Virus record (IMG/VR): IMGVR_UViG_3300025102_004999
Coordinates: 1 to 50,377 of that record
DNA: 50,377 bases
Reading direction: 5' to 3' (one strand)
Origin: a virus
Shown: positions 1 to 50,377 of the stretch, piece after piece
Layout: each line of letters starts with the position of its first letter
How positions within the stretch are numbered: the first letter of the stretch is position 1
Translations under genes and position numbers: made by a program
The notes under the pieces: generated by a model
What the model saw: the letters and a program-made list of their open reading frames with translations, nothing else
Database searches by the model: none
Told to the model about the DNA's origin: nothing

Positions 1-1
1 C

Positions 2-1312
2 GCAAAACCTAATGAGATTTTATCTAAATTAGATACGATGCCACTCGGTGATTATTTCTTGATAGCACAATTAATGGCAGGTATGACCAAGTTTACAGAT
101 GATATGAAATTTAAAGGTGCATTTATAACTCATAAAAATATAAAAGGATATTATCAAGCTACTGAGCGTTCTGAATTAGTAGATGGTGTAAAAGATAATA
201 CTGCTGATTGTGTTATATCCAATGTCCCATCGTCTGAACTTATATCTAAGTTAGGTGAAGGGTTACCTGTTGAATATGATAAAAAGGGTGTTTGTACAAT
301 AACTGGTACAAGTATTAAGTTTATACAAGTATCACTCAAAAAAGCAGAAGGTGGAGCTCAATTAGGTAAAATATACGGATTCTTAAAAGACAAGTATGGG
401 TTATTGGGTACTGAGGATGTTAAGAATTTGGCATTAGAGTCAGTTCAATTGAATGAGGGATTAAGAGACTTTTTAAATAAGGGTGTTGCTTTTATAAAAG
501 GTATTGGTTCTAACTTATTACAGAAAATTTCTCAATTAGGGAAATTCTTATTTGGATTCTCAAAAAAGATATTCAAGGGATTAAAAAAATCTCCAAAATC
601 TGAAGTTAAAAAATTAGAAAAAGAATTACTAAGAGCAGGGTTACATGAAGGTATTCTAAATGAAGCTAAGAAACCATCTATATATGATTCTTTTGAACAA
701 ATCGCAACAAATCAAAAAGTATTAGATAAATTAGTAACTAATGTGGATACTAAACTAAAAGCATTGTATAGTTCAGCTATATCAAATCCAGCATTTTACT
801 ATAACGGATATGAAAAACTCTCTTTAACTGCACCTGTATCAAAAGATACTGTTGCTAAGTTATTGACAAACTTTCAATCAGCAATCGTACTTAAAAGTAT
901 ATTGGGTGATTTATCTGGCGATGCAAAAAAGTTATACTCACAACTAATAGAGATAGAGAAAGAAATGATATATGGTAAAACAACATTACCTTTATATAAA
1001 GTCTTTGGTGTAGATAAAGATGGAAAAGGAACTACATATAAACAATTTCCTGGTTCTGAAAAATTTGTACAAGACAAGTTGTCAAAAGACTTATCAGATA
1101 CAACGGTATTCTTTTTAAGAACAAACGCAAAAGATGGTAAGTATTTCACAATGACGGGATATGGATTAACAGGTATAAATGAAACAACAGGTGATATGAA
1201 ATATTCCCAATTTAGAATGGGAACTAATTCATCTGGTAGATATAGTTACAACTTTGAAGGTACACAAGAACTTCCATTAGGAAAAGTTAAATCAGCTTTA
1301 AAGATAAAATAA
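2..1312 (+). CDS. Large phage protein, 5' truncated, with nuclease-like segment
   Basis: The reading frame is open to the left edge of the window, so the N-terminus is missing and the first ATG at 38 need not be the start. About 437 codons are visible. An early segment has the pattern TADCVI, then about 45 residues later a strand with QVSLKK followed by GGAQLGK. This resembles the D...(E/S)xK core of PD-(D/E)XK nuclease-like domains found in large proteins of marine T4-like phages. The middle is Lys-rich and Gly/Phe-rich (LGKFLFGFSKKIFKGLKK), followed by a helical part with LHEGILNEAKK. The C-terminal 100 residues look like a compact domain ending GKVKSALKIK. The nuclease reading is inference; a structural or virion role is equally possible. 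Confidence 0.45.
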   Translation, partial: AKPNEILSKLDTMPLGDYFLIAQLMAGMTKFTDDMKFKGAFITHKNIKGYYQATERSELVDGVKDNTADCVISNVPSSELISKLGEGLPVEYDKKGVCTITGTSIKFIQVSLKKAEGGAQLGKIYGFLKDKYGLLGTEDVKNLALESVQLNEGLRDFLNKGVAFIKGIGSNLLQKISQLGKFLFGFSKKIFKGLKKSPKSEVKKLEKELLRAGLHEGILNEAKKPSIYDSFEQIATNQKVLDKLVTNVDTKLKALYSSAISNPAFYYNGYEKLSLTAPVSKDTVAKLLTNFQSAIVLKSILGDLSGDAKKLYSQLIEIEKEMIYGKTTLPLYKVFGVDKDGKGTTYKQFPGSEKFVQDKLSKDLSDTTVFFLRTNAKDGKYFTMTGYGLTGINETTGDMKYSQFRMGTNSSGRYSYNFEGTQELPLGKVKSALKIK

Positions 1313-1321
1313 GGGATATGG

Positions 1322-1711
1322 GTGAGAACGCAATTATTATGTACATTTACTAATGAAGCTGAATTTGAATCGGTTTTAGAAACTATTCAAGACTCATTCA
1401 TCCTTTATAGTAGAAAGATATTTATTTTAAAATTAAAACCATCACAAGAATTAGTGATTAGTTATAACATCATACCAAACAATGAAAGAAAATTCTTAGG
1501 AAGTACTATATTAGCACATCGTAAGAAAGAGTCAAACACTATTTACACAATCAACGCATTGAATAGATTGATTGTAGACTTAAATGGTGGTGTTGAGGAT
1601 AAAACATATAAAATTGATTGGGATAGTTATAGAAACTCTATGATTCTAACAGATGGTGATGGATACAAAATATTAAATACAAGTTTATTTAGAATAGTCA
1701 ATGTAAACTAA
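1322..1711 (+). CDS. Conserved-looking hypothetical protein (GTG start)
   Basis: This 129-residue protein starts with GTG just after GGGATATG, 9 bases downstream of the preceding stop; no ATG in frame gives a sensible N-terminus. It is mixed alpha/beta with no transmembrane segment. Recognisable phrases are YTINALNRLI, YKIDWDSYRNSMIL and a C-terminal LFRIVNVN. I do not recognise the family. Its place between a large phage protein and another unknown gene, upstream of gp32, suggests an accessory phage role, but nothing in the sequence shows a function. Confidence 0.6.
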   Translation: MRTQLLCTFTNEAEFESVLETIQDSFILYSRKIFILKLKPSQELVISYNIIPNNERKFLGSTILAHRKKESNTIYTINALNRLIVDLNGGVEDKTYKIDWDSYRNSMILTDGDGYKILNTSLFRIVNVN

Positions 1712-1716
1712 ATTAT

Positions 1717-2595
1717 ATGCAAAAAAGTTATAATGGTCTTGATGATATGTTATCATGTATCATAAGACACAATTTTCATAAAGACAATTATCAGATAGGT
1801 AGTGGTAAATCTGTACCAGTTGATTTACAACCAAAAAGAACTGCGGTTATAGTCGGTTATACTGATGATGAGTTAATTCAAAAATTTGTAGACTCTAAAC
1901 ACTTCAAATGGATATATGTAGTACATGACTTTACAAGAGAGCAATTAGATTTTCTTAGAGTTCAGTTTGGAGAGTATGGGGATTTAGTTAGACCAATACT
2001 ACACGAAGATGTAATAAAGATATTCAGAATGGCATGGGAATGTATTGACCTTGTGTTCATTAATAGTCCATTAGAAGAACAATACAAAACCTTTCAAAGA
2101 TATTACACTTATGTAAAGCACATTTCAGCTGGTTCTAATTTTGATTCCGAAGTTCATGAAGAAATGCTTAAACACTCATATGCACCTAAAACAAAATTTA
2201 AAGATGGGGTTTGGATGCTTCAACACGAAATGTGGCCATGGTATTATGAAAAAGATATTAGACGACCAATCCAAAATCCATACGATTCGAGTAAACCTCG
2301 AAGTAAGTGGTTAACAGGAACAGGAACATTACAAGTAGGCAAGAGATTCAGATGGTACGAACAAGATTTAATGATTCATACAAATTGGGACGCAAAGAAT
2401 CCGTTTGTTGAGTACTATGATGGGATGAAGTTATATGATAGAATACCTGATTTTGAACAATCAATGCGTATACTCGCAATGAATCAAGAATACAGTACTC
2501 CTATTGAATTAAGACAAGGTGATATGGAAGATATAGATTACAAAAAGCACTATTTGGAACTCGTCAACGAGGGATTACTAACTAATCTTGTTTAA
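1717..2595 (+). CDS. Hypothetical protein, Rossmann-like N-terminus
   Basis: This 292-residue protein starts 5 bases after the preceding stop. Residues of about 40-110 alternate hydrophobic strands and helices (AVIVGYTDDEL, WIYVVHDFT, CIDLVFINSP), a pattern typical of nucleotide-binding or Rossmann-like folds. The second half is rich in Trp, Tyr and Asp (MLQHEMWPWYYEKD; LMIHTNWDAKNPF). I see no catalytic signature I can name. The gene ends the first block: a 154-base intergenic region with promoter-like sequence follows before gp32. Confidence 0.55.
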   Translation: MQKSYNGLDDMLSCIIRHNFHKDNYQIGSGKSVPVDLQPKRTAVIVGYTDDELIQKFVDSKHFKWIYVVHDFTREQLDFLRVQFGEYGDLVRPILHEDVIKIFRMAWECIDLVFINSPLEEQYKTFQRYYTYVKHISAGSNFDSEVHEEMLKHSYAPKTKFKDGVWMLQHEMWPWYYEKDIRRPIQNPYDSSKPRSKWLTGTGTLQVGKRFRWYEQDLMIHTNWDAKNPFVEYYDGMKLYDRIPDFEQSMRILAMNQEYSTPIELRQGDMEDIDYKKHYLELVNEGLLTNLV

Positions 2596-2615
2596 TTCAT
2601 ATAAACTGCGTTATT

Positions 2616-2637
2616 AAATATTTTTACATATTTATAG
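2616..2637 (+). repeat. AT-rich motif shared with the region before 24169; possible promoter
   Basis: AAATATTTTTACATATTTATAG lies in the 154-base gap between 2595 and 2750. A near copy (AAATATTTTTTGTATATTTATAG) lies at 24119-24141, just upstream of the first GT4 gene. These are the two longest intergenic gaps in the window. The motif contains TATTTATAG, whose reverse complement is CTATAAATA, similar to T4-type late promoters on the opposite strand. As a + strand element it resembles a degenerate form of the GTATATT promoters. Which strand it serves, if any, cannot be decided here. Confidence 0.35.
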
Positions 2638-2678
2638 TAGTACTGAAAAGAACAAAATAAAAAATAATTAAGAATATA

Positions 2679-2710
2679 TTTGGATTTGTCAACCAAATGT
2701 TGTATATTAG
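2679..2710 (+). promoter_or_regulatory. Bacteroidetes-type promoter upstream of gp32
   Basis: TTTG at 2679-2682 is separated by 19 bases from GTATATTAG at 2702-2710. This matches the Bacteroidetes -33 TTTG / -7 TAnnTTTG arrangement except for one base in the -7 box. The predicted transcript starts near 2714 and has a leader of about 35 bases ending in AAAAAAGGTAAATT before the gp32 ATG. Confidence 0.75.
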
Positions 2711-2749
2711 TGACTAACATAAATAATTAATAATTAAAAAAGGTAAATT

Positions 2750-3511
2750 ATGGCAATTGATTTAAACGCAATCCGCAATCGTCTGAATTCTCTTCAGACC
2801 AAAGTAACAAAGACCGACAACTTGTGGAAACCACAACCCGGCAAACAACAAGTAAGGATTCTTCCTTATGTTCACAATCCTTCTAACCCGTTCATCGAAC
2901 TTTATTTCCATTTTGGATTTGGTGGTAAAAACATTATCAGCCCAAGTTCTTTTGGTGAAGCAGACCCTATTTTAGAGTTTGCAGAAAAGTTGAAAGCAAC
3001 AGGTGACAGAAACGATTACCAACTTTCAAGAAAATTAACTCCAAAGATGAGAACTTATGTTCCTATCATCGTTAGAGGTGAAGAGTCTGAAGGTGTTAAG
3101 TTTTGGGGATTCGGTAAGAATGTATACCAAGAACTTCTTGGATTCTTCGCTGACCCTGACTATGGTGATTTAACTGACCCTGTGAATGGTAGAGATGTAA
3201 CAGTAGAATTTAAAACTGCTGCAGAATTAGGTAAAACTTACCCTGAGACATACATCAGAGTAAAACCTAATACAACACCTATCTCAGAGGATAAGAACAT
3301 TTTAGAAACCTCTAAAGACCAAATCGTTCTTGGTGATATGTTCAAAAAAGTTTCTTATGAGGAAATGGAAGGAATGTTGAAAGAATGGTTAGATACAGGT
3401 GAAGTTTCTGATAAAAAAGAAGAACCTAAAGTTGAAGTTAAAGAAACTACAACTGCAACCTCTCCAGCAAGTAATGTAAAAGAGGCGTTTGACGACTTAT
3501 TTAACGAATAA
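2750..3511 (+). CDS. 32: Single-stranded DNA-binding protein, T4 gp32-like
   Basis: This 253-residue protein begins MAIDLNAIRNRLNSL and ends with an acidic tail FDDLFNE, as gp32 proteins do. The N-terminal basic segment (cooperativity), the central OB-fold region with PQPGKQQVRILPYV and FHFGFGGKN, and the acidic C-terminus for binding partner proteins appear in the expected order. T4 gp32 holds a zinc ion through Cys/His ligands; this protein contains no cysteine, so it must fold without that site. It would coat single-stranded DNA during replication and recombination and recruit UvsX and helicase functions. A promoter lies 40 bases upstream, and uvsX follows after 3 bases. Confidence 0.88.
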   Translation: MAIDLNAIRNRLNSLQTKVTKTDNLWKPQPGKQQVRILPYVHNPSNPFIELYFHFGFGGKNIISPSSFGEADPILEFAEKLKATGDRNDYQLSRKLTPKMRTYVPIIVRGEESEGVKFWGFGKNVYQELLGFFADPDYGDLTDPVNGRDVTVEFKTAAELGKTYPETYIRVKPNTTPISEDKNILETSKDQIVLGDMFKKVSYEEMEGMLKEWLDTGEVSDKKEEPKVEVKETTTATSPASNVKEAFDDLFNE

Positions 3512-3514
3512 TTT

Positions 3515-4648
3515 ATGGCAAAGAAGAAGAAAGAATCAGTTCGTGATGAACTATCTTCCATCTTAGCTACCAATCTAAACAAGAAGTTTAAGACCACCCA
3601 CAAGGTGGCTTACTTCTTGGATGGTGGGGAACAAACTCCAACTGACCTTGATGGGTGGGTTTCGACAGGTTCTCCAATGTTAGATTTGGCAATCTCAAAC
3701 AGACCAAATGGTGGACTACCAGTAGGTCGTATAACTGAGATTACTGGCTTAGAAGGAAGTGGAAAATCATTACTAGCTGCACACGCAATAGCAGACACTC
3801 AAAAGAAGGGTGGTCTTGGTGTTTACATAGATACTGAGAATGCTTGTAATACTGAGTTTTTGGCGGCTATTGGAATTGATATCGAAAAGATGTTATATGT
3901 TCCTCTTGAATCCGTAGAAGATATATTTGAAGCAATCGACTCTATCATAGAATCCGTAAGAGGTTCTGATAAGAAGAAGTTAGTAACAATAGTAGTAGAC
4001 TCTGTTGCTGGTGCATCAACTAAGGTTGAGTTATCAGCAGATTATGACCAAGCAGGTTATGCAACTCAGAAAGCTATTATTATCTCTAAAGCTATGAGAA
4101 AAGTTACTAATCTTATTGGTAGAGAACGAATCTCATTAATATTCACAAATCAGTTAAGAACAAGATTAGGTGTTTCATTTGGTGACCCTTGGACTACAAG
4201 TGGTGGTAAAGCAATAGCATTCCACTCATCTTGTAGACTAAGACTAAAATCTATGGGACAACTTAAATCTAAAATAGGTGGGGTTGACCAAGTAGTTGGT
4301 ATCAAAACTCGTGCTCAAGTTATCAAGAATAGAATGGGACCACCTCTTCGTTCAGTTGACTATGATATCTACTTTGATAGTGGTATCGACAATTATGGTT
4401 CATGGTTACAAATGATGAAAACATATAAGTTGGTAACTCAAAGTGGTGCATGGTACACTTATGTTGACAAATCGACAGGTGAGGAACTAAAATTCCAAGC
4501 AAAGAATTTTGAAGACATTCTCGAAGAAAGACCTGAGCTAAAAGAATCTCTTTACGAAGAAATCTGTAATTCATATATTATGGCATACAAGAAATCAAGT
4601 GAAGAGGCAAATATTGATAATGTTGAAGTAACAGATTTTGATGAATAG
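3515..4648 (+). CDS. uvsX: RecA-like recombinase, T4 UvsX
   Basis: This 377-residue protein carries a Walker A motif GLEGSGKS at about residues 77-85, a Walker B-like strand TIVVDSVAG, and the RecA-family segments ISLIFTNQLRTR and TSGGKAIAFHSS. The length fits UvsX (about 390). It would form filaments on gp32-coated single-stranded DNA and drive strand invasion in recombination-dependent replication. The C-terminal tail is acidic (NVEVTDFDE). It is directly downstream of gp32 and overlaps the start of rnh by 8 bases, so the three are translated from one mRNA. Confidence 0.9.
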   Translation: MAKKKKESVRDELSSILATNLNKKFKTTHKVAYFLDGGEQTPTDLDGWVSTGSPMLDLAISNRPNGGLPVGRITEITGLEGSGKSLLAAHAIADTQKKGGLGVYIDTENACNTEFLAAIGIDIEKMLYVPLESVEDIFEAIDSIIESVRGSDKKKLVTIVVDSVAGASTKVELSADYDQAGYATQKAIIISKAMRKVTNLIGRERISLIFTNQLRTRLGVSFGDPWTTSGGKAIAFHSSCRLRLKSMGQLKSKIGGVDQVVGIKTRAQVIKNRMGPPLRSVDYDIYFDSGIDNYGSWLQMMKTYKLVTQSGAWYTYVDKSTGEELKFQAKNFEDILEERPELKESLYEEICNSYIMAYKKSSEEANIDNVEVTDFDE

Positions 4649-5693
4649 TAAATACGCAGAACTTCTTAAGGAAGTAAACAAAGAATATAATACAACTAAA
4701 AATGAATCACTCAATGATAGAGTTCTTATCATTGATGGTCTTAATCAATTCATTAGAGTATTTGGAGCAGTACCTGCTTTAAATGATGATGGTGAACATT
4801 GTGGTGGTGTGACAGGGTTTCTCTTGTCCACCGCTGCAACGATTAGAAGATTAAAACCAACTCGTGTTATTATAGTCTTTGATGGAAAAGGTGGTTCAAA
4901 CAGAAGAAAGTCCGTATATAAGGGATATAAGGAAGGTAGAACGGGGTTAACTAAGTTAAATAGACTTGCAGGATATGAGGACTTAGAAGACCAACGAGTA
5001 TCTATGAGGAATCAATTTAAGAGACTAATTGAGTACTTACAGATATTACCGATAACAATGACTTATATAGATTATGTAGAAGCAGATGATATTATAGCAT
5101 ATCTTGCAAATCATTACTTTGAAAAGCAGGTAACTATTCTTTCATCTGATAAGGACTTTTTACAATTAGTAAATCACCGAATCCAAGTGTATACACCCAC
5201 TAAAAAGAAAATGTATACTGAAACAGAAGTTAAAGAAGACTTCGGAGTAAGTGCACAAAATCTTATATTTTACAGAGTTTTAATGGGTGACAAATCAGAT
5301 AACATAAAAGGTGTAAATGGTGTTGGTATTAAGACAATTGAATCTAAAATGAAGTTTTTAACGGAAAATCACCTTTCTTTAGATACATTCATAGAGAAAT
5401 GTTCTAAAGAGTGTGATGAGAAGTTGTCAAAAAAACTTATGGACAATTTAGATACAATAAATATGAATTATGGGTTAATGCAATTATCTGACCCTGAGAT
5501 ATCTTCATCAATTACATCTAATGTTAGAGAAATGATGGATGTACACCAACCTCAACTAAACATAGTAGAGTTCAAAAAGATGTTTATGTATGACAAATTA
5601 TACACCGCATTTGCAAATGTAGATTCGTGGTTAAGAAATTCATTTACATCATTAGACAATTATCTTAAGAATCACTTTGATATTAAAAAATAA
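4641..5693 (+). CDS. rnh: RNase H / 5'-3' flap exonuclease, T4 Rnh-like
   Basis: This is a FEN-1/5'-nuclease family protein of 350 residues. It shows the acidic metal-binding set expected: VLIIDGLNQFIR near residue 30, IIVFDGKGG near 78, YVEADDIIAYLA near 148 and LSSDKDFLQL near 170, followed by a helix-hairpin-helix-like GDKSDNIKGVNGVGIKT that binds duplex DNA. It would remove RNA primers and 5' flaps from lagging-strand fragments. I chose ATG 4641 rather than the in-frame TTG at 4638; this gives an 8-base overlap with uvsX. Confidence 0.88.
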   Translation: MNSKYAELLKEVNKEYNTTKNESLNDRVLIIDGLNQFIRVFGAVPALNDDGEHCGGVTGFLLSTAATIRRLKPTRVIIVFDGKGGSNRRKSVYKGYKEGRTGLTKLNRLAGYEDLEDQRVSMRNQFKRLIEYLQILPITMTYIDYVEADDIIAYLANHYFEKQVTILSSDKDFLQLVNHRIQVYTPTKKKMYTETEVKEDFGVSAQNLIFYRVLMGDKSDNIKGVNGVGIKTIESKMKFLTENHLSLDTFIEKCSKECDEKLSKKLMDNLDTINMNYGLMQLSDPEISSSITSNVREMMDVHQPQLNIVEFKKMFMYDKLYTAFANVDSWLRNSFTSLDNYLKNHFDIKK

Positions 5694-5706
5694 TTTCGTA
5701 TATTGT
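5676..5706 (+). promoter_or_regulatory. Bacteroidetes-type promoter at the gp41 helicase start
   Basis: TTTG at 5676-5679 and GTATATTGT at 5698-5706, spaced by 18 bases, straddle the end of rnh. The -7 octamer ends only 5 bases before the helicase ATG at 5712, so transcription is predicted to begin at or within 2 bases of the start codon. That would make a leaderless mRNA. Confidence 0.65.
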
Positions 5707-5711
5707 AGTCT

Positions 5712-7070
5712 ATGGAAAAATTAGGAAGTAAGTTCAGTACCTCATTTCAGAATAAAGTTATATCTTCTATATTATCAGATAGGTCGTTTACACGACAGAT
5801 ATATGATATTATTAAGCCAGAGTACTTTGATGCTGAATCAGCAGAGTGGTTAGTAAAAAATATCCTAAAGTATATGCATGAATTTGAGAAGATGCCAACC
5901 TTAGATGTTCTCAAAGTCAAAATAAACACCATAGAAAGAGATGTATTAAAAACTTCGGTAGTTGATACATTAAAATTTGCATGGAATCATTTAGAAAGTG
6001 ATGATTTAGAATTTGTAAAAGAGCAAGTTCTTGACTTCTGTAAAAATCAATCTATCAAAAACGCAATCTTAGATTCAGTACCATTATTAGAAAGTGGGAA
6101 ATACGATATGATAAAGAAAAACATTGATACTGCTATGAAAGCAGGTCAAGATTCTGATATTGGTCATGAGTACAAATCTATGATTACCGAAAGATATGAA
6201 GATACAGTTAGGAATGTAGTCTCAACAGGTTGGCAAGTTATTGATGAAATTACACAAGGTGGTTTTGGTAAGGGTGAGTTAGTTTTATTCGCAGCACCTC
6301 CTGGTATTGGTAAGTCTTGGTCGTTAGTAAACATTGGGGTTAACGCAATGAAACAAGGGAAGATAGTAGCACACTATACTCTTGAATTAAATGAAGGTTA
6401 TGTTGGTCAGAGATATGATGCCGTACTAAGTGGAGTAGCAGTAGGAAACTTGAAATTTAATATGGAAGATGTCGAGAAGGCAGTCCAAAATGTAAAGGGT
6501 GACTTAGTTGTAAAACATTATCCAACCAAAACCGCAAGTGTAACATCATTAAAAGCCCATATGGACAAGATGATTTTACAAGGTAAGAAACCTGATGTAG
6601 TTATTGTTGATTACGCAGACTTACTTAGAGGTCCTCAGAAAGAAAAAAGACACGAAGAGTTAGAAGAAATTATCGAAGACCTTCGTGGTATGGCAGGTGA
6701 ATATGAAGTTCCCGTTTATACGGCATCACAAATTAATCGTAGTGGTGCAGAAGATGATATTATTACAGGTACAAAAATCGCAGGTTCATTCTCTAAAATG
6801 ATGACCGCAGACTTTGTAGTATCATTATCTCGTAAAATAGAAGACAAACTTGCAGGAACGGGTAGATGGCATGTTATTAAAAATAGGTTTGGGCCAGATG
6901 GAATGACATTCCCATCTAAAGCAAACTTCTCAACAGGCCAAATTCATATTTACAACGATGATTCCATTGATGGTAGAAAAACTACTACCCAGATGAAACA
7001 AGGGGAGAGTTTAGTAAGAAAGGAATTAGCGCAAAAATATAAAGAAATGTCGGGTGATATCGATTTTTAA
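5712..7070 (+). CDS. 41: Replicative DNA helicase, DnaB family, T4 gp41-like
   Basis: This 452-residue protein has a helical N-terminal domain (about 1-155) and a RecA-like ATPase domain. Walker A is APPGIGKSW at about 194-202, Walker B is VVIVDYADLLR near 297, and YTASQINRSG near 337 matches the DnaB sensor/H3 region. An arginine-rich VVSLSRKIEDK follows. It would form a hexamer and unwind the fork ahead of gp43. The start lies 18 bases after rnh, with a promoter whose -7 box almost touches the ATG. No gp61 primase gene is present in the window. Confidence 0.9.
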   Translation: MEKLGSKFSTSFQNKVISSILSDRSFTRQIYDIIKPEYFDAESAEWLVKNILKYMHEFEKMPTLDVLKVKINTIERDVLKTSVVDTLKFAWNHLESDDLEFVKEQVLDFCKNQSIKNAILDSVPLLESGKYDMIKKNIDTAMKAGQDSDIGHEYKSMITERYEDTVRNVVSTGWQVIDEITQGGFGKGELVLFAAPPGIGKSWSLVNIGVNAMKQGKIVAHYTLELNEGYVGQRYDAVLSGVAVGNLKFNMEDVEKAVQNVKGDLVVKHYPTKTASVTSLKAHMDKMILQGKKPDVVIVDYADLLRGPQKEKRHEELEEIIEDLRGMAGEYEVPVYTASQINRSGAEDDIITGTKIAGSFSKMMTADFVVSLSRKIEDKLAGTGRWHVIKNRFGPDGMTFPSKANFSTGQIHIYNDDSIDGRKTTTQMKQGESLVRKELAQKYKEMSGDIDF

Positions 7071-7129
7071 TCATATATATTAAAACCGACAAGAACATAA
7101 ATGTATAATATAAATCTATAAAAATTACT

Positions 7130-8122
7130 ATGGCATTATTTGACAATCGTATCCCATTTAAACCTTTTGAATACCCTGAATATTATACAGAGGGGTGGTT
7201 GAAACAAGCACAGGCATTTTGGTTACATACTGAAATTCCAATGCAAGGGGATATCAAAGATTGGAACGAACATTTAACACCTGAAGAAAAAAACTTAGTC
7301 GGTAATATATTACTTGGGTTTGCACAAACTGAATGTGCGGTATCTGATTATTGGACTAATATGGTTACCGATTGGTTTCCAAAGCATGAGATAAAACAGA
7401 TGGCGATGATGTTTGGTTCACAAGAAACAATTCACGCAACGGCATATTCATATCTAAACGAATCATTAGGTTTGGAAGACTTTGAGGCATTTTTACATGA
7501 ACCTGCAACGGCAGAGAGATTTGAGAACCTTGCAAGTATAACAAACAGATATACTCATGAAGATTTAAAATCTAATGCAGACGCAAGAAAAGAAGTAGGA
7601 AAATCACTCGCTATATTCTCAGCATTTACAGAGGGTGTGGCGTTATATTCTTCATTCGCAGTACTTTACTCATTTCAAATGAGAAACAAGTTAAAAGGTA
7701 TAGGTCAGCAAATGAAATGGTCTGTAAGAGATGAATCTTTACATTCTAAGATGGGATGTCAGTTATTCAGACATATGTGTGATGAATATCCTGAATTATT
7801 AGATGAATGTAAAGAATCAATTGAAGAGGCAGCAAGATTAATTGTTGACCTTGAAATTAAGTACATTGACAAAATGTTTGAGATGGGTGATTTGGAAAAC
7901 CTAAAATCAGACAATTTAAAAGAATTTATAAAATCAAGAACAAACTCTAAATTAAAAGAATTAGGATATAATGGTATCTTTGACTTTGATGAGGAAAAAG
8001 CATCTAATTTAGATTGGTTCTACCACTTAACAGGTGGACAAACACATACAGACTTCTTCGCTTTGAGGCCTACTGATTATAGTAAGGCAAATGAAGGTGA
8101 AGATTGGGACGACATATTTTAA
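7130..8122 (+). CDS. nrdB: Ribonucleotide reductase class Ia, beta subunit
   Basis: This 330-residue NrdB carries the diiron/tyrosyl-radical signature. ETIHATAY near residues 99-106 aligns with the E. coli E115-x-x-H118...Y122 pattern, so the radical tyrosine is retained. Further ligands are visible in FAQTECAVSDYW, FTEGVALYSSF and VRDESLHSKM. The C-terminus ends in acidic/aromatic residues (EGEDWDDIF), as needed to dock on NrdA. With nrdA and thioredoxin downstream it makes dNDPs for phage DNA synthesis. A 59-base AT-rich gap precedes it; TATAAT-like sequence is there, but without a -33 element. Confidence 0.93.
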   Translation: MALFDNRIPFKPFEYPEYYTEGWLKQAQAFWLHTEIPMQGDIKDWNEHLTPEEKNLVGNILLGFAQTECAVSDYWTNMVTDWFPKHEIKQMAMMFGSQETIHATAYSYLNESLGLEDFEAFLHEPATAERFENLASITNRYTHEDLKSNADARKEVGKSLAIFSAFTEGVALYSSFAVLYSFQMRNKLKGIGQQMKWSVRDESLHSKMGCQLFRHMCDEYPELLDECKESIEEAARLIVDLEIKYIDKMFEMGDLENLKSDNLKEFIKSRTNSKLKELGYNGIFDFDEEKASNLDWFYHLTGGQTHTDFFALRPTDYSKANEGEDWDDIF

Positions 8123-8133
8123 GAAAACAAGTT

Positions 8134-9918
8134 ATGAAGAATCACGCAGAACATTTAGAATGGGAAATAGGTACGGATTTTCCCGTTTGGGCAAATACAG
8201 AAATATATGTAAAAACTATATCAAATGGTTATTTACTACCTGGAGAAAAACCAAAAGATGCATATTGGAGAGTATCAACGGCAGTAGCTCGTAGATTAGA
8301 AAAACCACAACTTGCATCAAAATTCTTTGATTACATTTGGAAAGGTTGGTTAAATTTAGCATCACCTGTACTATCAAATACAGGTACAGACAGAGGACTA
8401 CCAATCAGTTGTTTTGGAATTGATGTCGCAGACTCAATAAATGATATCGGTAAAAAGAACTTAGAGATGATGTTACTCGCCAAACATGGTGGTGGAGTAG
8501 GTGTAGGTTTAAATATGATTAGACCTGCAGGTTCTAATATTACTCAAAATGGTACATCCGATGGTGTTGTTCCATTTGCTAAGATTTATGATTCTACAAT
8601 CCTTGCTACAAATCAAGGAGCAGTACGAAGAGGAGCAGCATCCGTAAACTTAAACATCGAACATGGTGATTTTGATGAGTGGATTGAAATCAGAGAACCA
8701 AAGGGTGATGTAAACAGACAATGTTTAAATTTACATCAATGTGTAGTTGTTGGTGATAAGTTTATGAGAAGATTAGAAGAAGCTGACCCAGAAGCAAGAA
8801 GAAAATGGGGTAAAGTACTTCAAAAAAGAAAAGCAACAGGTGAACCTTATATAATGTATAAAGGTAATATCAACAAAGCAAATCCACCAATGTACAAAAA
8901 CAATGGATTAAAAGTCCATATGACAAACATCTGTTCTGAAATCACATTACATACAGATGAATCACATAGTTTTGTTTGTTGTTTATCCTCACTCAACTTA
9001 GCAAAGTACGATGAGTGGAAAGATACAGATTTAATATACACCGCTACATACTTTTTAGATGGTGTACTTTCAGAATTCTTACAAAAAGCTAAGAATATGA
9101 GAGGATTTGAAAACGCAGTTCGTTCAGCAGAAAAAGGTAGAGCATTAGGTTTGGGTGTCTTAGGATGGCACACTTACTTACAAAGAAAAGGTATTTCCTT
9201 TGAAGGATTACCTGCTCAATTTGAAACTCGTAAGATTTTTTCTCAGTTAAAGATTGAATCAGAAAGAGCATCAAGAGATATGGCTACCGAGTATGGTGAA
9301 CCATTATGGTGTAAAGATAGTGGATTTAGAAACACACACTTAAGAGCAATTGCTCCTACTGTTTCTAATTCTAAATTAAGTGGTAATGTATCCGCAGGAA
9401 TTGAACCTTGGCCTTCCAATGTATTTACGGAACAAACGGCAAAGGGAACATTCATTCGTAAAAACCTTGAATTAGAAAAGGTATTTAGAAAAGTGGGTAT
9501 TAACAAAAAAGGAACTTGGGATAAAGTTTTAGAAGATGGTGGTTCAGTTCAAGATATTAAAGAATTGGACGATTGGGGATATGTTGATGGTAAACTCTTA
9601 AAAAGAGAAGACATTCCTCAAGAAGCATTTGATAAAGACCAAGTCTTTTGGGTCAAAGATGTTTTTAAAACATTCAAAGAGATTAATCAATTAGAATTGG
9701 TTAGACAAGCGGGTGTTAGACAACAATATATTGACCAAGGAGTTTCGTTGAATCTGGCATTTCCATCTGAAGCAAGTCCAAAGTGGATTAATCAAGTTAC
9801 TTTAGAAGCATGGAAACAAGGAATCAAAACTTTATATTATATGAGAACGGAGTCTGTCCTTCGTGGTGATATCGCAGCACGAGCATTAGACCCCGATTGT
9901 GTATCCTGTGATGGTTAA
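8134..9918 (+). CDS. nrdA: Ribonucleotide reductase class I, alpha subunit
   Basis: This is the 594-residue catalytic subunit. SCFG carries the first redox Cys (C93). NICSEI gives N265, the radical Cys C267 and E269, followed by the second redox Cys in CCLSSLN. The radical-transfer pair is in LYYMRTE, and the C-terminal shuttle is CVSC (C589, C592). The protein is short: the N-terminal ATP-cone regulatory domain of about 90 residues is missing, so dATP feedback should be weak or absent. I used ATG 8134; an in-frame TTG at 8104 would overlap nrdB. The thioredoxin gene 17 bases downstream probably supplies reducing power to the CVSC tail. Confidence 0.93.
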   Translation: MKNHAEHLEWEIGTDFPVWANTEIYVKTISNGYLLPGEKPKDAYWRVSTAVARRLEKPQLASKFFDYIWKGWLNLASPVLSNTGTDRGLPISCFGIDVADSINDIGKKNLEMMLLAKHGGGVGVGLNMIRPAGSNITQNGTSDGVVPFAKIYDSTILATNQGAVRRGAASVNLNIEHGDFDEWIEIREPKGDVNRQCLNLHQCVVVGDKFMRRLEEADPEARRKWGKVLQKRKATGEPYIMYKGNINKANPPMYKNNGLKVHMTNICSEITLHTDESHSFVCCLSSLNLAKYDEWKDTDLIYTATYFLDGVLSEFLQKAKNMRGFENAVRSAEKGRALGLGVLGWHTYLQRKGISFEGLPAQFETRKIFSQLKIESERASRDMATEYGEPLWCKDSGFRNTHLRAIAPTVSNSKLSGNVSAGIEPWPSNVFTEQTAKGTFIRKNLELEKVFRKVGINKKGTWDKVLEDGGSVQDIKELDDWGYVDGKLLKREDIPQEAFDKDQVFWVKDVFKTFKEINQLELVRQAGVRQQYIDQGVSLNLAFPSEASPKWINQVTLEAWKQGIKTLYYMRTESVLRGDIAARALDPDCVSCDG

Positions 9919-9935
9919 TTAAAAAAAGGTAAGTA

Positions 9936-10172
9936 ATGAAAGAATATTTGTACTTTTCAGCACCATGGTGTGGTCCATGTAAAATGTTGAGTCCCGTAAT
10001 GGAACAGGTGGGGAATACTATTCCCGTAAATAAAATAAATGTAGATGAACAACCAGACTTTGCACAAAAGTACGGAATCAGAAGTGTACCGACTGTTGTG
10101 TTATTAGAAGGTGGAGTTGAAGTGAAAAGACACATTGGTGTAAAACCTGTAAACGAATATCTATCTGCATAA
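9936..10172 (+). CDS. trx: Small thioredoxin
   Basis: This 78-residue protein has the active site APWCGPCKM (C12, C15) and the cis-proline segment RSVPTVVLL. It lacks the first beta strand and helix of the usual thioredoxin of about 105 residues, starting directly at the active-site strand. It sits behind nrdA with an A-rich leader AAAAAAAGGTAAGTA, so it most likely reduces the NrdA C-terminal CVSC pair. A glutaredoxin-like role is possible, but the CGPC motif and Pro argue for thioredoxin. Confidence 0.9.
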   Translation: MKEYLYFSAPWCGPCKMLSPVMEQVGNTIPVNKINVDEQPDFAQKYGIRSVPTVVLLEGGVEVKRHIGVKPVNEYLSA

Positions 10173-10188
10173 AAACAATTAATAAGTT

Positions 10189-11319
10189 ATGAAAAACACT
10201 ACTGCAAAGTTTTGTTTTAACACAATGGTAAATAACGAAGCTCATGTCATCACAAGGATGTTAGAGAGTGTTTACGAGTATATCGACTATTGGGTTATTC
10301 AAGATAATGGTTCAACTGATGGAACACAAGATATAATTAAGAACTTCTTTGAAGCTAAAGGAATACCTGGTTTCTTATATCAATTAGATTGGTGGAAGGG
10401 TCATGGAATAAACAGAGACCATTGTATAAAAACTGCATTAAGTGCAGACCATGGGTGTGATTGGATACTTAGAGTTGATGCAGACGAACAATTACAAGTG
10501 GATGATGATTTTGATTGGTCTGTATTTAACGATACATCCATTCAGAGTTTCAATGTACCATGTCAAGGGCCAGGTGTAAAGTATTTTAGAACTTGGTTAT
10601 GGAATGCAAAAGAACCATGGGCATTCTACCCAGAAAAAGCGCATGAGACAATTTATTTAGATAGAGATGATGTTGGTGAAGGATTTCAACGAGTACCATT
10701 AGACAAAAAGTTTAGACACATTCTAACTAACGATGGACAAACTTGGTTACAACCAATGAAGTTTTTAAAAGATGCATTAAACTTAGAACTTGATGTAGTC
10801 CCAAACAATAAAGTCTTAGAGGATAATTATCATTTATTCTACATAGCAAAATCCTATCACGATACACTTGGTGATAATTTTCCATTTGGTGAAGACCATA
10901 GGAAAGAGTTTGCAAGACGATGTATATTTTATTTTGAACAATATCTTTATAAAGTAAATCCAGAGTACAAAGAGAATAATTTAGTATCATCTACAAAAGA
11001 TGAATTTTCTTATTGGTGTTGTTGTGGAATAGCAGCTGCATACAGGTGGATGGGTCAAATTGATAAACAAATAGAGTGGTTGAATAAAAGTGTTGAGTTT
11101 TGTCACGACAGAAATGAATCATACGCCAGATTGGCAGAAATATACTTGGAACGAAAACACTTTAGTAAAGCATTACAATGTACTAAAATGTTAGTAGATT
11201 TAAACAGAAAAAACCCATTCCCAAATCTTCAGTTTATAATAGAGGATACCGCATATTACGATACAAGTGAATATCCAAAAGAACTTCATACTAAAGCATT
11301 AAGAGGATTGAATGGCTAA
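10189..11319 (+). CDS. Glycosyltransferase family 2 with TPR-like C-terminus
   Basis: This 376-residue protein opens with a GT-A fold: FNTMVNNEAHVITRML, WVIQDNGSTDGTQDII and the metal-binding DxD in LRVDADEQL near residue 100. After about residue 210 it becomes helical, and SYARLAEIYLERKHFSKAL near 315 looks like a TPR repeat. GT2 proteins with TPR tails are common in Bacteroidetes and phage glycan loci. The stop overlaps glf by 8 bases, so the two probably act on the same glycan. Substrate unknown. Confidence 0.82.
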   Translation: MKNTTAKFCFNTMVNNEAHVITRMLESVYEYIDYWVIQDNGSTDGTQDIIKNFFEAKGIPGFLYQLDWWKGHGINRDHCIKTALSADHGCDWILRVDADEQLQVDDDFDWSVFNDTSIQSFNVPCQGPGVKYFRTWLWNAKEPWAFYPEKAHETIYLDRDDVGEGFQRVPLDKKFRHILTNDGQTWLQPMKFLKDALNLELDVVPNNKVLEDNYHLFYIAKSYHDTLGDNFPFGEDHRKEFARRCIFYFEQYLYKVNPEYKENNLVSSTKDEFSYWCCCGIAAAYRWMGQIDKQIEWLNKSVEFCHDRNESYARLAEIYLERKHFSKALQCTKMLVDLNRKNPFPNLQFIIEDTAYYDTSEYPKELHTKALRGLNG

Positions 11320-12403
11320 ATACGATTACATTATTGTAGGTTCTGGATTCTTTGGTGCAGTATGTGCATACGAACTTAGAGAAAAAGGTAAAAAGGTTCT
11401 TGTATTAGAAAAACGAGACCACATCGGTGGTAATTGTTATACCGAAGAAATAGAAGGTATTCATGTACACAAATATGGACCACATATATTTCATACAAAT
11501 AATGATAAGGTTTGGCATTGGATAAATCAGTTTGTAGATTTTCATCAATTCCAATTGAATATAGTTGCAAACTATAAGGGTGAAATATATCCGTTACCTT
11601 TCAATATGTATACATTCAACAAAATGTGGGGTGTAACGACACCCGAAGGAGCAAAACAAAGGATTGAATCACAAAGATTTAAGGATACTCCAACTAATTT
11701 AGAAGAACAGGCGAAAGCACTTGTTGGTGACGACATTTACGAAAAGTTAATAAAAGGTTACACCCAAAAACAATGGATGAAGCCAGCTAAGTTGTTACCA
11801 AAGTCAATTATCAAAAGATTGCCTGTAAGATACACATATAATAACAATTACTTCAATGACAAATATCAAGGAATACCAATCGGTGGATACACTCAGATAT
11901 TTGAAAGACTATTAGAAGGTATTGAAGTATTTACAGAAACGGATTATTTTGATAAAAAAGACTTTTGGGATGATATGGGTAATAAAGTAATTTATACAGG
12001 TCCGATTGATAAGTACTTCGATTACAAATATGGTGACTTAGAATACAAGTCTTTACATTGGATGCATAAAATGTATAAATCAAAAGATAATTATCAAGGA
12101 TGTGCATTAATGAACTATACGGATTCAGAAACACCTTATACTCGAACCATAGAACATAAACATTTTGATAATCAGAATCAAAAAGGAACTTATGTTAGTT
12201 GGGAATATCCACAACTTTACGAAAGAGGGGTAGAACCATATTATCCTGTAAATGATAAAATTAACAATGAGATGTATAACAAATATAAAAAACTTGCGGA
12301 TGGTCAAGATAAAGTAATATTTGGTGGTAGGTTGGCAGAGTACAAATACTATGATATGCATCAAGTAATCGCATCCGCACTTAAGAAAGTAGAAAGTTTA
12401 TGA
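11312..12403 (+). CDS. glf: UDP-galactopyranose mutase
   Basis: This 363-residue flavoenzyme has the FAD-binding N-terminus YIIVGSGFFGAVCAYEL (GxGxxG), then LVLEKRDHIGGNC and the family signature KYGPHIFHTNN. Conserved YTQKQWMKPAKLLPKSI and PIDKYFDYKYG follow, matching the usual length of about 370-390. It converts UDP-galactopyranose to UDP-galactofuranose, a sugar mostly used in surface polysaccharides. It overlaps its neighbours on both sides (8 and 4 bases). Its position inside the replication block, away from the main glycan island, is unusual. Confidence 0.93.
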   Translation: MAKYDYIIVGSGFFGAVCAYELREKGKKVLVLEKRDHIGGNCYTEEIEGIHVHKYGPHIFHTNNDKVWHWINQFVDFHQFQLNIVANYKGEIYPLPFNMYTFNKMWGVTTPEGAKQRIESQRFKDTPTNLEEQAKALVGDDIYEKLIKGYTQKQWMKPAKLLPKSIIKRLPVRYTYNNNYFNDKYQGIPIGGYTQIFERLLEGIEVFTETDYFDKKDFWDDMGNKVIYTGPIDKYFDYKYGDLEYKSLHWMHKMYKSKDNYQGCALMNYTDSETPYTRTIEHKHFDNQNQKGTYVSWEYPQLYERGVEPYYPVNDKINNEMYNKYKKLADGQDKVIFGGRLAEYKYYDMHQVIASALKKVESL

Positions 12404-12957
12404 TAGTAATAGATGATTTTATAAAAGACGAAAGTCTATTGAATGATTTAAAGAATGACACCACATTTTTTAATGATAAAAGTTATATGTGGTGGGATGG
12501 TTGGTGGAATTCACCTACCGATACACTTAAAAAAAGGTTGATAGAATACATTTGGGGTGAGAACTCACCATACGAACCATTAAGTGTTACAGGATTCGAA
12601 TATTGGACAGGCATTTACTCAGAGTTTGAAGAAAAGGATGAACTACCATTCCATTTTGACAAAGACGAAGCACATTACTGGAGAACAAACGAAATTATTA
12701 CACCAATAATTGGAACAGTTTACTATCCTTGGGAAAATGATATTGATGGTGGTTATCTTGAAATATATCCACATGGTCAAGATGGTGAACCTGAAAGATT
12801 AGAACCAAAGTATAATAGACTGGTTATATTCCCTGCAGGCGCCCATCCACATAGAGTTACTAAAGTTACTCGTGGTACAAGACACGCAATAGCAATTAAT
12901 CTATGGGATATCGAACCAAGTGGATTAAAAAGTGGTGATATAATTTTGGAAAATTAA
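12400..12957 (+). CDS. 2-oxoglutarate/Fe(II)-dependent oxygenase-like protein
   Basis: This 185-residue protein has the iron-binding triad pattern of the prolyl-4-hydroxylase-like family: HFDKD near residue 86 (HxD), a distal His in AHPHRV near 150, and Arg in GTRHAIAINLW for 2-oxoglutarate. GTVYYPWENDIDGGYLEI is the typical jelly-roll strand before the distal His. The start overlaps the glf stop as ATGA. It could hydroxylate a protein, a sugar or a nucleotide; the sequence does not say which. Another promoter begins inside its last codons. Confidence 0.72.
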   Translation: MIVIDDFIKDESLLNDLKNDTTFFNDKSYMWWDGWWNSPTDTLKKRLIEYIWGENSPYEPLSVTGFEYWTGIYSEFEEKDELPFHFDKDEAHYWRTNEIITPIIGTVYYPWENDIDGGYLEIYPHGQDGEPERLEPKYNRLVIFPAGAHPHRVTKVTRGTRHAIAINLWDIEPSGLKSGDIILEN

Positions 12958-12976
12958 AATAAATTTCGTATATTAG
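12945..12976 (+). promoter_or_regulatory. Bacteroidetes-type promoter upstream of the HTH protein
   Basis: TTTG at 12945-12948, 19 bases, then GTATATTAG at 12968-12976. The predicted transcript start is near 12981, which excludes the in-frame GTG at 12976 and leaves about 10 bases before ATG 12991. The -33 box lies in the last codons of the oxygenase gene. Confidence 0.75.
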
Positions 12977-12990
12977 TGAAAAGATTTAGA

Positions 12991-13194
12991 ATGGCATTAA
13001 GAGGTGAATTACATCCACAACATAAATTAACGGAAAGACAAGTAAGGTCTATTCGTAAATTATGGCAAGTGGGTCATCGTAATATTAGAGTATTGGCAAG
13101 AAACAATGGAGTATCACCTGCTAACATAAGAAAAATTGTTAGAGGTGAAACTTGGAAACACTTACTATTTGGTGAGTTTAACGAGTATCAATGA
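12991..13194 (+). CDS. Small helix-turn-helix DNA-binding protein
   Basis: This 67-residue basic protein contains HKLTERQVRSIRKLW, then VLARNNGVSPANIRKIVRG and a closing TWKHL. This is the HTH layout often fused to phage HNH homing endonucleases (LTE..V..IR.L...G.S...IA...GVS...I..I..G..W). Here it stands alone with no nuclease domain. It is the first gene of the transcript that continues into the Mom-like genes and DNA polymerase, so it may be a regulator of that block or a remnant of a mobile endonuclease. The ATG at 12991 fits the promoter position. Confidence 0.7.
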   Translation: MALRGELHPQHKLTERQVRSIRKLWQVGHRNIRVLARNNGVSPANIRKIVRGETWKHLLFGEFNEYQ

Positions 13195-13943
13195 AAATTA
13201 AAGGGAAAGAGTATACAGATATTTCAAAGTTATCCGTAAGACCTATCTCAAAATCAGTAGCAAAGGACATTATCATAAAAAACCATTATAGTGGTATATG
13301 GACAAAGGTTAGTTATTGTTTGGGATTGTATATTGAGGATAACTCACACTCTTTCTTTTCATCGACAGATAAGTTAATCGGTGTTGCAACATATGGTGAC
13401 CCAATCGGAAGACACTCTGGGCAATCAATATCAGAGTTATTGGATAGAAAAGAAGTATTAGAACTTACAAGATTATTTGTATTTGATGGATACGGATGTA
13501 ACATTGAAAGTTGGTTTGTAGGTCAAACATTTAAGTGGTTAAGAACCTACGCAAAACACATCAAAGGATTAATTTCATACTCAGACCCCAAAGCAGGTCA
13601 TTTAGGAACTGTATATCAGTCAACTAATTGGGTATACCAAGGAAATAGAATAAGACCAAATGATAGTTGGTTATTTAAGTTTGAAGAAAATGGGGAGTGG
13701 CAACATGGTAGAACAATATTTCCATATTATGGAACTAATAACCCCACCAAAATACAAAAGGTAATTGGTAAAACTTTTTGGATTAAAAAAGAACCAAGAA
13801 AGCATCGATACATTTATATTTTGGATAAGTCAAAAAAAAGTCGTATATTAAAGAGTTTAAAATATCCTTCACTACCATATCCTAAACAGGGTGAGTTATT
13901 TGAAGAAGAAATAAAAAAATTAGAACCAATTGAAAGAACCTAA
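13191..13943 (+). CDS. Mom-like DNA-modification protein, copy A
   Basis: This 250-residue protein shows the signature set of the Mom (adenine carbamoylmethylation) family, a GNAT-like fold: NHYSGIW near residue 31, LIGVATYGDPIGR, LELTRLFVFDGYG, NIESWFVGQTFKWLR, SYSDPKAGHLG and VYQSTNWVYQG. In phage Mu, Mom converts adenine to N6-carbamoylmethyladenine and shields DNA from restriction. The C-terminal region (RKHRYIYIL..KKSRILKSL) is basic. It overlaps the HTH gene (ATGA) and the next Mom-like gene. It is one of three paralogues here. The family call is from pattern recognition. Confidence 0.72.
   Translation: MKIKGKEYTDISKLSVRPISKSVAKDIIIKNHYSGIWTKVSYCLGLYIEDNSHSFFSSTDKLIGVATYGDPIGRHSGQSISELLDRKEVLELTRLFVFDGYGCNIESWFVGQTFKWLRTYAKHIKGLISYSDPKAGHLGTVYQSTNWVYQGNRIRPNDSWLFKFEENGEWQHGRTIFPYYGTNNPTKIQKVIGKTFWIKKEPRKHRYIYILDKSKKSRILKSLKYPSLPYPKQGELFEEEIKKLEPIERT
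13820..13851 (+). promoter_or_regulatory. Internal Bacteroidetes-type promoter before Mom-like copy B
   Basis: TTTG at 13820-13823, 19 bases, then GTATATTAA at 13843-13851, inside the last 120 bases of Mom-like copy A. It would give copy B its own transcript with a leader of about 75 bases. It lies in coding sequence, so chance is harder to exclude, but the exact spacing matches the intergenic examples. Confidence 0.55.
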
Positions 13944-14718
13944 TAAACATTATGTAGACGCCTCAAAGGTTTCAATCAGAGAAATCAATAAAAGTGTTGC
14001 AAAACATATGATAGTGAAGTATCACTACTCTCACGCATGGACAATGTGTAGATACGCACTTGGTGTGTATTACAAAGGTGATGGTGAGTTTTTTGGTAGT
14101 GAAAAACTAATTGGTTGTTTGGTATATGGATATCCCGTAGGTCGTTCAGCGATTAAGTCTGTAATTGATGGTTTAGAAAAAGATGAGTGTTTAGAATTGA
14201 CAAGATTGTTTATACACGATGGATATGGTTCAAATGTAGAATCATACTCAATGGGTCAGTCTTTTAAATGGATGAGAGAAAATGCACCAAATATTAAGAT
14301 GTTATTGAGTTACGCAGACCCTGAACAATTACACCTCGGTGGCATTTACCAAGCAACTAATTGGTTATATCAAGATTGTCGTGATATACAACTAATGCCA
14401 AACTATTCAGTATCACTAACTGAAAATCCTTACAATTGGATTCATTCGAGAACTGTATTCTCAAAATGGGGTTCACATAATGTAGAACACTTAAAAACAG
14501 AAATAGGTAAACAAAACAAATCATGTTTTTGGCGAAAGAAAGAAGCACCTAAACATAGGTACATTCAAATCTTAGGTCAAAACAAATCTGAGAAACGAAA
14601 ACTTAGTAAGATGTTAAAACATAAAACAAGTCCGTATCCAAAAGACCCTGAGGAGTTTTTACCACCTATTGAAAAACATGAAACTTATACGCCAGAAAAC
14701 GCAGTTAACTTTTGGTAA
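13930..14718 (+). CDS. Mom-like DNA-modification protein, copy B
   Basis: This 262-residue paralogue of copy A has the same block order: KYHYSHAW, LIGCLVYGYPVGR, LELTRLFIHDGYG, NVESYSMGQSFKWMR, SYADPEQLHLG and IYQATNWLYQ. The N-termini align across their whole length (SVAKDIIIKNHYS versus SVAKHMIVKYHYS), which supports the upstream TTG start at 13930; the next ATG (14008) would remove this conserved segment. It overlaps copy A by 14 bases. The tandem copies probably arose by duplication and have since diverged strongly. It may modify a different sequence context or act with copy A. Confidence 0.72.
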   Translation: MKEPNKHYVDASKVSIREINKSVAKHMIVKYHYSHAWTMCRYALGVYYKGDGEFFGSEKLIGCLVYGYPVGRSAIKSVIDGLEKDECLELTRLFIHDGYGSNVESYSMGQSFKWMRENAPNIKMLLSYADPEQLHLGGIYQATNWLYQDCRDIQLMPNYSVSLTENPYNWIHSRTVFSKWGSHNVEHLKTEIGKQNKSCFWRKKEAPKHRYIQILGQNKSEKRKLSKMLKHKTSPYPKDPEEFLPPIEKHETYTPENAVNFW

Positions 14719-14742
14719 AGTCAAAATAATTTCGTATATTTA
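14711..14742 (+). promoter_or_regulatory. Bacteroidetes-type promoter at the DNA polymerase start
   Basis: TTTG at 14711-14714, 19 bases, then GTATATTTA at 14734-14742. Only 4 bases separate the -7 octamer from the polymerase ATG at 14747, so the predicted transcription start coincides with the start codon and the mRNA would be leaderless. Confidence 0.75.
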
Positions 14743-14746
14743 ACAT

Positions 14747-17263
14747 ATGTATCAAAATGTATTCTTCGAAAAAGAAAAGTCTATCATCCATTGTTGGGAT
14801 GATGAAAAAGGTTACTTTACATCTAAGTATCGTAGGTACGCCTATGTAAGAGATGGTAATGGAGCACATCAATCCATTCATGGTGAACGACTTAAGAAAT
14901 TAAATTATTGGAAACAAGATGATGACTTAAAATTATATGAGTCTGATGTTAATGAAATGACGAGGTTTCTAATTGATGAGTATGGTGATTCAGACGAACT
15001 ATCAACAGGACATACAATTCTAACATTTGATATTGAGGTTGAAATGAATAGTGGGTTGCCTGATATTGAAACTGCAAGTAACGCAATTACTTCAATCGCA
15101 GCACATGACTCAATTACAAATGACTATTTTGTCTATGTAGTTAACAAAGGTGAAAAGATTGATAAAACAATCAAAGGTGCAAAGGTAGAATCATTTGATA
15201 CTGAAGAGGGATTATTATCAGCGTTTATGTCCAAGTGGAGAGAGATAAATCCAACTATTGTAACGGGGTGGAATATTGATTTCTTTGATGTTACATATCT
15301 TTACAATAGATATAAACTACTATTCGGTCAACAATATGCAAATCAATTATCACCAATTGGTAAAGTATCATACAACAAGTACAGAAACAGATATATTATT
15401 GCAGGAGTATCTGCATTAGATTATCTCGCTTTATATAAGTGTTATAACTTTACAGAACTACCCAACTATCGATTAGATACTGTTGCAACAATTGAGTTAG
15501 GTCGAGGTAAGATTGAGTATGAAGGAAACTTAGACCAACTATTCAGAGATGATATTGAAAAGTTTATTGAGTATAACTTAGTTGATGTTGAGTTGGTAGT
15601 TGACTTGGATAAGAAATTACAATTCATTGACTTAGCAAGGGCAATATGTCATACAGGTCATGTGTTCTACGAAGACTTTCTGTTTTCATCTAAATGGTTA
15701 GAGGGAGCTATTCTTACATTCCTTAGAAGGAGTGGTAGGGTAGCACCCAATAAACCATGGAGAAAGAAACGAAACGCAGATGGGTCTGATGGTGAAGGGA
15801 AGTTTACAGGCGCATATGTAAAAGAACCAAAACCTGGTCTTTACAAATGGGTTTATGATTTGGATTTAACATCACTATATCCATCAATCATTATGAGTAT
15901 CAATATCTCACCTGAAACTAAGATTGGTAAACTTAAGAATTATGTAGCAGAAGACCATATGAGAGGTAAGATTGATACTTACTCTATTTTGGATGATGAG
16001 GGTAATGAGTTTCCACCACTACCTAAAGATAAATTTCTAAAGTTTATTGAAAAGAATAGATACTCTGTTGCTGCAAATGGTGTTTTATATAGAACAGATA
16101 AAGTTGGAGTTATACCTGAAATACTAAGTGTTTGGTTTGACAAACGAGTTGAATACAAAGACTTGATGAAAAAGTATGGTAAAGAAGGTAATGACGAACA
16201 ATACAAGTTTTATGGTAAACGACAATTAGTACAAAAGATTATGTTAAACTCATTGTATGGGGTGTTGGGATTACCATCATTCAGATTCTACGATGTGGAT
16301 AACGCAGAAGCAACTACAATTACAGGTCAAACTGTAATTAAAACAACTGAGTTGATTGCAAATCAATATTATTCAAAAGTAATAGGAAAAGAAGATGACT
16401 ACAATGTTTATACCGATACTGATTCTGTTTTTTATCAAGCAGCGCCGTTAGTAAAAGCTAGGAATCCACAACTTAATGAAGAGTCGGATGAAGAAATGAT
16501 TCCTGCGATTATATCCGCAGCAAAAGAAGTCGAAGGTCATATCAACAAAGTTTATGATACGATGGCAAAAAAGTTATTTAACATCGATACACATAAATTT
16601 GATATTAAACAAGAAACGATTGCAAAGGGTGGGTTTTGGGTATCAAAGAAAAGATACGCACAATGGATTATCAATGATAATGAAGTTGATTGTGATAAGT
16701 TAGATGTGAAAGGATTGGATGTAAAAAGAAGTTCATTCCCAACATATTTTAAGGAAGTTATGAAGACTGTTTTGTTAGATATTCTAAGGTCGGTTGATAA
16801 AAAGGAGATTGATACTAAGATTCTTGATTACAAAAAAGGTATGGAAGACCGACCATTCATTGATATCGCAAAGAACTCAGCGGTCAAAGGTATGAGTAAG
16901 TATACAACAAAGACACAAGTATTAGGTGAATTCCAAAAGGGGTCACCTGCGCATGTTAAGGCAGCAATAACATATAATCAATTACTTGCTTTCTATAAAG
17001 TACCATACAAGTACGAACCAATGAAAGATGGTGATAAGATTAAGTGGGTATATTTGAAAAAGAATCCTCTCGGATTAGATACGACAGGACTAAAAGGTCA
17101 CAATGACCCACCTCAGATTTTAAATCTTGTAGAACAATATATTGACTACGATAAAATTTGGGAAAAGGAGTTAGAAAATAAACTTGATGACTTCTATAAA
17201 GCTATGGATTGGGAGAAACCAAATCCAAATCTAAATAAAGCTTCAGAATTTTTTGGATTTTAA
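14747..17263 (+). CDS. 43: DNA polymerase family B, T4 gp43-like
   Basis: This 838-residue polymerase carries both exonuclease and polymerase motifs in order. Exo I is FDIEVEMN near residue 95, Exo II GWNIDFFD near 175, Exo III YNLVDVEL near 275. Motif A is DLTSLYPSII near 374, motif B KIMLNSLYG near 497, motif C YTDTDSVF near 556, and a KKRYA motif lies near 634. It is about 60 residues shorter than T4 gp43 but has every catalytic carboxylate I can check, so it should be a proofreading replicase. It ends SEFFGF, a plausible clamp-binding tail. It overlaps Mom-like copy C by one base. Confidence 0.95.
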   Translation: MYQNVFFEKEKSIIHCWDDEKGYFTSKYRRYAYVRDGNGAHQSIHGERLKKLNYWKQDDDLKLYESDVNEMTRFLIDEYGDSDELSTGHTILTFDIEVEMNSGLPDIETASNAITSIAAHDSITNDYFVYVVNKGEKIDKTIKGAKVESFDTEEGLLSAFMSKWREINPTIVTGWNIDFFDVTYLYNRYKLLFGQQYANQLSPIGKVSYNKYRNRYIIAGVSALDYLALYKCYNFTELPNYRLDTVATIELGRGKIEYEGNLDQLFRDDIEKFIEYNLVDVELVVDLDKKLQFIDLARAICHTGHVFYEDFLFSSKWLEGAILTFLRRSGRVAPNKPWRKKRNADGSDGEGKFTGAYVKEPKPGLYKWVYDLDLTSLYPSIIMSINISPETKIGKLKNYVAEDHMRGKIDTYSILDDEGNEFPPLPKDKFLKFIEKNRYSVAANGVLYRTDKVGVIPEILSVWFDKRVEYKDLMKKYGKEGNDEQYKFYGKRQLVQKIMLNSLYGVLGLPSFRFYDVDNAEATTITGQTVIKTTELIANQYYSKVIGKEDDYNVYTDTDSVFYQAAPLVKARNPQLNEESDEEMIPAIISAAKEVEGHINKVYDTMAKKLFNIDTHKFDIKQETIAKGGFWVSKKRYAQWIINDNEVDCDKLDVKGLDVKRSSFPTYFKEVMKTVLLDILRSVDKKEIDTKILDYKKGMEDRPFIDIAKNSAVKGMSKYTTKTQVLGEFQKGSPAHVKAAITYNQLLAFYKVPYKYEPMKDGDKIKWVYLKKNPLGLDTTGLKGHNDPPQILNLVEQYIDYDKIWEKELENKLDDFYKAMDWEKPNPNLNKASEFFGF

Positions 17264-17877
17264 TGAGTGTAACAAATTACATAGTTGAAAAGTGTCCAAG
17301 AAGTCAAGTAGTTGATTTTATTGAAAAATACCATTACTCTAAAAATATGAATGGATTAAAAACTTCATATTGTTTTAAGTTAATGGATGGTAACAATATG
17401 ATTGGGGCAATTGTATATGGTAAGATTGGAATGGGTGGAGTAGAACAAAAGTATACAAATAATCCTGATAAAATATTAGAATTAAAAAGATTAGTTTGTG
17501 TAGATGATACACCTAAAAATACAGAGTCTTACTTTATAGGTTCGACTCTTAGATGGTTACAGAGAAACACCGATTTAGATATGATTATATCATATGCAGA
17601 TAAATCATTTGGACATGAGGGTGTGGTTTACAAAGCTACAAACTTTGAATTTAAAGGTGAAACTCAACCAGGTCGTGTTATTATGTATAATGGATTTAGA
17701 TATCACGATAAAACGATTAGAACTAAACATAATGGTAAGTTTAAACCATTTGCGTTAGAGATTAGAAAAGCACTTGAAAATGGTAAAGCAAAGTATGAAA
17801 AGACCAAACCAAAAAACATTTATATATACCATTTCAAAAAAAGACGATTAAAAATGTTAAAATGGTTTGGATTTTAA
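17263..17877 (+). CDS. Mom-like DNA-modification protein, copy C
   Basis: This 204-residue protein is shorter and more divergent than copies A and B but keeps the blocks KYHYSKN, MIGAIVYGKIG, ILELKRLVCVDD, NTESYFIGSTLRWLQ, ISYADKSFGHEG and VYKATNFEFKG. The C-terminus is basic (HFKKRRLKMLKWFGF) and ends WFGF, like the FFGF end of the polymerase, so both could bind the clamp (inference). It is joined to the polymerase gene through TAATG. Its place between polymerase and clamp suggests modification close to the fork or timed with replication. Confidence 0.68.
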   Translation: MSVTNYIVEKCPRSQVVDFIEKYHYSKNMNGLKTSYCFKLMDGNNMIGAIVYGKIGMGGVEQKYTNNPDKILELKRLVCVDDTPKNTESYFIGSTLRWLQRNTDLDMIISYADKSFGHEGVVYKATNFEFKGETQPGRVIMYNGFRYHDKTIRTKHNGKFKPFALEIRKALENGKAKYEKTKPKNIYIYHFKKRRLKMLKWFGF

Positions 17878-17897
17878 AAATAAATTTCGTATATTAG
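17866..17897 (+). promoter_or_regulatory. Bacteroidetes-type promoter upstream of gp45
   Basis: TTTG at 17866-17869, 19 bases, then GTATATTAG at 17889-17897. The predicted start is near 17901, giving a leader of about 29 A/T-rich bases before ATG 17930. The -33 box overlaps the end of Mom-like copy C. Confidence 0.78.
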
Positions 17898-17929
17898 TAT
17901 AATAATAAATCAATAGTAAAAAGTAAATT

Positions 17930-18625
17930 ATGAAAAAAAGCTCGTTTGAAGGGTTCATTACTCGATATAATTTGGGTGGTGAGGTAGAATCAGTAAAGAT
18001 TGATTCAACAGATGCAGGGTTGTCAGTAAAATTCATTTCTGATGATAAGACCCTATTAGGAAATGTAAGTAGTGATAACAAAGACTTTCCAAATGGAGAG
18101 TATGGTGTTTACACTACATCTCAATTAAAAGGACTATTATCTGTATTAGATTCAGATATTAGTGTAAAAGAAGGTGACGCAGCACTTGTGTTCTCAGATA
18201 AAGGTACTTCAGTAAACTATATGTTGGCTGACCTTTCTGTAATACCTGTTGTTCCAGATTTGAAACAATTACCTGATTTTACATCTACTATCAAAATGGA
18301 CAATGACTTCGTAAACAAATTCGTAAAGTCTAAAGGTGCATTATCTGATTCAGATACATTTACATTTAGTTGTAAAAGTAACAAAGGTGAAGTAATCTTA
18401 GGTTATTCAAAGATTAACTCTAACAGAATCTCAATCAATGTAGAATGTGAGTGTGATGGTGATGTAGAACCAATATCATTCTCAGCTAAGTACTTAAAGG
18501 AAATCCTTAATGCTAACAAGGGTGCAAAATCATCTTCATTGAAGATTTCACCAAATGGATTAGCTCATGTTTCATTTGAAAATGATGGATTTAAGTCTAA
18601 CTATTATTTAGTGGAGATTAAGTAA
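17930..18625 (+). CDS. 45: Sliding clamp, T4 gp45-like
   Basis: This 231-residue protein matches the length and two-domain pattern of gp45 (228 in T4). The N-terminal half contains TTSQLKGLLSVLDSDI and a repeat of similar topology follows, with FSAKYLKEILNANKG near residue 185. It would form a trimeric ring tethering gp43 and, in T4, also activating late transcription. It has its own promoter and leads the clamp/clamp-loader operon. The assignment is supported by gp44 and gp62 homologues immediately downstream. Confidence 0.85.
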   Translation: MKKSSFEGFITRYNLGGEVESVKIDSTDAGLSVKFISDDKTLLGNVSSDNKDFPNGEYGVYTTSQLKGLLSVLDSDISVKEGDAALVFSDKGTSVNYMLADLSVIPVVPDLKQLPDFTSTIKMDNDFVNKFVKSKGALSDSDTFTFSCKSNKGEVILGYSKINSNRISINVECECDGDVEPISFSAKYLKEILNANKGAKSSSLKISPNGLAHVSFENDGFKSNYYLVEIK

Positions 18626-19815
18626 TGCAATTTTGGGACACAGAACCAGCGGCACCAGTCTTTGACTATGATGTAGAGAGAAAACGATTCATCGACAATA
18701 TGGAATACCTATCAAGTATGCCAGTTGAGGAACAAACTCTTTATAAAAAGTGGCAGGAGTGGAACTCAGACCTACCTAAGTCTATGGCAAGAAAACCAAG
18801 TCTTGCAAAGTCTTATGATATGATTTGGACTCCAACTGACATCTACAACAAGGAACAGACTATTAAAGAAATTGAAGAGTTAGAACCTTATGTAGACTTA
18901 ATCGTAGATTCTGCAGGGACTGCAAAGTGGACTGACATCCGAAAGTGTATTTCATCAATGGAGTTTACTGCTAATCCAGGTCGTAATATAAAAGCATTTG
19001 CTAAAGACCGAAAAAGTGGTAAAGTACTTGGTGTAATATCACTTGGTTCTGATGTAACATCTTTAGGTGTTCGTGATAAATACATTGGGTGGGATAAAGA
19101 AAACAAGTTTAAAGATGGTAAGTTGAATCATACTACAATTGGTACATCTATCATCGCAACACAACCTTTGGGATATAACTTCTTAGGTGGTAAACTTGTT
19201 TCGGCATTGACCACTTCACCTACATTCAGAGATTTGTGGAAAGAAAAGTATGGACAAACTCTAATCGCAGTTGGTACAACTTCTCTTTATGGAATCCATT
19301 CACAATATAATGGAATACCACATTTCAAAACATTAGGTGAATCGACAGGTAAAGTTTCTACTAAACCTGATAATCAATTTTACGATATCTGGCATCAATG
19401 GATGAAAGAACATAATGCTGATGAATACAAAAGAGTTACAACCCAAAAGGAAGGTATCCAAGGACCTGTATCTGGTATCAAACAAAGAATATTGTCTATG
19501 ATTTTCAAAGAGTTGGGAATCAAAAGTACACAATATCAACATGGATTTAAACGAGGTGTATACTTCGCAATGATGTATGATAATGGTAATGAGTTTCTAA
19601 GAAACGAGATTGATGAAAGTCAGTTGAAGATGAAAAAGAAGTTCGAAGAAGGTGATGATTACACAATCAGATGGTGGAAGAAGAAAGCTATTAGAAGATA
19701 CACTAAGTTACATGATGAGAATAGGTTGAAACCAGATACATTGTATTACATGGATATTATTGGAATGACTTGGGAAAACGCAAAAGAAACATATTTAAAA
19801 GAAGTAGGTAGATGA
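18625..19815 (+). CDS. DUF4338 (DruA-like) protein in the clamp/clamp-loader operon
   Basis: This 396-residue protein contains GKVLGVISLGSDVTSLGVRD, then YIGWDKE and ATQPLGYNFLGGKLVSAL followed by WKEKYGQTLIAVGTTSLYG. This order (RD..IGW, then a strand ending before LGGKL, then W...YG......T) fits DUF4338, the family that includes DruA of the Druantia defence system and many phage proteins. Function is unknown. It is linked by TAATG to the clamp gene and by ATGA to gp44, so it is co-translated with replisome parts, which argues for a replication or DNA-processing role rather than defence. Family call is moderate. Confidence 0.6.
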   Translation: MQFWDTEPAAPVFDYDVERKRFIDNMEYLSSMPVEEQTLYKKWQEWNSDLPKSMARKPSLAKSYDMIWTPTDIYNKEQTIKEIEELEPYVDLIVDSAGTAKWTDIRKCISSMEFTANPGRNIKAFAKDRKSGKVLGVISLGSDVTSLGVRDKYIGWDKENKFKDGKLNHTTIGTSIIATQPLGYNFLGGKLVSALTTSPTFRDLWKEKYGQTLIAVGTTSLYGIHSQYNGIPHFKTLGESTGKVSTKPDNQFYDIWHQWMKEHNADEYKRVTTQKEGIQGPVSGIKQRILSMIFKELGIKSTQYQHGFKRGVYFAMMYDNGNEFLRNEIDESQLKMKKKFEEGDDYTIRWWKKKAIRRYTKLHDENRLKPDTLYYMDIIGMTWENAKETYLKEVGR

Positions 19816-20732
19816 GCAATTCACTATGGGTTGAAAAATACAGACCCGATACATTAGATGGATATGTTGGTAATCAACATATATTAGACAAAGTAAAAAT
19901 ATACATTGAAAATGAGGATGTACCTCACTTGTTACTCTATGGAGTTGCAGGAACTGGTAAGACTACCCTCGCAAAGATAATCACAAATCAGATTGATTGT
20001 GATTTGATGTATATTAACGCTTCTGATGAAAACTCAGTTGACGCAGTTCGTGACAAGATTCGTGGATTCGCATCATCAATGGGTTTCAGAAAGTGGAAAG
20101 TTATCATATTAGACGAAGCTGACTATTTGACACCAAATGCACAGGCAGCACTTCGTAATCTTATGGAAACTTTTAGTAAATCTACAAGGTTCATTTTAAC
20201 TTGTAACTATGTAGAGAAAATTATTGACCCGATTCAATCTCGTTGTCAAACATTCGCAATAACACCACCTTCTAAAAAAGAAGTGGCAAAAAGATTGTTT
20301 GATATATTAAACGAGGAATCAGTTAAGTTTGAAAAAGAAGACTTGGCAATTTTGGTCAATAGTGGTTATCCTGACATTCGTAGAGTTCTAAATTCAGCAC
20401 AAAGACAAGTTGTCAAAGGTGAATTACAAATAGATACAACCTCTACAATTCAGGCGAACTATACTGAAGATGTAATAAAAGTTTTACAAGAGAGTGGTGA
20501 AATGAAAACAAAGTTCAACACAATCAGACAAATTATTGCAGATTCAAAAGTGAAAGACTTTACACCATTGTATAGAGCACTTTATGATGAAGTAGATTCA
20601 TATGCAAATGGTAAAGTCGGACACACTATTTTAAATATAGCCGAGGGTCAGTACAAAGACTCCATGGTAGTTGATAAAGAAATCAATGTGATGGCTATGG
20701 TATTAACTATTTTAATGACATTAGGAAAATAA
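19812..20732 (+). CDS. 44: Clamp loader large subunit, T4 gp44-like AAA+ ATPase
   Basis: This 306-residue RFC-type ATPase starts WVEKYRPDTLDGYVGN. It has Walker A GVAGTGKTT near residue 46, Walker B VIILDEADYLT near 100, the arginine-finger motif SRC in IDPIQSRCQTF, and sensor 2 in YPDIRRVLNSAQRQ. It would load gp45 onto primer-template junctions together with gp62, which lies one gene downstream. It overlaps the DUF4338 gene by 4 bases. Confidence 0.93.
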   Translation: MSNSLWVEKYRPDTLDGYVGNQHILDKVKIYIENEDVPHLLLYGVAGTGKTTLAKIITNQIDCDLMYINASDENSVDAVRDKIRGFASSMGFRKWKVIILDEADYLTPNAQAALRNLMETFSKSTRFILTCNYVEKIIDPIQSRCQTFAITPPSKKEVAKRLFDILNEESVKFEKEDLAILVNSGYPDIRRVLNSAQRQVVKGELQIDTTSTIQANYTEDVIKVLQESGEMKTKFNTIRQIIADSKVKDFTPLYRALYDEVDSYANGKVGHTILNIAEGQYKDSMVVDKEINVMAMVLTILMTLGK

Positions 20733-20735
20733 ATT

Positions 20736-21026
20736 ATGGCAAAAAAAGGAAAAGGTAAAGTTGTTAACTTGGGTGGTCAACAAAACCCACAACAACAACC
20801 TCAATTAAAACTTGACCCAAGAAAATTAGAGACAGTAAGTTGTCCTGAGTGTGGTGGGATATTTTTTGACGAAGTAACAATGTATAAAGAAGTACCAGCA
20901 GTACAATCACCAAATGGTGTAGCATCAATGTTACCAATACCTGTTGTATTGTGTAACAATTGTGGAACTGTTCATCCTAAATTTACACCGAAAGAACTAA
21001 TTGATGGCGACAACCAAGAAGGCTAA
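20736..21026 (+). CDS. Zinc-ribbon protein
   Basis: This 96-residue protein has a Lys/Gln-rich start followed by two CxxC pairs: SCPECGG near residue 35 and CNNCGTVHP near 74. The pairs are 36 residues apart and form a likely zinc ribbon. The intervening loop is hydrophobic (SMLPIPVVL). It lies between gp44 and gp62 and overlaps gp62 by 23 bases, so it probably binds DNA, RNA or a replication/transcription partner. I know no specific function. Confidence 0.72.
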   Translation: MAKKGKGKVVNLGGQQNPQQQPQLKLDPRKLETVSCPECGGIFFDEVTMYKEVPAVQSPNGVASMLPIPVVLCNNCGTVHPKFTPKELIDGDNQEG

Positions 21027-21444
21027 GACATTATTTCAACATCTATCTGGACTTAAGGAGTCAAAAACTTCTTGGGATAGTCTTTCAGTTATGGATAAAA
21101 AAACCTTTGAACCATTTATGGTCAATAGGTTTTTGTCTATGAATATGGGATTATTGGAGTTGGTTAACGAGCTACAAAAGTTTACTATTGGTCAACTCAG
21201 TCCAAGAGATGTTTATAAAATGTATCTTGATTTTTTACCAAAGAAAAGGTCTTTTGACAAATACATAAAAGGTAAAAAAGATGACAAGTATAATTCCAAT
21301 GTGTTGGAGTATCTTGCAAAGTACTACTCAGTATCACAAAGAGAAGTCAGAGACTATCTTGAAATACTTAGTAAAGACGATATTACTGAAATATTGTTAA
21401 AATATGGGTTAGATAAAAAAGAAATAAAAAAATGGCTAAAGTAA
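21004..21444 (+). CDS. 62: Clamp loader small subunit, T4 gp62-like
   Basis: This 146-residue helical protein resembles T4 gp62 in several places: FMVNRFLSMN near residue 37, YKMYLDFLPKKRSFDKYIKG near 77, and LEYLAKYYSVSQREVRDYLEIL near 103. It is shorter than T4 gp62 (187). Together with gp44 it would form the clamp-loader pentamer. ATG 21004 is preferred over the TTG at 21001. The gene overlaps both neighbours, typical of tight translational coupling. The call is strengthened by its position downstream of gp45 and gp44. Confidence 0.78.
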   Translation: MATTKKAKTLFQHLSGLKESKTSWDSLSVMDKKTFEPFMVNRFLSMNMGLLELVNELQKFTIGQLSPRDVYKMYLDFLPKKRSFDKYIKGKKDDKYNSNVLEYLAKYYSVSQREVRDYLEILSKDDITEILLKYGLDKKEIKKWLK

Positions 21445-21842
21445 TAAAAGACAGAAAAAATAAAGTAGAGTGGAAGGGTGAGAGAACTGAAAAAAGAAAT
21501 GTAGAAGAAAACGCAGTAGAATATTGTGAAAGATTATACCCAGAAACTACATCAGAGTTCCAAAAGATTTTAGATGAAATGTATGAAACATTTTGTAAAA
21601 AACAAAGAAACTATGGGCCAGGTAATATATCGGTTGGAACTAATTTAGAATCAGACGAAGATATCAAACTATCATTAGTTGGGTTATGGTTTAGAAAAAA
21701 CGATAAAATCCAAAGACTAAAGCAATTGGTTGTATTAGGGCAACCTGATGAGGTCGGTGAGAATATCCAAGACACTTACGAAGACTTGAGTGTATACGGA
21801 ATTATCTCTCAGATAGTCCAAAGAAAGAAGTGGGCTAAGTAA
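21432..21842 (+). CDS. DUF1599 / Nucleotide modification associated domain 1 protein
   Basis: This 136-residue protein matches the DUF1599 (Nmad1) pattern: FQKILDEMYETFCKKQRNYG near residue 44, RKNDKIQRLKQL near 90, and DTYEDLSVYGIISQIVQ close to the end. The family is small, all-helical and named for its association with phage nucleotide-modification loci; its biochemistry is not settled. Its occurrence in the same transcription block as three Mom-like proteins supports a role in making or handling a modified nucleotide. It overlaps gp62 by 13 bases. Confidence 0.75.
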   Translation: MAKVIKDRKNKVEWKGERTEKRNVEENAVEYCERLYPETTSEFQKILDEMYETFCKKQRNYGPGNISVGTNLESDEDIKLSLVGLWFRKNDKIQRLKQLVVLGQPDEVGENIQDTYEDLSVYGIISQIVQRKKWAK

Positions 21843-21870
21843 AAACTTAACAATTTAATAACATTAAAAA

Positions 21871-21902
21871 TTTGGCATTCTCGTCAAATTGTCGTATATT
21901 AG
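21871..21902 (+). promoter_or_regulatory. Bacteroidetes-type promoter at the Cas4-like nuclease start
   Basis: TTTG at 21871-21874, 19 bases, then GTATATTAG at 21894-21902. Only 5 bases separate the -7 octamer from ATG 21908, so transcription should start at or next to the start codon, as at the helicase and polymerase genes. Confidence 0.75.
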
Positions 21903-21907
21903 AGTGT

Positions 21908-22858
21908 ATGAAAAAATCTATGGTATCTAACATCTTTAATTTCCCCGTTCATAAAGAACAGAAGGGTGATGTTAAAGTTTCGTATTCTCAATATACAATG
22001 TGGGCTAATTGTCCAAAACAATGGAAATTGACCTATATGGATGGTCACAAAGACTTTGACCCATCTATTCACCTTGTATTTGGTACTGCGATGCACGAGA
22101 CAATTCAATCGTGGTTACAAGTAATGTACAACGAGTCGGCAGTTAAAGCAAATGAAATGGACTTAGAATCTCTACTATTAGAAGAGATGGCTAAGGAGTA
22201 CAAAAAGATGATGGCAGTCTATGGTGTCAAGTTCACCACAAAAGACCAAATGAATGAATTCTACGATGATGGTGTTCAGATATTGGATTTCCTTCGTAAG
22301 AATAGAGCATCATACTTCTCAACAAGGACTATGAAATTAGTTGGAGTTGAGTTACCAATATACTATCCAGCATCCGATTCTAATGAAAACATTATGATGA
22401 AGGGATTCCTCGACTTAGTATTTGAGAATCTTGCAGATAATACAATAGAAATTTGGGATATCAAAACCTCAACAAAAGGTTGGAACAAATGGCAAAAAGC
22501 AGATAAAACAAAAACTGCTCAATTAGTATTGTACAAGAAGTTTTTCGCTGAACAATATGGATATCCTTTAGACAAGATACAAGTTAGGTACTTTATAGTT
22601 AAGAGGAAGTTATGGGAAGAAGCTATGTTTGCTCAGAAACGAGTACAAGAATTTGTACCATCACATGGAAAACCAACACTAAATAAGATTGTAAAAAGTT
22701 TTGATGAGTTTATCGCCAACGCTTTTAACGATGATGGTTCTTACAACACAGAAGGGGACTTTCCCGCTACGATGGGTAAAAACAAGAAAAGTTGTAAGTA
22801 TTGTCCTTTTAAGGATAGTGAATTATGTCCCAAAGTTGAACGAATAAAATTTGTATGA
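21908..22858 (+). CDS. Cas4/RecB-like PD-(D/E)XK nuclease with Fe-S cluster residues
   Basis: This 316-residue nuclease has an N-terminal Cys (WANCPKQW near residue 34), the RecB-type His in MHETIQSW, KGFLDLVFE (catalytic Asp) and EIWDIKTS (the D/E-x-K), then QLVLYKKFFAEQYG and a C-terminal CKYCPFKDSELC. One N-terminal and three C-terminal cysteines is the layout of the 4Fe-4S cluster in Cas4/AddB-type nucleases. It probably resects or trims DNA ends in replication or recombination. Start ATG 21908 is set by the promoter; earlier in-frame codons lie upstream of the predicted transcript. Confidence 0.82.
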   Translation: MKKSMVSNIFNFPVHKEQKGDVKVSYSQYTMWANCPKQWKLTYMDGHKDFDPSIHLVFGTAMHETIQSWLQVMYNESAVKANEMDLESLLLEEMAKEYKKMMAVYGVKFTTKDQMNEFYDDGVQILDFLRKNRASYFSTRTMKLVGVELPIYYPASDSNENIMMKGFLDLVFENLADNTIEIWDIKTSTKGWNKWQKADKTKTAQLVLYKKFFAEQYGYPLDKIQVRYFIVKRKLWEEAMFAQKRVQEFVPSHGKPTLNKIVKSFDEFIANAFNDDGSYNTEGDFPATMGKNKKSCKYCPFKDSELCPKVERIKFV

Positions 22859-23367
22859 GAAATCTTTCAATAGTATTAGTCGGATTACTATGTTCTTCGG
22901 TAAATAACAACGAACAACCAATAGAACAAATTGACACGATTCCTATTAAGGAAATTAAAATTGAAAAAGTAGAAAATGAAATAAAACCCATTGTAAGAAA
23001 TTTAGATGATTTGGTAGAGGCAATGGTGTGGGTAGAATCAGAGGGTAACCCAACTGCATATGCAAAAAGAGAAAACGCTGCAGGAGTATTACAGATTAGA
23101 CCCATAATGGTGAATGATGTAAATCGAATTTTAAACAAAAATGATGATAATAGATTTTATACACTTGATGACAGATGGAATAGAGAAAAGTCTATTGAAA
23201 TGTTTTATGTATTTGTAGATTATTATCACAAAGAAAGTTCATATGAGAAAATCGCAAGGTGTTGGAATGGTGGTCCGAAGGGATTACAAAAGAAACAAAC
23301 TAAAAGGTATTGGAAAAAGGTACGAAACACACTTAATAAAAATGAAGGTAGCTCTGATAGGGGATGA
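22855..23367 (+). CDS. Exported lytic-transglycosylase-like protein
   Basis: This 170-residue protein starts with a hydrophobic export segment (LSIVLVGLLCSS) followed by an acidic/Pro linker. The SLT-like domain shows VWVESEGNP with the likely catalytic Glu, GVLQIRPIMV, and RCWNGGPKG, equivalent to the N-x-G strand of lysozyme-like folds. It would cleave peptidoglycan from the periplasm. The Cys in the leader is not preceded by a good lipobox. It starts as ATGA on the nuclease stop. It is far from the amidase at 40 kb, so it may serve DNA-entry or virion assembly rather than bulk lysis. Confidence 0.7.
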   Translation: MRNLSIVLVGLLCSSVNNNEQPIEQIDTIPIKEIKIEKVENEIKPIVRNLDDLVEAMVWVESEGNPTAYAKRENAAGVLQIRPIMVNDVNRILNKNDDNRFYTLDDRWNREKSIEMFYVFVDYYHKESSYEKIARCWNGGPKGLQKKQTKRYWKKVRNTLNKNEGSSDRG

Positions 23368-23737
23368 GAAGTACGAGAATAGAGGTGAACTTAAAGAAGC
23401 AATCTTTAAACTCAAACAAAAGTTTGGTGATGATTTAACAATTATCACGAGAGGTAAAAAGAATGGTGTAGAGAAGTGGGTTAGAAAATATGCGTTAGAA
23501 ATGAATCTAAAGTATATCGAATATAACGCAGCACATACATCAAGTACTTTGTATAGTGGAATGGACGATGATTATTATGATAAACCATATCATCCAACAC
23601 AACCACTTCATCAGTACGATTGTATAGTACATAATTCAGATAGAATAATATACTTTGGTGAAATAACAAGAAAAGACTTTAATCATTTTAGTAGGTTACT
23701 AAATAGATGGGGTAAAAAAGCAAGTTTTGTACAATGA
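23342..23737 (+). CDS. SLOG-fold protein, DUF2493-like
   Basis: This 131-residue protein begins MKVALIGDEKYENRGELK and contains DDLTIITRGKKNGVEKWVRKYALE, then LKYIEYNAA. This is the layout of DUF2493/YpsA-like SLOG domains, Rossmann-type folds thought to bind nucleotide-derived ligands. ATG 23342 is the family start and overlaps the preceding gene by 26 bases; longer versions only add translated shadow. The next gene overlaps by 4 bases. Function unknown; a nucleotide-sensing or base-processing role is an inference from the family. Confidence 0.65.
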   Translation: MKVALIGDEKYENRGELKEAIFKLKQKFGDDLTIITRGKKNGVEKWVRKYALEMNLKYIEYNAAHTSSTLYSGMDDDYYDKPYHPTQPLHQYDCIVHNSDRIIYFGEITRKDFNHFSRLLNRWGKKASFVQ

Positions 23738-24117
23738 GTAAATTAGAATCAAACCAATCAATAACTGCTAGGGGAATCTTAACTGAAACTCGACCATGGG
23801 GAAAGTATGAAGTATTGTTAGATGACCCTACAACAAAAGTAAAAAGAATTACAGTAAATCCAAATCAAAAACTATCTTATCAGTATCACCACAAAAGACA
23901 AGAATGTTGGACGATTATAAAAGGTGAGTTAACAATTGTTTTGGATGATGAAAAGGTATTCAGAAAATATGGTGAGACCATTAGAATACCATTAGGTGCA
24001 AAGCACAGAGCATGGAATGAAACGGATGAACCCGTTGAGTTTATAGAGGTTCAAACTGGAACCTATTTCGGTGAAGATGATATCGTTAGAATTAATGATG
24101 ATTATAATAGGATTTAA
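23734..24117 (+). CDS. Cupin, mannose-6-phosphate isomerase type II-like
   Basis: This 127-residue protein matches the C-terminal cupin of bifunctional mannose-6-P isomerase/GDP-mannose pyrophosphorylase: TRPWGKYEVL, VKRITVNPNQKLSYQYHHKRQECW, then IRIPLGAKHRAWNETDEP and FIEVQTGTYFGEDDIVRI. Metal ligands H-x-H and the later His are visible. It is a stand-alone domain without the nucleotidyltransferase half. It would feed mannose/fructose phosphate interconversion and opens the glycan island that follows. Confidence 0.85.
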   Translation: MSKLESNQSITARGILTETRPWGKYEVLLDDPTTKVKRITVNPNQKLSYQYHHKRQECWTIIKGELTIVLDDEKVFRKYGETIRIPLGAKHRAWNETDEPVEFIEVQTGTYFGEDDIVRINDDYNRI

Positions 24118-24118
24118 T

Positions 24119-24141
24119 AAATATTTTTTGTATATTTATAG
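24119..24141 (+). promoter_or_regulatory. Weak promoter-like motif upstream of the glycan island
   Basis: GTATATTTATAG at 24130-24141 has the -7 core of the other promoters, but the expected -33 position (24107-24110) reads ATAG rather than TTTG. The whole 23-base stretch is a near copy of 2616-2637. It sits 27 bases before ATG 24169 in one of the few real gaps of this region. Confidence 0.45.
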
Positions 24142-24168
24142 TTAAATAAATTAAGAAGAAGTTATAGA

Positions 24169-25581
24169 ATGAGCATAGAACTACCAAAACTAAAGAAGGT
24201 ATCTAAGAATAAGGTTAAGAAACCAAAGATACTTTTACTTTCCGATGATTTACGATTACATAGTGGGATTGCAACACAATCAAAAGAAATCGTACTATCA
24301 ACAGTACACAAATATGATTGGGTACAATTGGGGGCTGCATTAAAACATCCCGACCATGGTAAACAATTCATTTTAGATGATGATGTTAGAAAACTTACAG
24401 GCATAGAAGATGCATCTGTAAAGATATACGCCCATACAAGTTATGGTAATCCTGAAGTTTTAAGAGAATTATTGAATGTAGAAAAACCAGACGCAATACT
24501 ACACTTTACTGACCCAAGATTTTGGGGATGGTTGTATGATATGGAAAATGAGGTTAGACAGATTTGTCCAATCATGTATTACAATATATGGGACTCATTA
24601 CCTGACCCACATTGGAATGCACCATTTTACGCAAGTTGTGACTTGTTGTTAGGTATATCCAAACAAACATATGGTATTAACAAAAGAGTAATGGATTGGT
24701 ATGGTGAAGATAGAGAAGATTGGTCTTTCAAGTATATTCCACATGGAGTAACTAACTTATTCAAACCACTATCAGATACAGATACTAATTTAATAGCATA
24801 CAAAGAAGAATGTGGTATTAATGATTATGACTTTATTCTCGGATGGTGTAACAGAAACATTCGTAGAAAAGTTCCAGGTGATGTTGTTTTAGGAGTAGAA
24901 GAGTTTGCAAAGAAACATCCAAATAAAAAAGTACTATTGTTCATGCACACAAATCCAATTGATGATAATGGTACAGACCTTCCTGAATTGGTAAAAATGA
25001 ATGTAACTAATTGTGATGTAAAGTTTTCAGATGGAAAACTAAGTACGGAAGGATTAAATATGTTTTATAACTCGTGTGATGTGGTATTGAATGTCGCATC
25101 AAACGAAGGGTTTGGTTTGGGTTCTTGTGAAGCATTACGAGCAGGTACTCCTATCATTGTAAATGTTACAGGTGGATTACAAGACCAATGTGGATTTAAA
25201 AGAAATGGTGAGTTCTTAACTGGAGATGATTATGTTGAGATTGGTTCTTTACACGATAAAGATAATCCAATTATAGACGAACTGACTTGGGGTGAATGGG
25301 TTGAACCAATCTGGCCTTCTAATCGTTCACTACAAGGGTCACCCGTTACTCCTTATATATTTGATGATAGATGTTCTTATAAAGACATCGGTTCGGCAAT
25401 AGATAAATGGTATAGTAAGGGTAGGGATGAGTGTACATCCGCAGGTATGAAAGGACATGAATTTATTATGGGTGCAGGTGATATGGCAGCCGAAACAATG
25501 GGTAAGAAATTTATTGAAGCAATCGATGGTTGTTTTGAAAATTGGAAACCAAGACAAAGATTTGATATTTACAAGATATGA
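24169..25581 (+). CDS. Glycosyltransferase family 4-like
   Basis: This 470-residue protein has a Lys-rich start and then a GT-B fold: ILLLSDDLRLHSGIATQS (donor-binding Gly region) and, in the second half, DVVLNVASNEGFGLGSCEAL followed by GTPIIVNVTGGLQDQ. This is the GT4 E-x7-E-type signature. It would transfer a sugar from a nucleotide donor to a glycan. It is linked by 4 bases of overlap to a second GT4 gene. Both are longer than average, with C-terminal helical additions. Acceptor and donor cannot be told from sequence. Confidence 0.82.
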   Translation: MSIELPKLKKVSKNKVKKPKILLLSDDLRLHSGIATQSKEIVLSTVHKYDWVQLGAALKHPDHGKQFILDDDVRKLTGIEDASVKIYAHTSYGNPEVLRELLNVEKPDAILHFTDPRFWGWLYDMENEVRQICPIMYYNIWDSLPDPHWNAPFYASCDLLLGISKQTYGINKRVMDWYGEDREDWSFKYIPHGVTNLFKPLSDTDTNLIAYKEECGINDYDFILGWCNRNIRRKVPGDVVLGVEEFAKKHPNKKVLLFMHTNPIDDNGTDLPELVKMNVTNCDVKFSDGKLSTEGLNMFYNSCDVVLNVASNEGFGLGSCEALRAGTPIIVNVTGGLQDQCGFKRNGEFLTGDDYVEIGSLHDKDNPIIDELTWGEWVEPIWPSNRSLQGSPVTPYIFDDRCSYKDIGSAIDKWYSKGRDECTSAGMKGHEFIMGAGDMAAETMGKKFIEAIDGCFENWKPRQRFDIYKI

Positions 25582-26858
25582 AAAAAGTATGTGTAATTAG
25601 TTGTCCAATAGCTACAAGAAGTGGTTATGGTGCAAGAAGTAGAGATTTCGTAAGGTCATTAATTCAGTTAAAGGGTGATGAGTGGGACATTAGAATATTG
25701 TCTCAACGATGGGGACAAACTCCTATCAACGCATTGACACCTGATGATTCAGATTTGACTTCAAGAATCAGTCCTAAAATGGAAACGAAGCCAGATATTT
25801 GGATTCAAATGACAATTCCATCAGAGTTTCAACCAGTAGGTCATTTTAATATTGGTGTATCAGCAGTTATCGAAACATCAGATGCACCTGCAGAATTTAT
25901 TGATGGGTGTAATAGAATGGACTTAACTATGGTTTCGTCAGAACATTCAGCAAGAACTTTATCGGCAGTTTATGATAAACTCAATGACCAGACAAAACAA
26001 AAGATGGGTGAGTTGAAATTAGAAAAACCTGTTGAAGTTTTATTCGAAGGATTTGACACAAAGGTTTTTGACAATAAAGCACCTATAAACAATACTGTTA
26101 AAAAAGTATTTGACAAAATACCAGAAAACTTTTGTTTCTTATTTGTGGGTCATTGGTTGCCAGGTGCAGATGGTCAAGATAGAAAAAACATATATTCATT
26201 AGTAAAAGTATTTTTGAATACATTTAAGGGAACATCTTTTAAAAACAAAACTAAACCTGCGTTGGTTCTAAAAACTAATAATGGACAACCATCAATATCA
26301 AATATACATCGACTAAGAAAAACAATCGAAAGATGTAAAAATAGAATCGGTGGAACTAACTTTCCTAATATTTATATTTTAGATGGTGATTTGACCGATG
26401 AAGAAATGAATTCAGTATACAATCATCCAAAAGTAAAATCTCATGTATCATTTACTCATGGTGAAGGATTCGGTAGACCATTACTTGAGGCATGTGTTAG
26501 TGGTAAACCAATTATAGCATCAGCTTGGAGTGGTCATGTAGATTTCTTACATAAAGAATATAACTTTTTAGTAGGTGGTAAATTAGAGAATGTTCATAAA
26601 TCAGCTGCAAACAAATGGATTCTTGAACAAGCAAAATGGTTCAAGATTGACCATCAACAAGCAGGTGGTGTTCTAAAAACAGTTTATAACAATTACAAAA
26701 AAGCAGTGGTAATGTCTCGTAAAAACAGACATTATGTAAAAACCAACTTTACTCAAGATAAGATGACAGAGAAGTTAGGTGAGTTGTTAACACAATATAA
26801 AGTTGGTGAAGGTCCTACTCAAGTTGGATTGAAACTACCTAAATTGAAGAAAAAGTAA
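25578..26858 (+). CDS. Glycosyltransferase family 4-like, second copy
   Basis: This 426-residue GT-B protein contains SGYGARSRDFVRSLIQL at the N-terminus, LFVGHWLPGADGQDRKNI at the domain junction, and VSFTHGEGFGRPLLEACVSGKPIIASAW as the nucleotide-sugar binding signature. It ends KLPKLKKK, echoing the ELPKLKKV near the start of the preceding GT4, which may be a shared interaction segment. The two overlap (ATGA) and probably act in succession on the same glycan. Confidence 0.82.
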   Translation: MKKVCVISCPIATRSGYGARSRDFVRSLIQLKGDEWDIRILSQRWGQTPINALTPDDSDLTSRISPKMETKPDIWIQMTIPSEFQPVGHFNIGVSAVIETSDAPAEFIDGCNRMDLTMVSSEHSARTLSAVYDKLNDQTKQKMGELKLEKPVEVLFEGFDTKVFDNKAPINNTVKKVFDKIPENFCFLFVGHWLPGADGQDRKNIYSLVKVFLNTFKGTSFKNKTKPALVLKTNNGQPSISNIHRLRKTIERCKNRIGGTNFPNIYILDGDLTDEEMNSVYNHPKVKSHVSFTHGEGFGRPLLEACVSGKPIIASAWSGHVDFLHKEYNFLVGGKLENVHKSAANKWILEQAKWFKIDHQQAGGVLKTVYNNYKKAVVMSRKNRHYVKTNFTQDKMTEKLGELLTQYKVGEGPTQVGLKLPKLKKK

Positions 26859-27373
26859 TGCCAGATTTTACAAGTAGACATAGAAGTAAATTAACAGACC
26901 CTACAAGAGTTTCTAAGACTAAATTAGAAAGAGGTATGGTTGCAAAGATTAGGTATAAGAAACGAGACAACACTCAGAGAGATATGTTTGTCTTTATCTT
27001 ACAACCTAAATTCAAGAATTACTTTCATTGTTTAGATTTAAAAGATTGTGCACCCGACAAGTTTACTAAACTTGCAGAGGATTTGAATGAGGTAACAAGT
27101 ACTACTCCTCAAATTAAAAAGTTAGATTTGAGTAAATTGAGAGTAGAAGTTAACTCTAAACAATTCTACACTTCTAAACTAAAGAACAAAGACCTTCAAA
27201 ATGGTTATAGAACTTTGGTTGAAAAGAATGTAGGACAGATAACAGTTTATAACTATGACTATGGTGTATTTGATAAAATAGCATCAAGGTCAGAACGAAG
27301 ACAACAAGAACAAGTTCGAAAGGACGATACGGATTTGGAGACCACACAAGATACTCCACCCGTAGGATTATAA
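26858..27373 (+). CDS. Hypothetical protein
   Basis: This basic 171-residue protein starts at the last base of the GT4 gene. Features are KLERGMVAKIRYKKRD, then FVFILQPKFKNYFHCLDLKD, suggesting a small beta barrel (SH3- or KOW-like) near residues 25-65, and YRTLVEKNVGQITVYNYDYG further on. The C-terminus is charged and disordered. I do not recognise the family. It sits inside the glycan island, but its basic character would also suit a nucleic-acid-binding or virion protein. Confidence 0.6.
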   Translation: MPDFTSRHRSKLTDPTRVSKTKLERGMVAKIRYKKRDNTQRDMFVFILQPKFKNYFHCLDLKDCAPDKFTKLAEDLNEVTSTTPQIKKLDLSKLRVEVNSKQFYTSKLKNKDLQNGYRTLVEKNVGQITVYNYDYGVFDKIASRSERRQQEQVRKDDTDLETTQDTPPVGL

Positions 27374-27382
27374 AAATAGAGT

Positions 27383-28006
27383 ATGAAAATAAGTTACGCA
27401 ATTACAGTTTGTAATGAGTTGGTAGAAATTCAAAAACTAATACCTTACTTATTAGACAATATCAGAGACGAAGATGAAATCGTAGTTCTATACGATTCTA
27501 AGAATGGTGATACAAAAGTAGAAGAATTTCTAAGAGCAAAATCAGTAAATCCAACTTACTCATGGCATAGTGGTGAGTTCGATGGACACTTCGCAAATTG
27601 GAAAAACAAATTAACAGATTTATGTAATGGTGATTACATCTTTCAGATTGACGCAGATGAAATCCCTAATAATGAATTGATTGAAAACCTTCCAGCAATC
27701 CTTGAAATGAATGGTGTTGATGTAATTCTTGTACCAAGAGTAAATTTGGTAGATGGATTAACCGATGAGTACATTCAGAAGTGGGGGTGGAAGGTTGATG
27801 ATAAAGGTCGAGTAAATTGGCCAGACCCACAATGGAGAGTTTATAAAAAATCAGACTCCATTCGTTGGATAAATAAGGTACACGAGAAACTCGATGGATA
27901 TGACACGATTTCTAATTTACCTTGGGTTGAGGAACTATCATTGTTCCATCACAAAGATATAGAAAAACAAGTAAAACAAAACGACTATTATGACACCCTC
28001 GTGTAA
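27383..28006 (+). CDS. Glycosyltransferase family 2-like
   Basis: This 207-residue GT-A protein opens ISYAITVCNELVEIQKLIPYL, has DEIVVLYDSKNGDTKVEEFL, and carries the metal-binding IFQIDADEIPNN near residue 90. A later WRVYKKSDSIRWINKVHEKL with paired His residues is common in small GT2 proteins acting on lipopolysaccharide cores. The start is 9 bases after the preceding stop. Donor and acceptor unknown. Confidence 0.8.
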   Translation: MKISYAITVCNELVEIQKLIPYLLDNIRDEDEIVVLYDSKNGDTKVEEFLRAKSVNPTYSWHSGEFDGHFANWKNKLTDLCNGDYIFQIDADEIPNNELIENLPAILEMNGVDVILVPRVNLVDGLTDEYIQKWGWKVDDKGRVNWPDPQWRVYKKSDSIRWINKVHEKLDGYDTISNLPWVEELSLFHHKDIEKQVKQNDYYDTLV

Positions 28007-28059
28007 CCCACATTTTGGGAACGATTCGTGTGTCGAAAGAAAATTTTAACAAATTTCCT

Positions 28060-29784
28060 ATGATATTAGATTGTACATTAAGAGATGGTGGGTACTACAC
28101 CAATTGGAACTTTGACACTCAGATGGTCAGAGACTTAGTACAAGCCCTTGACCTTTCGGGAGTGGGAGTAATGGAGATGGGTTACAAATCGCCTGTTAAG
28201 GGTGGTAAATATCGTAAGTGTAACGATAGGTTCATTTGGGATGTATTGGACAATAGAAAGCCAGTAAACCTCAAACTTGCGTTTATGATTGACGCAAAGG
28301 ATTTCATAAAAGGTAATGAAGTAGATTTCTCATTGATTGATGATGTTATCCATGATGGGGAAAATTCACCATTCGATATTTGTCGTCTCGCGATAAAGTA
28401 TTCGGAATTAGACCTCGCAATCGAAATCGGTAAATATATCCAATCAAAGGATTACGAATTGATAGTAAATCTGATGGGTATATCTTTATTAGATGATAGT
28501 GAAATAAATACTTTCGTAAATGATATGGGTGAATTAAAACCACTATCATTATACTTTGCTGATTCATATGGAGCATTGACTCCTGATAGAACAAAAGAGA
28601 TTGTAGAACTATTCGAAGGTGATTCGAAGATTGGGATTCATACACACGATAACCTTGGACTTGCATTCGCCAATTGTCTTGCCGCAGAATCCGAAGGGGC
28701 ACTTTGGTTAGATGGTACTTTACTTGGAATGGGTAGAGGTGTCGGAAATGTTAAAACAGAACAACTTGTAACTTACCTACAATACGCAAAAGACCAAACA
28801 AAATTTCTTTGGGGTGATAAGACACAATACAATTGTAAACCCTTACAAAAAGTTATTTCTGATTGGATGAATCCTTTGATGGAAAAATACAAATGGGGCT
28901 TTACACACAACTATATGGTTAGTGGATTGAAACACATTCACCCATTGTATCCTCAGAACTTACAACAATCGTTCTTACATCCTAATAGGATAGAAGATGT
29001 ATTACTTGACATACCTGAATCGAAGTCGTTTGATAATAAAAAACTTGATGGGGTCTTAGACCCAAAGGTTGCGATAGTTATCCCCGCAAGATACAAATCG
29101 TCAAGATTCCCTGGAAAACCTCTTGCGATGATTAATGGAAAAGAAATGATTCTTTGGGTTGCTGAACTATGTCAAAACTCGATGGTGGGTAAAGATAATG
29201 TTTACATCGCAACAGAAAACGAAGAAATTGTTGATGTTGCAAAAAACAATGGTTTAAAAGTAATCTTAACTTCAGACGAATGTCCAACGGGTACAGATAG
29301 AGTAGCAGAAGCGGCAATGGAAATAGACGCAGACTTTATCATCAATGTCCAAGGTGACGAACCTATGTTATCAGCAAACGATATTGATAAAGTTATTCAA
29401 GCTAAGATTGATAACCCTGACCATATTATAAATTGTATGGCATATTTGAATCCTCACGAAAAGATTGAAGACCCAAAGATACCAAAAGTAATCACAAATC
29501 TAAATGATGAGTTAATTTGGTGTTCAAGGAGTCCACTCCCAGGAACAAAACAGGGTAAGACCAGTAATCCAATGAAACAAGTTTGTATCTACGGATTCAA
29601 TAGAGAACATCTAAAAGACTTTGCCGATTATGGTAAAAAGACACCACTCGAATTTGAAGAAGACATTGAGATTGATAGATTTATAGAGATGGGACATAAA
29701 GTAAAAATGGTAATGGTGGACAATGTATCACACGCAGTTGACTATCCATCAGATATCGAAATCGTTGAAAAAATGTTAAGTTAA
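28060..29784 (+). CDS. HMGL-type aldolase fused to KdsB-type cytidylyltransferase
   Basis: This is a 574-residue two-domain protein. Residues 1 to about 325 are an HMG-CoA-lyase-like TIM barrel: MILDCTLRDGGYYTNW at the start, ADSYGALTPDRTKEI and IGIHTHDNLGLAFANC (metal-binding HxH) near 192. From about 330 the sequence becomes a CMP-sugar synthetase: AIVIPARYKSSRFPGKPL, ECPTGTDRVAEAA, DFIINVQGDEPM, WCSRSPLPG and PLEFEEDIEIDRFIEMG. Aldol formation of a keto-acid sugar followed by CMP activation would be a logical pair. ATG 28060 is chosen because family members begin at this motif; GTG 28030 or TTG 28015 are alternatives. Confidence 0.85.
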   Translation: MILDCTLRDGGYYTNWNFDTQMVRDLVQALDLSGVGVMEMGYKSPVKGGKYRKCNDRFIWDVLDNRKPVNLKLAFMIDAKDFIKGNEVDFSLIDDVIHDGENSPFDICRLAIKYSELDLAIEIGKYIQSKDYELIVNLMGISLLDDSEINTFVNDMGELKPLSLYFADSYGALTPDRTKEIVELFEGDSKIGIHTHDNLGLAFANCLAAESEGALWLDGTLLGMGRGVGNVKTEQLVTYLQYAKDQTKFLWGDKTQYNCKPLQKVISDWMNPLMEKYKWGFTHNYMVSGLKHIHPLYPQNLQQSFLHPNRIEDVLLDIPESKSFDNKKLDGVLDPKVAIVIPARYKSSRFPGKPLAMINGKEMILWVAELCQNSMVGKDNVYIATENEEIVDVAKNNGLKVILTSDECPTGTDRVAEAAMEIDADFIINVQGDEPMLSANDIDKVIQAKIDNPDHIINCMAYLNPHEKIEDPKIPKVITNLNDELIWCSRSPLPGTKQGKTSNPMKQVCIYGFNREHLKDFADYGKKTPLEFEEDIEIDRFIEMGHKVKMVMVDNVSHAVDYPSDIEIVEKMLS

Positions 29785-30446
29785 TGGAAGCAATAACAAT
29801 AGGACACGCAGGTGGAGTTGGTGATGGGTTAATGTTCTCATCAGTAATTAAAGAAAAGTATTGTAAAGAATACGATAGAGTATACATACAAGTACCAAGA
29901 CTAAATTGGTTATTCGAAAAACTATACAATGAGACACCAAACCTATCAACAGGTACTTGTCCTCATGAATATCACGCACCACATATAGGATTAAAATTTC
30001 AAGATGGTGTTGAACATAGTAGTTGGCGAGATTTAACTTGGGATTATGATGTAAATGAAGAGGATAGATTATATAATGAGTTGGTTCAAACGCATGGTAA
30101 AGATTACATAATCGTACATGAAAGACCACTTGATAATATGAATCGTCCAATGATTGGTATTAACAGAAAACATTTTATGAATCCAAATTTACCTGTGATA
30201 AACCTTGATGGCAGAGCAGGACATATATTGGATTACAGAAAAGTATTACAGAACGCAAAAGAAATCCATGTTTATGAAGGAAGTTTTATGAATATGGCAG
30301 ATTCAGTAACGAGTGGAGTTCCACTCTTTGGTCATTTATATTGTAAGCCACACTATTTTGATACAAAGATGGTACACCATGATATTATAAAATACATTAA
30401 AGAAAATAAGTGGCATAAACAAAAATGGAATTACATATGGGAATGA
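29784..30446 (+). CDS. GT-B / heptosyltransferase-like protein
   Basis: This 220-residue protein starts AITIGHAGGVGDGLMFSSVI, resembling the Gly-rich N-terminus of GT9 heptosyltransferases (GxxGD), and ends with VLQNAKEIHVYEGSFMNMAD followed by SGVPLFGHLY, the usual GT-B donor-site strand and helix. It is shorter than typical GT9 proteins (about 350), so it may be a reduced or divergent member. It starts on the preceding stop (TAATG). I infer a glycosyltransferase; a different GT-B-like enzyme is possible. Confidence 0.5.
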   Translation: MEAITIGHAGGVGDGLMFSSVIKEKYCKEYDRVYIQVPRLNWLFEKLYNETPNLSTGTCPHEYHAPHIGLKFQDGVEHSSWRDLTWDYDVNEEDRLYNELVQTHGKDYIIVHERPLDNMNRPMIGINRKHFMNPNLPVINLDGRAGHILDYRKVLQNAKEIHVYEGSFMNMADSVTSGVPLFGHLYCKPHYFDTKMVHHDIIKYIKENKWHKQKWNYIWE

Positions 30447-31246
30447 AATTAGGAGTAATCGGAATCGGAGCAGTAGGTTCTGCAATATCAAAAGGATTTG
30501 AATACATCGGACACGAAGTGGTTGGTTACGATATCAAAATGCCTGAGACTTCAATAGAAGATACATTAGATACAGAAATCAACTTTATTACCGTTGGTAC
30601 TCCAACAGGTGCAAATGATGAATGTGATTTAACGGCAGTTAATAGTGTAATAAAACAATTAAATGACTTGGAGTATAAAGGTCTTGTAGCATTGAAAAGT
30701 ACAATTGAACCTGGTACAACAAATAGATTAAGAAAAGAATATCCAAATCTTAATATGTGTTTTGTGCCTGAATTCTTAAGAGAAAGATGTGCATACGAAG
30801 ACTTTGTATACAACAATAACATTTTAGTTGTTGGTACTGATAGTGATGAAAACTATGATTTGATTGTAAAGAGTCATGGTTCACTACCATTTCACAAAGT
30901 AAAAGTCAAAATCATTGATGCCGAACTTATGAAGTACTTCTCAAACACTTACAAAGCGATGAGAATCACATTTGCAAACTCATTCCATAAAGTAGCACAA
31001 CATTTTGGTGCAAACTATGATGCAATCAAAGACGCATTTTTATTCCATGGAGTTGGTGAAGGTCACTATCTAAATGTAAATAAAGAGTTTGGTGGTTATG
31101 GTGGTATGTGTTTACCTAAAGACACAAAGGCAATGAAAGTTCTATGTAAAAAATACGATATTGATGTAGACATATTCAGATTCATTGACGAAGAAAACGA
31201 CAAATTTGTTAAAAAAGTTCCTAAAGGAATGAGATACGAAATATAA
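30443..31246 (+). CDS. UDP-glucose/GDP-mannose dehydrogenase-like, C-terminally short
   Basis: This 267-residue protein has the NAD-binding start KLGVIGIGAVGSAISKGFEY, FITVGTPTGANDECDL, the central FSNTYKAMRITFANSFHKVA helix and the catalytic-Cys motif GGMCLPKDTKAMKVL near residue 221. Full-length enzymes have about 400 residues; the third, UDP-binding domain is absent. The catalytic residues are present, so it may still oxidise a sugar nucleotide or use another substrate. ATG 30443 gives an ATGA overlap; ATG 30425 and 30437 are in-frame alternatives. Confidence 0.78.
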   Translation: MKLGVIGIGAVGSAISKGFEYIGHEVVGYDIKMPETSIEDTLDTEINFITVGTPTGANDECDLTAVNSVIKQLNDLEYKGLVALKSTIEPGTTNRLRKEYPNLNMCFVPEFLRERCAYEDFVYNNNILVVGTDSDENYDLIVKSHGSLPFHKVKVKIIDAELMKYFSNTYKAMRITFANSFHKVAQHFGANYDAIKDAFLFHGVGEGHYLNVNKEFGGYGGMCLPKDTKAMKVLCKKYDIDVDIFRFIDEENDKFVKKVPKGMRYEI

Positions 31247-32184
31247 TGAAGATATTAGTTACAGGTGCAGCAGGATTTTTGGGGTCACATCTTTGTGATA
31301 CTTTATTAGATAAAGGTCACGAGGTTGTTGGAGTAGATAACTTTTTTAGAGGTAAAGTGAGTAACTTACCAAATCATGAAAACTTTACATTTAAAGAGTT
31401 AGATTTGGTTTATCAAGACCCCATTAAAAAGTTTATGGAAGAACAACAATTTGAAATAGTTGTTCACTACGCTGCAATAAATGGTACAAGGTATTTTTAT
31501 GATATACCATTTAAAGTATGTAACAATAATATCTTAATGACTCAGAATGTATTGAACGCATGTACACCTTCAGTAACAAAAGTAGTATACGCATCATCAT
31601 CTGAAATTTATGGACCAACTCCATCGATACCAACGAAAGAAGATGACGCAATGATTCTACATCCATTGGCAGATAGAGATTCATACGCATCCTCAAAAGG
31701 TATGGGTGAGTTCTTGACAAGGTTGTGGGCAAATGAGAAAAGAAAGAGTTTTGTGATTCTTAGACCATTTAATACTTACGGCCCGAGAATGGCAACAAAT
31801 GGGTATGGTCAAGTAATACCTGAATTTATAGAAAGAGTACAATCAGGCGAAGAGTTTTATCTATATGGTGATGGTAATCAAACAAGGTCTTTTTGTTATG
31901 TAACAGACCACGCAGAAATGGCATCTCAGATTATTGAAAAAGTTGATAACGAAATCATAAACATTGGATTTGATGAAGAAGTTAGAATCAAAGATTTAGC
32001 TAAAACTATCCATAGAATCATGGGTAAAAAATATAAAAAGAAATACAAAGAAGCATGGGGCAACGATACTAAATGGAGACGACCATCACTTTCTAAACTA
32101 AAAAGTTGTGTATCTCATAAAAATTTTGTATATTTAGAAGATGGTATTAAAAAAATGTTAGAAAACTATGGCAATAGAAATTAA
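31246..32184 (+). CDS. NAD-dependent epimerase/dehydratase (extended SDR)
   Basis: This 312-residue SDR has the Rossmann motif VTGAAGFLGSHLCDTLL, catalytic VYASSSEIYGP and the YASSKGMGE (Tyr-x3-Lys) pair near residue 147, then LRPFNTYGPRM and GDGNQTRSFCYV. It fits UDP-glucuronate decarboxylase/4-epimerase-type enzymes. It follows the dehydrogenase through TAATG, so the two probably act one after the other on the same nucleotide sugar. A promoter for the next gene lies inside its end. Confidence 0.85.
   Translation: MKILVTGAAGFLGSHLCDTLLDKGHEVVGVDNFFRGKVSNLPNHENFTFKELDLVYQDPIKKFMEEQQFEIVVHYAAINGTRYFYDIPFKVCNNNILMTQNVLNACTPSVTKVVYASSSEIYGPTPSIPTKEDDAMILHPLADRDSYASSKGMGEFLTRLWANEKRKSFVILRPFNTYGPRMATNGYGQVIPEFIERVQSGEEFYLYGDGNQTRSFCYVTDHAEMASQIIEKVDNEIINIGFDEEVRIKDLAKTIHRIMGKKYKKKYKEAWGNDTKWRRPSLSKLKSCVSHKNFVYLEDGIKKMLENYGNRN
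32106..32136 (+). promoter_or_regulatory. Internal Bacteroidetes-type promoter before the DUF6165 gene
   Basis: TTG at 32106-32108 is followed after 19 bases by GTATATTTA at 32128-32136, inside the last 80 bases of the SDR gene. The predicted start near 32140 leaves about 27 bases before ATG 32168. The -33 box is GTTG rather than TTTG, so it is weaker than the intergenic examples. Confidence 0.5.
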
Positions 32185-32560
32185 AACACCGATTGGTGAC
32201 GCATTTGATAAGTTATCAATCCTTGAAATAAAATTAAAAAATGTTAATGATTCAGTTCAAAAAACTAATATTACAAATGAACTAAATTATTTACAAGATA
32301 AGTTGAAACCATTTTGGGAAGCAGGTGGTGATGAACTTAAAGAAGTTTACCAAAGGTTATTAAAAACTAATGGTGAAATGTGGGTCATCGAAGACTCAGT
32401 TAGACTAAAAGAACGAGACAATAAATTTGATGAAGAGTTTATTGAGTTGGCAAGAGCAGTATATTATACTAATGATAGAAGGGCAGCAGAAAAGAAAGAA
32501 ATTAATCACTTGTTAAACTCAGAATTTTTCGAAGAGAAAATATACGAGAAATATGATTAA
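32168..32560 (+). CDS. DUF6165 family protein
   Basis: This 130-residue helical protein matches the DUF6165 pattern: IGDAFDKLSILEIKL near the start, MWVIEDSVRLKERDNKFD in the middle, and FIELARAVYYTNDRRAAEKKEIN near the end. Members occur beside glycosyltransferases in bacterial and phage glycan loci, but no activity is known to me. It overlaps the SDR gene by 17 bases and the oxygenase gene by 8. Confidence 0.75.
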   Translation: MAIEIKTPIGDAFDKLSILEIKLKNVNDSVQKTNITNELNYLQDKLKPFWEAGGDELKEVYQRLLKTNGEMWVIEDSVRLKERDNKFDEEFIELARAVYYTNDRRAAEKKEINHLLNSEFFEEKIYEKYD

Positions 32561-33290
32561 CTTTAATAATGCAAGAGTATACAATTATCCATATGACTAT
32601 ATAGTCATTGATGATTGTTTTGAACAAGACATCTTTAATAATTTGGTTAAGGAATGGCCAGGTAAACTCATAGAAGAAAAGGCAAATACTGTTATGGGTG
32701 GTCGTAGACAAATCGCAAATAGTGCAAGTCAACCAGATACTTGGAAGTGGTTAGAATCTACAACAACATGGAATGAGTTTCACAATTACATAGATTCAGA
32801 TGAAATGCTAAACTACTTTAAAGACAAATTCCAATCTTCTATGGAATATTGGGGATGTACTTTAACAGATGAGTCATTATCAAATCAAAAAATGTTTACT
32901 CATATAGATTGGTCAGAGGCAGGTGATGGTTATGTTAGAGAAGTACACGCAGATTCTCAGAAGAGATTTCTGAACTTCTTAATATTCTTTAATGATAAGG
33001 ATTGGAGTGGTGGTGACTTTATAATACATTCAAGCGATGGAGTAGAAACTTATCAACAACCAAGGGGTGGTGCACCTAAGTTATACAACGATGAGGAAGT
33101 ACTTATTCACTCAGTTGTACCAGCAAAAGCAAATAGAGCAGTATTCTTTTTATCGTCACCAAACTCATTACACTCTGTAAGTAAACAACACGAGACTAAG
33201 GAGTTTAGAAAGTTTATTTATGGGGCATATTCAAGTAGAAATAAATCAACACCAGTATTCAGTAATTATGAAAACAGAAGACACCCTTAA
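32553..33290 (+). CDS. 2-oxoglutarate/Fe(II)-dependent oxygenase
   Basis: This 245-residue protein carries VREVHADSQKRFLNFLIFFN (HxD iron ligands near residue 128), DWSGGDFIIH, and a distal His in SLHSVSKQ followed by RKFIYGAYSS, where the Arg would bind 2-oxoglutarate. This is the arrangement of phage and bacterial prolyl-hydroxylase-like enzymes found with glycosyltransferases. It may hydroxylate a sugar, lipid or protein in the glycan pathway. It overlaps the HAD gene by 23 bases. Confidence 0.75.
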   Translation: MINFNNARVYNYPYDYIVIDDCFEQDIFNNLVKEWPGKLIEEKANTVMGGRRQIANSASQPDTWKWLESTTTWNEFHNYIDSDEMLNYFKDKFQSSMEYWGCTLTDESLSNQKMFTHIDWSEAGDGYVREVHADSQKRFLNFLIFFNDKDWSGGDFIIHSSDGVETYQQPRGGAPKLYNDEEVLIHSVVPAKANRAVFFLSSPNSLHSVSKQHETKEFRKFIYGAYSSRNKSTPVFSNYENRRHP

Positions 33291-33693
33291 GAAAGAAATA
33301 GAAGACTACGATGCACTACAATGGCATGAAAACAATCATCAAGTTGCAATAGACTTTGATGGTGTTGTCCATGGTAATTCAAAAGGGTTTCATGATGGAA
33401 CTGTGTATGACCCACCGATTGAGGGTTCAATAGACGCAATCAAATGGTTCGATGAAAAGGGTTATGATATAGTTTTATTTACCGCTAAAGTAAAACCTGA
33501 TAGACCACTTGTAAATGGTAAGACAGGTGAAGAACTAATATGGGAGTGGTTAACCAAATATAAGATTGATACTTATATAAAAGAAATAACTTGTGAAAAA
33601 CCAAGAGCAGTCTGTTACATAGATGACAGAGGTATTAGGTTTGAATCGTGGGAACAAACACTTAAACAATTCGATGAAATTACAGACAAGTAA
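33268..33693 (+). CDS. HAD-superfamily phosphatase-like protein
   Basis: This 141-residue protein has HAD motif I as VAIDFDGVVHGNS (both Asp present) near residue 29, motif II in IVLFTAKVK, and the motif III/IV region in RAVCYIDDRGIRFESW. It lacks a large cap domain, as in small phage HAD enzymes. It could dephosphorylate a sugar phosphate or nucleotide. ATG 33268 is preferred: the longer frame from 33220 lies inside the oxygenase gene and adds an unrelated N-terminus. Confidence 0.78.
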   Translation: MKTEDTLKKEIEDYDALQWHENNHQVAIDFDGVVHGNSKGFHDGTVYDPPIEGSIDAIKWFDEKGYDIVLFTAKVKPDRPLVNGKTGEELIWEWLTKYKIDTYIKEITCEKPRAVCYIDDRGIRFESWEQTLKQFDEITDK

Positions 33694-34498
33694 GTTACGA
33701 GAAGAACTTCTAAAATTAGAAGAACCTGAAGATAGGTTAAAGGTATTAAAAAATCAGTACAAAGATGAGACTGCATATATAATCGCAGGTGGTCCTTCAC
33801 TTAAAAAGTATGATAAAGAATTCCTTAATGAGTTTATGGCAGATAAATTATGTATGCCAATCAAACAATCATATAATTTAGTAAAAGATGTTACTGACTT
33901 TCACTTACTAAACTTTTGTAACTTCGCACCATACGATTGGTCAGATAATAAATCAATCATAACATGGGCAATATTTGAACAATTTCATCCTCAAATGATT
34001 TTTGATAATAATTTAGAATCAGACCTATTCATTCCTATATTTAGAAACAATCCAAATACAGGTGGTGGAGTTGGTCCTAACAAAATGATTCATTCTCTAT
34101 CAGAAAAAGAAGATTGGGATACTATGAAGTTAGACCACCCCGAAATAGGATTTCAACAACCTTGGGGGCCTGGTATTATGTATGAGATGGCAATCCCATT
34201 GGCATTGTACTTGGGGTGTAGAAAGATTGTTACAGTTGGATGGGACATTGGTGATTTATCATCATTTGAAAATGGAACAGAAGACGATACACAACGAGTA
34301 TTCCAAGAACATTTCTATGGTAATGAACACGAAAAGATTGTTTATGCAAAAACATCAATGGGGCCAAGAGAAATCAAGTCAGTAGCAAACGCAACTAAAG
34401 GTATCTACCAATGGTTACAGAAACAAAATGTTTCGTGGGTAATCGATTCAGAAACTAATCCTGGTTGGGAAGGGATTCCAAGAGATACATTATGGTAG
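33674..34498 (+). CDS. MptE-like / DUF115-type protein of the glycan island
   Basis: This 274-residue protein contains ETAYIIAGGPSLKKYDKEFL near residue 32, the nucleotide-binding signature of the MptE-like (DUF115) fold, which is also related to sialyltransferase-like enzymes. Later GPGIMYEMAIPLALYLGC and KIVTVGWDIGD form further Rossmann-like units, with H and D residues suited to substrate binding. In glycan loci such proteins are usually putative transferases. ATG 33674 gives a 20-base overlap with the HAD gene; upstream start codons are inside that gene. Confidence 0.6.
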   Translation: MKLQTSKLREELLKLEEPEDRLKVLKNQYKDETAYIIAGGPSLKKYDKEFLNEFMADKLCMPIKQSYNLVKDVTDFHLLNFCNFAPYDWSDNKSIITWAIFEQFHPQMIFDNNLESDLFIPIFRNNPNTGGGVGPNKMIHSLSEKEDWDTMKLDHPEIGFQQPWGPGIMYEMAIPLALYLGCRKIVTVGWDIGDLSSFENGTEDDTQRVFQEHFYGNEHEKIVYAKTSMGPREIKSVANATKGIYQWLQKQNVSWVIDSETNPGWEGIPRDTLW

Positions 34499-35439
34499 CG
34501 GCAGGTTGTTTAGTACAATGGTACGAAGTTGATATGTTTGAGGAGTATTTAGATTCCTTAACTAAATCAATAGTAACAAAAGAAAAAGTTTTGATTGATA
34601 TGTGTTTAGTCACAAATCAAGACTTAGAAAAAGTTTCTGATGAGGTTGATATGTTAACATACATTATGGAAAAGTATGTTAGAGTTTGTAATCAATATAA
34701 ACTACAAGGTTATCAAATCAAATACGAAGTCAGAGATGATTTATATACAATCGCAGATTACAGAAGAGATTTTAACGAAAAGTATTGTGAACTTGTAGAC
34801 ATCTTGTTTTGGGGTGAATCCGATATGTTAGTTCCATCACAAGCGATGGAAACGATATTATCATTACACGAGGCAGTTAAAGAACAAACACCAAAGTGGG
34901 TTGGGTTCTTTTCAACTTGTAAAATGTGGGATGATTCGTGGAAACCATTAGAACACCCAAAACTAACCGATTTACCAAGAGACCCACACGCATGGTATGG
35001 GACGAGGTGTTATATGGATTATGATAAAATGGAAGAGATAAACTCAGATGTTGAATCACCACATATAGAATCTACATACAACTATAAATTTAATGGTTGT
35101 GGGTTGGTAATGTCATCGGAGATAATAAAAAGTGGAGTAAACATACCAAAATCAGTATTCTTTACCCACGAAGATACTGCTTTTATGAATAAAATGTTAA
35201 CAATATTTGGAAATAACCAAATTCCTTTGTATATTGTAAAGAATATTTTATTAGTACATAACAGAGAACATCCAAGAAAAAGAAAATATGTTGTTAGTGA
35301 GGATGGTAAAGATATAAACGAACAAAGAAAGTCAAATGATTGGTATCCTAAAGCAAGTGAGTATTCTAAATATAATGCTTACAACTTTATGAAACAAACA
35401 AAAACATATAAATGGGAAGATGTATGGAAAGTCCAATAA
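34492..35439 (+). CDS. GT-A-like glycosyltransferase
   Basis: This 315-residue protein starts MVAAGCLVQWYEVDMFEEYL, has IDMCLVTNQDLEKV and the acidic metal-site segment ILFWGESDMLVP near residue 104, then YKFNGCGLVMSSEII and FTHEDTAFMNKML, typical of GT2-like acceptor-side residues. ATG 34492 overlaps the preceding stop by 7 bases; the TTG at 34465 would add nine residues that look like shadow sequence. A promoter-like element lies inside its 3' part. Confidence 0.65.
   Translation: MVAAGCLVQWYEVDMFEEYLDSLTKSIVTKEKVLIDMCLVTNQDLEKVSDEVDMLTYIMEKYVRVCNQYKLQGYQIKYEVRDDLYTIADYRRDFNEKYCELVDILFWGESDMLVPSQAMETILSLHEAVKEQTPKWVGFFSTCKMWDDSWKPLEHPKLTDLPRDPHAWYGTRCYMDYDKMEEINSDVESPHIESTYNYKFNGCGLVMSSEIIKSGVNIPKSVFFTHEDTAFMNKMLTIFGNNQIPLYIVKNILLVHNREHPRKRKYVVSEDGKDINEQRKSNDWYPKASEYSKYNAYNFMKQTKTYKWEDVWKVQ
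35206..35237 (+). promoter_or_regulatory. Possible internal promoter within a glycosyltransferase gene
   Basis: TTTG at 35206-35209, 19 bases, then GTATATTGT at 35229-35237. The match in spacing and core equals that of the intergenic sites, but it is inside coding sequence, about 185 bases before the next start at 35424. Chance occurrence is possible. Confidence 0.35.
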
Positions 35440-36332
35440 CAACTTGTATTTCAACAAATAATAATCTTGACTATGTAAAACTTGCTTACGAGTCTGTAAG
35501 AAAGAATGCATATTACAAAGACCAACCGATTGTGATTCACGCAGAGAATTGTACTGATGGTACAGATGAGTGGTTAATGAATCAAATGCAAGCAGACAAG
35601 AATCTAAAAGGGTTTGTAGAACATAATGATATACCAAGAGGAATCGGTGGTGGTATGGATTTTTGTGTTGACAAAGCACAAACAGAGTATGTAAATATAA
35701 TTCACTCAGATATGTGGATTGCTCCAAATCAAGATATAGAGTTACAAAAAATCGTAGAAGAGAATGCAGAGTGGACTATTCAAGGTAAAAGAATAATCGC
35801 TTCATCATTTAGAATTCAACCTAAAATATTTCCTAATGACCCTGATTACCGACCTGGTACTGTATTTGTATCAACTGATGAGTTTGGGGAGTTCCATCAC
35901 AACTTCGATAAAGATTGGTTTGATGAATGGTCTCAAAAACTTTCCGCAATGGATGAAACTCGTGTAAGAAAAGGTGGTGGTGCCGGATTCTTCTGTAAAA
36001 AAGATGATTATGTTTGGATTGGTGGTAACGACCCACTATTCGCACCCGCTTCATTTGACGACATGGATTTGTTTATTAGAATGCAATTAGAAGGATATAA
36101 ATTTATTATGTCATCCAAGTCAATTGTATATCACTTTTCAGCAAGAGGTTCTCATTTCAGAGATGAAGCAAAGGATAAACTGAATTCTAAATCTAAAAGA
36201 CAACAAGAATCAGAATCAACAAATGCACAAAAGTTTATTAAAAAATGGGGTAGATTGCCTGAACACGATGACCAAACTTTTGTAAAACAAATAAAAGGAA
36301 CAGATAATCCAAATAGAATACCATTATTATGA
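35424..36332 (+). CDS. Glycosyltransferase family 2
   Basis: This 302-residue GT-A protein shows TTCISTNNNLDYVKLAYESV at the N-terminus, IVIHAENCTDGTDEWL, and the acidic site NIIHSDMWIAPN near residue 92. KGGGAGFFCKKDDYVWIGG and SFDDMDLFIRMQLEGYKF form the acceptor region with the ED-like motif. The same overall plan recurs in the protein at 38069, so these two look like paralogues. The start ATG 35424 overlaps the preceding gene by 16 bases. Confidence 0.82.
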   Translation: MESPITTCISTNNNLDYVKLAYESVRKNAYYKDQPIVIHAENCTDGTDEWLMNQMQADKNLKGFVEHNDIPRGIGGGMDFCVDKAQTEYVNIIHSDMWIAPNQDIELQKIVEENAEWTIQGKRIIASSFRIQPKIFPNDPDYRPGTVFVSTDEFGEFHHNFDKDWFDEWSQKLSAMDETRVRKGGGAGFFCKKDDYVWIGGNDPLFAPASFDDMDLFIRMQLEGYKFIMSSKSIVYHFSARGSHFRDEAKDKLNSKSKRQQESESTNAQKFIKKWGRLPEHDDQTFVKQIKGTDNPNRIPLL

Positions 36333-37216
36333 AAATATTAGTTACAGGAGGTGCCGGTTTTGTTGGTACAAATTTAGTTAAAAGATTAGTTACAAATGGA
36401 CATGAAGTAGTTGTACTTGATGATTACTCAACAGGTACAAAAAGTAATCATGTCAAGGGTGCAACATATTACGAAGATGATGTTAAGTGGATTAGTAGTT
36501 GGTTTTCATTTACTGAGGACATAGACTTGATATATCACTTGGCAGGATTGTCAAGAATACAACCTTCATTTGAAAATCCATCAGAAACATTTGATGTTAA
36601 TACTTTAGGAACTCAGAGAGTTTTAGACTTTGCAAGAAAAAAAGGTATTAAAGTTATTTACGCAGGTTCATCTTCTAAACACCACGACCCATATCAATCA
36701 CCATATGCAGCTTGTAAATATCTTGGTGAGGAATTATGTAAGTTATACAAAAAGACTTACGGAATGAGTATAGAGATTTGTAGGTTCTATAATGTATATG
36801 GACCACATGAAGTTATTGATGGTGATTGGGCAGCAGTAATTGGTATATGGAGAAGACAAATCAGAGATAACCAACCAATTACAATTGTCGGTGATGGTGA
36901 ACAAAAAAGAGACTTTACCCATGTACACGATATAGTAGACGCATTACTAAAGTTAAATGCTCATGATACTAAACCAACATTTGATGCTTGGGAACTTGGA
37001 ACAGGTACAAACTATTCAATTAACCAAGTGGCAGATATGTTCGAAAAATATAGTGGGTGTAAAAGAAAGTACATTCCAAACCAACAAGGTAATTACAAAG
37101 AAACTCTAAGAGAATCAGATGAGGCAATCGAGTTTCTTGACTGGGAACCTCAAGATAGATTAGACGAGTATATTAAATCTTTGTTTAGTAGTAGACAATT
37201 GAAATTTGATTTTTAA
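36329..37216 (+). CDS. NAD-dependent epimerase (extended SDR), UDP-glucose 4-epimerase-like
   Basis: This 295-residue SDR has VTGGAGFVGTNLVKRLV, the catalytic VIYAGSSSKHH and YAACKYLGEEL (Tyr-x3-Lys near residue 128), then CRFYNVYGPHE and GDGEQKRDFTHV. It would epimerise or dehydrate a nucleotide sugar. It is the second SDR of the island and clearly diverged from the first. Its start overlaps the GT2 stop (ATGA) and its stop gives TAATG with the next gene. Confidence 0.85.
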   Translation: MKILVTGGAGFVGTNLVKRLVTNGHEVVVLDDYSTGTKSNHVKGATYYEDDVKWISSWFSFTEDIDLIYHLAGLSRIQPSFENPSETFDVNTLGTQRVLDFARKKGIKVIYAGSSSKHHDPYQSPYAACKYLGEELCKLYKKTYGMSIEICRFYNVYGPHEVIDGDWAAVIGIWRRQIRDNQPITIVGDGEQKRDFTHVHDIVDALLKLNAHDTKPTFDAWELGTGTNYSINQVADMFEKYSGCKRKYIPNQQGNYKETLRESDEAIEFLDWEPQDRLDEYIKSLFSSRQLKFDF

Positions 37217-38079
37217 TGACAACAACCTTTGATATACATGGTGAGTTTGGTTACGAACTATTTGCAGCACTACCTTTAATAAATTATGCAAAAGAACAAG
37301 GGGTTGATGTAAAAGTAAGAACTTCAAAGGGTGGTCATATCTTATATCCAAATTTAGATGTGACAGAAGTCTATCCAAATAGAATTCAGTATATGCAACT
37401 GAAAATAAACGATGTACCCTATTATAGACAACACAATCATGTTGCAGGATTTTTTGGTAAAAAGATAAACGAACTTTGGCCTGATGCAAAAGATGCAGGG
37501 AATCGTAATGTTTGGGAAGACAGATGGTCACCGCCTGATTTGAATGGTCACTACAAGGGAGTTTACAATTGGATGGGATTAAATTTTGATAAACCTTTAT
37601 TAGTAATATCAAATAAGTATCAAACGGAGTGGGACTCTGACCCTGTAAATTATATTAATTTAGACTCATTAAAAACAATATTTGAATTATGTTCTGATAA
37701 GTTTCATATAATCTATAACAGACCTGATGTAGATGATATTACACAAGATGGTAGTCCACCACTTGATTTTGGTGATAAAGAACTGATAAGTAAATATAAT
37801 ATACAAACAGTACAAGATATCGCAAATGAATACAACCTATCATATAATGAAGCACAGATGGCAGTTTTAAGTCTAACCGAACATCAAATATCAACACAAG
37901 GTGGTAATTCAGCATTGGCTGCATATTTCGGTGGTGAAAATATTATATATGGAGTAAAGGGGTATGAAGTAAAACATAAAGCATATGAAACATTCTTCCC
38001 TAAACTATCAGGTCAAAAAATATATCATACAGAATCATACGATGATTTAATTAAAAAGGTAAAAAGTTATGTTAAGTAA
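37216..38079 (+). CDS. GT-B-like glycosyltransferase, family unclear
   Basis: This 287-residue protein starts TTFDIHGEFGYELFAALPL, resembling the acceptor domain of GT-B enzymes, and has a donor-side segment HQISTQGGNSALAAYFGGEN followed by YEVKHKAYETFFPKLSG. Between them KPLLVISNKYQTEW and FHIIYNRPDVDDIT mark the second Rossmann fold. It may be related to the GT-B-like protein at 29784. Activity is inferred from fold pattern and location only. Confidence 0.5.
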   Translation: MTTTFDIHGEFGYELFAALPLINYAKEQGVDVKVRTSKGGHILYPNLDVTEVYPNRIQYMQLKINDVPYYRQHNHVAGFFGKKINELWPDAKDAGNRNVWEDRWSPPDLNGHYKGVYNWMGLNFDKPLLVISNKYQTEWDSDPVNYINLDSLKTIFELCSDKFHIIYNRPDVDDITQDGSPPLDFGDKELISKYNIQTVQDIANEYNLSYNEAQMAVLSLTEHQISTQGGNSALAAYFGGENIIYGVKGYEVKHKAYETFFPKLSGQKIYHTESYDDLIKKVKSYVK

Positions 38080-39253
38080 AAAAGATATTAGTTTTATTCA
38101 ACCATCAAGAGATAATTTAAAGTATCTCAAGTGGTCTTACGAATCAATTAGAAAGAATGCAGGTCCTGAACCAACAATATGTGTAGCAGATGATTTCAGT
38201 TCCGATGGGACTTGGGAATGGTGTGAGGATATGATGGTACACGACCCAAACTTCAAGGCAATTAGAAACGAAGGACCAACAAGAGTAGGACATACAATCC
38301 TATATGATGAGTTAGTAGAGATAGCAGATACTCCGATTGTAGGAATATACCACGCAGATATGTATCTCTGTCCTGGCGCATTAGAATCTGTATTAGAACA
38401 CATTAAACCATTGAGTGTTGTTTCATTGACACGAATTGAACCACCACTTCACCCAGATGGGCCTGAAAAAGTACTCAAGGATTGGAAAACTGAACCTGAG
38501 GACTTTGATGAGGATGGATTCTTAGAATGGTTTAATACAGGTGATGAAAGATATAAACATGGAAAAACTACTAAAGGTATATTTGCACCTTGGTTTTTAT
38601 TCAAAGAAGACTTCACCTCAATTGGTGGACATGACCCATTATACGCACCTCAATCCAAAGAAGATTCAGACATATTCAATAGATTTCTCTTGAATGGATA
38701 TGATTTGATTCAAACTTGGGATGGGTGTGTATATCATATGACTTGTAGAGGTTCAAGATTCAACCCAACATTAACTGAAGTTGGTAAAGAATCAGATGAA
38801 TGGTTGAAACAAAATATGAGGTCAACAAGGAATTTTATTAGAAAATGGGGTCATTTTGTAAAACATGACGCAATGATGATGCCAGAAGTTCCACATAAAT
38901 ATGATATTAAATTTAATGTAGAAAATGGTAATTCTCAAATATTAAACATTTTAGAACCTTGGTGTGATTCAATAACAATTGATATAGACGAAGATGTCAT
39001 CGAGAGTTATATAAAATTGGAACAACCAAATACTAAGTTTGATTTAACTACAAGAATAAATGTACAAAAAGAAGCTGATATTGAAATAAGTTTTGATGCA
39101 AATAGACTATCAAATACATCATATTCTTACATACAAAAGTGGTCAGAAATCTTCGATTCTAATGGAATTGAATGCGGTGAGTTCGAATTGGACATATTTA
39201 ATATAAAGGTTAATAAAGTAAAATACTACGAAAAAAGTTTGATAAATCTATGA
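38069..39253 (+). CDS. Glycosyltransferase family 2 with extra C-terminal domain
   Basis: This 394-residue protein has an N-terminal GT-A domain: SFIQPSRDNLKYLKWSYESI, ICVADDFSSDGTWEW, GIYHADMYLCPG (acidic metal site near residue 93) and SIGGHDPLYAPQSKEDSDIF. From about residue 280 a separate acidic domain follows, with LNILEPWCDSITIDIDEDVI and a closing beta-rich part. The extra domain looks like a truncated methyltransferase-type Rossmann unit or a binding domain; I cannot name it. The gene overlaps both neighbours. Confidence 0.78.
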   Translation: MLSKKDISFIQPSRDNLKYLKWSYESIRKNAGPEPTICVADDFSSDGTWEWCEDMMVHDPNFKAIRNEGPTRVGHTILYDELVEIADTPIVGIYHADMYLCPGALESVLEHIKPLSVVSLTRIEPPLHPDGPEKVLKDWKTEPEDFDEDGFLEWFNTGDERYKHGKTTKGIFAPWFLFKEDFTSIGGHDPLYAPQSKEDSDIFNRFLLNGYDLIQTWDGCVYHMTCRGSRFNPTLTEVGKESDEWLKQNMRSTRNFIRKWGHFVKHDAMMMPEVPHKYDIKFNVENGNSQILNILEPWCDSITIDIDEDVIESYIKLEQPNTKFDLTTRINVQKEADIEISFDANRLSNTSYSYIQKWSEIFDSNGIECGEFELDIFNIKVNKVKYYEKSLINL

Positions 39254-39495
39254 TATACTACATATTGTTACCAGAGGATAATGAGGATGATGTAGACTAT
39301 TCTACAAACATCTTAGGTGAAACATCCTTTAAGAATTTTTGGACAGACCAAGGTTTCGAAATTCTTGAAAGGCTGGTTAACAAATACCCTGATACACTTA
39401 CAGAAGTAAAAATCAAAGACGAAAAAAACAAAGACTATTCAGTTGAACAATTTCTCAAAAAAATAGAAAATTTAAGGATAATTAAAAATGGGTAA
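39250..39495 (+). CDS. Small hypothetical protein
   Basis: This 81-residue acidic protein (IYYILLPEDNEDDVDYSTNI; LKKIENLRIIKNG) starts as ATGA on the preceding stop. It has no membrane segment or known motif. It ends the long glycan island and overlaps the next small reading frame by 8 bases. Confidence 0.6.
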   Translation: MIYYILLPEDNEDDVDYSTNILGETSFKNFWTDQGFEILERLVNKYPDTLTEVKIKDEKNKDYSVEQFLKKIENLRIIKNG

Positions 39496-39679
39496 AATTG
39501 ATGTGCGAAGTATAGACTTCGAGGATGAATATTTTGAAACATATGAAAAAATTACAAGAAAAAATAGGAGAAAAGATATTGATGAGGGAGACCTTCAGCA
39601 ATCACAGGGGAAGTCTGGTAGAGGGCGAAAAGGTGACTCTTATATCACTCAACGAACAAAAGGAAGAAGCAGAGGTTAG
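39488..39679 (+). CDS. Small reading frame overlapping the next one (63 aa)
   Basis: This frame begins MGKIDVRSIDFEDEYFETYE, an acidic and protein-like start, overlapping the preceding gene in a manner normal for this genome. Its second half turns Arg/Gly/Gln-rich (QGKSGRGRKGD) and low in hydrophobics, as if it were the shadow of the frame starting at 39525. Either two overlapping genes exist here or a +1 shift joins the first half of this frame to the second half of the other. Confidence 0.4.
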   Translation: MGKIDVRSIDFEDEYFETYEKITRKNRRKDIDEGDLQQSQGKSGRGRKGDSYITQRTKGRSRG

Positions 39680-39734
39680 TGACCCTTTTGATATTCATTG
39701 GATGATTCCTTTTAAATTTTTACATACTTATTAG
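39525..39734 (+). CDS. Small hypothetical protein (69 aa) in an overlapping frame
   Basis: This frame reads MNILKHMKKLQEKIGEK, then GSLVEGEKVTLISLNEQ and a hydrophobic end FDIHWMIPFKFLHTY. Composition is that of a normal small protein over its whole length, so it is probably the real coding frame of the shared region; ATG 39543 (MKKLQEKIGEK) is an alternative start. The function is unknown. The stop is followed by AAGGAG, a strong Shine-Dalgarno for the next gene. Confidence 0.55.
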   Translation: MNILKHMKKLQEKIGEKILMRETFSNHRGSLVEGEKVTLISLNEQKEEAEVSDPFDIHWMIPFKFLHTY

Positions 39735-39747
39735 TAAGGAGATTTTT

Positions 39748-40062
39748 ATGCCCGCAGTAAGTAAACAACAACAGAAATTCATGGGTATTGTTAGAGCAAT
39801 ACAAAAAGGTGATGCAAAAGCTTCAGATTTTTCTAAAGATGCACAAAAAGTTGCAAAGAAAATGAAGAAGTCTGATGTTAAAAAGTATGCTGCAACTAAA
39901 CATAAAGGTCTTCCCTCTAAAAAAGAAACTTTAGAGAAGAGATTGGAAGAACTTATCAAAAAGATTGATGAGAAATGGTCTTCCGACTATAAAAAATCAA
40001 TTGACTGTAATAATCCGAAGGGGTTTAGTCAAAAAGCACATTGTGCTGGTAGAAAAAAATAA
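39748..40062 (+). CDS. DUF3008-family small basic protein
   Basis: This 104-residue protein begins MPAVSKQQQKFMGIVRAIQ and contains KKSDVKKYAATKHKGLPSKK, matching the DUF3008 pattern. A C-terminal module IDCNNPKGFSQKAHCAGRKK has two cysteines and recurs, as I recall, in small proteins of marine phages. It is preceded by AAGGAG, 7 bases from the ATG, the clearest Shine-Dalgarno in the window. It opens the region of lysis and envelope genes. Function unknown. Confidence 0.75.
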   Translation: MPAVSKQQQKFMGIVRAIQKGDAKASDFSKDAQKVAKKMKKSDVKKYAATKHKGLPSKKETLEKRLEELIKKIDEKWSSDYKKSIDCNNPKGFSQKAHCAGRKK

Positions 40063-40071
40063 GGGGTCAAA

Positions 40072-40953
40072 ATGTTACTTAGAGTAGGTTCAAGAGGACA
40101 AGAAGTAAAAGATTTACAAGAATTTTTAAATATAGGAGCGGATGGTATATTCGGTGAGGGAACTAAGAAAGCAGTTCAAGAATTTCAAAAAGCCAATGGT
40201 TTGGTTGCTGATGGGATTGTTGGTCCTTCCACTTGGGATACTATGGGTCTTGCTACTACTGATGATACTGAAAAGACATTCACAACAGAAAACGGATTAG
40301 TGGTCAATAGACACTATCTTCCAGTTGGTGAATACAAAAGTGGAATCACAAAAAAAGAATATTGTTTCTTACATCACACCGCAGGATGGCAGAATCCATA
40401 CAGAACTGTTGACCATTGGGGTAGAGATAGTAGAGGAGCAGTCGCAACTGAGTTTGTATTAGGTGGTCAATCAATCAAAGGTAATGATGAAACATATGAT
40501 GGAGTAATGGTTCAGGCGTTTCCTGAGGGTCATTATGGATGGCATTTAGGAAAGAATGGTTCACAACATATGCATACACATTCGGTTGGTATCGAAGTAA
40601 ATAACTTTGGATATCTTAAAGACGGAAAAACATATGCAGGAACAACTGCACATGAATCACAAATCGTTACATTGGACAAACCATTCAGAGGATTTAAACA
40701 TTGGCACAGATATTCTGATAAACAAATTGAAGCATTAAGATTGTGGATTTTGTGGATTGCAGAAAGAGATAGTATTGATGTAAGAAAAGGTCTTGTAGAA
40801 GAGGTAAAAGCAAAAGGTGCTGACGGATTTGAGTTCAATGAAGATGCATATTATGGACGAGTAAAAGGTATGTGGACACATACAAACACTCGTAAGGATA
40901 AGTTTGATATGTTCCCACAGGCGGAATTGTTAGATATGTTAGTGGATTTGTAG
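40072..40953 (+). CDS. Endolysin: peptidoglycan-binding domain plus N-acetylmuramoyl-L-alanine amidase
   Basis: This 293-residue protein has an N-terminal PG_binding_1 domain (LLRVGSRGQEVKDLQEFL, DGIFGEGTKKAVQEFQKANG, DGIVGPSTWDTM) and, after a linker, an amidase_2-type domain: YCFLHHTAGWQNP (zinc His), TEFVLGG, HYGWHLGKNGSQHMHTHSVG and VNNFGY. There is no signal peptide, so release to the periplasm should need a holin. A candidate holin follows after 50 bases. AAGGGG serves as ribosome binding site. Confidence 0.88.
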   Translation: MLLRVGSRGQEVKDLQEFLNIGADGIFGEGTKKAVQEFQKANGLVADGIVGPSTWDTMGLATTDDTEKTFTTENGLVVNRHYLPVGEYKSGITKKEYCFLHHTAGWQNPYRTVDHWGRDSRGAVATEFVLGGQSIKGNDETYDGVMVQAFPEGHYGWHLGKNGSQHMHTHSVGIEVNNFGYLKDGKTYAGTTAHESQIVTLDKPFRGFKHWHRYSDKQIEALRLWILWIAERDSIDVRKGLVEEVKAKGADGFEFNEDAYYGRVKGMWTHTNTRKDKFDMFPQAELLDMLVDL

Positions 40954-41003
40954 GAAAGAAACTATTTATATGAGTAATCAGTTAACAAAAAGGATTAGAA
41001 GTT

Positions 41004-41252
41004 ATGTTTAAATATATTGGGAGAAAATGGATGGCATTTAAAAACATATTTAAGGACAACAACGACATTAACGAAAAAAATGTTATAGGGTTTATGAGCT
41101 TTGCAGTCATGACACTATTTGCAATCGTTGACTTGGGAACTGGATACTTTGGAAAAGATTTAATAATCAATGAATTTATATACAACTCATTCGTATATAT
41201 AACTCTTGGTTGTTTTGGTATCGCAGGGTTAGAAAAATTTGCTAAAAAGTAA
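41004..41252 (+). CDS. Small membrane protein, holin candidate
   Basis: This 82-residue protein has two hydrophobic segments: VIGFMSFAVMTLFAIVDLG near residues 27-47 and FVYITLGCFGIAGL near 62-76, with a basic N-terminus (FKYIGRKWMAFK) and C-terminus (EKFAKK). Size, topology and its position next to the amidase fit a two-segment holin or a related pore protein. A tiny 13-codon frame (40970-41011) overlaps its start and may couple translation. Confidence 0.6.
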   Translation: MFKYIGRKWMAFKNIFKDNNDINEKNVIGFMSFAVMTLFAIVDLGTGYFGKDLIINEFIYNSFVYITLGCFGIAGLEKFAKK

Positions 41253-41271
41253 AGAGGGGAAACATACCACA

Positions 41272-42507
41272 ATGAAAAATTTATTATCATTATTCATGAT
41301 TTTCTTAATGTTTGCACCAATGAGTGTAAATGCACAAGAAGAGAAGAAAGAAAAGAAAAAAACAAATATTATTAAGGAATTTTACCAAGATTTCTTAAAA
41401 TATGGTACTGTTTACGCAGCAGGTGATATTCGTAATTCATACGAACCATCTCGTAGAGAGTATTTTGTAAGAACAAACCAAAGTGGAAACATATTCGATA
41501 TTCCACAAATCGTAGAAGTTACTGAGTACAATCCATTTGATTACAGAATCGGATTAGGTATCAGAAAACTTGCAAGATTTGATTACGAAAGAAAGCCAGG
41601 TAACTTTTGGACAGGTAATGCAGATAGAGAAAGACAAATTGCATTATCCGCACCAACTTCGGCAGTAAAAGGATTCGAATACTTATTTCATTGGGAAAAA
41701 GAACGCCAAAGAGGTGAAGTATGGACAAATAGTAGATACTTCCTTAGACATACAGGTAAATATCACATAGCAAAAATCGAAAGTAGAAAACAAGGTGCAT
41801 TTGATTTTGAATACAAATCAGCAGAAGTAAGAGCAAGATTACCAATCGGTAAGAAATTCTCATTATCAGCAGGTGCAATCTTCAGAACTCATCAGAGAGC
41901 ATATGGATATAACCCGTTTGAAATTTGGGTGAATGAAACTAATCCAGATGGTAGTATTGCAAACTATTGGTATACTTTAGGATATGACAGAGGATATACA
42001 GACCAATGGTATGAATCTACATGGACAGACCAAGATGGTAATGACCAAAGTAGTTTTGATTATTTTTGGTTAGACCCAGATGGTAACAGAGTAGCAGATT
42101 CGGATTTAGAATTTAGAGATGGTGTATTTAGAGACCTTATTAACGATTACAACAATGAAATATGGGATGAAATCGGAGAATTTGGTTTAGTATCGCCAAT
42201 CGTTGGAGTTGATTTCTATCACTACACTCCAAAGTTTTGGGCTCATGCATACGCAAATTGGTTATTACCTTACCACTCATATGTAATGGGTGATGGTGAT
42301 TTCAACTATGGTAACAGGAACAACTGGGGTAAAGGTGGATTGAGACAAGATTCTGAATTTGAACAATGGGATGACTATCAGTTCGGCGGAAGCATTGGTT
42401 GGAAGTTGAGCAAAAGTTTCGGTATATTTGTCGAAGGTGAATATACTAAGATGTGGGCTAGTGAATTCTTTTATAGTACATTCGGATTTAATTACACATT
42501 TAGATAA
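41272..42507 (+). CDS. Predicted outer-membrane beta-barrel protein with signal peptide
   Basis: This 411-residue protein starts with a clear signal peptide, KNLLSLFMIFLMFAPMSVNA, cut before Gln22 as in flavobacterial exported proteins, followed by a Lys/Glu-rich linker. The mature part is rich in aromatic residues and short alternating strands (VYAAGDIRNSY, GFEYLFHWEKE, FSLSAGAIFRTHQRAYG, GIFVEGEYTKMW) and ends FYSTFGFNYTF plus Arg, close to the C-terminal signature of barrel proteins. It probably sits in the host outer membrane during infection. A role in blocking receptors, altering permeability or late lysis is inference. ATG 41272 is chosen because the signal peptide starts there. Confidence 0.7.
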   Translation: MKNLLSLFMIFLMFAPMSVNAQEEKKEKKKTNIIKEFYQDFLKYGTVYAAGDIRNSYEPSRREYFVRTNQSGNIFDIPQIVEVTEYNPFDYRIGLGIRKLARFDYERKPGNFWTGNADRERQIALSAPTSAVKGFEYLFHWEKERQRGEVWTNSRYFLRHTGKYHIAKIESRKQGAFDFEYKSAEVRARLPIGKKFSLSAGAIFRTHQRAYGYNPFEIWVNETNPDGSIANYWYTLGYDRGYTDQWYESTWTDQDGNDQSSFDYFWLDPDGNRVADSDLEFRDGVFRDLINDYNNEIWDEIGEFGLVSPIVGVDFYHYTPKFWAHAYANWLLPYHSYVMGDGDFNYGNRNNWGKGGLRQDSEFEQWDDYQFGGSIGWKLSKSFGIFVEGEYTKMWASEFFYSTFGFNYTFR

Positions 42508-42521
42508 GACAAAAGGGAGTC

Positions 42522-42806
42522 ATGGCAAAGCAGGTATCAGAAGAAACAAAAATCACACTTGATTTAAAAACAATAGGAATTATTTTATTCTTTGTTGCAA
42601 CTGTTGTAGGTATGTGGTTTACACTACAAGGGGATATTCAGGAAGCAAAGGAATTACCTTTACCTGAGATAGACAGAATTGAGTATGATTTAAAGGACGA
42701 ATTAATTCGCCAGACAATTATGGACACTCAAGATGATGTGGATGCGATAAGAGACCAACTTGATAAAATTGATGAAAGATTGTACGAGATACAAAAAGGT
42801 AGATAA
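42522..42806 (+). CDS. Single-pass membrane protein with coiled coil
   Basis: This 94-residue protein has one transmembrane segment (IGIILFFVATVVGMWFTL, about residues 18-35) and then an acidic, heptad-like tail IEYDLKDELIRQTIMDTQDD running to DQLDKIDERLYEIQKGR. The layout (N-terminal anchor, helical periplasmic or cytoplasmic rod) is that of inner-membrane spanin subunits or holin partners. GGGAG lies 5 bases before the ATG. The function is inferred from topology and from neighbouring lysis genes. Confidence 0.6.
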   Translation: MAKQVSEETKITLDLKTIGIILFFVATVVGMWFTLQGDIQEAKELPLPEIDRIEYDLKDELIRQTIMDTQDDVDAIRDQLDKIDERLYEIQKGR

Positions 42807-42810
42807 GATT

Positions 42811-43371
42811 ATGAAAAAGATATTATTATTTTTAAGTTTATTTTTAATTTTAGGATGTGAAAAGGAAGAGGTTGAACCTTTAGTTCCTGTTTTTGAAATT
42901 AGTTTAAATGGAGATTCATTTGACCCTTATGAGAGATACGCTCAAGTAAAATCATATGGTGGTTCAAAATGGGTAGATGGTAAATTAAGAAAGATATTTA
43001 TCCTTTACCTACAAGTAGATGATGGGGAAATTAGATTAGACAGACAACACTTTGCATTATATTGTTTAGATTCAGATGCAATTGATGATGGTGAGTTATT
43101 AGATATTGGTACTTACACTTGGTTAAACCCTGATGATAAATTCGCAGGTGTTGAAATACCAGGTGACCAAGAGTATGTTGTTTGGAATGAGGTAATAGTT
43201 CAAGACGCAGGACAATTAGGTGGTCAACATAGTGGTTTAATATGTTTAACCGCTGAAGGGGAGTTTTACAACCCTTACATACAATCTAATATGACTGTTT
43301 CTATGAGGTTAGAAAACTTTCCAATAGGTTTGGATGTTGACGATACACCTTATGGCTATTTAATAGATTAA
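42811..43371 (+). CDS. Phage-encoded lipoprotein with surface-export-like signal
   Basis: This 186-residue protein begins KKILLFLSLFLILGC, a signal peptide with lipobox LILGC, so it should be lipidated at Cys17. The residues after Cys, EKEEVEP, fit the K-(D/E)2 type lipoprotein export signal known from Bacteroidetes, which sends lipoproteins to the cell surface. The mature domain is beta-rich (VPVFEISLNGDSF; VDGKLRKIFILYLQVDDG). I know no homologue. A surface lipoprotein made by a phage suggests superinfection exclusion. ATG 42811 is chosen because the frame from 42760 lies in the preceding gene. Confidence 0.72.
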   Translation: MKKILLFLSLFLILGCEKEEVEPLVPVFEISLNGDSFDPYERYAQVKSYGGSKWVDGKLRKIFILYLQVDDGEIRLDRQHFALYCLDSDAIDDGELLDIGTYTWLNPDDKFAGVEIPGDQEYVVWNEVIVQDAGQLGGQHSGLICLTAEGEFYNPYIQSNMTVSMRLENFPIGLDVDDTPYGYLID

Positions 43372-43386
43372 TAAAAATAGGTAATT

Positions 43387-43794
43387 ATGAAAAAATATTT
43401 GTTTTTGACAATATTATTATTAGGTTATAGTAGTGTTTTCGGTCAAGATTATATAGATGATGCAAAGTTCGATGAAGCAATACACGAAAAATCAGCATTT
43501 GGTGATGATGAGACCTCAATAATAGTTGTCGAGTTTTGGGCAAAGTTTAACGAAGCAAACGCATTCCAAGATTGGGATAAAGTTAAAGGTATCACTCATT
43601 ATTACAGAGTTGATATTGCAAAAGCACCAAACGCAAAAAAAGATTATAGAGTGAGAATGGCGCCAACTATCTTTATTTTTAAAGATGGTATAAAAGAATC
43701 GACATTCAAAGCAGGATTGGATTTAGTATGTCCTGTTGATTTAGATGAGTTACAAGAAACTATTGATGAACTTAAAAAGTCATCTCAGTTTTAA
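43387..43794 (+). CDS. Secreted thioredoxin-fold protein lacking the CxxC site
   Basis: This 135-residue protein has a signal peptide (KKYLFLTILLLGYSSVFG, cut before Gln20). The mature part looks like a thioredoxin fold: IIVVEFWAKFNEANAF at the active-site position, YYRVDIAKAP, and the cis-Pro strand VRMAPTIFIFKDG. Where WCxxC is expected it reads WAKFNE, so it cannot be a disulfide oxidoreductase by that site. It may be a binding scaffold in the periplasm. It follows the lipoprotein gene by 15 bases. Confidence 0.62.
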   Translation: MKKYLFLTILLLGYSSVFGQDYIDDAKFDEAIHEKSAFGDDETSIIVVEFWAKFNEANAFQDWDKVKGITHYYRVDIAKAPNAKKDYRVRMAPTIFIFKDGIKESTFKAGLDLVCPVDLDELQETIDELKKSSQF

Positions 43795-43806
43795 TAGGGT
43801 TATAAA

Positions 43807-43941
43807 ATGGCAAGAGGGTTAGTTACAAATCACATAACAAGTCATCGTAAGAAGAGACCTGGAGTACATTCCAAGACTAAACATTCAAGAAGTAAGGGGA
43901 GTAAACATTACAAAAAGAAATACCGCGGACAAGGAAAATGA
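43807..43941 (+). CDS. Very small, strongly basic protein (44 aa)
   Basis: The frame reads MARGLVTNHITSHRKKRPGV, then HSKTKHSRSKGSKHYKKKY and RGQGK. About 40% of residues are Lys, Arg or His and there is almost no hydrophobic core. It starts 12 bases after the previous stop, and its own stop overlaps the next ATG (ATGA), so it fits the operon exactly. The Lys/Ser-rich centre ending Y+GQG(R/K) resembles tiny proteins I recall from marine phages; it probably binds nucleic acid or the ribosome. Function unknown. Confidence 0.72.
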   Translation: MARGLVTNHITSHRKKRPGVHSKTKHSRSKGSKHYKKKYRGQGK

Positions 43942-44585
43942 AACTATCAGATATACTCAGTTTAAAACAAATGGGTTATACAGATGAGATAAAACCAAAA
44001 CATCTGGATAAAATGAAAAGAACCCCATCCTTACTCCAAGATTTTCCAATCAAAAACTATATGGGAAATCCACCTCATTGTAATGCGTCATCAAACACTC
44101 GAATAGAATTAGAAGAATTAGCAAAATTACCACAGAATCCTGAATTTGTAAAAGAAATGGATGATGTGGATAAAGTATTTAAAAAGTATTTAAAAACAGT
44201 AGGATTAGATTTTCCAGAAGCTTTGGTGGAAAAACTATTAGATGATAGTTCTATTATTATTATGAAGCTTAAATATCATTATAATAGACCAAGACCATAT
44301 CAAGTAGTTGACCATCCATTAGTAAATGTAAATATTGGAAAAGAATCTATGATGGACTCTATGAAGACACCATCGTATCCAAGTGGGCATTCAACACAAG
44401 GAATACTTATAGGGAAACTACTATCAGATATGTACCCTCAACATCAATACAATTTGATGAGTTTAGGTAGAGATATATCTGATAGCAGAAATATTGGTAG
44501 AGCACATTATCCAAGTGATTCGAAGTTTGGAATGAAATTGGGTTATGAAATGTTTAATTATTTAAAGAAAACGAAAAGAGTTTAA
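43938..44585 (+). CDS. PAP2-superfamily phosphatase-like protein
   Basis: This 215-residue protein carries all three PAP2 motifs: KLKYHYNRPRP near residue 112 (KxxxxxRP), PSYPSGHSTQG near 146 (PSGH) and SRNIGRAHYPSDSKFG near 184 (SRxxxxxHxxxD). No transmembrane segment is visible, so it resembles soluble acid phosphatases or haloperoxidase-like members rather than lipid phosphatases. It has no signal peptide. Substrate unknown; phage copies are widespread, but their role is not established. Confidence 0.82.
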   Translation: MKLSDILSLKQMGYTDEIKPKHLDKMKRTPSLLQDFPIKNYMGNPPHCNASSNTRIELEELAKLPQNPEFVKEMDDVDKVFKKYLKTVGLDFPEALVEKLLDDSSIIIMKLKYHYNRPRPYQVVDHPLVNVNIGKESMMDSMKTPSYPSGHSTQGILIGKLLSDMYPQHQYNLMSLGRDISDSRNIGRAHYPSDSKFGMKLGYEMFNYLKKTKRV

Positions 44586-44598
44586 GAAAAGAGGAGCT

Positions 44599-44961
44599 AT
44601 GTTTAAAGATAAAGAACTAAGAGGATACATAGGAGCAGCAACAGTATTTTTACTTGTTATGGGACTTCTATTATTTTTAGCATTTTTTGAGATACCTGAA
44701 ACTAATAACGATATATTCAAAGTGATTGTCGGTATGTTAGTTGGTTCACTTTCAGTTGTTATCTATACTTTTATAGGTAAGAATCCTGAAGAGGTAGAAG
44801 CATTAAAAGCGAAGAATGAAGCATTAGAAGATAAAGTATCTGGTATGGTTGTCGAAAAAGACAAGTTAGAGAAACTATTGAGAGACATTCAAACTGAAGT
44901 TATAGATAAGTTATCTATTACAGGTGAGAAGTTTAAGTTTCAAAACACAACTAAAAAATAA
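44599..44961 (+). CDS. Two-segment membrane protein with coiled-coil tail, holin-like
   Basis: This 120-residue protein has two hydrophobic segments, YIGAATVFLLVMGLLLFLAF (about 10-30) and IFKVIVGMLVGSLSVVIYTF (about 39-58), and then a heptad-rich tail from about residue 65 (EEVEALKAKNEALEDKV, KLEKLLRDIQTEVIDKL). GAGGAG stands 4 bases before the ATG. It could be the holin, an antiholin or a spanin-like scaffold. With the protein at 41004 it gives two competing holin candidates. Confidence 0.6.
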   Translation: MFKDKELRGYIGAATVFLLVMGLLLFLAFFEIPETNNDIFKVIVGMLVGSLSVVIYTFIGKNPEEVEALKAKNEALEDKVSGMVVEKDKLEKLLRDIQTEVIDKLSITGEKFKFQNTTKK

Positions 44962-44967
44962 AAGAAT

Positions 44968-45744
44968 ATGAACACACTTTTTGAAAATATAGTAATACCA
45001 ATAAAAGTAGGTGATACAGTATTAGGCGGTAAGTTTAAAAACAAACGAATCGTAGTAAAATCTATTGGTAAAAACGAAAAGGGAGACATCACTATCAACG
45101 GAAGACCATTACTTAAATATAGAATGGTAGTTGACGAGATGGTTCAAGTAGATTTACAAGAAGGTGTTCCATTCCCTATGGATACTCCAAATGAGTTTAC
45201 CTATATGGATTTTAAGAAGTATGCATATAGAAAACGAGGGTTATTCAAAAAAGAACTTTTAAAAGCAAATGGTGATTCAAGTAAAATGTTCAAGATATTA
45301 TCAGGATTATGGTACAATTGGGCAAAAAAGAACGCACCATCGTTTACACGAATTACAGATACTAAGAAGTTTGGTAGAGCATTAATGGTTATGATGGTCA
45401 AAGACAATTTAGTTTTTGATAGAGACAATTGGAAAAAAACCAATAAAATTACTAAACTCCAAGAAATCTTTTATGATAACCTTGGGAATCCATGTTCTGG
45501 AAATGTAACAATGGATGGTAGATGTATTGCAGATGAAGTTGATGATAGACCATTAGAAGAAACTGAAATTAATGAAGTAGGTGTATTTCCTGTAACTAAC
45601 TATATCAGCGGAATTATTCCACAAGGAAGATTAGATACAAATACACCTGAGAATAAAAAGAAGTCAATGAAGTTAGTTAAGGATTTAAAAACTACACTTA
45701 ATAAGTTTTGGAAAGAGCACGATATACCATTTAGAATAAAATAG
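44968..45744 (+). CDS. Hypothetical phage protein with a VGDTVLGGKFKNK module
   Basis: This 258-residue protein begins with a compact module of about 45 residues (IPIKVGDTVLGGKFKNKRIV, then IGKNEKGDITINGRPLLKYR) that I recall from many marine T4-like phage proteins, often at the N-terminus of otherwise different proteins. The remainder is helical and basic, with FGRALMVMMVKDNLVFDRDN and a short Cys pair region (NPCSGNVTMDGRCIADE). No catalytic motif is evident. The module is probably a small beta barrel for protein or nucleic acid binding; its function is unknown. Confidence 0.6.
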   Translation: MNTLFENIVIPIKVGDTVLGGKFKNKRIVVKSIGKNEKGDITINGRPLLKYRMVVDEMVQVDLQEGVPFPMDTPNEFTYMDFKKYAYRKRGLFKKELLKANGDSSKMFKILSGLWYNWAKKNAPSFTRITDTKKFGRALMVMMVKDNLVFDRDNWKKTNKITKLQEIFYDNLGNPCSGNVTMDGRCIADEVDDRPLEETEINEVGVFPVTNYISGIIPQGRLDTNTPENKKKSMKLVKDLKTTLNKFWKEHDIPFRIK

Positions 45745-45752
45745 GGATACAA

Positions 45753-45941
45753 ATGAAAAAGAAGATGTTAGCAATAGCTTTAAGTTCAATATTATTAGTT
45801 GGGTGTGGTAGTACAAAACCTGTATCAGATTCTTGTTGTCAAGAAACTGCAGTAGAAAAAGTTGTAAGTAAAGACCCCGTAATGAAATTATTGGCATCTG
45901 CATTGATTATATACGCAATTCAAATACTTGTAACAAAATAA
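45753..45941 (+). CDS. Small lipoprotein with C-terminal hydrophobic segment
   Basis: This 62-residue protein starts KKKMLAIALSSILLVGCGST, a good lipobox (LVGC, Cys18). The mature part is 45 residues: a short Cys-containing linker (SDSCCQETAVEKVVSKDP) and a C-terminal hydrophobic helix (MKLLASALIIYAIQIL). There is no acidic surface-export signal after Cys18, so it should stay inside the outer or inner membrane. Small phage lipoproteins often serve in lysis or superinfection immunity; neither is shown here. Confidence 0.65.
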   Translation: MKKKMLAIALSSILLVGCGSTKPVSDSCCQETAVEKVVSKDPVMKLLASALIIYAIQILVTK

Positions 45942-45950
45942 ACGGAAATT

Positions 45951-46277
45951 ATGAAATTAAAAGATTTATTAGACGAAGGTAAAGTAGTATTAACATCTAC
46001 TGATAAAAATTCAGATTTACCAAGTGAATATCCTGAATTTAAGGTAATGACACCTACAAGTGGTGGTAATACTATCGTCTTTATGGCCAAGACATCTAAG
46101 GACTTAGACGCAATAGATAAACTCGGTGATACAACAAAAAGAGATATCTGTAAACAATTGGCAATATTTGCTATGAAAAGAATGAAACCTTTAAAGTTTG
46201 TACCATTTGATAATTATGAAGGTGCTGGATACGCAATTCAAGTGGATATGAATTTTATCGCGAGAAAACTTGGATAA
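45951..46277 (+). CDS. Small hypothetical protein
   Basis: This 108-residue protein starts MKLKDLLDEGKVVLTSTDK, a start type shared by many structural or accessory proteins of marine T4-like phages. It continues with FKVMTPTSGGNTIVFMAKTS and a basic central helix, and ends FIARKLG. No motif recognised. The stop lies next to the last promoter of the window. Confidence 0.6.
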   Translation: MKLKDLLDEGKVVLTSTDKNSDLPSEYPEFKVMTPTSGGNTIVFMAKTSKDLDAIDKLGDTTKRDICKQLAIFAMKRMKPLKFVPFDNYEGAGYAIQVDMNFIARKLG

Positions 46278-46300
46278 GTCGTATATTTTTCGTATATTAG
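46270..46300 (+). promoter_or_regulatory. Bacteroidetes-type promoter upstream of a HAD gene
   Basis: TTG at 46270-46272 (context CTTGG), 19 bases, then GTATATTAG at 46292-46300. A second GTATATT copy starts 11 bases earlier at 46281 but has no -33 partner. The transcript would start near 46304, 13 bases before ATG 46317. Confidence 0.65.
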
Positions 46301-46316
46301 TGTAAAAGGTAAAATT

Positions 46317-46886
46317 ATGGGAAGAATTTTAAGAGTTTTTGACTTTGACGATACACTCGCAAAGAGTACCGCATACATTTATGTTACACATAAAGATGGT
46401 ACAGAAACTACATTGAGTCCTGCCGAATACGCAAAATATAACGAAAAGAGTGGTGATACATTTGATTTTAAAGATTTCAATAGTATGTTGAATAATCCTA
46501 AAGTGATTAGAAAGAACTTCAAATTATTACAACAAATGTTATCGAATCCAAACAAAAAGGTAACAATATTAACTGCAAGAAAGTTAGGATTCCCAATCAG
46601 AAAGTTTTTTAAAGATACATATGGAATGAATGTGTATCCTGTAACATTGGGAAGTAATAATCCTAAAGACAAGGCAGATTGGATTGAAAAACACATAGAA
46701 AAAGGATATACTGATATCGCATTCATGGATGACTCACTTAAGAATGTAAAGGCAGTACAAAGACTTCAAAGAAAGTATCCTGATGTTAGAATCAAATCAG
46801 TACTTGCAGTAGAACATCTATCCTCAGACCAAAAGAAAGAGGTCATAGAAGAATATATAGAAGACCAATTTAAAACTATGTTATGA
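46317..46886 (+). CDS. HAD-superfamily hydrolase-like protein
   Basis: This 189-residue protein begins RILRVFDFDDTLAKS (motif I with both Asp), has KVTILTARKLGFPIRKFF (motif II Thr) and an acidic motif IV in DIAFMDDSLKNVKAV. It lacks a large cap. A polynucleotide 3'-phosphatase or a sugar-phosphate phosphatase are both possible. It has its own promoter and overlaps the oxygenase gene by 4 bases. Confidence 0.8.
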   Translation: MGRILRVFDFDDTLAKSTAYIYVTHKDGTETTLSPAEYAKYNEKSGDTFDFKDFNSMLNNPKVIRKNFKLLQQMLSNPNKKVTILTARKLGFPIRKFFKDTYGMNVYPVTLGSNNPKDKADWIEKHIEKGYTDIAFMDDSLKNVKAVQRLQRKYPDVRIKSVLAVEHLSSDQKKEVIEEYIEDQFKTML

Positions 46887-47611
46887 TAAACACATCATTA
46901 GCTGATGGATGTAAATCAAATTATTCATTAGCAAATCCATTTCCACATATTATATTTGACGATTTCTTACCAACCGATATGGCACTTCAATGTTATAATG
47001 AAATGTCAAATCATACAGATTGGCAGTGGGATGATATGATGGGATATCCTGAAGACGAAAGAAACTCACAAGTAAGTAAGTTTTGGACTCCATATGATAC
47101 AGAGTCTAAGAATCGATTAGAAACGGATATGCCCGCAGTGTGGAAGTGTCTTGAATACTTTAACTCAAGACAATTTTTAATGTTCTTAGAGAAGTTAACA
47201 GGCATAGAAGGATTAATCGCAGATGTGGACTATGAGGGTGGTGGTATTCATAGAATCAAAAATGGTGGTAGATTAGAACTACATTCAGATTACAACAAAC
47301 ACCCAACTCAAGATATGTGGCGAAGAATTAACTTACTACTATATCTTACTCCAAATTGGAATTATAATGGTCACTTAGATTTATGTGAAAAAGAGGGATT
47401 GGTTAAAGTAAAATCTGTACTACCAACATTCAATAGAGCAGTGATATTTAACACAACAGATGACTCAATTCATGGACACCCAACTCCATTAGTTTGTCCA
47501 GATGATATATCAAGATACTCATTCGCATTGTATTATTTTACAAAAGATAGACCTGAACACGAAAAATCAAATAGTAAGTCTGCGATTTGGTACAAGACTC
47601 CATATTTATAA
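46883..47611 (+). CDS. 2-oxoglutarate/Fe(II)-dependent oxygenase
   Basis: This 242-residue protein has FPHIIFDDFLPTDMALQC at the N-terminus, RLELHSDYNKHP near residue 133 (HxD), INLLLYLTPNWNYNGHLDL, the distal His in SIHGHPTPL and an Arg in SRYSFALYYFT. This is the pattern of small prolyl-hydroxylase-like oxygenases that are frequent in marine phages. It is one of four oxygenase-like genes in the window. It starts as ATGA on the HAD stop. Substrate unknown. Confidence 0.8.
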   Translation: MINTSLADGCKSNYSLANPFPHIIFDDFLPTDMALQCYNEMSNHTDWQWDDMMGYPEDERNSQVSKFWTPYDTESKNRLETDMPAVWKCLEYFNSRQFLMFLEKLTGIEGLIADVDYEGGGIHRIKNGGRLELHSDYNKHPTQDMWRRINLLLYLTPNWNYNGHLDLCEKEGLVKVKSVLPTFNRAVIFNTTDDSIHGHPTPLVCPDDISRYSFALYYFTKDRPEHEKSNSKSAIWYKTPYL

Positions 47612-47632
47612 TCAAAACTTAGGATTTGTAAT

Positions 47633-48016
47633 ATGGCATCTACACAAAAAGACATTTTAGAAAACATTCTATCCGAGTTAGGTACTATGAAAAAGAAGTT
47701 ACCTAACGGGGAGCTAAAGAGAATGGAACAGAACTTTCAAGAGATGAAAGACTTTCAACACGAACTAAAAGAAGATTTTTCGGATATTAAGTATACTTTA
47801 CTTAATCCTGAGAATGGTGTGATTGTCAGAGTCAATAAGAATACGGCATTTAGACGAGATTCAGAGACAACTCCTGAAGAACTTCTTGAATTAAAGTTAG
47901 AATTATCTAAACTTCAAGATTGGAAAAGTGGTGTAGTTAAGGCACTTTGGGTACTATTTAGTGGTCTCATTGGTGTTTTGGGGTGGATTTTCTCCGAAGC
48001 TATGTCCAAATTTTAG
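47633..48016 (+). CDS. Coiled-coil protein with C-terminal membrane anchor
   Basis: This 127-residue protein is largely helical with heptad-like spacing (ILENILSELGTMKKKL, LKRMEQNFQEMKDFQHEL, LLELKLELSKLQDW) and ends with one transmembrane segment, VVKALWVLFSGLIGVLGWIF. The topology resembles XhlA-type holin-associated proteins and tail-anchored phage membrane proteins. It lies 21 bases after the oxygenase gene. Function inferred only from topology. Confidence 0.6.
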   Translation: MASTQKDILENILSELGTMKKKLPNGELKRMEQNFQEMKDFQHELKEDFSDIKYTLLNPENGVIVRVNKNTAFRRDSETTPEELLELKLELSKLQDWKSGVVKALWVLFSGLIGVLGWIFSEAMSKF

Positions 48017-48042
48017 TTTTATTAACTTTCCAAACTATATTT

Positions 48043-48255
48043 ATGGCAGAAGAATATGAAGTTAAAGCGATGGATGAGGTTTACGACATTATGTTGTACA
48101 ACCCTACTTTTATCGATTTATCTACTAAAAAACGATTGTTAGAAAAGATGATGTCGTTTTATATTGCCGAAGAGGACTATATGAAATGTCAACATATTAA
48201 AGACCTTATAGAGATGTTGGAGAGACCCAATGAAAATAGTAATAAAAAAACTTGA
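48043..48255 (+). CDS. Small helical protein with UVR-like motif
   Basis: This 70-residue protein has an N-terminal acidic part and a C-terminal helix pair AEEDYMKCQHIKDLIEMLE that resembles the UVR motif (E-E-x-Y-x-x-A-x-x-x-R-D-x-I-x-x-L) found in UvrB/UvrC and in Clp-associated McsA. The ATG at 48043 is chosen; the longer frame from 47983 overlaps the membrane gene. It lies just upstream of the ClpS-like gene, which is suggestive but not proof of a link to Clp. Confidence 0.6.
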   Translation: MAEEYEVKAMDEVYDIMLYNPTFIDLSTKKRLLEKMMSFYIAEEDYMKCQHIKDLIEMLERPNENSNKKT

Positions 48256-48409
48256 CCCTTTGTTTAAGGAAGAGTGTATAGTTTATGTAAAAACTGAAGA
48301 TGATGTAAATGTTGAAGCATCAATTGGAGCAGAAATAGAAGTACCAATTTATGTTGAAAAATTTAAACAAAAGTATGATATTAAACAAGTTATTCAATAT
48401 GAACTTTAA
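48230..48409 (+). CDS. Small hypothetical protein (59 aa)
   Basis: This frame reads MKIVIKKLDPLFKEECIVYV, then DVNVEASIGAEIEVPIYVEK and a short end DIKQVIQYEL. It overlaps the preceding gene by 26 bases and stops 2 bases before the ClpS-like ATG, filling the otherwise empty gap between them. The composition is that of a small alpha/beta protein. No known family. Confidence 0.65.
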   Translation: MKIVIKKLDPLFKEECIVYVKTEDDVNVEASIGAEIEVPIYVEKFKQKYDIKQVIQYEL

Positions 48410-48411
48410 TC

Positions 48412-48648
48412 ATGGCTAAATTATATTTGTTAGATGATGACATTCATACATTTGACGAAGTTGTGAGTGTTTTGAGAAAATACTTGTCCTTTCCAATGAC
48501 GCAAGGGCAATCAGTTGCAAACATTGTACATAATAATGGAAAGTGTGATATTTATACTGGGGACATAATAATGGTTGAAGACTTATACGAGTTGTTTCGT
48601 AAAGAGGGATTCAGCGTAGAGATAGACGAAACTTATGAAATGGAATGA
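48412..48648 (+). CDS. ClpS-like adaptor protein
   Basis: This 78-residue protein aligns with the core of the Clp protease adaptor ClpS: YLLDDDIHTFDEVVSVLRKY matches the ligand-binding loop (N/D-D-x-x-T-F-x-x-V-x-x-L), followed by GQSVANIVHNNGKCDIYTGD (the H-x-x-G segment) and DLYELFRKEGFSVEIDE. Host ClpS is usually about 100 residues, with a flexible N-terminal extension needed to activate ClpA; that extension is missing here. It could redirect or block the host N-degron pathway. ATG follows the previous stop by 2 bases. Confidence 0.72.
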   Translation: MAKLYLLDDDIHTFDEVVSVLRKYLSFPMTQGQSVANIVHNNGKCDIYTGDIIMVEDLYELFRKEGFSVEIDETYEME

Positions 48649-48856
48649 AAAGTCAAAAGGTGTCGGTGATACAATCAAGAAAATCACATCAGCAACTAAA
48701 TTAGACAAGTTGGCTGAAAAGATTGCCGAGGTCGCAGGTAAAGAAGATTGTGGGTGTAAAAAACGCCAAGATAGATTGAATCGTATGTTTCCATACCAAA
48801 AAGAAAATTACGATAATCGTAGTAAACGATTTCCATTAAGGGGAAAAAATGATTAA
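48635..48856 (+). CDS. Small basic protein with CGCxKR motif
   Basis: This 73-residue protein has VGDTIKKITSATKLDKLAEK and the motif DCGCKKRQDRLNRMFPY, a Cys pair followed by a basic stretch that I recall in short proteins of marine T4-like phages. It overlaps the ClpS-like gene by 14 bases and the next gene by 8. The two cysteines could help bind a metal, but one pair alone is not a zinc finger. Function unknown. Confidence 0.65.
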   Translation: MKWNEKSKGVGDTIKKITSATKLDKLAEKIAEVAGKEDCGCKKRQDRLNRMFPYQKENYDNRSKRFPLRGKND

Positions 48857-49757
48857 AGACTTTATTTTAGAGGTACTAACAGAAGAACAATTAGACGAAA
48901 AGTTAATTGTATATAATAATAGAAAACCATATGGTCAAGTTGTATTCTTGGCAGGTGGTGCAGGTAGTGGTAAAGGATTCTCAGGTTCACATTTTATAGA
49001 TAATACCGCATTCAAAGTTCGTGATGTTGATAAAATGAAAAAACAACTTCAGATTCTAAATAGAATGGGTAAATTAGATATTGATTCTGTATTGAACAAG
49101 TATGGTAAAAATATACCAGCAAAAGAAATAGAAGTCATTAGGAACATTCAATCACAAGGATTTCAGTTAAGAAACTTACAATTAAAGAAACCAGACCATG
49201 TTAGGGCATTACATCAGTTAGTAAAATCAACGGGTATCAAAGATAGTTCATTAGAAAAACTATTAGTAGGTAAAGATAATCCTGAAACACTTCCTAATAT
49301 TATGTTTGATATTACGGCAAAGGATGTTACAGATATTACAAGTATAATTCCTCAACTAAAAAAAGCTGGATACAACTCTAAAAACATTCACTTAACATGG
49401 GTTCTTACTAATTATGTAACCGCACTTGATAACAATAGAAAAAGAGAACGAATGGTGCCTGAGGATATTCTATTAAAAACTCATGAAGGTGCAGCAAATA
49501 CTGTTTGGGGTCTTGTAACAAAGGCAATGCCAAATGGACTAAATGGTAGGGTTGATGTAATATTAAATAATCCACAACATACGGTATTTTACAAAGATGC
49601 TGATGGAAACAATGTAGAAGGAATAGCAAAAGGATTCTTATCTCTGCCAGTTAAAAGAGAGGGTAAAGGAATATTACCTGAAAAAGTATGGAAAACAAAG
49701 TTATTCAATTGGGTGGCTCAGAACGCTCCCGATAGTATAACTAAAAACATGAAATAA
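48849..49757 (+). CDS. P-loop NTPase / kinase-like phage protein
   Basis: This 302-residue protein has a Walker A motif in VVFLAGGAGSGKGFSGSHF near residue 37, followed by VRDVDKMKKQL, and a later strand KNIHLTWVLTNYVTALDNNR resembling the lid and base-binding part of zeta-toxin or polynucleotide-kinase-like folds. The N-terminus IKDFILEVLTEEQLDEKL is of the type seen in many marine T4-like phage proteins. AAGGGG precedes the ATG. Substrate is unknown. Confidence 0.65.
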   Translation: MIKDFILEVLTEEQLDEKLIVYNNRKPYGQVVFLAGGAGSGKGFSGSHFIDNTAFKVRDVDKMKKQLQILNRMGKLDIDSVLNKYGKNIPAKEIEVIRNIQSQGFQLRNLQLKKPDHVRALHQLVKSTGIKDSSLEKLLVGKDNPETLPNIMFDITAKDVTDITSIIPQLKKAGYNSKNIHLTWVLTNYVTALDNNRKRERMVPEDILLKTHEGAANTVWGLVTKAMPNGLNGRVDVILNNPQHTVFYKDADGNNVEGIAKGFLSLPVKREGKGILPEKVWKTKLFNWVAQNAPDSITKNMK

Positions 49758-49773
49758 ATTTAATAAACAAGTT

Positions 49774-50355
49774 ATGGAAGTAAACGCATTCATTATTGAA
49801 AACTTCTACTCAAATCCTGACGAAGTAAGACAATTCGCATTATCACAAGACTTCGGAGTACGAGGTAATTACCCAGGTCAAAGAACAATACCATTTTTAA
49901 ATGACTCAATAACAGATACTATCGAATCTGTTATATCACCACAATGGGGTAGAGTTACAGATTGGGGAGACGAATATACAGGAGCATATCAATATACAAC
50001 ACAAGGTGACAGAACTTGGATTCATGCAGACAACACTACAAGGTGGGCAGGTGTTTGTTATTTAACACCAAACGCCCCATTAAGCGCAGGAACGGGTTTA
50101 TTTAAACACAAGGCAACTGGGTTGACCAGTCATCCATATAAGGCAGACGGAACTCCTGACAAAGAATTGATGGATGAAATATACAAAGACTCTCAAGACT
50201 ATACAAAATGGGAAATGACTGATAGATTGGCGAATGTATACAATCGATTGGTAATTTATAGAGGTGATTACTTTCACGCTTCATTAGACTACTTTGGTAG
50301 AGACATATACGATGGTAGACTATTTCAGACTTTCTTCTTCAATACGGAAATGTAA
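49774..50355 (+). CDS. DUF6445-like protein with 2OG-oxygenase-type residues
   Basis: This 193-residue protein starts AFIIENFYSNPDEVRQFAL and contains RTWIHADNTTRWAGVCYLTP (HxD) and GTGLFKHKATGL, then YFHASLDYFG and GRLFQTFFFN as distal His and Arg regions. The pattern fits DUF6445, a group of oxygenase-like proteins common in marine phages and bacteria. Activity is inferred from the residue triad. It is the fourth oxygenase-like protein here, less similar to the other three. Confidence 0.7.
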   Translation: MEVNAFIIENFYSNPDEVRQFALSQDFGVRGNYPGQRTIPFLNDSITDTIESVISPQWGRVTDWGDEYTGAYQYTTQGDRTWIHADNTTRWAGVCYLTPNAPLSAGTGLFKHKATGLTSHPYKADGTPDKELMDEIYKDSQDYTKWEMTDRLANVYNRLVIYRGDYFHASLDYFGRDIYDGRLFQTFFFNTEM

Positions 50356-50377
50356 ATGGATTTTCAAAAAAGAGGTG
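50356..50377 (+). CDS. Start of a gene cut by the window edge
   Basis: ATG at 50356 follows the preceding stop directly and the frame (MDFQKRG) runs open to the end of the window. Only seven codons are visible, so no product can be named. Confidence 0.4.

What the first reader, a model, noticed from the sequence alone, without database searches (positions are those of the whole stretch)
13191..17877. Three divergent Mom-like proteins bracket the DNA polymerase
Proteins at 13191, 13930 and 17263 share the ordered blocks HYS, (I/V)xYG, LELxRL, N-x-ES, SY(A/S)D and Y-x-(A/S)TN, the plan of the Mom adenine-carbamoylmethylation family. Mu carries a single mom. Three paralogues, two in tandem and one fused by TAATG to the polymerase gene, suggest more than one modification or more than one sequence context. 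Copy C and the polymerase both end in an (F/W)FGF tail, which could be a shared clamp-binding peptide.
Basis: partly seen in the sequence, partly recalled or inferred. Interest (0 to 1): 0.85.

Follow-up and report, generated by a model that had tools for sequence, protein, structure and literature searches.

The report
Mom DNA-modifying enzymes with clamp-like tails
This phage carries three enzymes of the family that puts a bulky chemical group on DNA, and two of them end in a short peptide resembling the one its DNA polymerase is expected to use to hold the replication clamp, which suggests that the DNA is modified as it is being copied.

Summary
All three genes (A 13191-13943, B 13930-14718, C 17263-17877) are full-length Mom-family proteins (PF25680, E 3e-34 to 3e-47). 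Models of B and C match phage Mu Mom best, and the serine mutated in that inactive crystal is kept in all three.

The shared tail is partly a junction effect: the window's FGF codons lie in a 12-bp repeat of the polymerase 3' end. But its WF core is in 13 of 13 distinct close C orthologues and 0 of 39 distant C-type proteins. Of 195 gene families around these loci, such tails are on polymerase, MomB and MomC; elsewhere on 10 of 518. A separate Mom clade ends in the bacterial beta-clamp motif QxxLF (56 of 73, against 3 of 351 other ORFs), although its search query lacked the tail.

Most likely these are Mom enzymes tethered to sliding clamps, so modification is coupled to replication. Binding and chemistry are untested.

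The parts
12976..13194 (+). 72-aa helix-turn-helix gene overlapping the start of momA (ATGA); possible small regulator or remnant of a homing endonuclease
   Evidence: weak HTH_28 hit below cut-off and PHROG HTH and HNH hits; a relative lies upstream of 34 of 35 distinct A-type genes
13191..13943 (+). MomA, 250 aa, no aromatic tail
   Evidence: PF25680 8.4e-45; 0 of 27 non-redundant A-type proteins have an aromatic-pair tail
13930..14718 (+). MomB, 262 aa, TTG start, 14-nt overlap with A
   Evidence: PF25680 2.9e-47; AlphaFold2 model matches 8bv8 Mu Mom, E 1e-13
14710..14715 (+). MomB C-terminal FW
   Evidence: 38 of 39 distinct B of 256-269 aa end FW; wider set with tail-less query: 59 of 67 FW, 66 of 67 with two adjacent aromatics in the last four residues; model confidence falls to 71 for residues 251-260 and 47 for 261-262
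14747..17263 (+). family B DNA polymerase (T4 gp43-like), 838 aa
17249..17260 (+). polymerase C-terminal FFGF
   Evidence: FFxF at the end of 78 of 78 polymerases with a complete 3' end among 80 loci fetched with the polymerase
17252..17263 (+). first copy of the 12-bp direct repeat TTTGGATTTTAA (polymerase 3' end)
   Evidence: one copy only in L054, a relative without C
17263..17877 (+). MomC, 204 aa, start overlapping the polymerase stop (TAATG)
   Evidence: PF25680 3.2e-34; model matches 8bv8 E 2.3e-13; separate clade
17860..17874 (+). MomC C-terminal KWFGF; residues 195-204 have pLDDT under 50
   Evidence: WF in 13 of 13 distinct close orthologues (window included), 0 of 39 distant C-type
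17866..17877 (+). second copy of the 12-bp direct repeat TTTGGATTTTAA (C 3' end)
17930..18625 (+). sliding clamp, gp45-like, 231 aa
   Evidence: PHROG 223 DNA polymerase processivity factor 3.1e-8; no Pfam hit

Best explanation
A, B and C are Mom-type GNAT-fold enzymes that put a small group on bases of the phage's DNA, most likely adenine as in Mu, and so protect it from nucleases. B and C are held on the phage's own gp45-like sliding clamp by a short C-terminal aromatic peptide that works like the polymerase tail, so newly made DNA is modified as it leaves the fork. A lacks the tail and probably acts with B. The same principle is carried out with the bacterial motif QxxLF by a separate Mom clade, which would use the host beta clamp. 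Shown here: family, fold of B and C, invariant residues, gene order, conservation and specificity of the tails. Inferred: clamp binding, coupling to replication, the chemistry, and the division of labour between A, B and C.
For: Family and fold. The Ser-to-Ala of the inactive Mu Mom crystal is Mu S114 = A S107, B S105, C S89. Tails: polymerase FFxF 78 of 78. MomB 59 FW, 2 YW, 3 FF, 1 YF, 1 FFDI, 1 FI among 67 distinct proteins found with a query without the tail. MomC WF 13 of 13 close against 0 of 39 distant. Among 195 families / 627 representatives the aromatic-pair tail is on polymerase 33 of 34 (+3 of 4 partial ORFs), MomB 35 of 35, close MomC 4 of 4; MomA 0 of 27; all the rest 10 of 518. 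Tail types go together in two clades: pol SMNRFF with MomB SMEKFF, and pol EKFFNF with MomB NKFFDI and MomC NKWFK. C's tail is predicted disordered, B's tip is of low confidence. QxxLF: 56 of 73 against 3 of 351 (Fisher p 1e-50, not corrected for kinship), agreeing with the published C-terminal beta motif QLxLF (passages of PMC4549789; PMC3716654). Clamp type: a gp45-like clamp was found in the 2 T4-like controls and in 0 of 15 contigs of the QxxLF clade, of which 1 has a DnaN-type clamp. Precedent: T4 alpha-glucosyltransferase co-purifies with gp45 (passages of PMC13216743).
Against: No binding or activity data. C's terminal FGF, and perhaps MomB SMEKFF, may descend from copied polymerase 3' ends. 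Seven sister T4-like loci have B-type proteins ending WEN/WKN, FYEE or IYEK. MomA has no tail. Of 12 phage isolates' Moms examined, none has QxxLF, FFxF, WF or FW; four (Riggi, LP-026, Alsa_2, JeffCo) end in FY plus one residue, and two of the tail-less ones are from Straboviridae, which have T4-type clamps (recalled); Mu Mom ends at PYPK. Only 12 of 279 hit records were looked at. In T4 the clamp contact of alpha-GT was judged not to be the main reason for its larger share of glucosylation. The QxxLF contigs are 18-77 kb and may be fragments, so absence of a clamp gene is weak evidence.
Confidence: 0.6

Rival explanations
1. The Moms modify DNA, and their C-terminal tails are real linear motifs, but they bind another partner: the other Mom subunit, a single-strand binding protein, the polymerase or RNA polymerase; or B's tail packs on its own fold.
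For: MomB FW is not the same sequence as the polymerase FFxF. In the 60 loci with enough upstream sequence A never occurs without B, so a B tail contacting A is conceivable. B's model is fairly confident up to about residue 250, so only the last residues are free.
Against: 8 of those 60 loci carry B without A. In two clades the Mom tail resembles that clade's polymerase tail. Another Mom clade carries the known bacterial clamp motif.
Confidence: 0.22
2. The tails have no function of their own: they are leftovers of insertion at the polymerase 3' end, where an incoming gene picks up the last polymerase codons.
For: 12-bp repeat TTTGGATTTTAA at both ends of C, single in L054 without C. MomB SMEKFF lies directly behind polymerase SMNRFF with similar codons.
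Against: MomB FW occurs where B lies upstream of the polymerase, across proteins down to about 57% identity. In L349 C lies upstream of B and polymerase and still ends in WF. The last residue after WF varies (G, K, V, GF) while WF stays. QxxLF does not resemble any polymerase end seen here.
Confidence: 0.15
3. Members of the Mom fold, but acting on something other than the phage's own DNA (host DNA, RNA, protein), or as one half of a phage restriction-modification pair.
For: [quoted passage not shown]). No activity has been measured for this clade.
Against: All three keep the residues shared with Mu Mom. The genes sit among replication genes, and in L349 and L361 next to an N6/N4 DNA methylase (L361 copy: PF01555, 1.6e-42). 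Pfam shows no second domain in A, B or C.
Confidence: 0.15

Closest known systems
Phage Mu Mom (AF083977; PDB 8bv8, 'Methylcarbamoylase mom')
   Same: Same Pfam family, same predicted fold (B, C), 25 positions identical in A, B, C and Mu besides the start Met, including the serine mutated in the inactive crystal.
   Different: Mu's mom is annotated as acting just before packaging, and its protein ends at PYPK without a tail. Here there are three genes, placed beside the replication genes, two of them with tails.
T4 alpha-glucosyltransferase bound to gp45
   Same: A phage DNA-modifying enzyme that co-purifies with the phage sliding clamp (passages of PMC13216743).
   Different: Different enzyme and chemistry. 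That paper found expression and activity, rather than clamp binding, to set most of the share of modification.
T4 gp43 / gp33 / gp55 C-terminal clamp-binding epitopes
   Same: Short hydrophobic C-terminal peptides that bind gp45 and can be exchanged between proteins (passages of PMC2988020).
   Different: Carried there by polymerase and late-transcription proteins, not by DNA-modifying enzymes. MomB FW is not the same sequence.
Bacterial beta-clamp motif QLxLF / QL[S/D]LF in transposases and polymerases
   Same: Mostly at the very C-terminus, Q first, L fourth, F fifth (passages of PMC4549789 and PMC3716654); in the QxxLF Mom clade position four is L in 56 and M in 3 of 59, and 53 of 59 are at the very end.
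   Different: Second position is G or T in 33 of 59 and L in 8. Not seen described for Mom in the searches made.
Jumbo-phage Mom-endonuclease fusions
   Same: Mom domains in large phages (passages of PMC7824862).
   Different: Pfam shows no endonuclease domain in A, B or C.

Membership tests
Mom (PF25680) | Score above the curated family cut-off (27.1 bits) | tested here: met
   A 153.4, B 161.4, C 118.8 bits; Mu Mom itself 253.3
Mom (PF25680) | GNAT-related fold of Mu Mom | tested here: met
   B and C models: top PDB match 8bv8, E 1e-13 and 2.3e-13. TM-scores 0.56/0.65 (B) and 0.73/0.68 (C). A was not modelled
Mom (PF25680) | Serine whose mutation gives the inactive Mu crystal, and other invariant residues | tested here: met
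   Mu S114 = A S107, B S105, C S89; H48, Y49, R101, D139 also identical. That these four matter in Mu is recalled, not from a call
Mom (PF25680) | Carbamoylmethylation of adenine in DNA | not testable with these tools
   needs LC-MS
Mom (PF25680) | Small translational activator (com) in front of mom, as in Mu | tested here: inconclusive
   A 72-aa HTH gene overlaps momA and a relative lies upstream of 34 of 35 distinct A genes, but it is an HTH protein and not a demonstrated Com counterpart
gp45-type clamp clients | C-terminal peptide like that of the phage's own polymerase | tested here: inconclusive
   C: WF(GF) similar to FFGF; B: FW, and FFDI or SMEKFF in other clades; A: none
gp45-type clamp clients | Physical binding to the clamp | not testable with these tools
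   no complex prediction or assay available
bacterial beta-clamp clients (QLxLF) | C-terminal Q-x-x-L-F | tested here: not met
   for the window's A, B and C. It is met by 56 of 73 distinct proteins of a separate Mom clade

The most novel reading that the evidence does not exclude
Phage Mom hypermodification is often coupled to replication by exchangeable C-terminal clamp tags matched to the clamp that replicates the genome: QxxLF for the host beta clamp, polymerase-like aromatic tails for a phage gp45-like clamp. The polymerase-clamp junction acts as a landing site where newly acquired DNA-modifying genes (Mom, methyltransferase-like, DruA-like) settle and can pick up the polymerase's own tag.
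Probability: 0.45. Interest if true: 0.82.

Novelty: new variant of a known kind. Interest (0 to 1): 0.7.

Why it matters
How a phage modifies its DNA soon enough and completely enough is an open practical question for Mom-type systems, known mainly from Mu, where the gene is annotated as acting just before packaging. Clamp tags on Mom enzymes would give a simple answer that needs only peptide-binding assays to test. They would also give a sequence signature (QxxLF, FW, WF tails) for finding other DNA-modifying enzymes linked to replication forks among unknown phage genes.

Tried and rejected
Convergent FGF on C and polymerase as stand-alone evidence: rejected for this window, since the codons lie in a 12-bp repeat of the polymerase 3' end; the WF core in relatives is the better evidence.

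Three paralogues from one ancestor in this genome: rejected; C falls in a separate clade (SH-aLRT 100) with Moms of other phages and is 50-56% identical to Moms of Geobacillus, Corynebacterium and Synechococcus phages.

QxxLF or aromatic tails as a family-wide feature: rejected; of 12 isolates chosen by me from 279 hit records none has QxxLF, and eight have no aromatic pair at the end either.

Positive controls in one large relative (G003): I read only the ends of its ORFs and ran PHROGs on five of them; I did not search for gp33 or gp55 by family. A 143-aa endonuclease ends NFFDFSK and a 113-aa unknown ends QWFD, not followed up. A DNA pattern search for FFxF-stop in nine whole records gave 107 matches against 91 for the reversed control pattern, so it says little.

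Literature looked at as passages only: PMC7824862, PMC13216743, PMC2988020, PMC4549789, PMC3716654, PMC7736820, PMC10434257; PMC8670742 gave no passage. Other papers were seen only as search listings.

Selections made by me: one best complete Mom per locus (5 further Mom hits in those loci left out, as well as L183 and L184, from which the query was built); collection scans keep at most 80 loci; B count limited to 256-269 aa, which leaves out the sister-clade proteins of 254, 255 and 278 aa; 76 representatives in the tree; 87 of 109 and 38 of 41 listed proteins in the two structure jobs; sister-clade loci (L022, L027, L031, L032, L046, L050, L181) were not in the family count. The first C scan used the tail as one of its patterns; the second did not.

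Full report
WHAT IS THERE. The window is one virus record of 50,377 bases with T4-like replication genes. The order is: 72-aa HTH gene (12976-13194), MomA (13191-13943), MomB (13930-14718), family B polymerase (14747-17263), MomC (17263-17877), gp45-like clamp (17930-18625). All three Mom genes pass the Pfam cut-off by a wide margin and hit PHROG 1384, 'Mom-like DNA modification protein'. A and B are 47% identical, C is about 30% identical to each.

FOLD AND ACTIVE SITE. AlphaFold2 models of B (87 aligned sequences, mean pLDDT 88.8) and C (38 sequences, 88.9) were made. In the PDB the top match of both is 8bv8, the inactive S124A mutant of Mu Mom: E 1e-13 for B, 2.3e-13 for C; ordinary GNAT acetyltransferases follow at 5e-4 and 4e-6. 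Aligned to Mu Mom, 25 positions besides the start methionine are identical in A, B, C and Mu. The residue changed to alanine in the crystal is Mu S114 in the numbering of AF083977, which is S107 in A, S105 in B and S89 in C. So all three look catalytically intact. The chemistry itself (carbamoylmethyl-adenine) is carried over from Mu and was not tested.

HISTORY. In a tree of 76 chosen Moms, A-type and B-type form two related clades, the B clade together with B-type proteins of sister T4-like lineages. C lies in a separate clade (support 100) that also holds an Aeromonas and a Vibrio phage Mom and C-type proteins from other contigs. By tblastn C is 56% identical to Moms of a Geobacillus phage and a Corynebacterium phage and 50% to Synechococcus phage S-SSM7, whereas A's best isolate is Polaribacter phage P12002L at 45%. 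Of 60 polymerase loci with at least 5.9 kb upstream, 34 have A and B, 1 has three Moms, 8 have B alone and 17 none; A is never alone there. In nine large records one has no Mom, six have two and two have three. Of 77 loci with a polymerase 3' end and a downstream clamp, 64 have under 150 bp between the two genes. The other 13 hold methyltransferase-like genes (L059, L122 read; L060-L062 with the same gap as L059), a DruA/Mom-like gene (L110, L111), GroEL (L129 read, L131-L133 with the same gap) or small ORFs with a phosphoesterase-like one (L094 read, L095 with the same gap); no Mom was found there at the threshold used. A search with a tail-less C query found 15 loci; in 11 polymerase, C and clamp follow each other in this order, in 2 the contig starts after the polymerase, 1 is cut inside C, and L349 has another order. 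In several of the 11 a gap of about 210-240 bp separates polymerase and C; in one of these (G009) I saw a small ORF in it. The junction is therefore an insertion site, and C is a guest there.

THE SHARED TAIL AT DNA LEVEL. In L054, a close relative without C (polymerase 99% identical), the polymerase stop is followed by 52 bp and the clamp. In the window the stop of C is followed by the same 52 bp. TTTGGATTTTAA occurs at the end of both polymerase and C, once in the empty site. The last FGF codons of C thus look recombined with, or copied from, the polymerase end. Other C orthologues end WFG, WFK or WFV, so the window's final F is the junction effect while WF is older. L349 is the telling case: there C lies in front of MomB and the polymerase, away from the polymerase 3' end, and still ends NKWFK.

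TAILS AS CONSERVED MOTIFS. All 78 polymerases with a complete 3' end among the 80 loci fetched with the polymerase end in FFxF. MomB ends in FW in 38 of 39 distinct proteins of 256-269 aa in the first set (the exception, L181, is a sister lineage); the 38 columns before FW have a mean conservation of 0.62, the rest of the protein 0.78, FW 1.0. In a wider set fetched with a query from which the tail was cut off, 67 distinct B proteins end 59 FW, 2 YW, 3 FF, 1 YF, 1 FFDI, 1 FI. Distinct C proteins at least 70% identical to the window's have WF in the last five residues in 13 of 13 cases, C-type proteins below 70% in 0 of 39. Model confidence drops at the ends: C residues 195-204 are under 50; in B residues 251-260 average 71 and 261-262 average 47, so B's free tail is short. 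As a check without choosing genes, all ORFs of at least 100 aa on the strand of the match in the window and 175 related loci were grouped into 195 families with 627 representatives under 90% identity. An aromatic pair in the last four residues is on polymerase 33 of 34 (and 3 of 4 partial polymerase ORFs), MomB 35 of 35, close MomC 4 of 4 (three remote C-types in that cluster have none), MomA 0 of 27 (labels by best BLAST hit), and two partial MomB ORFs. All others together have 10 of 518: a 496-aa unknown protein (3 of 3 members; in L059 right behind the clamp), a methyltransferase-like gene at the polymerase-clamp junction, an N6/N4 DNA methylase (L361 copy PF01555, 1.6e-42), and five single ORFs. 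The 28 other families with four or more representatives have none.

TAIL TYPE FOLLOWS THE POLYMERASE AND THE CLAMP. In one clade (five contigs) the order is polymerase (SMNRFF or SMSRFF) - MomB (SMEKFF, SMEKYF or SMEKFI) - clamp; in another, polymerase EKFFNF with MomB NKFFDI, MomC NKWFK and a DNA methylase ending HDFF. In the first of these a copied polymerase end is possible, as the codons are similar. Sister T4-like lineages (L022, L027, L031, L032, L046, L050, L181) do not follow the rule: their B-type proteins end KWEN, KWKN, IYEK or FYEE.

A SECOND MOM CLADE WITH THE BACTERIAL CLAMP MOTIF. One contig (L183) has six Moms in tandem; five end QISLFD, QGILF, QGILF, QTSLF, QTSLF. An alignment of these five and L184's, with the last 15 residues removed, was used to scan the viral collection. 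Of 73 distinct best Moms in 80 loci, 56 end in Qxx[LM]F within the last nine residues and 65 fit a looser form; of 351 other ORFs in the same loci 3 and 7 do; at 70% clustering 29 of 39 representatives are strict. Position four is L in 56 of 59 strict cases, and the motif is at the very end in 53 of 59 (this count includes second copies). The published motif is QLxLF, almost always C-terminal in transposases (passages of PMC4549789), or QL[S/D]LF (passages of PMC3716654). In 15 contigs of this clade (18-77 kb; not all of their Moms have the strict motif) no gp45-like clamp was found and one carries a DnaN-type clamp, while the two T4-like controls have the gp45 type. The bacterial-genome scan gave ten loci; nine have a Mom by profile: five end QxxLF (Bacteroidetes, Winogradskyella, Bacteroidales, Clostridiales and Pelagibacter records), two carry near forms (QLSAF, QLLLI), two neither.

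ISOLATES. Of 12 isolates' Moms read, none has QxxLF, FFxF, WF or FW. Four (Bacillus Riggi, Listeria LP-026, Staphylococcus Alsa_2, Acinetobacter JeffCo) end in FY plus one residue and so pass the aromatic-pair test; whether that is a tag or the end of a strand is open. Mu Mom has no tail.

READING. T4 gp43, gp55 and gp33 hold gp45 through similar, exchangeable C-terminal peptides, and the RB69 clamp was crystallised with the polymerase's last 11 residues (passages of PMC2988020). T4 alpha-glucosyltransferase, a DNA-modifying enzyme, co-purifies with gp45 (passages of PMC13216743). Against this background the simplest account of the tails is clamp tethering, so that Mom acts on DNA behind the fork. 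I put about 0.6 on this, higher (about 0.8) on Mom-type modification of phage DNA as such. The report does not show binding, and the tails are not a property of all Moms. The same idea in eukaryotes (maintenance DNA methyltransferase bound to PCNA) is recalled, not searched.

NOVELTY. The enzymes belong to a known family; replication-linked Mom and clamp-type-matched tails were not found in the literature searches made here, which cover open papers only.

Noticed in passing
L183:4613-8694: Six Mom genes in tandem in one contig, five of one subfamily with QxxLF-type tails and one C-type.
   Followed up: partly
L059:9919-11409: 496-aa protein directly behind the clamp, no Pfam or PHROG hit at E 0.01, ends NKFF; three representatives in its family, all with an aromatic-pair tail.
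   Followed up: partly
L110:2525-3118 and L111:4913-5536: DruA (Druantia) Pfam hit and weak Mom-like PHROG hit (both scanned in the L110 copy) for a gene at the polymerase-clamp junction.
   Followed up: no
window 12976-13194: 72-aa HTH gene overlapping momA, a relative upstream of 34 of 35 distinct A genes; same place as com in Mu but a different kind of protein.
   Followed up: partly
window 12400-12957: 2OG-Fe(II) oxygenase (PF13640, 2.7e-11) in front of the Mom genes; a 185 or 188 aa gene with a similar start lies there in two relatives.
   Followed up: no
window 11312-12403 and 24169-39253: UDP-galactopyranose-mutase-like gene and a long run of genes that look sugar-related by sequence start (glycosyltransferase-, epimerase-like); labels by eye, no family search.
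   Followed up: no
window 14719-14746 and 17878-17929: TTTCGTATATT in front of both polymerase and clamp and, in similar form, downstream of inserted genes in relatives: a possible phage promoter element.
   Followed up: no
L129:8217-9833: GroEL-like chaperonin gene between polymerase and clamp in a relative (read by eye from the sequence).
   Followed up: no
L315:13664-14095: 143-aa endonuclease (PHROG 945) in a large relative ends NFFDFSK, similar to the polymerase tail.
   Followed up: no
L327, L329, L330, L334: Moms of four cultured phages end in FY plus one residue after a shared YxLGxR-like segment, a third kind of C-terminus in the family.
   Followed up: no
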